Source: Nitrospira sp.
GTDB taxonomy: Bacteria > Nitrospirota > Nitrospiria > Nitrospirales > Nitrospiraceae
DNA length: 39,489 nucleotides
Reading direction: 5' to 3'
Assembly: GCA_015903995.1 (NCBI GenBank)
Contig: JABMDK010000002.1
Span: 1-39,489, forward strand
Both the position numbers and the translations under genes were made by a program. Shown one piece after another: positions 1 to 39,489 of the stretch (positions within the stretch are counted from its first letter, which is position 1; the number at the start of each line of letters is the position of its first letter). The notes beneath the pieces are model-generated. The model was not told where the DNA came from. It made no database searches and was given only the letters and a program-made list of their open reading frames with translations.

Positions 1-1
1 C

Positions 2-460
2 TTAGAATGCCCAGTATCGAGATGCCCCGAATACCAGACGACACCCCACGAGAAACAGTTCACAGTGAGACTCAACCGGTACAGGTTTCGTCCACCGGAC
101 TTCATACAAACTCAGGGAGTATTCCCATCGAGTTTCAGCAACATGTAGTTCCAGCAGTTGCTGTTTTCGAGGCCGTCCCTCCATCAACACAAGAATCCCA
201 TTCTCACTCTGGTTGATGCAGTAGACCTCGCCCTCCTCGATGGTCACTCGCTCTCCATCAAGCGATTCGCACAAGCTATCAAGCGATTTGCACAAGCTAT
301 AGGCACACACTTTTGATTTCTTCACCCGTGCCTCTCGTCGTCGCGAAAGGAATGCTTCCTCTGCATCTTTGTGGGCACCGACCATCGCTGCTTGAGTATT
401 CATATTGCCCACACGAGATATAGACAATTCACGGATGACTTCCTTGGTTCCAATATTCAT
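2..460 (-). CDS. PilZ-domain-like hypothetical protein
   Basis: ORF track; start chosen at MNIGTKEV because GGAGG lies upstream; C-terminal '...YEVRWTKPVPVESHCELFLVGCRLVFG' resembles PilZ-type proteins. Confidence 0.6.
   Translation of the reverse strand: MNIGTKEVIRELSISRVGNMNTQAAMVGAHKDAEEAFLSRRREARVKKSKVCAYSLCKSLDSLCESLDGERVTIEEGEVYCINQSENGILVLMEGRPRKQQLLELHVAETRWEYSLSLYEVRWTKPVPVESHCELFLVGCRLVFGASRYWAF
259..300. repeat. 21-bp in-frame tandem duplication (caagcgatt[c/t]gcacaagctat x2)
   Basis: Two adjacent 21-bp units differing by 1 nt; encode SLCKSLD/SLCESLD in the PilZ-like ORF. Confidence 0.85.
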
Positions 461-847
461 GATACCTCCAAAAATCAAGCTCTACCTGTTCTCGAAAGCA
501 AGTGCCGTACCTATCGAGTATTCGTACATGCGCGCATGGATTACTCATGAATCCCCTTTAAATTCCTTACTTCAAAACGTATCGAAACAAAACAGCGAAG
601 GGATATGGATTCATCATTCCGAAGTATTATGATGATAGCTTGTTGATTCTACGTGAAACTCAACAGTGAATGAAAAAGCATACACGACAAGAAGGTCTGT
701 CCTTCACCTGAAGGTAGGCCCAAGGGGCATTAAACCTTATCAAGTGCCTCGGTGGAATGAGTCAGTCAGGTCACTGAATCGCGCCCGAATTTGTAACTTG
801 CTTGGTAGAGCACCGCGAGGAGCCGACGGAGCAACTCTCGTCCTATC

Positions 848-1921
848 TCAGCTCAACTTCTCTACTCGAAGACCGAGCAGGCGGATGAGTTTTCGGTGAG
901 GGTTTTCACGCCGATCGAGAAACGGCAGCAGCAGCTTCAGGCCTTCCCGCTGTAGTGTCATCGTATTGCCGGTCGGTGCAGCCAGGGTATGAGATCGAGA
1001 TGTGGTTTTAAAATCAGCGAACCGGACCGTAAGCACGACGGTCCGAAACGAGTGACACCCTTCGTGATGCAGACGCTCGATCACACCGTGAACCAGCGCA
1101 TCCAATAGAGTAAGGAGCCTTTGACTGTCGAGCGTATCGGACTCAAAGGTCTCCTGCTCACCGATGGATTGTGGTTCCGAATGTTCCTCAACCGGTGCGT
1201 CATCTCGTCCTCGAATCCTTTCGAACAAATCCACCCCTCGTTTCCCCAGCAAGGCTTCGAGTTGATGGACGCTCAGCGCTCTCAGATCCGTGACAGTCTT
1301 GATATGCTCTGCGTTCAGCATGCCTTCTGTTTTAGGTCCGATACCTGGGATGACCCGGATCGAGAGTGGAGCCAGAAAGGCCTCGGCCTCTTCCGCTCGT
1401 ACGACCGTGAGCCCGTTGGGTTTCCTCCATCCTGACGCGATCTTCGCGATCAGCTTATTAGGTCCAATACCGACTGAGGCCGTCAGCTGTTCTTCTGCGT
1501 GGATCAGATCTTTTAGTCGCCGACAGACTGCTTCCGCTGCCTCATAGGATTCCATACCGCTCATATCCCCATACGACTCATCGATACTGGCCTGTTCCAC
1601 TTGAGGAAAGAAGCGCCGCACGATCCGCATCACGGCCTCAGAAACTCGCGCATACTTGTGCATATCGACCGAGACAAAAGTCACCGGCGGCTTCCCTGCC
1701 CGACGAGCAGCTTCAGACAAACGCCACGCAGTGGAGATCGGTGTTGCAGAGTGAATCCCGTACTCACGCGCCAGATAGTTCGCCGTAGAAGCAACCCCAC
1801 GCCCGTTTCCACCCCGTGGGTCTGCCCCAACGACAAGCGGAACCCCTCGAAACGCCGGCGTATCTCGCTCCTCAATCGCGGCGAAGAACGCATCCATGTC
1901 CAAGTGGGCGATAATCCTCAT
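848..1921 (-). CDS. dinB: DNA polymerase IV (Y-family)
   Basis: MRIIAHLDMDAFFAAIEERD, SIDESYGDMSG, SVGIGPNKLIAKIASGWRKPNG motifs. Confidence 0.95.
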   Translation of the reverse strand: MRIIAHLDMDAFFAAIEERDTPAFRGVPLVVGADPRGGNGRGVASTANYLAREYGIHSATPISTAWRLSEAARRAGKPPVTFVSVDMHKYARVSEAVMRIVRRFFPQVEQASIDESYGDMSGMESYEAAEAVCRRLKDLIHAEEQLTASVGIGPNKLIAKIASGWRKPNGLTVVRAEEAEAFLAPLSIRVIPGIGPKTEGMLNAEHIKTVTDLRALSVHQLEALLGKRGVDLFERIRGRDDAPVEEHSEPQSIGEQETFESDTLDSQRLLTLLDALVHGVIERLHHEGCHSFRTVVLTVRFADFKTTSRSHTLAAPTGNTMTLQREGLKLLLPFLDRRENPHRKLIRLLGLRVEKLS

Positions 1922-2128
1922 CGCTTCTCAACCTTGGGCCGCCATAAGCACGGCCAAGCGCAGACAATGCTCACAGATCAGAAGATGCCTTCTGGCAGGT
2001 TCTGTCATTTTCACCGTAGCTTTTCGTTCCAGAGGTAACGTACAATTACTCCTAAGATATGAGCTCATACAAGTGTGGTTCCATGATTGTTACTCATACG
2101 CTAGAATCATCGGCAGGAGGAGGTACTC

Positions 2129-2314
2129 GTGGGATTTCGTTGGTTCAATATTATCGGGTTTCTGATGTTACTCTTTGCTCTCTTCCTCAATGAGATTGTG
2201 TATTTGAATGTGTGGTACGACTCCAATTTTACTGTGATTGTTCCGGGTATCCTGTACCTAGGTGTTGGACTGTGGCTTTCACTGTGGGGAGGACCACGTC
2301 GTCAAGAAGTATGA
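2129..2314 (+). CDS. Small membrane protein (paralogue of next ORF)
   Basis: GTG start with strong AGGAGGAGG ribosome-binding site; two hydrophobic segments; aligns with 2444..2632. Confidence 0.65.
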   Translation: MGFRWFNIIGFLMLLFALFLNEIVYLNVWYDSNFTVIVPGILYLGVGLWLSLWGGPRRQEV

Positions 2315-2443
2315 TGTCGTACACCCACATGACTTTTCAATGTTTCGAGCGTGCGGGGGATTTCCGACCCAATTCGAATGGCCAATTCATGTACGCGTTC
2401 ATCCAACGCGGGGCAAAAACCATCACGAGAAAGGAGACAATCC

Positions 2444-2632
2444 ATGGGCATGAGTTTCATTAATTGGATTGGGTTTGTGATGTTGGTGCTTGCGCTCATT
2501 CTGAATGAGCTGTTTCTTGGTATGACCGCCTGGTACGAGCTCAACCTGGGAGCGATCGTTGTGGGGATCGTCTACCTGGTCGTGGGTGTATCGTTATCAC
2601 TCTGGCCAAGCCCGCGCGATCAGGCAGCCTGA
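2444..2632 (+). CDS. Small membrane protein (paralogue of preceding ORF)
   Basis: ATG at 2444 with AAGGAG upstream; MGMSFINWIGFVMLVLALILNEL...GIVYLVVGVSLSLW aligns with previous ORF. Confidence 0.7.
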   Translation: MGMSFINWIGFVMLVLALILNELFLGMTAWYELNLGAIVVGIVYLVVGVSLSLWPSPRDQAA

Positions 2633-3018
2633 TCAATAGTCTTTCCTCCCTTGTCAAAAAACAGAGCGCAGGGTGTGGTCTGTCCTCTGCACTTTTCGTC
2701 CTATAAGCCTCACTTCACTTTCACGAAAATTCGCAGGAAAGAGCGATACCGTTCCTTCTCTCGCCAAACCACCTCAGCATAATCATTGACCAATCCAGCT
2801 CCCCGCATGTAGAAATAACCCCTCGCACGACCCACGAAATTGAAAGCTTCGTTTTTAGCTCGTTTGGACAAGAGACGTCACGTTCAAAGGGTTGATCTCC
2901 TCCGTACGAATCCACTACGATCCTTCTATCCACCAAACCAGAAGGATATCAAAGGAAGAATTTTTCGATTCGATGTAACGTCGTTCACCAACCCAACCCC
3001 AACAAGAGGAGGAAGACC

Positions 3019-3225
3019 ATGGCAGACAAACAGTACAAGCAGCTTGGATGTCTGGATGTACAACCGTCGGGCGGCTGCGGATTCCAAGTGCGAGCAGAGA
3101 CGGAGGCGGAACTGATGCAGCTCGTGGCGACCCACGCCAAGCAATGTCACAAATTGGACACCATCCCACCGGAAATGGTGTCGAAGGTCCAGGCTGCGGT
3201 CAAGACCGTGACGGTTACGGTCTAG
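3019..3225 (+). CDS. DUF1059-family small protein
   Basis: MADKQYKQLGCLDVQPSGGCGFQVRAETEAELMQLVATHAKQCH pattern; GAGGAGG upstream. Confidence 0.75.
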   Translation: MADKQYKQLGCLDVQPSGGCGFQVRAETEAELMQLVATHAKQCHKLDTIPPEMVSKVQAAVKTVTVTV

Positions 3226-3380
3226 CGCGTTCATCATATGGGAAGGGGCTTCCCGCCTACAAGCAAGTGGCGGGGCGCTCCGATCTCCGCATTCACCCGT
3301 TTGGCCTACAATGACATAGGCCCTGGAGGCCACTCCGTCCACTTGCTGTCATACTACTGAGCACACATTGAGGTAACTCC

Positions 3381-4238
3381 ATGGCATCACCATCGCCTAA
3401 GCAAGTCATCGAGGGTCAACGTCAGGATTGGAACCGTGTCGCCGGCGGCTGGGAAAAGTGGGATCGCTTCTTCGATGAACAGATGGCGTTCCTGAACCAC
3501 CGACTCGTGGCCGATGCCAGATTGCGCAGCGGCCTTCAAGTATTGGATTTAGGGTCCGGCACCGGCTATCCAGCCTTGCTCGCAGCACAGACAGTCGGAA
3601 CAACCGGCAGCGTGGTGGGTATCGATCTCGCCGAGCAGATGCTCGAAGCGGCGAGGCGAAAAGCTGCCTCGCTGAAGCTATCCAATGCCACATTCCGAAC
3701 GGGCGATGTCACGACGCTACCATTCGAAGATTCATCGTTCGACGCAGTCACCACCCGCTTTTGCCTGATGTTCTTGCCTGAGATCCCAAAGGCTGTGGCG
3801 GAAATCGTCCGAGTCCTGAGACCTGGCAGCTGGGTCGCTGCTGCTGTGTGGTCCGCCCCGGACAAGAATCCCTATCTCAAAATTCCTATGGACATCATCA
3901 AACAGTTCATAGAATTGCCTCCGCCCGATCCGGCAGCACCAGGGATTTTTCGCCTGGCCAAACCCGGCGATCTCGCCGGCATGCTGCAACAGGCCGGGCT
4001 GGCCGACATCTCCGAACAACAATTTTTCGGCGATGTCCGGTTTGCGGCGCCCGACGAATACTTTTCCAGCCTTATGGACATTGCTGCGCCGATTCAAAAT
4101 CTATGGGCCAAGTTAAGTCCGGCACAGCAAACAGAAGCCAGACAGCGCATCATTGACGCTGCCGGGAAGTCCCAGAAACGCTCCGTCGTGGCACTACCGA
4201 TCGCCGTGCGGATGGTCGCAGGGCGAAAGCCTGAATGA
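3381..4238 (+). CDS. Class I SAM-dependent methyltransferase
   Basis: VLDLGSGTGYPALLAA motif I and UbiE/Methyltransf_11-like core. Confidence 0.9.
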   Translation: MASPSPKQVIEGQRQDWNRVAGGWEKWDRFFDEQMAFLNHRLVADARLRSGLQVLDLGSGTGYPALLAAQTVGTTGSVVGIDLAEQMLEAARRKAASLKLSNATFRTGDVTTLPFEDSSFDAVTTRFCLMFLPEIPKAVAEIVRVLRPGSWVAAAVWSAPDKNPYLKIPMDIIKQFIELPPPDPAAPGIFRLAKPGDLAGMLQQAGLADISEQQFFGDVRFAAPDEYFSSLMDIAAPIQNLWAKLSPAQQTEARQRIIDAAGKSQKRSVVALPIAVRMVAGRKPE

Positions 4239-4241
4239 CTG

Positions 4242-4553
4242 ATGTCGCCGAAGAGTGACGGCTTCAAAGACTTTGTCTTGGATCAGCTGGGAGACCTGCG
4301 CAATGTAACCGCCCGTGCGATGTTCGGAGGTTATGGTCTCTATAATCGAGACACACTTTTTGGCATCATCCATAAAGACCGGCTCTACTTCAAAGTAACA
4401 TCGAAGACGATCGACCACTACAAGGATCACGGCATGAAGCCGTTTCGACCGAACGCCAGGCAGACCCTAAAATCCTTCTATGAGGTACCGGTCGATGTCA
4501 TCGAAGATGCGGAAGCATTAACCAACTGGGCGACTCAAGCAGTCGAAAGATGA
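4242..4553 (+). CDS. TfoX N-terminal domain protein
   Basis: VTARAMFGGYGLYNRDTLFGIIHKDRLYFKV signature. Confidence 0.85.
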   Translation: MSPKSDGFKDFVLDQLGDLRNVTARAMFGGYGLYNRDTLFGIIHKDRLYFKVTSKTIDHYKDHGMKPFRPNARQTLKSFYEVPVDVIEDAEALTNWATQAVER

Positions 4554-4560
4554 TCACGTT

Positions 4561-5082
4561 ATGCCTGACGTCCTCTGGACCATCGGCCATTCGACAAGAC
4601 CGATCGACGAGTTCATCGCTCAGTTGAAGGCCCAGGGCATTCAGCGCCTCGTTGACGTCCGTACTATTCCTTGCTCCCGCCATACCCCTCAATTCAACGG
4701 TGACAATCTTTCGACAAGTCTCAAGAGCGAAGGGCTCTGGTATGTCCAGACGCCGCAGCTGGGCGGATTGCGCAAAGCCAAGAAGGATTCCCTGAACACC
4801 CGCTGGCGGAACATGAGCTTCCGCGGCTACGCGGATTACATGCAGACGGAGGGGTTCTGGATGGCCATGGGCCGATTGCAGCACACGGCTATCATGTGCG
4901 CAGAAGCCGTTCCCTGGCGATGCCATCGATCTTTGATCGCCGACGCCTTAGTGAGTCGCAACTGGGAAGTTCGGCACCTCATGACGGAAACGAACGTCGA
5001 TCCACACCAACTCACATCCTTCGCGAGAGCGGAACATCATCGGTTGCAGTATCCGAGAGACGGCTCCTGTCTATTGCCATAA
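4561..5082 (+). CDS. DUF488 family protein
   Basis: LWTIGHSTRPIDEFIAQLKAQGIQRLVDVRTIPCSRHTPQFN...CAEAVPWRCHRSLIAD. Confidence 0.9.
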   Translation: MPDVLWTIGHSTRPIDEFIAQLKAQGIQRLVDVRTIPCSRHTPQFNGDNLSTSLKSEGLWYVQTPQLGGLRKAKKDSLNTRWRNMSFRGYADYMQTEGFWMAMGRLQHTAIMCAEAVPWRCHRSLIADALVSRNWEVRHLMTETNVDPHQLTSFARAEHHRLQYPRDGSCLLP

Positions 5083-6741
5083 CCACATGAGATCACCCAC
5101 CGCTCTCAACGCGCTCTTGAACTTGGTAAGCTTGGCAAAGAGGATGGCAGAGAAGGGGAGGGCCAGACCGAGCAGGAGCTGTGCAATGAAGAGCTCGCCC
5201 AGTTGGCTGTAGTCGGCCGGTGTTTGGACGGCGCCGGTGGCTTGGTCTCGGACTTCCCGCGTGACGACGAAGATTTCGTTGAGATATTTCGTCCCGAGTT
5301 GGCTGAACGAGAGGGCGAGATTGGTGAAGGATGCCATCACGGCAAAGAAGGTGGCTTTCAGATTGGCAGGCGCTGAATTCGCGATCCAAGCCAACATCGG
5401 GATCATGGAGATCTGAACCAGCGGCGATTCCAGTGCGGTGTCGACCAAGGCAATGAAACGCGCATCGATCACTCCTCCGCTGATCCTCGCGGTCCATTCA
5501 TGCAATCCATAGTAGAGACCCGTAATCGGAAGGGCGAGGATCGTTCCGACGATGGTTAAGAAACCGACCACGTACATGATGGATCGTTCAGCCATAAATC
5601 GCCGAAACACAAACATCCCCGCCAAGGCTACAACGCCACCGATCAAGGAGAGGACCGACAGAAACTGTTGATCGAACTTCAAGTGATCGATCATCCACCA
5701 GGTCGCACCTGGGCCGCTCCCGGGAATCGCACGTAACGAGAAGACCACGGCTGCGGTGCCGACCAAGGTGAGCCGTTTATCGTATTCCAGCTCCCGCATC
5801 AGTCTCGACATCAAAAACAGGACGATGGTCATCGAACCGGCGAACACGATCTCTTCACGGTACGGAAACCCACCCAGTCCCACGGTAAGAGTGAACAAGA
5901 CGAACGCCATGCTGCCGATGAGGATCCACCAATTTGGTTTCGTCGGTTCGCTGTCGGAATCCCGCGCGTCGACCATCTGCCGCGCCTCTTCCGGCGAGAA
6001 CCCTTCTTGAACAAGTCGTTGCCGCTGTCGGCGCTGCAGCCACCACGCCAGCCCGACTCCCACCACCGACACCACGGGAATCGCCATGGCCATCAGATAA
6101 ATTTGTTTGTAGAGGCGAACGAGCTCGGCTTGCGGCAGTCCCTCAGTTCCACTGAAGACATACACATTCACCAGCGCCACGAGGATTCCGCCTCCGACAA
6201 TCGCGACACGACCGAGCGTCTGCATGGTCGTATGCATGAGCTTCCGCGTCTGATCGTCGAACGGCTGCCCCTGATCGTCCACACGAGGAACGGCCTCGAC
6301 CGTCATCGCATCGGCGACGGCGTCTTGAATCACATATCCGATAGGGGCCAGCAACACACTGAGGACATACCAGACTTCCGCCGGCAAGATGGCCGTCATG
6401 GCCTCGCGGTCGCCGATCAACAGGGCCATGATGCCGAGGCTGACCGTCAGCAGCCCGGCCCCCGCCCCAACGAGCCAACTCTTCCATCGCCACAAGAGAT
6501 CAACCGTATGGCCGATCGGCATCTTCAGCGCCCAAGGAATCCCGGCCCAGAATCCAAGCGCGGCGAGGAATGCGGCAGAAAGGCCAAGGTAGTCCTTGAC
6601 GAAGAACGTCCCAACAATGCCGGTGAGTCCAGAAATACCGTAGGCGACATAGACCATGAGCGGCGGCAGATAGGACAACCGCATCTCACGGCCAAGCGAG
6701 AGAATGTTCCGATCGATCCACTGTATCACGGGTGTGAGCAT
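5071..6741 (-). CDS. BT1/folate-biopterin-type MFS transporter
   Basis: Multi-pass membrane protein with GTFFVKDYLGLSAAFLAALGFWAGIPWALKMPIGH...VIQDAVADAMTVE; start at MLTPVIQW avoids overlap with upstream gene. Confidence 0.75.
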   Translation of the reverse strand: MLTPVIQWIDRNILSLGREMRLSYLPPLMVYVAYGISGLTGIVGTFFVKDYLGLSAAFLAALGFWAGIPWALKMPIGHTVDLLWRWKSWLVGAGAGLLTVSLGIMALLIGDREAMTAILPAEVWYVLSVLLAPIGYVIQDAVADAMTVEAVPRVDDQGQPFDDQTRKLMHTTMQTLGRVAIVGGGILVALVNVYVFSGTEGLPQAELVRLYKQIYLMAMAIPVVSVVGVGLAWWLQRRQRQRLVQEGFSPEEARQMVDARDSDSEPTKPNWWILIGSMAFVLFTLTVGLGGFPYREEIVFAGSMTIVLFLMSRLMRELEYDKRLTLVGTAAVVFSLRAIPGSGPGATWWMIDHLKFDQQFLSVLSLIGGVVALAGMFVFRRFMAERSIMYVVGFLTIVGTILALPITGLYYGLHEWTARISGGVIDARFIALVDTALESPLVQISMIPMLAWIANSAPANLKATFFAVMASFTNLALSFSQLGTKYLNEIFVVTREVRDQATGAVQTPADYSQLGELFIAQLLLGLALPFSAILFAKLTKFKSALRAVGDLMWLWQ

Positions 6742-6743
6742 CG

Positions 6744-7625
6744 CTAGCGCAATGACCTGCCTCTCTCTCGACGCTCGACCAATGCCAGCAGATGGCTTCG
6801 CATGTCCGTCGAGGAGAGATGCACCCGATCGCCATGCCCGGCGAGGACCCATTCAAACCGGTAGTCGAGTAGTTTGCGAATGGAATCAACCATGGTCCAT
6901 TTCCTCCAGATCAAGCGCGTGGGGGCTTCCAGTGCCTGGGTATGGGGAGCCCACCAGAGATGATCGCCGGTGAAGAGAAACCGTTCTCGATAGAGCAGCG
7001 CCATGCTCCCGGCAGTATGGCCTGGTACAGGAATGATCTGGAACTCCGGCCCCACCAAAACCGTCTCTTCCCCATCGATGATGCGTTCCGCGTCCGGCGC
7101 GGCTTCCGCATCCGCCTGATGGATGATCCGCTTGGCGCCGAAAGATGCGGCATACTTGTCCGCATCGGCTACATCATCTTTGTGAGTCAGGAAGATATGG
7201 GCGATGCCTCCTCGCTGCTCAAAGACTTCAACCAGATGTTTGAGATATCGCGGGGAGTCGATGAGCCAATTCCCGTCCGGATGTTCAATGAAAAAACTAT
7301 TGGCTCCGAACGATTTCTCCGAATTGAACCCACAATAGCTCACACCGTCTTCAATACGTAGCGGGAAGCTCGCCATCGCCGCCTGTAACTGTGCCTTGTC
7401 GCCGTGCTCCGTACCGATTGACCCGACCGGACACGCAAGCAGTGCCTGATAGGCCTGATGCGTCTGCAGGTCATCCTGGGGCTGGCTATGGACTGCAGAA
7501 TAGTCACCGATCTCCTCGAAACACAGCGGTGCCAACTGGCGACAGGTGTCACAATTGATACAGGTTGCATCCACGTAGAAGTTACCCTGAGCGTTGGAAT
7601 CAAGTCGCTTGTTTCGGTCTGCCAT
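6744..7625 (-). CDS. Ferredoxin-domain/MBL-fold metallohydrolase fusion
   Basis: N-term YVDATCINCDTCRQLAPLCF (4Fe-4S-like) followed by MBL-like LTHKDDVADADKYAA and VPGHTAGSMALL...TGDHLWW. Confidence 0.85.
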   Translation of the reverse strand: MADRNKRLDSNAQGNFYVDATCINCDTCRQLAPLCFEEIGDYSAVHSQPQDDLQTHQAYQALLACPVGSIGTEHGDKAQLQAAMASFPLRIEDGVSYCGFNSEKSFGANSFFIEHPDGNWLIDSPRYLKHLVEVFEQRGGIAHIFLTHKDDVADADKYAASFGAKRIIHQADAEAAPDAERIIDGEETVLVGPEFQIIPVPGHTAGSMALLYRERFLFTGDHLWWAPHTQALEAPTRLIWRKWTMVDSIRKLLDYRFEWVLAGHGDRVHLSSTDMRSHLLALVERRERGRSLR

Positions 7626-7634
7626 CAGAGCACC

Positions 7635-8279
7635 TTAGAGCACCTTCATGGCCTGCTTTGCTCGATCTGCCGCACGCCATAGATACCAGGAGGCAACGGT
7701 CCGATAGGGCCTCCATCGCTCGCCATACTGTAACATCTGTTTGGGAGTCGGCATTGAGCGACGCCTGTAGACGATCCGGAATCCATTCCGTACCCAGAAG
7801 TCGTCAACAGGGAGTACATCCGGTCGGCCCAACTGGAAGATCAATAACATCTCGGCGGTCCATCGTCCGATGCCTCGAACCTCGACCAGCCGGTCAATGA
7901 TGGCCTCATCTTCTAATTGCTTCATCATGCGGTTCGTCGCGACTGTCCCATCGAGCGTTTTCGAAGCCAGATCACGAAGTGCCATGATTTTGGGTCGCGA
8001 AAATCCGGCATTCCTGATGGCGCTCAGGTTCATAGCAAGGAGATCCTCAGGACAAGGAAACCGCCTCCCTGGGAACAGTGCGATGAACCGCTTGAGGATA
8101 GTTTCCTCGGCTTTGTCATGGAGTTGCTGATAGGCAATGGCACAAGCCAGCGACTCGAACGGCGAGCGGCTGACCTTCGGCTTCAGGGTGAACGGACCGA
8201 TTTCTCCGATCAACCGACGCATGACCGGATCGATTTTGGCCAGATGACCGAGAGCAGGATAGTTAGCCGATAACGGCAT
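7635..8279 (-). CDS. DNA-3-methyladenine glycosylase 2-like (AlkA/HhH-GPD)
   Basis: [56 protein letters not shown]. Confidence 0.9.
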
Positions 8280-8646
8280 CGGCTTCGATTTCCACGAGCA
8301 TATCCGGATCGATCAGCCGCTTGACTTCGACCATGGTCGTGGCAGGTCTGATGGTTCCAAATACTTCTCCGTGTGCCCGTCCGACATCTTGCCACTGATC
8401 GATGTTGGCCATATAGATTCTGGTTCGTACCACATCGGCTAAGGACGCACCGGCCTGTTGAAGGGCCGCTTCGATCGTCCGCAACGTTTGAATCGTCTGC
8501 GCGTAGGGATCTCCTTTACCCACCAGGCCGGACGGGGTCATCGCCGTCGATCCGGAGACCGAGACATGGGCGCCGACTCGTACCGCTCTCGAATACCCGA
8601 TCTTGCCTTCCCACGGACCACCGGTTGAAATATTCTGTCTCGCCAT
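8263..8646 (-). CDS. RidA family protein
   Basis: Short YjgF/RidA-like sequence; [34 protein letters not shown]. Confidence 0.9.
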
Positions 8647-8662
8647 GTTGTCCACTATCCCG

Positions 8663-9394
8663 TTACATCACAATCCCGCCGCCGACCTGTATAGTCTGCC
8701 CTGTGAGCCACCGAGCCTCCTCGCTCACGATGAACGCCACCACATCGGCAATATCTTTCGGAACCCCGAGTCGTTTCATCGGCGTCAGCTGTATTCCGAT
8801 TTGCCGATACTCCTCCGTCATCATCCCGGTTTCGGTGAAACCCGGTGAAACCGTGTTCACCGTGATCCCCTTCGAAGCCAGTTCTTGCGCCAACCCTTTC
8901 GTGTATTGCTCAAGAGCTGCCTTGCTTCCAAGGTAGGCCGTGGCTCCGGGGAAGTGCAGATGCGTCCCCCCGGTTGAGATATTCACGATGCGCCCCCCGT
9001 CTTTGAGCACCTTCGCGGCTTCCTGCATGGCAAAGTACGGCCCTTTGGCATTCAGGGCGATGACACCATCGAAATCCTCTTCTGTCGTATCTTCAAGCGG
9101 CTTCGGCATGAACTTGCCCGCATTGTTCACCAGAATATCCAGCCTGTTGAATTGCTTCACGGTGTCGATCACCAGACGACGCGCCTCAGCCACCTGACTC
9201 ATGTCGGTTTGAACCGCGAGCGCCTTGCCCCCTTTGCCCTGAATCCCCACGACCACTTGTTGAGCCTTTTCCGAACTCTTCGAATAGTTCACTACGACGA
9301 TCGCACCATCTTCCGCCAATCGTTCTGCGATCGCTCGACCGATTCCGTTGGAAGCCCCGGTCACAATCGCCACTTTTCCGCTCAACGATTTCAT
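8663..9394 (-). CDS. SDR family oxidoreductase
   Basis: [50 protein letters not shown] upstream of MKSLSG. Confidence 0.92.
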
Positions 9395-9428
9395 CGACGA
9401 TGACTCCTCTTCTTGAACCAGACCAGTG

Positions 9429-10022
9429 CTATGGGATTGATACTCCCCACTGTCCCGCAAATGTCCATTCTCCGATCGGCCGACGAGTCCTTGGCCGCAG
9501 CTCGCGCTCGCGTAGCCGTTCCGGAAGAATATCCGAATTGCCTTGGTACCCGATCGCGATCATCGCCACCGGCTCGTAGCCTGCCGGGATGCGAAGATCG
9601 ACTCGCGCCTTCTCGATATCAAAACCCGCCATCTGATGGGCGACCAATCCGCTCGCCGCCGCTTGCAGGACAAGGTTTTCCGTCGCCAATCCCGTATCGT
9701 GAAAGGCGTGTCGATTCGACTTGCCGTCGTCCTCAAAATACATGCCGGCGACCGACAGCATCAGCACCGGCGCCCGGAACGCCCATGTTTTGTTTCCCTC
9801 CGCCAGACACTCAAACAGTCGATTCCACTCCGCTTCATGATCTTTGGTCGCCACGATGAATCGCCACGGCTGCTCGTTGTTCGATGAGGGCGCCCAACGG
9901 GCCGCCTCAAGCAGCGTCCGCAGTGCATCGGCATCCACCCGCCGTTCATCAAACGCACGGGGGCTCCAACGGCGGGCCAGCAACTCATGGATCGGAAAGT
10001 GAGTGTGCGCCGGCTGATCCAT
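9429..10022 (-). CDS. Nitroreductase family protein
   Basis: LLARRWSPRAFDERRVDADALRTLLEAARWAPSSNNEQPWRFIV. Confidence 0.92.
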   Translation of the reverse strand: MDQPAHTHFPIHELLARRWSPRAFDERRVDADALRTLLEAARWAPSSNNEQPWRFIVATKDHEAEWNRLFECLAEGNKTWAFRAPVLMLSVAGMYFEDDGKSNRHAFHDTGLATENLVLQAAASGLVAHQMAGFDIEKARVDLRIPAGYEPVAMIAIGYQGNSDILPERLRERELRPRTRRPIGEWTFAGQWGVSIP

Positions 10023-10027
10023 AGACG

Positions 10028-11440
10028 CTATCCTTTTTTCACATCTTCGGCTGATTGCATATCAGGAGACCAGCCGCCTCCGAGTGCTTTGTACAGTTGG
10101 ACGACCGATGCCAACAGCAACCGACGGGTGCTGGTCAACGCCAGCTCGGCCTCGAACAGATTTCTTCGCGCCACCAGAACATCGAGATAGTTCGCCAGCC
10201 CTCCCCTATAGCGGAGTTCGGCCAATTTCAGCGCAGACTGCAACGCCGCGACTTGTTGTTGTTGTGCTTCGCTCTGAATCCGTGCCGTCCGTACCGCAAC
10301 GAGCGCATCCTCCACTTCGCGAAAGGCCGTCAACACCGTCTGTTGGTACTGTGCCAGCGCTTGTTTATTTTGTGCTTCCACGGCTTCCTGCTGAAAACCC
10401 AACACTTGGGCATTCAACAGCGGAGTCGCAATGGCGGCACTAAACACGCCGAATGAGGAAGGATCGCTGAACAGTAAGGACAGTTCGGGATGCGCCACCC
10501 CCAGCAATCCGGTCAAGGTGATCCTTGGAAACCGTTCCGCTTTGGCCGCACCGATACGGGCGGTGGCGGCTGCCAACTGTTGTTCCGCCACCAACAAATC
10601 AGGACGCCGCTGCAACAACTCTGACGGCAGGCCGGCTGGTACCGCCGGCGGTATGACTTGCTCGTCCAGGGAGCGGCCTCGCGTCACGGCAAAGGGTTTG
10701 CGGCCGAGCAGCACGCTCAAATGATTCTCGGCTTGAACCATATACCGTTCGAGTTCGGCCGTGCGGGCCGCCGCATTGGCGCGCTCCGCCTCGAACTGAT
10801 CGGCATCCAACTTCGAGGTCATCCCTTGGCGCAACCGTGCCTGGGCAATCCGCACCGATTCCTCCCAGGATTGCAGCGTCCGTTTCGCGATATCGAGCTG
10901 CAGATCGAACTGAAGCAGGTTGAAGTAGGCTTCCGCAACGGCGCTGACCAATTGAATCGTGACCGCACGACGATTCTCTTCCTTCGACAACAAATCGGCG
11001 CGCGCCGCCTCATTGGTTCGCCTGACCCGCCCCCAGAGATCCACTTCCCACGCCAGATTGCCCAGCAAGTAATAGTTAAACGGGCTGGCAAATCCGGGAA
11101 AGAGAAAGTTCGCCTTGCGGCCGGCCGGCAGGCTTGAGGAAATCGAAATCCCCGGCATGTAATCCGACCTCGCGATCAAGGCCCGTGCCCGAAATTCTTC
11201 GACGGTCGCGACCGTCCGTTGGAGGTCCCGATTCTCCGCAAGCGCCGTTCGGATCAGCTGCTGCAACTGCTCATCGCGCAAGAGCTCCCACCAGGCCAGA
11301 TTGGCCAGCGACGGCATATCCGACTGACCGTCCGCCATGCGAAACCGATCTTCCCCATCGGTCTGTGGGCGCTTGTAATCAGGTCCCACCGTACAGGACA
11401 GGAGAAGCACGGCGAGCCCGATGATGACGATCGTGCGCAT
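10028..11440 (-). CDS. RND efflux outer membrane factor (NodT/OprM type)
   Basis: Lipoprotein signal LLLSCTVGPDYKRP, repeated OMF motifs, RRPDLLVAEQQLAAATARIGAAKAERFP. Confidence 0.93.
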   Translation of the reverse strand: MRTIVIIGLAVLLLSCTVGPDYKRPQTDGEDRFRMADGQSDMPSLANLAWWELLRDEQLQQLIRTALAENRDLQRTVATVEEFRARALIARSDYMPGISISSSLPAGRKANFLFPGFASPFNYYLLGNLAWEVDLWGRVRRTNEAARADLLSKEENRRAVTIQLVSAVAEAYFNLLQFDLQLDIAKRTLQSWEESVRIAQARLRQGMTSKLDADQFEAERANAAARTAELERYMVQAENHLSVLLGRKPFAVTRGRSLDEQVIPPAVPAGLPSELLQRRPDLLVAEQQLAAATARIGAAKAERFPRITLTGLLGVAHPELSLLFSDPSSFGVFSAAIATPLLNAQVLGFQQEAVEAQNKQALAQYQQTVLTAFREVEDALVAVRTARIQSEAQQQQVAALQSALKLAELRYRGGLANYLDVLVARRNLFEAELALTSTRRLLLASVVQLYKALGGGWSPDMQSAEDVKKG

Positions 11441-11441
11441 G

Positions 11442-14400
11442 TTAGGACTTATCCTCCACGGAAAGGGTGGACACGGCGGGCTGAGTCTCGCGTGCCGCTG
11501 ATTGTTCCTTACGCCTCGTCAGCTTTCTCAGCAACACAAAAAACAACGGCACAAAAAAGATTGCCAAGAAGGTTGCCGCCAACATCCCGCCCATGACACC
11601 TGTCCCGATCGACTGACGGCTTGACGCACCAGCCCCCCTGGCCACCACCAACGGCACCATGCCGAAAATAAAGGCCATCGACGTCATGATGATCGGCCGA
11701 AAACGCAGTCGAGCGGCTTCGATCGCGGCTTCGATCAAGGGACGCCCTGCTTCGTATCGGGTATTGGCGAACTCGACGATCAGAATGGCATTTTTGGCGG
11801 TCAAGCCGATCAATGTCACCAATCCGATCTGGAAATAGATATCGTTCTCGAAACCACGTACCCACACGGCGGTCAGCGCGCCGAAAATTCCGAATGGAAC
11901 GGCCAGAATCACCGCGAAGGGAACCACCCAACTCTCGAACTGTGCCGCCAGCACAAGGAAGACCATCAGCAGGCCGACGATGAAAACCAGGTTGGACTGG
12001 CCGCTCATTCGTCGCTCCTGAAACGAAAGGCCGCTCCAATCGATCCCATACCCTTGTGGAACCAACACTTCTTTCGCCACACGCTCCAGCGCTTCGAGCG
12101 CTTGTCCTGAGCTGTAACCCGGCGCGGCCGCCCCCAACACCAGCGCCGTATTATACCCGTTGAAGTGCTTCACCGGATCCGGCCCGCTCTGATACTCCGC
12201 CGTCACCACAGTGTCGAGCGGAATCATATTGGTCCCCTGCGCATTCTGAGCCCGCAAATAGATTTTTGACAAGTCTTGCGGCGTCGACCGAAACTCTGCT
12301 TCCGCCTCGGTCTGCACGTGATAGACCCGACCGAACTTCACGAAGTCGTTGATATAGAAATTCCCGAAATAGGCCTGCAACGTGTCAAAGATATCCGAGA
12401 TGGGGACGCCTAAGGCTTTCGCCCGTTCCCGATTCACATGGGCATAGACCCGCGGCGAGGACACACGGAAATTCGTCCCCACCCGCCCGATCGCCGGTTC
12501 CTGTTGCACCCGTTCCACAAACTGCTGCGCGACGCCGGCAAACCGCTTGAAATCTTCGCCGGTCGGATCTTGCAACTGCGCGGAGAATCCCCCGGCCGCG
12601 CCGACCCCCTCAATCGCCGGCGCATTGAATGCCAACAAGAGCGCTTCAGGAATCTTCGCAAACTCAGCGTACGCCGCACCGACCATCGCCTTCACATGGT
12701 TCTGCGGCTCCGGCCGCTCATCCCACGGGATCAGCGGCACGAACATCGTGGCAGAGTTCGGTCCTCTGGTGCCGAAGACGAAGTTTTGACCGGACAGGGC
12801 ATCCGTCGAGTTGACCGCCGGATTAGCCTGAAATACCCTCTCAATTCTTTCAAGCACCGCATCCGTCCGCTGCTTCGAGGCACCATCCGGCAGCTGCGCG
12901 ACCACGATGAAATACCCTTGGTCTTCCTCAGGCACGAAACTCTTCGGCAGCGTCTGGAATAGGCTGAAAGAGACGGCGAGAAGCACCCCGAAAACCGCCA
13001 TCACCCGTATCGGTCTGGCTAAAATCGCACCAACCGCATTGGTGTAGCCACGCTGCGTGTGCCGAAACAGCCGGTCAAACAGCACCCAGAATGCGGCCCG
13101 TTCTCCGTGTTGCGATCTCAAGACAACGGCGCAGAGCGCCGGGCTGAGGGTCAGCGCCACGAATCCTGACACCGTCACCGAGATGGCAATCGTGGCGGCA
13201 AACTGTTTATAGAGTGCTCCGGTGATCCCGCCGACAAACCCGACAGGCGCGAAGACCGAGACCAGGACCAACACGATCGCGATGATGGGTGCCGTCACTT
13301 CGCTCATCGCCCGTTTGGCCGCAGCTTTGGCCGACAACCGATCTTCACGCATGTGCCGCTCGACATTTTCCACCACCACGATCGCGTCGTCGACCACGAT
13401 CCCGATCGCGAGCACCATGCCGAACAAGGTAATGGTATTGATCGAGAATCCCAATGCGTAGAGCCCCATGAACGTGCCGATCAGCGACACCGGCACGGCA
13501 ACCATCGGAATGACGGTCGCACGCCAGCTCTCAAGGAACAGATAGACGACGAGCACCACCAAAATCATCGCCTCCGCCAACGTCTTCACCACTTCCCTGA
13601 TCGAGACTTCGATGAAGTGGGTGGTGTCGTAGGGAACGTCGTACGACATCCCCGGAGGAAAATTCTTGGCCAGTTCGTCCATCTTGGCCCGCGCGCCTCG
13701 GACCATTTCAAGCGCGTTCGCACCAGGAGACAAAAACGTGAGAATGAATGTGGTGGGCTTGCTGTTCCAGCGAGCCTCAAGGGCATAGGACTGCGCACCC
13801 ACTTCGATCCTGGCCACATCCTTCAAGCGGACCAAGGAACCATCCGGAAGGGCACGCACGATCAACTCCTCGAATTCCTTGACCTCCGTCAGCCGTCCCT
13901 TCGCGATGATCGGGATCGTTAATTCTGTCCCCTTCAATGCCGGTTCTCTCCCGATCGTCCCGGCCGGATAATCACGATTCTGCTCTCGGATGATCGCGGC
14001 GATATCGCTCGGCACCAGCCCCAACTTCGCCATATGCAACGGATTGAGAATGATCCGCATGCTGTAACTTGATTGTCCGAACACCCAGGCATCTCCGACA
14101 CCCTTGACCCGTTTGAGATCATCGACCACCCGTCGTGTGGCGTAATTCGAGAGGAACACGGCATCGTGTTGAGGGTCGGTCGACTTCAGCACAAACACCG
14201 CGAGTAAGTTGCGGGTGGCCTTTTTGACGGACACGCCCTGCCGGATGACTTCCGACGGCAACTGGGGTTCCGCAAGCTTTTCACGGTTCTGGGTTTGGAC
14301 TTGGGCGATATCCGGATTGGTGCCGACCTCAAACGTCAGCGTGATGGAGACGTGCCCGTCGTTACTGCTGGTGGATTCAAAATATAAGAGGTTATCAATG

Positions 14401-14615
14401 CCGGGGAGCATCACCTCGATCGGCCTGGCCACCGCCTCGGCGGCGACTTCCGCACTGGCGCCAGGATAATCCGCTTCAATCTGCACGACCGGGGGGTTCA
14501 TCTCCGGGAACTGCGCAACCGGAAGGAACTGCAGCGCAAGCAGCCCCATCACCACAATGATGATGGACACCACTGACGCAAGAATCGGACGGTCTATGAA
14601 GGCATGCAACGTCAT
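11442..14615 (-). CDS. HAE1-type RND multidrug efflux permease (AcrB/MexB family)
   Basis: 1057 aa; FIDRPILASVVSIIIVVMGLLALQFLPVAQFPEMNPPVVQIEADYPGASAE, GIVVDDAIVVVENVERHM. Confidence 0.96.
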   Translation of the reverse strand: MTLHAFIDRPILASVVSIIIVVMGLLALQFLPVAQFPEMNPPVVQIEADYPGASAEVAAEAVARPIEVMLPGIDNLLYFESTSSNDGHVSITLTFEVGTNPDIAQVQTQNREKLAEPQLPSEVIRQGVSVKKATRNLLAVFVLKSTDPQHDAVFLSNYATRRVVDDLKRVKGVGDAWVFGQSSYSMRIILNPLHMAKLGLVPSDIAAIIREQNRDYPAGTIGREPALKGTELTIPIIAKGRLTEVKEFEELIVRALPDGSLVRLKDVARIEVGAQSYALEARWNSKPTTFILTFLSPGANALEMVRGARAKMDELAKNFPPGMSYDVPYDTTHFIEVSIREVVKTLAEAMILVVLVVYLFLESWRATVIPMVAVPVSLIGTFMGLYALGFSINTITLFGMVLAIGIVVDDAIVVVENVERHMREDRLSAKAAAKRAMSEVTAPIIAIVLVLVSVFAPVGFVGGITGALYKQFAATIAISVTVSGFVALTLSPALCAVVLRSQHGERAAFWVLFDRLFRHTQRGYTNAVGAILARPIRVMAVFGVLLAVSFSLFQTLPKSFVPEEDQGYFIVVAQLPDGASKQRTDAVLERIERVFQANPAVNSTDALSGQNFVFGTRGPNSATMFVPLIPWDERPEPQNHVKAMVGAAYAEFAKIPEALLLAFNAPAIEGVGAAGGFSAQLQDPTGEDFKRFAGVAQQFVERVQQEPAIGRVGTNFRVSSPRVYAHVNRERAKALGVPISDIFDTLQAYFGNFYINDFVKFGRVYHVQTEAEAEFRSTPQDLSKIYLRAQNAQGTNMIPLDTVVTAEYQSGPDPVKHFNGYNTALVLGAAAPGYSSGQALEALERVAKEVLVPQGYGIDWSGLSFQERRMSGQSNLVFIVGLLMVFLVLAAQFESWVVPFAVILAVPFGIFGALTAVWVRGFENDIYFQIGLVTLIGLTAKNAILIVEFANTRYEAGRPLIEAAIEAARLRFRPIIMTSMAFIFGMVPLVVARGAGASSRQSIGTGVMGGMLAATFLAIFFVPLFFVLLRKLTRRKEQSAARETQPAVSTLSVEDKS

Positions 14616-14628
14616 CAGCGATGTTTCT

Positions 14629-15815
14629 TCAGGATTGAGGCGAGGCGGGAGCTGACTCTGCAGCAGGCACCTTCGTCCGACTCCAGGGAACAGCCTTCAC
14701 CGGCGCGCCGGGACCGATCTTCATCATCCCATTCACGACCACACGATCGCCTTGTTTCAGACCTGTATCAATAAGCCACTGCTCCCCTTTCCAGTCGGAC
14801 GCGGCGACGCCGCGAATTTGGACCTTCTCGTCCTGATCAACGACAAAGACGAAAGGCCCCTGAGGCCCCTGCAGCACGGCTCGCTGAGGAATAAGGATGG
14901 CGTCGGTTTTTGTATCGCCGGTGAATCGAACCTTCACAAATTGCCCCGGCAGCAAGGTGCGCTTCGGATTCGGAAAGGTAATACGTGTCTGCCGCGAGCT
15001 GGTTTCCGTTCGCAGTCCCGGCTCCAGCAGATCGAGCACCCCTTCATGGGGATAGACCGTGCCGTCCATGAGCGTGAGACGACCTCGTAATTGATAGACC
15101 CCCGGATGGGTGATTCGCTTCGCCTCAATATCCCGTCGCCGCTTGAGAATGAATGTCTCGGGGACATTCACCACCACATACATCGGATCGACGCGATGAA
15201 TCGTCGTCAGAAGATCGGTCTGCGCAGACACCAGCCGCCCTTCATAGTAGCGGCTGCGCTCAATCAGCCCGGTGATGGGGGCCGTAATGAGCGTGTTATC
15301 CAGATCGAACTGGGCCTTGATGAGGTCAGCGCGAGCCCCTTCCACCGCCGCGTTCGCCGCAAGCTCTTCAGCCACGGCATCATCCACATCTTTTTGGCTC
15401 ACCGCCTGCTCGGCAAGCAACGGCTTGACCCGTGCAAGATTCTGTTTGGCTTGAACGACGCGGGCCTCCGCTTGGGCAATCTTGGCCCTCGCACTCGCTG
15501 CCGCCGCCTTGAACGGAACGGGGTCGATCTGATAGAGGCGATCACCTTTCTTCACGTCGCGACCCTCTGGGTAGAGAACCGCCTTCAACAGTCCCGTCAC
15601 TTGAGAACGGATCTCCACGGGACGGGACGCTTCGGCCTGGCCGATAAACTCCGGTTCATCGGGAACGGTCTGTGTCTCAACCGTAACGACTTCCACCTGC
15701 GACACTTCTTGTGGCGGCATAGACCCGGCCTCCTGTCTGCAGGCAGCCGATGCCCCGAGCGCCACAAAACCAGGCACACCATGATCCATTGCATCGCCTG
15801 ATGATCCTTCAGCAT
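14629..15815 (-). CDS. RND efflux periplasmic adaptor (MFP); apparent 1-nt frameshift in signal peptide near 15766-15769
   Basis: ORF 14629..15789 has an adaptor body; upstream ATG at 15815 has an AAGGTAGG ribosome-binding site and encodes a signal-peptide N-terminus in another frame; see findings. Confidence 0.85.
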
Positions 15816-15955
15816 GCCACCTACCTTATTCTGTAATCCTCACCACCGATTCCTCAGGAAGACAAACGTTGCATTGTACCCAGGAAGATGAGACGGCAGC
15901 AAGCCCAAGATAGACAAGGCTTCGCGCCATTCCGGCAACCGCACACAATCACCAC

Positions 15956-16297
15956 TCAGAACTCATCTTCCGTCATGCCCGGTGAACGCTTGTCACAGTT
16001 CTTCTTTGCAGGATCAGATCGATCCATCCCTGTGATCTCTTCAACAACACATTTCGTCAAACAACCGGAGGCCGTTAGACTCGCTCCCTGTTGCCACAGA
16101 CGAGCCAAGAGCATCTTGCCTTCGGCATCGATGAATGTCACGCCGGTCAGGTCGATCATCACGCGCTGAGGCTGCTGCGCGGACACCTTCCGCCAATACC
16201 CGCTGAGTTCCTGGACCCAGGGACCCATCAGTCGTCCCTCAAGTCGAAGCAACACAGAGTCTGGTTCAGCTCCTGGCTGTTCAGTAATCCTCAACAT
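15956..16297 (-). CDS. STAS domain-containing protein
   Basis: VLLRLEGRLMGPWVQELSGYW...QRVMIDLTGVTFIDAEGKMLLARLWQQGA. Confidence 0.75.
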   Translation of the reverse strand: MLRITEQPGAEPDSVLLRLEGRLMGPWVQELSGYWRKVSAQQPQRVMIDLTGVTFIDAEGKMLLARLWQQGASLTASGCLTKCVVEEITGMDRSDPAKKNCDKRSPGMTEDEF

Positions 16298-16418
16298 AAC
16301 TGAGGTCGCCGAAAGGCTTCGTCCTTAATCTGGTCACCGCGTTCAGCTTACTCTGATGGAATGCCACTCTCGTCGCCATACCCAATCCTCCGTGATCAAA
16401 GAGGCTACCGCTTGATTT

Positions 16419-16434
16419 TGCAACTCATGTTCCC
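16419..16434 (-). promoter_or_regulatory. Putative sigma54 (-24/-12) promoter upstream of STAS/RND operon
   Basis: Minus strand GGGAACATGAGTTGCA; GG-N10-GC core; 12/14 identity to the second promoter core (GCAACTYAYGTTCC on + strand). Confidence 0.6.
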
Positions 16435-16530
16435 GCTGGTCTTGACCAAGACAGCATTACCGAAACTATTGAATTGTCTGAGAAGAATCGTCGCGACCCG
16501 AGAACGTATCGCTGGAGAGTTTTGTAAGAT

Positions 16531-16548
16531 GTGCCGAGCCCACGGCAC
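16531..16548 (-). promoter_or_regulatory. Activator dyad, promoter-proximal copy (module A)
   Basis: + strand GTGCCGA-gccc-ACGGCAC, 6/7 arm match. Confidence 0.65.
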
Positions 16549-16549
16549 G

Positions 16550-16567
16550 GTGCCGAAAGATCGGCAC
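16550..16567 (-). promoter_or_regulatory. Activator dyad, promoter-distal copy (module A)
   Basis: + strand GTGCCGA-aaga-TCGGCAC, perfect 7-bp arms. Confidence 0.7.
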
Positions 16568-16646
16568 AAGCGCCGATGAGATCATTCGAGAAACTCCTCA
16601 TATGAGGCGCCAGCAAGAGACGGGCGAACATAGATAGACGCGGGGC

Positions 16647-18185
16647 TTACGAGACGCGGGGAATTCCGAGCTTCTGCATTTTTGACTGAAGGGTGGTTCG
16701 CTTGATTCCTAACCGAGCCGCAGCACCAGCTGGGCCACCGATGACCCCTCGTGCTTCATGTAGGGCGCGCACGATTTGCTCGCGCTCGGCTGCTTCAAGC
16801 GTTGAGCTTGAGAGGGGAACGGAACGATCATGTGCCTGGAGTTCACTCATCGGCACCTGTAGATCAGGCCCCTGCGTGAGGATAACGGAACGCTCCACCA
16901 AATTCTCCAGTTCACGGATATTACCCGGCCACGCATACCGAGAGAGCACATCGAGCGTTGTGGCAGGGACCCTCTGGATATTCTTCTTCATGCGCAGGGC
17001 ATAGTGCTGCGTAAAATACCGGACGAGAATAGGAATATCGTCTCGACGCTCACGGAGCGGCGGCATGGTAACGGGAAAGACGTTCAGACGGTAGTACAAG
17101 TCGCTTCGAAACTGTTTCTGCTCCACCGACTCCCTGAGATCCCGATTCGTGGCGGCGATCAAGCGCACGTTCACTCGGATCGTTTTGGTGCCGCCGAGTC
17201 GCTCGAATTCCTGCTCCTGGAGTACACGAAGTAGCTTCGATTGCAGTTCCGGCGGAATTTCGCCCACTTCATCCAGAAAGATGGTGCCGCGATCGGCCAA
17301 CTCAAACCGCCCGGCTTTCTGCGAGATTGCCCCAGTGAAGGCTCCTCGCTCATGCCCGAACAACTCACTCTCCAACAGTCCGGTTGGAATCGCCGCACAG
17401 TTCAGTTTGACGAATGTGCGCTCACGTCGGCCGCTCAGTCGATGAATTGCCCGAGCGATGAGTTCCTTGCCGGTCCCGGTTTCTCCTTGAATCAACACGG
17501 TCGAATCGGTCGGAGCCACGACTTCGACTTGCTTCAGCACCTTTTTGAGAGGGGTGCTGTCGCCGATGATGTCGTCGAACCCATGCTCAGTCCGAAGCTC
17601 CTCTTCGAGATAGAGCTTCTCCTTGGCCAACTTATCTTTGAGCTCGGCGATCTGCTGAAAGGCCAAGGCATTTTCAACGGCGACCGCGACTTGTTGAGCC
17701 ACTTGTTTCAGGAACTCCACATCCGCATCGCTATAGGCCTCTCTTTGCAGGCTTAAGAATCCCATGGCGCCCAACCGACCTCGCGCTGTGGTCAGCGGAA
17801 CAAAGCAAAATGACTCCGTCCCATCTTCCCTCATTTGGCCGATAACCTTTGACCAACGGCGCTCCTCCGTTAACTTCGGCACAAGGAGCGGCTGCTGCTG
17901 CTGCCAGACCAACCCGGCGGGGCAATCATCGATGGGGACTTCATGGCCCCCCACGAGATCCGCCGGCACATTGGCCTGAATGGTATGGAGGCGCATCATT
18001 TTCTTGATGGGGTCATGTAGGGAGAGATCGACGAAATTCACCTGCACGACCCGAGGAAGCCGGTGTGCGAGGTCGCGAAAGAGCTGATCGAGGTCCCGTT
18101 GCGCGGAAATTGCCTGTGCAACCTCGAGGAGCGCTTGGTAGCGCTCCGCAAGGTCCCCGCAGGGAGAAATGCCCTGTCGATCCAT
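16647..18185 (-). CDS. Sigma54-interacting transcriptional regulator: GAF + AAA+ + Fis-type HTH
   Basis: GETGTGKELIARAIH Walker A, ESELFGHERGAFTGA, FLDEVGEIP, C-term GAAARLGIKRTTLQSKMQKLGI; start MDRQGISPCGDLAERYQALLEVA. Confidence 0.93.
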   Translation of the reverse strand: MDRQGISPCGDLAERYQALLEVAQAISAQRDLDQLFRDLAHRLPRVVQVNFVDLSLHDPIKKMMRLHTIQANVPADLVGGHEVPIDDCPAGLVWQQQQPLLVPKLTEERRWSKVIGQMREDGTESFCFVPLTTARGRLGAMGFLSLQREAYSDADVEFLKQVAQQVAVAVENALAFQQIAELKDKLAKEKLYLEEELRTEHGFDDIIGDSTPLKKVLKQVEVVAPTDSTVLIQGETGTGKELIARAIHRLSGRRERTFVKLNCAAIPTGLLESELFGHERGAFTGAISQKAGRFELADRGTIFLDEVGEIPPELQSKLLRVLQEQEFERLGGTKTIRVNVRLIAATNRDLRESVEQKQFRSDLYYRLNVFPVTMPPLRERRDDIPILVRYFTQHYALRMKKNIQRVPATTLDVLSRYAWPGNIRELENLVERSVILTQGPDLQVPMSELQAHDRSVPLSSSTLEAAEREQIVRALHEARGVIGGPAGAAARLGIKRTTLQSKMQKLGIPRVS

Positions 18186-18270
18186 AGACCGGCAGTATGG
18201 ACTATCTACTGACACCGGCTCAAGAGCCACGCCAGACACGCACGCGGTGTCTATGACGCTCCCGACGTCT

Positions 18271-18507
18271 TCAGAGCGTCTGGTGAGTCCCGTCACAGAA
18301 CGGCGGCGTCTTCGTGTGCTTGCACTGGCACAAGGCGACGTCTTTCTTGACATCCACGGTGAACTCGACCGGCTCGAACCCGGTTCCTTCGTGCGCCCCG
18401 TCGCAAAACGGTTGGTCCCTCGATCGTCCACAGGAACACCAGTAGTAGGTACCCGGCTCCAGCGAAATCACCGACGGCTCTTTGGCTGCAATACGTGGCT
18501 GCCCCAT
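18271..18507 (-). CDS. CDGSH iron-sulfur domain protein (two motifs)
   Basis: CSCGRSRDQPFCDGAH and CQCKHTKTPPFCDGTH. Confidence 0.95.
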   Translation of the reverse strand: MGQPRIAAKEPSVISLEPGTYYWCSCGRSRDQPFCDGAHEGTGFEPVEFTVDVKKDVALCQCKHTKTPPFCDGTHQTL

Positions 18508-18528
18508 AAACGTTCCTCCTCTTTTTGA

Positions 18529-18975
18529 TTACAAATACAGCGGCTTGATCGGCGACACCACCGCCGACGGGTCATTTTTCCACACCGACTCGTCCGCATC
18601 GACATAGAACTCGACTTCATTGCCGTCCGGATCTTTGAGATAGAGACTCTGGCTGACTGTATGATCGCTCATCCCGTGGATCGGGATCCCTGCTTCCTCT
18701 AACTCTCGTTTTGCCTGACGCAATTCATCGAGGCTATCCCCGACTTTGATGCCGATGTGATAGAGCCCTCGACGGGGCCCACTCGGCGGCCCCGGCACAT
18801 CGCCGACCTGAATCAGCAACAACTCATGATGTGTTCGCCCGGAGGTCAGCGCAGCGGCCGCCCCATTGAAGATCCGCCCCACCTCCGTAAACCCCAACAG
18901 GTCTCGATAGAAACCGAGCGATCGCTCCAGATCTTTCACATAAAACACGACATGACCAAGGTAGTGTGCTTTCAT
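18529..18975 (-). CDS. VOC family protein (glyoxalase/dioxygenase-like)
   Basis: LGHVVFYVKDLERSLGFYRDLLGF...YLKDPDGNEVEFYVD. Confidence 0.9.
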   Translation of the reverse strand: MKAHYLGHVVFYVKDLERSLGFYRDLLGFTEVGRIFNGAAAALTSGRTHHELLLIQVGDVPGPPSGPRRGLYHIGIKVGDSLDELRQAKRELEEAGIPIHGMSDHTVSQSLYLKDPDGNEVEFYVDADESVWKNDPSAVVSPIKPLYL

Positions 18976-19397
18976 CTGACTCGCCCCTTGTTGGACCTCG
19001 ACTGCACCAGCAATGCCCGGACCGCTGCGTGTGCCAATACCACATCGGGGCTCCGTTGCAATGCCTCGTGATACTGCCGGCTGAATCCCTCCCCCTCTTC
19101 CGTCGGTACCATGAGGGCCTGCACAGAGGCCAGCAGCGCCGGGATTTCCTCGCTGGATGCAGCCTCATCTGATTCACTGAGTTCATCAAGCTTGGCGATT
19201 GATTGGGAGAGGGGACGCAACCAAGCAAACCAAGCGTCGTTCAACACCAGCTGCAAGAACGCACCATTGGATGGAACCCGTCCATGCACACGTTCATAGG
19301 CCACGCGCTCGTCGTCGAGCAAGGCCTTGTGCAGGCGAAGGAGAGCAGAAAAGAGATTGTCCAGAGAGGTATTCCTATTTCGTTGCTCCCGCATGGC
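18972..19397 (-). CDS. Hypothetical protein, translationally coupled to VOC gene
   Basis: ATGA overlap with the next gene; start chosen at MREQRNRNTSLDNLF. Confidence 0.6.
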   Translation of the reverse strand, partial: AMREQRNRNTSLDNLFSALLRLHKALLDDERVAYERVHGRVPSNGAFLQLVLNDAWFAWLRPLSQSIAKLDELSESDEAASSEEIPALLASVQALMVPTEEGEGFSRQYHEALQRSPDVVLAHAAVRALLVQSRSNKGRVR

Positions 19398-19517
19398 CAT
19401 ACCTTGAAGGTTCCTAGTCCGTTTTCCCTGCATCATAGCAAAACCGTCTCTGGATGATCTTGCCTTGAGAGATGTCGCCGAACAGATCAGTGAACCACTG
19501 TTGTGGAATGGTCGGAC

Positions 19518-19952
19518 TCATGACCGCTTCTCCTTCGGCGGTTTGTCGGAAAATGTTATCCCGGCTTTCTGCACCTCCTGATAGGGAAGAAGCCAGACCA
19601 ACGATTCATCGCTCAGGTCACCGACCTGAATACGATTGCCCCAAGGATCACGAAAATCACAGCGGAAGTCAGGATGGAGCTTCAGCTTATACTTCTTCGT
19701 CAGCTTCTTACGGACTTCTTTGATCTGTTCTGCATCACGGACCATCAGTCCAAAATGCTTCGTGCGATCCGGCTGAAGCTGGTCTACTTCAAAAATGGCC
19801 ATGAACTGATGTTCCCCAAGCTTGCACCAGACCGCTCCTTCCCCACCACGTAACATCTTCAACCCAAAGACGTCCTGATAGAACTTCGCCGCCTTCGTGG
19901 CATCGGTGACTTCGATCACGACATGGTTACAGCCATAGACTTGAACGGCCAT
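19518..19952 (-). CDS. VOC family protein
   Basis: YGCNHVVIEVTDATKAAKFYQDVFGLKML...DFRDPWGNRIQVGDLS. Confidence 0.88.
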   Translation of the reverse strand: MAVQVYGCNHVVIEVTDATKAAKFYQDVFGLKMLRGGEGAVWCKLGEHQFMAIFEVDQLQPDRTKHFGLMVRDAEQIKEVRKKLTKKYKLKLHPDFRCDFRDPWGNRIQVGDLSDESLVWLLPYQEVQKAGITFSDKPPKEKRS

Positions 19953-20614
19953 TACCCACCTACCTTTCCCGCAGCCGAGCCGGTTACACTCCCTCTGAAG
20001 ACCGCCACTAACTGCTCAGGAGGCTGTGCCCCGGAGAGCGCGTAGGCTCCGTTGATCACAAAATACGGAACCCCTCGAATGCCCAACCGATGACCGGCAG
20101 CTTCCTCCACCTTCACCTCTTCGACGCCCTCATCGCCCGCCAGGAAGGTTACGGTGATTGCTCGATCAAGCCCCTCATCAGCAGCGGCTTGGGACAATGT
20201 GTCGATACTCCCAATATCTCCACCCTCCAGGAAATACTGGCGAAAGAGCCTCTCGACCATCTCATCCTGTTTCCCCTGATGCCCCGCCCACCAGATGAGG
20301 CGATGCGCGGCAAATGTGTTGGGCGTGCGAGCAATGCTCCCAAAGGCGAAATGGATGCCTTCCTCGGCACCTGCTGTTGAGACGTGATCATAGATCGCTT
20401 GAGCAGCGGCAGGGCTGCCGAACTTCGCGTCAAGGTACTGTCGTCGATCCATCCCCTCGCGTGGCATGGTCGGATTCAATTGAAAGGGCCGCCATCTGAC
20501 GTTCACAGGAACACCGTCCCACGCCTTGAGTGCCCGTTCCAGGCGCCGCTTGCCCACATAGCACCAGGGACAGATCTCAGAATAGACATCGACTGTCAGC
20601 GCTTGCTCATTCAT
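19952..20614 (-). CDS. DsbA family oxidoreductase (FrnE-like)
   Basis: VDVYSEICPWCYVGKRRLERAL and GIRGVPYFVINGAYALSGAQ; TAATG overlap with pirin gene. Confidence 0.93.
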   Translation of the reverse strand: MNEQALTVDVYSEICPWCYVGKRRLERALKAWDGVPVNVRWRPFQLNPTMPREGMDRRQYLDAKFGSPAAAQAIYDHVSTAGAEEGIHFAFGSIARTPNTFAAHRLIWWAGHQGKQDEMVERLFRQYFLEGGDIGSIDTLSQAAADEGLDRAITVTFLAGDEGVEEVKVEEAAGHRLGIRGVPYFVINGAYALSGAQPPEQLVAVFRGSVTGSAAGKVGG

Positions 20615-21495
20615 TACAGGTGGCCCATCTTGCCCGCTTGATAATCATTCACGGCTTGCACAAGTTCGGCTTTGGCATTCATGACGAACGGACCATACCG
20701 AGCAATCGGCTCCTCGATCGGTTGACCGCTCAAGATCAAAAGCCGGCTGTCTCCGCGGGCTTCAATAGCCACAGACGACCCATTCCGCATACACACAAAT
20801 AACTCTGCCTCTCCTGCGTCGCGTGAGCCATTCACCGACACCAGGCCTTGCACCACGAAGACCGACGTATTGTACCCATCCGGCAGATGCAACTCCGCAC
20901 GGCGGTTGGCAGCCAACTCCAGATCATAGAGTTCGACCGGTGTCACCGTATGGGCCGGCCCCTTCTGTCCCTGAATTGTTCCTGCAATCACACGCAGTCG
21001 GCCTGCTCCACCTTCAAGTTCAACCTTTGGAATATCAACGTTCAGAATCGTCTGGTAACGAGGCGCCGACATCTTCTGCGTGCGCGGCAGATTCACCCAG
21101 AGTTGGATAGCCTGAAAGGTTCCGCCTTGCTGAGCCCAATTCTTCTCATGCAACTCTTCGTGTACGACTCCGGACGCCGCCGTCATCCATTGCACATCGC
21201 CCGGCCCGATGACACCGGCATTGCCGGCCGAATCTCTGTGAGCGACCGCCCCCTGGTACATAATCGTGACGGTTTCAAACCCGCGATGCGGATGCTCACC
21301 GACACCACGTGGGTGAGCAATCGGTTCAAAATACTGTGGTCCGGCATAATCCAGCAAAAGAAACGGGCTGACCTCTCGATCGAGATCGTTGCTCGGGAAC
21401 AGGTTCCGCACGGGGAACCCGTCTCCCACCATATGGGCCGATCCTGGTTGATAGATCCCTGCCACTTCTTTGACAACAGCCGTCCCTGTAGCCAT
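20614..21495 (-). CDS. Pirin family protein
   Basis: FPSNDLDREVSPFLLLDYAGPQYFEPIAHPRGVGEHPHRGFETVTIMYQGAVAHRDSAGN. Confidence 0.95.
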   Translation of the reverse strand: MATGTAVVKEVAGIYQPGSAHMVGDGFPVRNLFPSNDLDREVSPFLLLDYAGPQYFEPIAHPRGVGEHPHRGFETVTIMYQGAVAHRDSAGNAGVIGPGDVQWMTAASGVVHEELHEKNWAQQGGTFQAIQLWVNLPRTQKMSAPRYQTILNVDIPKVELEGGAGRLRVIAGTIQGQKGPAHTVTPVELYDLELAANRRAELHLPDGYNTSVFVVQGLVSVNGSRDAGEAELFVCMRNGSSVAIEARGDSRLLILSGQPIEEPIARYGPFVMNAKAELVQAVNDYQAGKMGHL

Positions 21496-21506
21496 GTGGT
21501 CCTCCT

Positions 21507-22364
21507 TCACACCATCGTTCGTAGCGCGTCTTCCAGCGTGACCGTGCCTCGCACCAACTTCGCCGGATGCTCGTACCCGATCGCGCCGTTTGAGAACGCG
21601 CGGTACATTTCCTCAAACAATCTCGCCGCCTCGTCCGAAAATCCAAACGATTTGAATGTCGGGACCACGGCACTGAGTGGCGCATGTTGGGCCATCACCG
21701 CTTTCCCAAGAATCCGACTGAGTGCAGACGCCGCTTGATCCGGGCTGTACTCTTCCGGCCCCGCCATTTCCGCGATCTGCTTCCCATGACCACCAGCCAT
21801 CAATTGTTCCGCCCCAATTCTGCCGATGTCCTTGGTTGAAATCATCGGTATCTTCGCCTGAGGTGCCATGAAGGTTGGAAGAACACCCTGCGCCTTGGCC
21901 GCACCGATCACTGGGGCCCAATTGTCCATAAAGTAACAGGGGCGAAGAATGGTCAGCCGCTTGGCATGACAGCCAAGTGCATACTCTCCATAACTCGCCG
22001 CTCGAATCGGGCCGGTCCCGCCGTGAATATGCCCCCCGATCGATGACAGGAACACAACATGTTCGACTCCGCTCTTTTGGACGGCTTCCGCCGCGCGATC
22101 CATTCGTGTTCGCTGATCCGCCAACCAGGCCTCAGCCCCGTAATTCGGCGGTACCAATAGATAGACCCCTTTCGCTCCTTTGAAGGCCTCGGCCATGGCC
22201 GATACATCGTCGAGCGACGCCACGGCAACCTCCGCTCCTTTCGCCTTCCAGCCGGCCCCCTTATCGACCGAACGGACGACAACCCTGACCGGCTGTTTCT
22301 TACCGAGCAAGGTTTCCACGACTGACGACCCTGTATTCCCTGTAGCCCCTACGACAACAAACAT
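21507..22364 (-). CDS. NmrA/NAD(P)H-binding family protein
   Basis: MFVVVGATGNTGSSVVETLL; AGGAGG upstream of ATG at 22364. Confidence 0.92.
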   Translation of the reverse strand: MFVVVGATGNTGSSVVETLLGKKQPVRVVVRSVDKGAGWKAKGAEVAVASLDDVSAMAEAFKGAKGVYLLVPPNYGAEAWLADQRTRMDRAAEAVQKSGVEHVVFLSSIGGHIHGGTGPIRAASYGEYALGCHAKRLTILRPCYFMDNWAPVIGAAKAQGVLPTFMAPQAKIPMISTKDIGRIGAEQLMAGGHGKQIAEMAGPEEYSPDQAASALSRILGKAVMAQHAPLSAVVPTFKSFGFSDEAARLFEEMYRAFSNGAIGYEHPAKLVRGTVTLEDALRTMV

Positions 22365-22494
22365 AATGAGTCCTCCTCTTCCTGACACAACGCACAAGCG
22401 TTCTGTAATCGCCTCTGCATAATGACATCACGGCTTTTGTCTATACAGCACTTCGCACCGCCAGACCAACTCTCATTACCACACATTCCAGCAT

Positions 22495-22510
22495 GGCAAC
22501 TTACGTTCCA
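22495..22510 (-). promoter_or_regulatory. Putative sigma54 (-24/-12) promoter upstream of NmrA-pirin-FrnE-VOC operon
   Basis: Minus strand TGGAACGTAAGTTGCC; close to TGGCACG-N4-TTGC. Confidence 0.7.
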
Positions 22511-22605
22511 GACAACAGGAACAGACCTCTTTTCGCAATCTACTTGAAATGAGAAGGGATTCGCTTCGCAGAACGCAGAATTGTCAAACGTCCCGCAGGA
22601 AAGGA

Positions 22606-22623
22606 GTGCCGAATCAATGGCAC
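22606..22623 (-). promoter_or_regulatory. Activator dyad, promoter-proximal copy (module B)
   Basis: + strand GTGCCGA-atca-ATGGCAC, 5/7 arm match. Confidence 0.55.
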
Positions 22624-22624
22624 C

Positions 22625-22642
22625 GTGCCGAAGGATCGGCTC
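22625..22642 (-). promoter_or_regulatory. Activator dyad, promoter-distal copy (module B)
   Basis: + strand GTGCCGA-agga-TCGGCTC, 6/7 arm match. Confidence 0.6.
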
Positions 22643-22682
22643 CTTTCTGCAAGGCATATGGTACTCTTAACTGGAGGTACTG

Positions 22683-23174
22683 ATGACTGTTCTACTCATT
22701 CGCATCGGGCTTCGAACCGTCATCCTCATCCTTTCAGGGGTGATCGGTCTTCACGCTGTTCTCGCAGCGGATGAGCTCTCCCTGCCCTCCCGAGTCAGTG
22801 CAGTGAAAATTTCAGTCGCCTCCTATGAACGAATTCCCATCGCGACCATCCTGGCGCATCCGGATCGCTATCAGATGAAGGAAATACGAATCACCGGAAC
22901 CGTCACAGCGACTCAGACGGAAACCATCCCGAATCGGATGATCTGTGGAAGCCCCCATGAACGAACGACGCTCATGGTTGAGGATGACAGCGGACAGATC
23001 GAGATCATTGATCACGGTGCATGCGGGAAGAATGTCGGGGCCCTCAAAGCACCGATGCTGAAGACAGGCCAACCGATCGATCTCTTGGTGCGAATCATGA
23101 TCCCCACCAACCTGGGCTCTTCCGGTTCATCGGTGGAAGCCACTATCCGCTATATCGCCCCGGCACGAGACTAG
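22683..23174 (+). CDS. Exported hypothetical protein, possibly OB-fold
   Basis: N-terminal signal-like segment; IATILAHPDRYQMKEIRITGTVTATQTE...TLMVEDDSGQIEI resembles OB-fold proteins; ribosome-binding site TGGAGG. Confidence 0.65.
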   Translation: MTVLLIRIGLRTVILILSGVIGLHAVLAADELSLPSRVSAVKISVASYERIPIATILAHPDRYQMKEIRITGTVTATQTETIPNRMICGSPHERTTLMVEDDSGQIEIIDHGACGKNVGALKAPMLKTGQPIDLLVRIMIPTNLGSSGSSVEATIRYIAPARD

Positions 23175-23313
23175 TAGATCGTCCGCCCAATTGGCGTGTC
23201 CCCTACTCGCCTTGCGCTCTTCGATGAGATCAGAATAGGCCTGTCGAATGTCATACCTTTTCAATACTGTCCAAGGCTGGTGGAGTCGCATCTTGTATCG
23301 TGCATGACTGGGA

Positions 23314-23439
23314 GCAGGCTGTTGACAACGTCCGCCAGCAGCGTTCTCGCGACGCTCAGAGGCTCAACGTACGGCAGAGAGTACGCGTCGCCTCTTCGCT
23401 GGCTGCGGCCTTGCTGGACGGCCTTTCTTAACAGCCTGC
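23314..23439. repeat. Long imperfect hairpin / possible dispersed intergenic element
   Basis: Outer arms GCAGGCTGTT (23314) and AACAGCCTGC (23430) perfect; inner arms GAGGCTCAACGTAC / GTACGCGTCGCCTC. Confidence 0.6.
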
Positions 23440-23770
23440 GAGGAGTCCCTGAGGCGTCTGTGATCGGATCGAGTGGCTCACATCCAGATCTCCCAAAGCT
23501 TTTGTCAACATACTGGGAGATGAACATTCGGTCTTCCCTCTCCAGCCAAGATCAGGTCTGTCATCCATTAGATGCCCTGCTTCCTCTGCACGAACCGCTG
23601 ACGCACCGTCACCTTATGGATGCTCTGGTACTCAACCATCCCGCAGAGCACCCGATCCAGCAGCTGCGGTGACGGACGGAACTCCACGCTCATGGGGCCG
23701 ACACACGCATCAACTTCTGGAGAAGCGTGATCGACGACGGACTTGCGACACCCCGACAGGCGGTGAGCGC

Positions 23771-24160
23771 TCAGTTGGCCTCTGCTATCACCTGACACAC
23801 CGGGCCATAGGGCTTTAAGCCCATATCATATGTGAGCAGGCGCAGGTGTTCGACGTGGGCTTGCGCCAACAAGATGCGGTCGAAAGGGTCACGATGATGA
23901 AGCGGCAACCGATCCAAGGCCAGGGTATGTGCCACTGACACCGGCAATTCTTGAAACCCACTGTCCGTGATCTTCGCGGCGAGTTCGCCGGGATCTGCGG
24001 AAAGCTTCTTCACTTGAATCTTGATGACCACCTCCCAGAGTGAAGCGGCACTAACATAGACTATGGCCGTGGTTTCGATCTAGTGATAGATGTTCTTCGA
24101 GAGTCGTGGAGACTGAATCACATACCACAGGTAGACATGGGTATCTAACAGGAGATTCAC
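23771..24160 (-). pseudogene. PIN-domain toxin (VapC-like) interrupted by in-frame TAG at 24080-24082
   Basis: GTG start at 24160: VNLLLDTHVYLWYVIQSPRLSKNIYH*IETTAIVYVSAASLWEVVIKIQVKK...HHRDPFDRILLAQAHVE; same frame throughout. Confidence 0.85.
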
Positions 24161-24408
24161 CCCCCACTCTCGAACGAGGCCGTCGTCTCCAATGGTAACG
24201 GCGCATCAAAATCATCCGCAATGATCACGCGCCCTTTCAAGAGTCCTGGACGACGGACAGGAATGGGCTGATCGAGCGGCCCAAGCTGGGCCACCGGCGT
24301 CCCATCTTTACAAATCGTGATGCGTTGCCCCTTCGCAACGGCGGCCAAGAGCTTGGACAAATGGGTCTTGGATTCATGGATATTCACGGTCTTCGTCGTG
24401 GCTTTCAT
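24157..24408 (-). CDS. Phd/YefM-type antitoxin
   Basis: TVNIHESKTHLSKLLAAVAKGQRITICKDGTPVAQLGPL; 4-bp GTGA overlap with toxin gene. Confidence 0.9.
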   Translation of the reverse strand: MKATTKTVNIHESKTHLSKLLAAVAKGQRITICKDGTPVAQLGPLDQPIPVRRPGLLKGRVIIADDFDAPLPLETTASFESGG

Positions 24409-24666
24409 AGGACTCACCAACCTGGACTAACTTTAATCTACTTTTGACCTGAGCGGGAGTCAATCCGATCTTTCCACGATGCCGGCAACCACTCACCAGG
24501 CCATCACGGTCATCTGCGAACAGACGACGCGGGTCGGCCGCGCTCATTTCCGTTTTGCTAACGTATGGGAATCAGGCTTGCGAGAATGCGATTGAGATAG
24601 TGAAGCAGATCAGGCCGTGTAAAGACATGGTACCTACGTGGTTTGGGCATTCACTGTTTTTTGCAC

Positions 24667-25101
24667 CTACTCCCAGCCACTGACTTCATAGCCCTTTTCC
24701 TTCAGACACTTCGTCACGGCATCGGCATAGGGTGGGTCCGGCTCCAGTGGTTTGAACGTTCCTCCGGCCAGTCCTACGATCAACCCCAGCCCGCTTCCGG
24801 CAGCCGCCCCGATGGCAATGCCGGGCAATCCACCGACGACCCCGGCCGACGCACCGACCGCACCGCCAAGCGTGACACCAAGCACCGCACCGGTAGCTGC
24901 ATTCACGCTCCGATGCACCCCGGGACGCAACGCAGCCTCCTCCGTTTTCTTTCGGCACAAGTCAATTTCCTGTTGCGCCATCTGCCTGCCATACAAGTGA
25001 AGTTGTTTATTCGATCGCAAGATCGGCTGGGGCCCCGTACAGGCTGTGACAGTCAGTAGAAGGATCATCCCTATCAGGCGCTGCCAAGATTGATCGGCCA
25101 C
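24667..25101 (-). CDS. Glycine-zipper lipoprotein-like protein
   Basis: LLLTVTACTG lipobox-like; GAVLGVTLGGAVGASAGVVGGLPGIAIGAAAGSGLG; C-term CLKEKGYEVSGWE. Confidence 0.7.
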   Translation of the reverse strand: MADQSWQRLIGMILLLTVTACTGPQPILRSNKQLHLYGRQMAQQEIDLCRKKTEEAALRPGVHRSVNAATGAVLGVTLGGAVGASAGVVGGLPGIAIGAAAGSGLGLIVGLAGGTFKPLEPDPPYADAVTKCLKEKGYEVSGWE

Positions 25102-25323
25102 AGAAATTCCCTGGAGTGCTTTCTAGTCTTTTCTTCACTTCTCACCCTTTGGACGAAATGTCGAGGTTTTTCCCAATTGCGCACATCTCTCATGATCCGG
25201 TTCACTCGTCCAGCGTTCCTCTTCTTACTCCTTACCTCTCTCTACACATCTCCCCTCGCAGAGCGGATGGGTGGGTACTCTCCTGCGCGCATTGTCCGAG
25301 CACTTCTTGCACCACTCATTTTT

Positions 25324-25419
25324 GGCTGGACGTTGAGGTCGTTTCCATTGCGCGCATCCAACGAGGGCCTTCTGAGGCCGCGCGTTGGGCGAGCACCGAA
25401 ACGACCTCAGCGCCCAGCC
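25324..25419. repeat. Large intergenic inverted repeat (22-bp arms)
   Basis: GGCTGGACGTTGAGGTCGTTTC (25324-25345) versus GAAACGACCTCAGCGCCCAGCC (25398-25419): 20/22 complementary. Confidence 0.85.
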
Positions 25420-25428
25420 TCCTCCCCC

Positions 25429-25860
25429 TCACTGCCACCCCGTCACCTCATACCCTTTCTCTTCCAGGCATCGATTGACGTAATTGGTGTACGCGTGGTT
25501 GGGCTGAGAAGGACCGACGACTGCATGGAAGAGGCCGGTTAAGAGGCCCCAGACGGCTCCACTCGCCGCACCGATCATCGACCCGCGACCCACTGCCCCC
25601 GAAATCGCTCCCCCAACCGCTCCACTCGCAGCACCGACCCCAGCACCAACGGCAGTACCGGTAGCGACACGTCCTGCCTTGCCGCTACCTTCTTTCGCAC
25701 CGGCGGATTCCGCCAACCGTTTACAGTCCTCGATGTCTTGCTCAGTGACTTCTTTTCCCACTGATTGCATATGCGCATTCGGATACAGCACCGGGCGGGC
25801 ACCAGAACAGCCCACCAGCATCACCACCATGAAGACGCTGGCTATTGCCATTCTCCTCAT
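25429..25860 (-). CDS. Glycine-zipper lipoprotein-like protein (paralogue of 24667..25101)
   Basis: MVVMLVGCSGARP; glycine-zipper repeats; C-term CLEEKGYEVTGWQ. Confidence 0.75.
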   Translation of the reverse strand: MRRMAIASVFMVVMLVGCSGARPVLYPNAHMQSVGKEVTEQDIEDCKRLAESAGAKEGSGKAGRVATGTAVGAGVGAASGAVGGAISGAVGRGSMIGAASGAVWGLLTGLFHAVVGPSQPNHAYTNYVNRCLEEKGYEVTGWQ

Positions 25861-26183
25861 ATCTTCCCCCTTTCTTTCGATTCTTTTCGCGTCAGTCGGG
25901 CTAACAACGACTCCGCCGTGACTCCCTTTACAGCCAGTCGCTTACGTCGCCCCGTCGCTCCGGCATGAAGCTGCACATTCGCGCGCGGAACAGCACACCG
26001 CTCGGCGATGAAGCGAATCAGTTCGTCGTTGGCGGCACCCTCAATCGGACGCGCTGCCAGGCGGATCTTTACCGCATCGCCATGAATGCCGACGCACTCA
26101 GTACGTGAAGACCCTGGCTGGACTTGGACGGTCAGGAGCGCCCCGCGCTCACTGTCCCGTGCGATGACAGGAAGAGACGCCAC
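25857..26183 (-). CDS. DUF167/YggU family protein
   Basis: LTVQVQPGSSRTECVGIHGDAVKIRLAARPIEGAANDELIRFIAE. Confidence 0.92.
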   Translation of the reverse strand: MASLPVIARDSERGALLTVQVQPGSSRTECVGIHGDAVKIRLAARPIEGAANDELIRFIAERCAVPRANVQLHAGATGRRKRLAVKGVTAESLLARLTRKESKERGKI

Positions 26184-26197
26184 GGAAATTGAGGAAC

Positions 26198-27058
26198 TCA
26201 GAAGATCGCTTTGACGAAGTCGAGTATGGCCCGTTGCATGTCTGAATCGTCAGTGATCGGCCGGGCGACGGCGACATCACAGGCCCGCTCAGGTGGCACG
26301 CCTTGCTTGATCAATGTACCGGCATACACTAAAAGCCTGGTGCTGACCCCCTCCTCAAGCCCCTGGCTTCTGAGGTTGCGGACTTTTTGGCCGAGCTTGA
26401 CGAGTTTCGCCGCGATGTCTGAATCCACCCCCGCCTCACGCTGGACGACGAGGGTTTCGATATCGGGAGCAGGATAATCAAACTCGATCGCGATGAATCG
26501 CTGCTTCGTACTTTGCTTCAGATCTTTGAGGACACTTTGATAGCCAGGGTTGTAGGAGATCACCAGCATGAACTCGTCGGCGGCCTCCACGATCTGACCT
26601 TTTTTCTCGATCGGGAGCACTCGCCGGTCATCGCTGAGCGGATGGATGATGACCGTGGTATCTTTCCGGGCTTCCACCACCTCGTCGAGATACACAATGG
26701 CCCCATGCTTCACCCCGACGGTCAAGGGTCCATCCATCCATACCGTGTCCTGCCCCTTCAGGAGGTAACGGCCCACCAAATCGGAGGCTGTGAGATCTTC
26801 GTGACACGCGACGGTGATCAACGGGCGGCCGAGCTTGTACGCCATGTATTGAACGAACCGGGTTTTCCCGCAGCCGGTCGGCCCCTTCAGCATCACCGGC
26901 AGTTTTCTCTCGGCAGCGATGGTGAATAGGCCGATCTCCCCGCAGACCTCCGCATAAAACGGCTCCTGCTGAATGCGATACTGCCCTACATCGATTTCAC
27001 GAACCTGTTGTGTCAATGCTCTCGCTCCTGATTGAGGCATGGGATTGTTCCATGCCAT
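26198..27058 (-). CDS. cbbQ: CbbQ/NirQ/NorQ/GpvN family MoxR AAA+ ATPase
   Basis: [60 protein letters not shown]. Confidence 0.9.
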
Positions 27059-27135
27059 CGAGCAGACCTTGATGAAAGGCCACAATAAACGGATTAAACC
27101 GCGAAGATCAAGGGAGGGGACAGCACAGTAGCCCT

Positions 27136-29448
27136 CTACGCCACCTTCTTTCCATCAAGCACTTCACGAACTTTTTCGGTCAATACATTCGGTGTGAAGG
27201 GTTTCTGGAGAAAGGCGGTGTCCCGTTTGACCCCACCCTGTTCGAACACCGGATGATCGGGGTAGCCGGACATGTACAACACCTTGATCTCGGGCCGCAC
27301 CACAGTCAGTTTTTCCGCAACTTCGGGCCCGCTCATCTGCGGCATCGCAACATCCGTCAGCAACAAATGGATCGGCCCCAGGTGCTTTGCCCCGGTCAGG
27401 AGCGCTTCGATGCCGTGACGCGCGACCAACACCTCGTACCCGCTTAGACGAAGCGCTTCTTGCACGAGCCCACGCACCGACGGGTCGTCCTCGACCAGGA
27501 GGATCGTTTCTCGTCCGATCGCTCGGCCGATCGTTCCACTGGCAATCGGCGCGGCTTGGGTGGTCGCCTCCACTTTCGGGAAAAAGATCTTGCACGTGGT
27601 TCCCTGTCCCTGCTTACTCTCGATTCCGATCGTTCCACCGCTTTGCTTCACGATCCCGTACACAGTGGACAACCCGAGACCCGTCCCCTTCCCCTTTTCC
27701 TTCGTCGTGAAAAACGGTTCGAATAAATGCGATTGGGTTTCTTCGCTCATCCCCTGGCCGGTGTCCCTGATGGCCAAAAGCACGTAGGCTCCCTCGTCGA
27801 GCATCATCGTTTCACGCCGAGGGCCTTTCCCGATCGTGACATTTCGAGTCTGGATCGTCAGCTGGCCGCCCGTCGGCATGGCGTCTCGAGCATTCACCGC
27901 CAGATTCATGATCACTTGCTCGATCTGCCCAGGATCGGCCTTGATCGATCCCAACTGCGGGTCGAGGTCGGCACAGAGTTCAACGATATCCTCGCCCAGC
28001 AGCCGCCGCAGCATCCCGTCCATGTTCATGACGAGCGCGTTCAGATCCACGATCTTGGCCGCCACGAATTGCCGACGGCTGAAGGCCAGCAGTTGACTGG
28101 TCAGGCCGGCGGCACGATCGGCGGCTTTTTTGACTTCTTCTATTTCGCGTCGCGCGGGATCCGCCTGCGTCAAACGACTCAGGATCAACTCGCTGTATCC
28201 ACGAATCACCGTCAGGAGATTATTGAAATCATGGGCGACCCCGCCGGCGAGCCGCCCCACGGCCTCCATCTTCTGAGATTGACGCAGTTGCGCTTCCGTC
28301 AGGCGCAACGCCTCTTGGGCGCTCGTGCGTTCACCGAATTGTCCGATCTTCAGGCCGACATCGGTGATCATACTGAGCAACTCGCTGTCCGGCTCATGGG
28401 CTTGATGGCTGAAGAACTCAATGACGCCCTCGACCTCACCCCCGATACGAATCGGAAACCCGAACGCGCCATGCAGCCCTGTTTTGGCCGCCGACTCCGC
28501 GCGGACAAAGGCGGGATCGAGCGTCACGTCTGTAACCCAGACCGGTTGCCCGCTTTCCCAAATTCGACCCGGCAATCCCACGCCCGGCTTGAACGCCTGG
28601 GTCTGCATCTGCGCGATGAACTCATCCGCAACCAGCGATGCGACTCGCCAGTAATCAAGGCACCGCAACGTGCCCGACTGTTTATCCAGTCTCCAAAATA
28701 CCCCGAGATCCCATTCGAGACTCTCGCCGACCGCTTGAATGATTTTCGGCACCGCTTCTTCGAGTCGCACGGCCTCCGACAGGACGCGCGTCACCGCATA
28801 TTGAGAGGCCAGCCGTCGTTCTGCCCGACGACGATCTGTAATGTCGCGGACAAATGCGCTGAAGATATACGCTTCACCGATACGAGCCGGCGAGACGGCA
28901 AGCTCGACCGGAAACTCATGGCCTTCCTTATGTCGGGCGGCGATCTCGATCCGACGATTCAACACCGGACCGACTCCGGTCTTGAGATACTCTCGAATCC
29001 CTTGCGCGTGCGCCTCCCGATCACGCTCGGGAATGATGGTGTCGGACAGCAGTTTCCCCATCGCTTCTTCGCGGGTCCATCCGAAGATCGCGGCCGCTTG
29101 GGCATTCCATTCGGTCACGATTCCGGCCGCATCGATGGTGATGACTCCATCGAGCGCCGTATCGACAATCGCTCGATTGCGCTCCTGACTCTGTAACAAC
29201 GCCGCTTCAGCGGCCCGCGCCCAGGCACTTTCCTGTTGGGCTTGGCGATATTCCGTCCGCAATCGAATCATCGACCACAACAGCAACACCAACAGCGGGA
29301 TCCAGACCGCCGCCACGATGCTGCGTTCAACATGGCCGAGCAGGAAGGTCCCCACGCCCATGGTCACCAGCGTAATCAAGACCATCGCGAACATCAGCCA
29401 CTCATATCGGCGAGATGTTGACGCGGTTCGCTCTTCCGGTTGTGTCAT
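27136..29448 (-). CDS. PAS-GAF hybrid histidine kinase with C-terminal receiver domain
   Basis: [26 protein letters not shown] His[20 protein letters not shown] HATPase, [11 protein letters not shown]...[15 protein letters not shown]. Confidence 0.95.
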
Positions 29449-30935
29449 GGAGTCATCCTTGTGATCGTCCAGATGTTTAGAATCGCGGACGGACGGTAGG
29501 CCAACTTGGTTGCCCGGAGTCCCGGAAGACCGGCGTCATCCATGGCATTGATGAAGACCGCTCCTTGCACCATGGCGGTTCGACACGTTTCGCGGAAAAC
29601 CCACTGTCCCAGACCGGGAATGGAACGGTCCGCAACCTCCAATAAGATGCACCAGGTCCGAGGAGTCAACCAGTAGCCGAACGTGTAGGCGGCGAGGTCT
29701 CCGTTGATTCTCACGACCATACCCGACAAGCCGATCCGTTCATACTCATGAAAAACAAGCGCATGCGCCAGTTCCGCATCCTCAAGAAGCAGCGTTCCCA
29801 TCTGATCAAGATGGCCGCTCCGTTTCTGATCCGCCCATCGTCGATAGAGACGCATGCAGTCGTCCTGATCGTCTGCCCGATACGGCTCGCTCGTGATCGC
29901 CTGTTCCCTGACCACACGATTGCAGAGCGCCCGTTGGGATTTATAGTGGTCTCCTGCCAAGGCGGCCAGAGCCTCGACAGGATACAGATAGTCGCCTTCT
30001 TTCTGACGGAATTGAATCCCCTCGGACTTCAATCCCTGCCGCTGTGACTCCATCACGTTGTCGATTCGACTCACCGGCGACGGCCCGTTCCACGATTGCA
30101 TCAATGCAAACGCCTGCTCCACCGCTTGATCCAGGGGGCCGGCTCCGAGCGGTGGGAGCGGCATGAACCATCCGTCCGGAGACTCGGCAAACAGAAACAA
30201 CGTGTGATCGATCTCCATCCACCAATAGGGAAGCAGCGAGGTCCAGATATAATGATAGGGAAACGCAAAGGCGGCCGGCCTGTCATGGCCGGTCACCTGC
30301 GCACGCTCAAGCGCCTTCGCAAAACCCGGTGCGTCCGACCACGTCAGCGGACGGAGCTGAGGATCCGCTCGCTCCGGAACAAGCCGAACCGTGAGATGCG
30401 GAAGTGCCTGGAGCACGACCACATCCTCCTGAAATCGACCGATGAGACGAGGATGAGCCACAAGTTCCTCAATGATCGTCTCGTCCGCGAGGGCCCTGGC
30501 GACACAGTCCCCATACTCTCGAATCGCACGTGAGGGCGCTTCTCGCATGAATGGACATTTGGAATCCCAACCAAGCAGGACTTCCCGACCCGCGGCATCC
30601 CACATCAACGCCAGCGGATACAGCCGACAGTCCAATGGGCGAACGTCGTAAATTCCACATCGACCAGACTGCGAATCAAACGCAGGGCAGAGATACCCAT
30701 CGCCGATCGGATTCTTGACCAGATCGACCTGCGAACCTGACCGGTCTGGAAAGCACGATTCGGACAGGCCGTGCACCACGGCATTGTTGATTTCTACTCG
30801 CGTAAAGTATGGGCGAAGAAAGCTATCGGCTTCCGGGAAACGGCAGCACACATCACAACGAACACACGCTGAGTCCGGAACCAGCTGAGGCAGAACCCGC
30901 ATCGTCTGTTTCAAATCCACTAGCCTGAGGTCCAT
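29445..30935 (-). CDS. YkgJ-type cysteine cluster fused to DUF2156/GNAT-like domain
   Basis: CVRCDVCCRFP...CPAFDSQSGRCGIYDVRPLDCRLYP; C-terminal DUF2156-like LALVFHEYERIGLSGMVVRINGDLAAYTFGYWL; ATGA overlap with kinase gene. Confidence 0.75.
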   Translation of the reverse strand: MDLRLVDLKQTMRVLPQLVPDSACVRCDVCCRFPEADSFLRPYFTRVEINNAVVHGLSESCFPDRSGSQVDLVKNPIGDGYLCPAFDSQSGRCGIYDVRPLDCRLYPLALMWDAAGREVLLGWDSKCPFMREAPSRAIREYGDCVARALADETIIEELVAHPRLIGRFQEDVVVLQALPHLTVRLVPERADPQLRPLTWSDAPGFAKALERAQVTGHDRPAAFAFPYHYIWTSLLPYWWMEIDHTLFLFAESPDGWFMPLPPLGAGPLDQAVEQAFALMQSWNGPSPVSRIDNVMESQRQGLKSEGIQFRQKEGDYLYPVEALAALAGDHYKSQRALCNRVVREQAITSEPYRADDQDDCMRLYRRWADQKRSGHLDQMGTLLLEDAELAHALVFHEYERIGLSGMVVRINGDLAAYTFGYWLTPRTWCILLEVADRSIPGLGQWVFRETCRTAMVQGAVFINAMDDAGLPGLRATKLAYRPSAILNIWTITRMTP

Positions 30936-31098
30936 CGAGCTCCAATCATACGATGCATGTCGGACGGTGGCAAGGAAGGTTCGCTTCCGATCATCACGTA
31001 CCCTGTCTGCATGGCACCAGACCCATCCCTCTCGGAGAGTCCGCCGCCCTCTTGTCGGTCGCTGATGTGCGTGCTAGCATTGCACCCTTTGCACCATC

Positions 31099-32652
31099 TT
31101 GATGCCGCACTTCCGCCATGCCGGAACGAGCGCGAAGGGATTTTCGTTGGCACAGATCGAAGCCTCCCGTCCGACACTCTCGCCTGAGGCAGCACGGGAC
31201 CGCTGCACAACCATTCGCGAGCAGTTGTGTCGCGCGAACTTGTTCGGAGCTCCCTCCACCGTGCCCCTTCAGGACTCTGATTCAGACGCGCAGGCCGTGA
31301 CCTCCTGGCGAATCAGTCCCAACCCGTTGTACCTGTCCCCCGATCAACTGCGGTTCTTCACCGATTTGGGGCCATATCTACTATCGTTCTATCGAGGATT
31401 GAATCGACTGTACAACGACAGCGTCAAAGGCATTCAACCGGCCTGGATCGCAAGCTACCTCGATCAAGGAAAGCCGGCAGCACTCGTACAATACAGCCGG
31501 ATGAAACGGTTTCGCGATACCCTGCCCGCCGTCATCAGGCCCGATATTATTCCTACGCAAGACGGCATGGTGATCACCGAACTGGATTCGGTTCCAGGAG
31601 GGATCGGGCTCACCGCCTGTCTGTCTCGCATTTATCACGATCTCGACGGCGGTCCCGCACAGATCATCGGGGGACCACACGGCATGATCCGCGGATTTGC
31701 GCGCATGTTGCGATCTCTTCAAGGCCAGCAGGTCGGATGCATCGCGATTCTGGTCTCCGACGAATCGAAAGACTATCGGCCGGAAATGTCCTGGTTGGCC
31801 GCTCAGCTCCGCGAAGAGGGAGTATCCGTCTGGTGTGTCGAACCACGCGAGATCCGGTTTACGGAGGAGGGGCTTCGCCTCCACATCGACGGAAGCGAGC
31901 AGGCGGTCAGCGTGCTCTATCGCTTTTATGAGCTGTTCGACTTGTTGAATATTCCCAAAGCCGAATTGGTCCAATATGCCGCGAAGAAAGGTTGGGTCTC
32001 CGTGACACCTCCCTATAAGCCGGCGCTCGAAGAAAAATCGGCTTTCGCGCTGCTCCACCATCCGATCCTCCGACCGTTTTGGGAAAAAGAACTCGGTGCG
32101 GACTGCCTGCTCCATTTGAGCGCGATCATGCCGAAAACCTGGCTGCTCGACCCGGCGCCGCTTCCCGCGATCGCGACGATCCCAGACCTCCATGTGGGCA
32201 GCCGTGCAGTGGCGAACTGGACGGCCCTTGAGTCGGCCACGCAAAAAGAGCGTCACTTCGTCATCAAACCTTCCGGATTTTCAGAACTGGCTTGGGGGAG
32301 CCGAGGTGTGACAATCGGACATGACATGCCTCAGATTGAATGGGTCGAGGCGCTTCGGAAGGCATTGGCCTCCTTCCCGACCACCCCCTATATCCTGCAA
32401 GAATTCCATAAGGGTCGGTTGTTCGAGATGGACTTTATGGACGAGCCCCGACAGGCCATGGCACATATGTCAGGCCGGGCGCGACTCTCCCCTTACTACT
32501 TTGTTTCGGAGGGAGGCGTTGAACTTGCCGGGATCTTGGCCACCATCTGCCCAGCCGACAAGAAGATACTCCATGGCATGAAGGACGCGATTATGGTCCC
32601 TTGCGCCCTTCGACGGGACGACAGCGATGGGCCTCGCCCGAATACACCATAA
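31099..32652 (+). CDS. ATP-grasp/glutathionylspermidine-synthase-like hypothetical protein
   Basis: IITELDSVPGGIGLTACL, FVIKPSGFSELAWGSRGV, YILQEFHKGRLFEMDF; fold assignment tentative, start uncertain. Confidence 0.55.
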   Translation: MMPHFRHAGTSAKGFSLAQIEASRPTLSPEAARDRCTTIREQLCRANLFGAPSTVPLQDSDSDAQAVTSWRISPNPLYLSPDQLRFFTDLGPYLLSFYRGLNRLYNDSVKGIQPAWIASYLDQGKPAALVQYSRMKRFRDTLPAVIRPDIIPTQDGMVITELDSVPGGIGLTACLSRIYHDLDGGPAQIIGGPHGMIRGFARMLRSLQGQQVGCIAILVSDESKDYRPEMSWLAAQLREEGVSVWCVEPREIRFTEEGLRLHIDGSEQAVSVLYRFYELFDLLNIPKAELVQYAAKKGWVSVTPPYKPALEEKSAFALLHHPILRPFWEKELGADCLLHLSAIMPKTWLLDPAPLPAIATIPDLHVGSRAVANWTALESATQKERHFVIKPSGFSELAWGSRGVTIGHDMPQIEWVEALRKALASFPTTPYILQEFHKGRLFEMDFMDEPRQAMAHMSGRARLSPYYFVSEGGVELAGILATICPADKKILHGMKDAIMVPCALRRDDSDGPRPNTP

Positions 32653-32698
32653 ATGGCCGTTTCACTTTCGCCTGTATTCCTGGTAGCCTATAGCGATC

Positions 32699-33037
32699 GT
32701 GGCTATGACTCTTTTCCATGTCGACTGGTGCCCTGACTGTGTACTGGTCCGTCGAAAACTGGCCGACTTGGGGCTGACCTATGAAGATGTCGTCGTGCCC
32801 GACAGCAGACGGATGCGCACACAGGTCCATGACGTATCCGGCCAATACTACGTACCGGTCCTCAAGGACGGCGATCTTGTGCTGACGGAAACCGCCGACA
32901 TTCTGGCCTATCTGGACGAGCGGTCTCGTACCGACCGGGCCGAAACCCCAGCAACAACCGAGTTTCAGTCGCAGGCCCGCACGACGCCCGATGTTGCGGG
33001 CGAAGACGACGACCACCCTTCTTGCCGGATCACCTAA
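32699..33037 (+). CDS. Glutaredoxin/GST-N-like thioredoxin-fold protein
   Basis: MTLFHVDWCPDCVLVRRKLADLGLTYEDVVV...YVPVLKDGDLVLTETADILAYLDE. Confidence 0.8.
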   Translation: MAMTLFHVDWCPDCVLVRRKLADLGLTYEDVVVPDSRRMRTQVHDVSGQYYVPVLKDGDLVLTETADILAYLDERSRTDRAETPATTEFQSQARTTPDVAGEDDDHPSCRIT

Positions 33038-33054
33038 CCACCGAAGGACGACGC

Positions 33055-34248
33055 ATGGAAGACTGGCAACAGATCCTCGCTAAAAGTATCGTCAAGCCAA
33101 AGGACCTCGCTGAACGGTTTGGCCTTGATGAGAAAGAAATAGAAGCGATCGTCGGCCCCTATCCGATGCGGATTACTCCGACGGTACTTGAGACGATCAA
33201 ATCGAAGGACGATGCCATCTGGAAGCAGGTCGTCCCCGAAATTGCGGAGTTGGCCGATATCGACGCAGAGGATGATCCACTGGAAGAGGATCTCATGAGC
33301 CCGGTGCCCCATTTGGTCCACCGATACCCGGATCGGGTACTGCTCATGGTCACCAATCAATGTCCGATCTATTGTCGGTTCTGCACCAGAAAGCGACTGG
33401 TGGGCAAACCGGGCTTCCTGAAAAAGGGCGAGTTGGACCGCGCCATCCAATATCTTCGTGAGCACACGGAAGTGCGTGATGTCATCCTCTCAGGAGGAGA
33501 CCCGCTGCTGCTCCCCGATTATCTCCTTGAGCGCATCTTCAAGGCCCTGCGGACGATTCCTCACCTGGAACTCATCCGCATCGGATCGCGGGTCCCGGGG
33601 ACGTTGCCGCAACGCATCACCCCGAAGCTCTGCGAGATGGTGAAGAAGTACCATCCGATCTATATGAACTTGCATTTTAACCACCCGGACGAGCTGACAC
33701 CGGAAGTCAAAGCGGCTTGCGGCATGCTCGCGGACGCCGGCATTCCCCTGGGCGCTCAGACCGTCCTCCTTAAAGGCGTGAACGACGATCCGGACATCAT
33801 GAAACGCCTCGTCCACCAGCTGCTCCTTGCGCGGGTGAAACCCTATTATCTGTATCAAGCCGACTTGACCAAGGGGACGAATCATTTTCGGACAACCGTC
33901 GAAACAGGGCTGAACATCATCAAGGCCCTCCAAGGCCACACGAGCGGCATGGCCGTGCCCCATTTCGTCATCGATGCACCGGGCGGCGGCGGCAAGATCC
34001 CGCTGCTCCCAGACAACTACGTGGTCCATCTGAATGAGGACGGGGCGATCCTCAGGAATTATGAGGGCAAGACGTTCCATTATCCTCAACCAAAAACCGA
34101 CAACCGACGGGAACTTCCGATGGTCGCTGTAGGCTCGCCGCTCGATAATCCAGAAGAGGCCTATGCAGCCTGTGGTGACAGCTACCCTGATCGTGACGGC
34201 TACGCCGCCTGGGGGAACAGCTGCGGCGGAGATGCGGACAACCTGTGA
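33055..34248 (+). CDS. kamA: KamA family radical SAM protein (lysine 2,3-aminomutase-like)
   Basis: NQCPIYCRFCTRKRLVG (CxxxCxxC), PYYLYQADLTKG, HFVIDAPGGGGK (PLP lysine). Confidence 0.92.
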   Translation: MEDWQQILAKSIVKPKDLAERFGLDEKEIEAIVGPYPMRITPTVLETIKSKDDAIWKQVVPEIAELADIDAEDDPLEEDLMSPVPHLVHRYPDRVLLMVTNQCPIYCRFCTRKRLVGKPGFLKKGELDRAIQYLREHTEVRDVILSGGDPLLLPDYLLERIFKALRTIPHLELIRIGSRVPGTLPQRITPKLCEMVKKYHPIYMNLHFNHPDELTPEVKAACGMLADAGIPLGAQTVLLKGVNDDPDIMKRLVHQLLLARVKPYYLYQADLTKGTNHFRTTVETGLNIIKALQGHTSGMAVPHFVIDAPGGGGKIPLLPDNYVVHLNEDGAILRNYEGKTFHYPQPKTDNRRELPMVAVGSPLDNPEEAYAACGDSYPDRDGYAAWGNSCGGDADNL

Positions 34249-35402
34249 CCACTCATTCATCCCGAACCGGGATCCTCCCCTATCAAGACATCAAGCGCTT
34301 GATCGCAAGCCGGGCCATCAGCGCCGTTCCGGCCATTGAAAACAGGCAGATACAGCCGGCCAGCCTCGATCTCCGTCTCGGCCGCAAAGCCTATCGCCTG
34401 ATCAGCAGTTTCTTGCCGGAACTGTCGGCCATCTCTTCACGCCTGAATGTGCTGGACTTTTATCAGTCGGACCTCGTGATGTACGAGATGGACCTCACCG
34501 ACGGAGCGATTCTAGAGAAGGGCCATGTGTATCTCGTTCCGTTGTTGGAACAGCTGGCCCTCCCGAAGACAATCCGCGCACGGGCGAATCCAAAGAGCAC
34601 AACTGGTCGCCTAGATGTCTTCACCCGCGTGGTGACGGATCTCACCTCCGGATTCGATGAAATTCGAGCCGGTTATCGAGGCCAGCTGTTCCTGGAGGTC
34701 GTCCCGCGCTCGTTTGCCATCAAAGTTCGCACAGGGCAGTCATTGAACCAAATCCGGTTTGTGTCCGGCGAAGCCACGGTGCCGGACCGAGCGCTTCAGG
34801 CACTCCATCGAAACACGCCGTTGCTGTACCACAATGTGACTTCCCCGAAGGCCGTGGGTGGCCGAGACTTTCGCGTTGAGCGTGGACTCTTCCTCCGCAT
34901 TGATCTCGCCGGCACGGATCAGAGAGATTCCCGTATAATAGGGTACCGTGCGAAGAAGAACAGCCACGTCATCGATCTGGAGAAAGTCGGCCATTATGCG
35001 GCGGCTGACTTTTGGGAGCCGCTCCATCGCCATCGTCACGACAGCTTATTATTGGAGCCGGAAGAGTTTTATATCCTGGCCTCGAAGGAGCGCATTCGCG
35101 TGCCGGCCGGCTACGCCGCTGAAATGGTGGCCTACGAAGCGGCCTGCGGGGAGCTCCGAACACACTATGCGGGATTTTTCGACCCTGGATTCGGGTACGG
35201 ATCGAAGGGAGAGATCCCCGGCACACAAGTTGTACTGGAAGTTCGCCCGCACGACGTGCCATTCTTGATCCATGACGGACAGACCTTCTTCAAGGTCGTC
35301 TATGACAGGATGATGGGAATGCCGACACAGCTCTATGGATCCTCGTTGGGATCCTCCTATCAACGACAGACCTTATCGCTCAGTAAGCATTTCAAAGTCT
35401 AA
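34245..35402 (+). CDS. dcd: 2'-deoxycytidine 5'-triphosphate deaminase (long form)
   Basis: IQPASLDLRLGRKAYRL, RANPKSTTGRLDVFTRVVTD, AGFFDPGFGYG; ATGA-type overlap with kamA. Confidence 0.88.
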   Translation: MTTHSSRTGILPYQDIKRLIASRAISAVPAIENRQIQPASLDLRLGRKAYRLISSFLPELSAISSRLNVLDFYQSDLVMYEMDLTDGAILEKGHVYLVPLLEQLALPKTIRARANPKSTTGRLDVFTRVVTDLTSGFDEIRAGYRGQLFLEVVPRSFAIKVRTGQSLNQIRFVSGEATVPDRALQALHRNTPLLYHNVTSPKAVGGRDFRVERGLFLRIDLAGTDQRDSRIIGYRAKKNSHVIDLEKVGHYAAADFWEPLHRHRHDSLLLEPEEFYILASKERIRVPAGYAAEMVAYEAACGELRTHYAGFFDPGFGYGSKGEIPGTQVVLEVRPHDVPFLIHDGQTFFKVVYDRMMGMPTQLYGSSLGSSYQRQTLSLSKHFKV

Positions 35403-35404
35403 TT

Positions 35405-35818
35405 ATGGCGCCATCCGATCTCCCACCGCCTCACGACGAATCTCTCCGCCCATCACGTCCGACCGAACCGGACGAGCAGGGGTCAGGAAACGAGCATCAA
35501 ATCCACGTCATCGGCCTGATGGTCGGGACCGCACTGATGTTTATCGGTTTCCTGAATGTGTTTCTGTCCATCAGCGGCGGCTTCGAAATCAATATCGTGC
35601 CCTTTCTGATCTATTTCGGCGGCCTTGCGATATGGGCCAATGCCGCCGTTGAAACTCCGACCATTCGCTATGGAGTCATGGCCCTTGCCATTGCCTTAGC
35701 CTTGGGGCTCTTTCAATATGGGGAAGTCCTCTTTTGGCACAAGCAAATTCTCTTCTGGGTCACCATTATCATCGTCATGTACTTCATGTTCGTCGAGCCT
35801 AAGAAACCCACGACCTGA
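35405..35818 (+). CDS. Small multi-pass membrane protein, hypothetical
   Basis: ORF track; hydrophobic segments; in tight head-to-tail arrangement. Confidence 0.65.
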   Translation: MAPSDLPPPHDESLRPSRPTEPDEQGSGNEHQIHVIGLMVGTALMFIGFLNVFLSISGGFEINIVPFLIYFGGLAIWANAAVETPTIRYGVMALAIALALGLFQYGEVLFWHKQILFWVTIIIVMYFMFVEPKKPTT

Positions 35819-35824
35819 TCGCTG

Positions 35825-36492
35825 ATGACAATCTCCGTCATCATTCCCACCTTAAACGAAGAAAAAAATCTGCCACGGACTCTTGCTTGTCTCTCGCCGT
35901 CTGACTTCACTGAGATCATCATCGTCGATGGAGGCAGCACCGACGGCACCCTCAGCCTGGCTCAAGAATTTTGCGCCCGTACGGGCAATGCCCGCATTAT
36001 CCGGTCGCCACGAGGGCGCGCGCGCCAAATGAACGAAGGGGCGAAAGTCAGCCAGGGTGAGATCTTGCTCTTCTTGCATGCCGACACACAACTACCGACA
36101 CAGGCCGGATGGATTATTCAATCAGCCATGACCACGCATGCCGCAGTGGGCGGACGCTTCAATGTCCGATTCGACAGCCCCTCGACTTGGGGTCGAGTCA
36201 TCAGTTCCTTTATGAATCGCCGGTCCCGTTTGACGGGCATCGCCACCGGCGACCAAGCCCTGTTTGTCCGACGCCAGGTGTTCGACCTGCTCGGAGGTTT
36301 CTCCGAGATTCCGCTGATGGAAGATATCGAATTCAGCAGGCGACTGCAGCAGACACCGTCGTCACCTCCTTTAGGCGATGGGACACACAAGGCCCGCTGA
36401 GAACCATCCTCTTGATGTGGACTCTGCGCTTCCTGTACTGGGCAGGAGTCAACCCGTCACGGCTGGACCAATGGTACAAAGTGGTAAGGTAG
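35825..36492 (+). pseudogene. TIGR04283-type glycosyltransferase, apparently frameshifted near 36340-36360
   Basis: Frame 1 ISVIIPTLNEEKNLPRTLACL...LMEDIEFSRRLQQ; characteristic C-terminus TVVTSFRRWDTQGPLRTILLMWTLRFLYWAGVNPSRL lies in another frame (ORF 36109..36492). Confidence 0.8.
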
Positions 36493-36516
36493 ACCGTGAA
36501 GAGTACGGTGTAAGGA

Positions 36517-37320
36517 GTGAGCAGTGTGAAAGATAGAACGACAAGACTCTCGGAAGACAAGAACTCCTCCAGTCCCAAATCGCTTCACGCTTCACGCCTC
36601 ACATCTCACGCGGCCTTAGTGATCTTTGCCAAAGCGCCGATTCCCGGCCAGGTAAAGACACGCCTCTGCCCTCCGCTCACTGCCGACGAAGCGGCCACGC
36701 TCCATGGGAGCTTCGTCCTCGATACCCTGGAGCGAACCAAAACTGTCGTCACGACATTGAAGCTGCCGATTGATCGCTATCTGGCCTGTGCCCCGTCTGT
36801 GACGCATGTCTTCTTTAAGATTATGGAAGAACGGCAGGGCGTACGGCTGATCGATCAAGTGGGCGACGACCTTGGGGCTCGCATGAACCACGTCTTTCAC
36901 ACACTGTTTGCCCAAAGATACCGACAGGTCATCCTCATTGGGACGGATGTGCCCACCCTTCCTCTCGACCATTTCAAACAAGCCCTCACCGCGCTGGAGA
37001 ATCATGATCTCGTGCTTGGCCCAGCGTTGGACGGGGGCTACTATCTGATCGGCCTCAAGGGAGTGACACCGGAGCTCTTTACCGACATTCCCTGGTCGAC
37101 CGACCAAGTCCTCAGGCTCACACAAGAGAAAGCAGCGGCGATCGGACTCACGGCTTCCATGATTCAACCGTGGCGCGATGTCGATACCCGAGCTGATCTG
37201 GAAGCCCTCATTGTCGCGTACAGTGCCGAAGCCAAGAAACCGAAGAATGATCGGGTGTTTTCAAGCCGAACCGCGGGAGTGCTGGAAACTCTCGCCAAAC
37301 GGCTTCATTCAAGGGCATAA
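36517..37320 (+). CDS. TIGR04282-type glycosyltransferase (DUF2064)
   Basis: LVIFAKAPIPGQVKTRLCPPLTADEAATLHGSFVLDTL, LGPALDGGYYLIGL; true start likely internal. Confidence 0.88.
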   Translation: MSSVKDRTTRLSEDKNSSSPKSLHASRLTSHAALVIFAKAPIPGQVKTRLCPPLTADEAATLHGSFVLDTLERTKTVVTTLKLPIDRYLACAPSVTHVFFKIMEERQGVRLIDQVGDDLGARMNHVFHTLFAQRYRQVILIGTDVPTLPLDHFKQALTALENHDLVLGPALDGGYYLIGLKGVTPELFTDIPWSTDQVLRLTQEKAAAIGLTASMIQPWRDVDTRADLEALIVAYSAEAKKPKNDRVFSSRTAGVLETLAKRLHSRA

Positions 37321-37351
37321 TGCCCCACCAACCCTTTAACTAAGAGACCAC

Positions 37352-38086
37352 ATGAATCAGCAGGTTGCGCTCATCACCGGAGGGGCGAAAGGCATCGGAC
37401 GGGGGATCGCCCTTGAGCTCGCGTCCCAACAGTGGAAGATTGCCTTCTGCTACAGAACCAGCGAAGCCGAGGCCAAGACAACGGCGCAGGAGATCACGCA
37501 GCGAGGAGGACAGGCGCTGGCCCTCCGGTGCGATGTTGCTGACCCAGTGGCGGTCAAGAACCTGGTCACGCAGGTGGAACAGGAATGGGGTCGGATCGAC
37601 GTCCTCATCAATGGCGCCGGCCCCTATCATCGTGTCAACCTCTTCGACGAAACCGTCGAGGGCTGGAATGACATGTTCGATGGCAATTTGCATCCTATTT
37701 TCTATCTAGCCCAAGCTGTCGCGCCTGGCATGAAAGCCAGAAAATCAGGTCGCATCATCAATTTCAGCATGGCCAATGCGGACCAGATGGAGGCGCAGCC
37801 TGATGTGACCGCCCACTATATCGCCAAGGCCGGCGTGCTGATCCTGACACGCACGTTGGCGAAGTTGTTGGCCCCCTATGGCATTACTGTCAACGCCATC
37901 TCACCCGGCTTCATCGATTCAGGTAGCGCACCGCCACAAGAGCTTGCTGCCATGACCAAACGTATTCCCGCCGGGTACATCGGAACGGTTGACGATACCG
38001 TGGCAGCCGTTCGTTATCTGCTGAGTGGGGATGCACGATACGTAAACGGCGCAAATATCCAAATCAGCGGGGCGTGGGGAATATGA
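37352..38086 (+). CDS. SDR family oxidoreductase (FabG-like)
   Basis: QVALITGGAKGIGRGIALELA, LINGAG, YIAKAGVLILTRTLAKLLAPYGITVNAISPGFIDS. Confidence 0.92.
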   Translation: MNQQVALITGGAKGIGRGIALELASQQWKIAFCYRTSEAEAKTTAQEITQRGGQALALRCDVADPVAVKNLVTQVEQEWGRIDVLINGAGPYHRVNLFDETVEGWNDMFDGNLHPIFYLAQAVAPGMKARKSGRIINFSMANADQMEAQPDVTAHYIAKAGVLILTRTLAKLLAPYGITVNAISPGFIDSGSAPPQELAAMTKRIPAGYIGTVDDTVAAVRYLLSGDARYVNGANIQISGAWGI

Positions 38087-38092
38087 GGAGAT

Positions 38093-38347
38093 GGAACGGC
38101 ATTCAGGTTACTTCCTTGCTCACTGAGCGCGCACCCGGAATAATCGTAGTTTCAAATCAAGGGTTGTGCTCGCTCAACGTGCGCAGTGGAACCAACCTGA
38201 ATGCCGTTCCTGAGAAGGGACAGGAGAGTAGCGGCGCTTGGTCAATGCGCACAGTGTGAAACCAACCAATCCTCTCACAAGAAGAAGGGACGAAATGGCA
38301 TTACGGAGCTGATCGATATAGACAGGGAACCAACCTGAATGCCGTTC
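38093..38347. repeat. Degenerate intergenic repeat cluster
   Basis: GGAACGGCATTCAGGTTACTTCC (38093) inverted to GGAACCAACCTGAATGCCGTTCC (38188); another direct copy at 38326; degenerate copy near 38257. Confidence 0.8.
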
Positions 38348-38384
38348 TTTGGAGAGAAGAGGATCAAGGAAATGGAGGGTGGCG

Positions 38385-38789
38385 ATGAAATCGGAGCAGG
38401 AACGCGAAGCGCATCGACGGTTTGTTCAAGCCCTTCAGCATGAACACGTGACCTGTGCGAGACCAGGCTGCGGGGGAGCCATGGCCATCGACGATCACAC
38501 ACCACATAGCGCTCGCATCAAGTCATACGAAGCCACCTGCGAACGTTGTCATGCGGTCGAAAAGATAACGGGCAAAGAAGAACACCAGCCCTCTTGGGAC
38601 GTGGCCTCCATCACCTTGATGGCGGAAACCCATCTCCTCCACGAACAACCGATGTGCCCGTACGACGACACGCCCATTACCTTCATCTCACTACCCAATC
38701 CTCGCCGTAAAGCCCGGTACCGCCTCCAGTGCTACTACTGCGGCCGGCACACGGAAATGAACTGGCCGCCTCGGGAAGCCAAGAGCTAG
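38385..38789 (+). CDS. Hypothetical protein with several zinc-ribbon-like cysteine pairs
   Basis: CARPGC, CERC, CYYC motifs; GGAGG upstream of ATG 38385. Confidence 0.6.
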   Translation: MKSEQEREAHRRFVQALQHEHVTCARPGCGGAMAIDDHTPHSARIKSYEATCERCHAVEKITGKEEHQPSWDVASITLMAETHLLHEQPMCPYDDTPITFISLPNPRRKARYRLQCYYCGRHTEMNWPPREAKS

Positions 38790-38862
38790 GAAATGAGGGC
38801 TTATGATCTCTTGGCTTGAGCAATGTCCAATTCTTGGATTCCCTGGTTAGATACGCACACGA

Positions 38863-39114
38863 ATGAATAAGCGAAAACTCCTCACAAAAGCCCTTACGGG
38901 CTCCAAGAGTCTTCGATTCACCGAAGCGGTACGACTAGCGGAAGCCTTTGGGTTCCGACTGTCAAGGGTAAGAGGCAGCCACCATGTGTTTGCCCATCCA
39001 ACCTTGCGTGAATTGGTCAATCTTCAAGAAGTCAGCGGCAAAGCCAAACCCTATTAAGTCCGACCGTTGCTTGATCTGGTAGAGAGGTATAATCTACAAC
39101 TCGACGGCAAGTAG
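38863..39114 (+). pseudogene. hicA: HicA-like toxin, C-terminus truncated by in-frame TAA at 39055-39057
   Basis: LAEAFGFRLSRVRGSHHVFAHPTLRELVNLQEVSGKAKPY*VRPLLDLVERYNLQLDGK*; post-stop frame continues with HicA-like C-terminal helix. Confidence 0.8.
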
Positions 39115-39119
39115 GAACC

Positions 39120-39341
39120 ATGAAAGATTATCACATCAATATCTTCTATAGCGAAGCGGACAAGGGCTATATCGCCAATATTCCTGATTTAGACGCTTGT
39201 TCCGCCTTCGGAAAAACTCCAGCCGATGCCTTGAAACAGGCACAATTAGCCAAGAACGTTTGGCTGGAAGCCGCGCGTGCGACCGGCAAGCCTATCCCAA
39301 AACCACGTTATCGACCTGTCATCAACCAAACTGGATCGTAA
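39120..39341 (+). CDS. hicB: HicB family antitoxin
   Basis: YHINIFYSEADKGYIANIPDLDACSAFGKTPADALKQAQLAKNVWLEAA. Confidence 0.88.
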   Translation: MKDYHINIFYSEADKGYIANIPDLDACSAFGKTPADALKQAQLAKNVWLEAARATGKPIPKPRYRPVINQTGS

Positions 39342-39419
39342 TATACCGTGGTTTCCGCCCGTTTGAACGCGGGATACCACCAGGAGACCAAACATTGTTC
39401 AGCGGGAACTGATTCACCG

Positions 39420-39489
39420 TCATCTCGTAAACGCTTTCTTGATGAACTCTCCGAGCCGGCTGAAGTAGGCTCGCCCACCGATCAGATAG
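39420..39489 (-). CDS. C-terminal fragment of a CDS running off the window
   Basis: Reverse frame reads ...IGGRAYFSRLGEFIKKAFTR* to the window edge; short, so tentative. Confidence 0.3.
   Translation of the reverse strand, partial: YLIGGRAYFSRLGEFIKKAFTR

Follow-up and report, generated by a model that had tools for sequence, protein, structure and literature searches.

Among described systems, the closest to the locus studied here are the activators (EBPs) FhlA and NorR, the local regulons of other one-component EBPs and the multidrug efflux operons of the AcrB/MexB type. FhlA has two GAF domains, NorR is devoted to NO detoxification, and AcrB/MexB-type RND operons are usually found under local TetR/MarR repressors. 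The UAS of FhlA has been described as a set of TGT/ACA-type inverted repeats (PMC6615313). In Desulfovibrio, an EBP typically controls a regulon of one to four operons (PMC4641369), and the regulons of one-component EBPs in the Clostridiales have been mapped likewise by comparative genomics (PMC6615313).

The window (the whole stretch of 39,489 nucleotides of Nitrospira sp. DNA analyzed in this work) encodes on its minus strand an EBP (16647..18185) in which profile searches identify GAF, Sigma54_activat, AAA lid and HTH_8 domains. Its AAA+ domain (PF00158, E=5.6e-74) carries intact Walker A/B motifs and GAFTGA loop (GETGTGKE at 234, GAFTGA at residue 281 and LDEVGE at 304), and its C-terminal Fis-type HTH (PF02954, 27 bits for a cut-off of 22) presents the recognition helix KRTTLQSKM. 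The GAF-AAA+-Fis domain order, the GAFTGA motif and the Fis-type HTH are shared with FhlA, which is the best curated-family match (NF011958, E=2e-160, 535.6 bits, below the 830-bit cut-off). FhlA, NifA and NorR are the best curated relatives and every score falls below its cut-off; the protein therefore counts as an FhlA-like one-component EBP and not as FhlA itself. It differs from FhlA in having one GAF domain, in the lack of formate hydrogenlyase genes among its putative targets and in its candidate half-site, TGCCGA instead of TGT/ACA-type repeats (PMC6615313). The likeness to NorR resides in the GAF-AAA+-Fis layout and in stress-type targets, but the score on NF003451 (369 bits) lies below the cut-off of 476, and its predicted targets comprise no NO reductase but efflux and redox proteins.

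Like the Desulfovibrio and Clostridiales regulons, the system outlined here is local, spans one to four operons and combines a conserved UAS with a -24/-12 promoter, but it belongs to another phylum and has a different motif and different targets (PMC4641369, PMC6615313). The searched text of these two articles makes no mention of TGCCGA dyads or STAS-RND operons, and the open-access papers searched yielded no account of this motif or of any Nitrospira σ54 regulon. The pump operon of the window follows the AcrB/MexB order of adaptor, permease and outer-membrane channel, but its first gene encodes a small STAS-fold protein and is preceded by a predicted σ54 promoter. The sequence comparisons reported below lend good support to the view that the TGCCGA modules define a regulon that is itself new but of a familiar type, in which σ54 is paired with a one-component FhlA-like EBP. 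Nitrospira is a hard-to-culture nitrite oxidiser, for which this regulon offers a defined candidate activator, 37-bp enhancers and promoters.

Tandem dyads and predicted promoters in the window

The EBP gene lies between two candidate enhancer modules of 37 bp, both assigned to the minus strand. Module 1 (16531..16567), with 79 bp between it and the stop codon of the EBP gene upstream, reads GTGCCGAGCCCACGGCAC-G-GTGCCGAAAGATCGGCAC and consists of two 18-bp dyads of the TGCCGA-N4-TCGGCA type with a 1-bp spacer; module 2 (22606..22642) reads GTGCCGAATCAATGGCAC-C-GTGCCGAAGGATCGGCTC, again two 18-bp dyads with a 1-bp spacer. On the minus strand, a predicted σ54 -24/-12 promoter accompanies each module. 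P1 (16419..16434, GGGAACATGAGTTGCA) lies 96 bp from module 1, has a predicted start site at ~16408 and reads into the STAS-HlyD-RND-OMF genes, while P2 (22495..22510, TGGAACGTAAGTTGCC) lies 95 bp from module 2, has a predicted start site at ~22484 and reads into the operon running from NmrA to the EBP. Both contain a GG-N10-GC core and follow the form TGGAAC-N5-TTGC, of which P1 is a variant beginning with GGGAAC. The initial annotation had placed at these positions a pair of tandem 18-bp dyads with the same 1-bp spacer (16531-16567 and 22606-22642), together with minus-strand GG-N10-GC elements (16434-16419 and 22510-22495) at gaps of 96 and 95 bp, and direct reading of the letters bears out both to the base.

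The tandem arrangement is no product of chance: in the 3,554,236-base (3.55-Mb) genome it is matched exactly twice with up to three mismatches, both times within the window; a reversed control pattern yields no match across the same 3,554,236 bases at the same tolerance. Single dyads with up to two mismatches show no genome-wide enrichment (29 versus 25 in the control), and the signal thus resides in the pair. The sole other near-perfect single dyad (C58:193584) falls inside an ftsA-like coding sequence and was rejected as a third site. The genome also encodes RpoN, identified by a Sigma54_DBD match above cut-off on contig C46 and by the RpoN box RRTVAKYR. Two near-identical rpoN copies, present in a repeated block of a single contig, are apparently the product of an assembly merge.

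Conservation of the modules across genomes

A scan of relatives for the dyads and -24/-12 elements in front of orthologous operons had been set beforehand as a refutation test of the proposed regulon, and it found them conserved: modules occur in 36 of the 147 genomes of the family, versus none of 147 for the control pattern. In neighbourhoods of up to 20 kb fetched around each match, the typical position is just downstream of the orthologous GAF/AAA+/Fis EBP, and nearly all modules precede either the NmrA-pirin-FrnE-VOC operon or genes located beyond the EBP orthologue, be it the STAS-HlyD-RND-OMF operon or others. Several genomes have both modules, as in the window (L056, L061, L062 and L063). 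Two genomes (G025 and G035) keep the NmrA-operon module even though their EBP gene is ~15-17 kb distant, which argues for action in trans, and at L052 and L063, where the EBP and STAS genes are several kilobases apart, the module stays with STAS.

An EBP orthologue (at least 74% identity) is present in 26 of the 36 module-bearing genomes, a figure that rises to 30 of 36 after a targeted look, as opposed to 21 of the 111 genomes without module. Contig ends explain the absence of a close orthologue beside the modules of G143 and G134, and the corresponding locus of G115 sits on a 3.9-kb contig. In G059 a close EBP orthologue is present, with no recognisable module within the region examined. One composite match (G012:C1:3000801), with poor half-sites and neither a neighbouring operon nor an EBP gene, was rejected. 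The retention of the same modules beside the same EBP in relatives hence has the look of a real, undescribed regulon.

The relative position of modules and promoters was analyzed on 102 non-redundant tandem modules (up to four mismatches) drawn from all fetched loci, searching for σ54 sites 20-150 bp from the module. A strong site is found on the promoter side of 94 modules and on the opposite side of one, a bias with a Fisher P of ~5e-47 that ignores the relatedness of the loci. Apart from four outliers (70, 84, 85 and 114 bp), the gaps between module and promoter fall into two bands of 92-100 and 104-110 bp, with none at 101-103 bp. The bands are ~11 bp apart, or about one helical turn, as would be expected if an enhancer had to keep its rotational face, and such spacing classes constitute natural evidence for an enhancer face held towards the promoter. 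A composite PWM assigns scores of up to 85.5 to real loci, most of which also trained the matrix, and 5.4 to the best reversed sequence. The textbook σ54 -24 element is TGGCAY; the elements detected here are TGGAAY in Nitrospira and mostly TGGCA in the Acidobacteria and Deltaproteobacteria examples. With modules that adjoin EBP orthologues or precede the NmrA operon, and with a σ54 site at a fixed distance on one side, the earlier suggestion that the intervening EBP would control both its own NmrA-headed operon and the STAS-RND operon gains support.

More distantly, a single scan of GTDB genomes returned 80 relatives of the EBP, those with 51-60% identity including proteins from Acidobacteria, Deltaproteobacteria, Gemmataceae and a Sumerlaeia MAG. 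Many of these distant EBPs have an extended N-terminus in which GAF-like stretches are repeated, and many of their loci contain TGCCGA-N4-TCGGCA pairs with a spacer of 0 or 1 and a σ54 site at a similar distance. Multi-GAF EBPs with the same half-sites and a σ54 site are found in Nitrospira, Candidatus Manganitrophus and some Acidobacteria and Deltaproteobacteria.

Candidate reader of the dyads

To relate the activator to its putative site, EBPs were grouped by residue X of the helix KRTTL-X-SKM, and arrays of TG-N-CGA half-sites were scored in front of nearby σ54 sites with a threshold of 20 of 24 matches, a level that 376 pseudo-sites in reversed sequences never approached beyond 17 of 24. 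Among non-redundant arrays, a Q in the helix is accompanied by C in the half-site in 70 cases and by A in 6, and a T by A in 16 and by C in none, so that KRTTLQSKM goes with TGCCGA and KRTTLTSK with TGACGA; the T-type arrays also have a 6,2,4 layout, versus 4,3,4 or 4,2,4 in the others. The Fisher P of this association (2e-13) overstates independence, because a tree from which the HTH was left out shows only one clear Q/T change among the rows with both states. Many independent co-switches of helix and site had been suspected, and were rejected on the strength of this tree. The proposal that the EBP encoded between the modules reads the dyads is thus favoured by co-variation of helix and half-site, albeit through a single clear switch, and the matched TGCCGA/TGACGA and Q/T variants provide a simple model for specificity change in Fis-type EBPs.

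It could be argued that the σ54 promoters and enhancers are real and that their cognate activator is a paralogous EBP encoded elsewhere, given that the genome contains at least 17 EBP-like proteins (E<1e-60) and that five or six Q-helix EBPs of relatives, some in the clade of the window itself, adjoin the TGACGA arrays typical of T-helix paralogues. We consider this highly improbable. The two next closest paralogues of the genome have different helices, HPNTLRSRM and KPTTLEARM, and adjoin different tandem half-sites (CCACGA and TCCCAA, respectively), while TGCCGA modules track the orthologues of this EBP from genome to genome. A T-type paralogue in the same genome had been suspected behind the TGACGA arrays beside Q-helix EBPs; the search revealed none in G035, G046, G138 or G131, where the best T-type match found was not a T-type EBP. 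These arrays indicate that the preference for the half-site base is not absolute; possibly the Q helix accepts A as well, or these arrays are relics. The pairing of helix and half-site, together with the differing sites of the paralogues, makes the EBP of the window the likeliest protein to bind the dyads.

Tandem 18-bp dyads would equally suit a double-dimer repressor, and the downstream operon of one locus (L045) appears, judging from its sequence, to hold a TetR-like gene; the dyads might accordingly be operators of a different dimeric regulator, such as a TetR-type repressor, acting on the same operons. Such an arrangement seems unlikely, albeit somewhat less so than a paralogous activator, for the EBP is, from one genus or phylum to the next, the only regulator that recurs beside the modules, its helix changes together with the half-site base, and the dyads lie 92-110 bp upstream of the promoter, in the working position of a σ54 activator. 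Least probable of all, to the point of being barely credible, is a role of the dyads as RNA hairpins, whether terminators or processing signals. They are perfect inverted repeats, located in the case of module 1 79 bp past the EBP stop, and one arm of module 2 scored as terminator-like on the plus strand, but no minus-strand gene stands in front of module 2, and hairpins give no reason for a fixed distance to a -24/-12 site. Region scans were at or below chance both for terminators (4 terminator-like calls, versus 6.5 expected) and for σ70 promoters, and these two readings were rejected. We regard it as very probable, on the combined evidence, that the GAF-AAA+-Fis activator whose gene lies between the two modules uses both as enhancers, through which P1 and P2 would be driven together.

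Operon content, proposed mechanism and the small STAS protein

The genes behind P2, all on the minus strand, encode an NmrA/NAD(P)-binding protein (21507..22364), a pirin (20614..21495), a DsbA-family, FrnE-like protein (19952..20614), a VOC/glyoxalase-superfamily protein (19518..19952), a hypothetical protein with no Pfam match that is kept in the operon of relatives (18972..19436), a second VOC/glyoxalase-superfamily protein (18529..18975) and a 78-aa protein with two CxC...CDG motifs and no NCBIfam match, classed from its sequence as CDGSH-type (18271..18507). Gene spacing suggests that these seven genes and the EBP form a single polycistron. On the same strand, P1 is followed by the genes for the small STAS-fold protein (15956..16297), the RND periplasmic adaptor (14629..15789, TIGR01730), an AcrB-type RND multidrug efflux permease (11442..14615, NF000282 and TIGR00915 above cut-off) and an outer-membrane efflux channel of the NodT/OprM type (10028..11440, TIGR01845). 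Downstream co-directional genes (5071..10022: nitroreductase, SDR, HhH-GPD, ferredoxin-MBL and BT1 family) stay with the pump in relatives, and the P1 transcript would probably extend to these redox genes.

We infer that two EBP dimers would bind the two 18-bp dyads of each module, reading TGCCGA half-sites through KRTTLQSKM, and that the AAA+ ring would load as a hexamer ~95 bp upstream of the RpoN promoter. Activation would be gated by the GAF domain on sensing a putative ligand, and looping over ~95 bp would bring the activator to RNAP-σ54 at P1 and P2, where the GAFTGA loop would remodel the closed complex. Transcription from P2 through the NmrA-pirin-FrnE-VOC-hyp-VOC-CDGSH-EBP genes would amount to positive autoregulation, and transcription from P1 would supply STAS-HlyD-RND-OMF. 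Through its action at both promoters, the EBP would hence induce its own operon and the pump operon together. The presence of NmrA, pirin, DsbA/FrnE-like, two VOC and CDGSH-type proteins alongside an RND pump, a nitroreductase and an SDR suggests that a reactive small molecule is being defended against. The candidate stress role that this gene content brings to mind is a response to some toxic compound (an electrophile, a nitro compound or one resembling quinones), and the conserved gene neighbours predict a role in small-molecule export and detoxification.

The 15956-16297 product scores below the Pfam STAS cut-offs, and its fold is assigned from an AlphaFold model (pLDDT 86.5) for which the best Foldseek matches in the PDB are SpoIIAA and other anti-sigma antagonists (E ~1e-5, TM ~0.65). 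In anti-anti-sigma factors the DSSG motif carries a phosphorylatable Ser. That position is not conserved in this family, reading IDAEG in the protein of the window and being variable among relatives. A tempting, if speculative and on balance doubtful, scenario would unite the small STAS protein, the EBP and the tandem TGCCGA enhancer of the latter in an ancient σ54 signalling unit common to Nitrospirota, Acidobacteriota, Deltaproteobacteria and possibly Planctomycetes. RND pumps would often be linked to this unit, the STAS protein, devoid of the Ser, would feed back on the EBP, and a single residue in the recognition helix of the HTH would determine one base of the enhancer. Only two STAS-family members were found in the genome of the window, the second a weak match (E=0.009) located ~1.6 kb downstream of an EBP paralogue. 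STAS-like genes of the same family, neighbours of EBPs in different phyla, occur in most fetched EBP loci, and in four Acidobacteria loci (L129, L133, L147 and L148) a small STAS-fold gene resembling the 15956-16297 product directly follows the EBP.

Activator paralogues and orthologues

Two paralogues of the FhlA-like enhancer-binding protein (EBP; 16647..18185, minus strand) are encoded elsewhere in the same genome, at L169 (C124:17000-28000) and L170 (C57:181000-192000), and are associated with different tandem half-sites. CCACGA and TCCCAA arrays adjoin a sigma54 site at these loci, and they probably represent additional EBP regulons. Among EBPs that carry the KRTTLQSKM recognition helix, TGACGA arrays of the 6,2,4 layout, accompanied by a sigma54 site, follow the activator gene at L187, L088, L082, L176, L090 and L182, and in L187 and L088 the TGCCGA module is present as well. 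The copy number of the N-terminal GAF domain varies among EBP orthologues (L042-L045, L066-L078): those of the window's clade have one, and in other genera GAF-like stretches are repeated, with the same AAA+ and HTH regions downstream.

Small genes adjoining activators and modules

STAS-fold proteins of about 100 aa, comprising the window's 15956-16297 product (minus strand) and its relatives, adjoin FhlA-like EBPs in several phyla. Their alignment (A1) reveals a classical phospho-site devoid of serine and a conserved, cysteine-containing GC(L/M/C)T motif. Divergent from module 2 (22606..22642, minus strand), a small conserved gene (22683-23174, plus strand), whose product has no Pfam or NCBIfam match, is retained at the same place, with 55-79% identity, in most relatives bearing the module of the NmrA operon.

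Promoter elements and rpoN copies

The -24 element at module promoters reads TGGAAY in Nitrospira, as opposed to mostly TGGCA in the acidobacterial and deltaproteobacterial examples, a difference that might reflect a lineage-specific RpoN preference. The window's genome contains two rpoN genes (L168; C46:297000-313000), which belong to two near-identical blocks (PilM-like, RapZ-like, HPF-like, RpoN) some 8 kb apart; this doubling probably stems from strains merged in assembly and not from true duplication.
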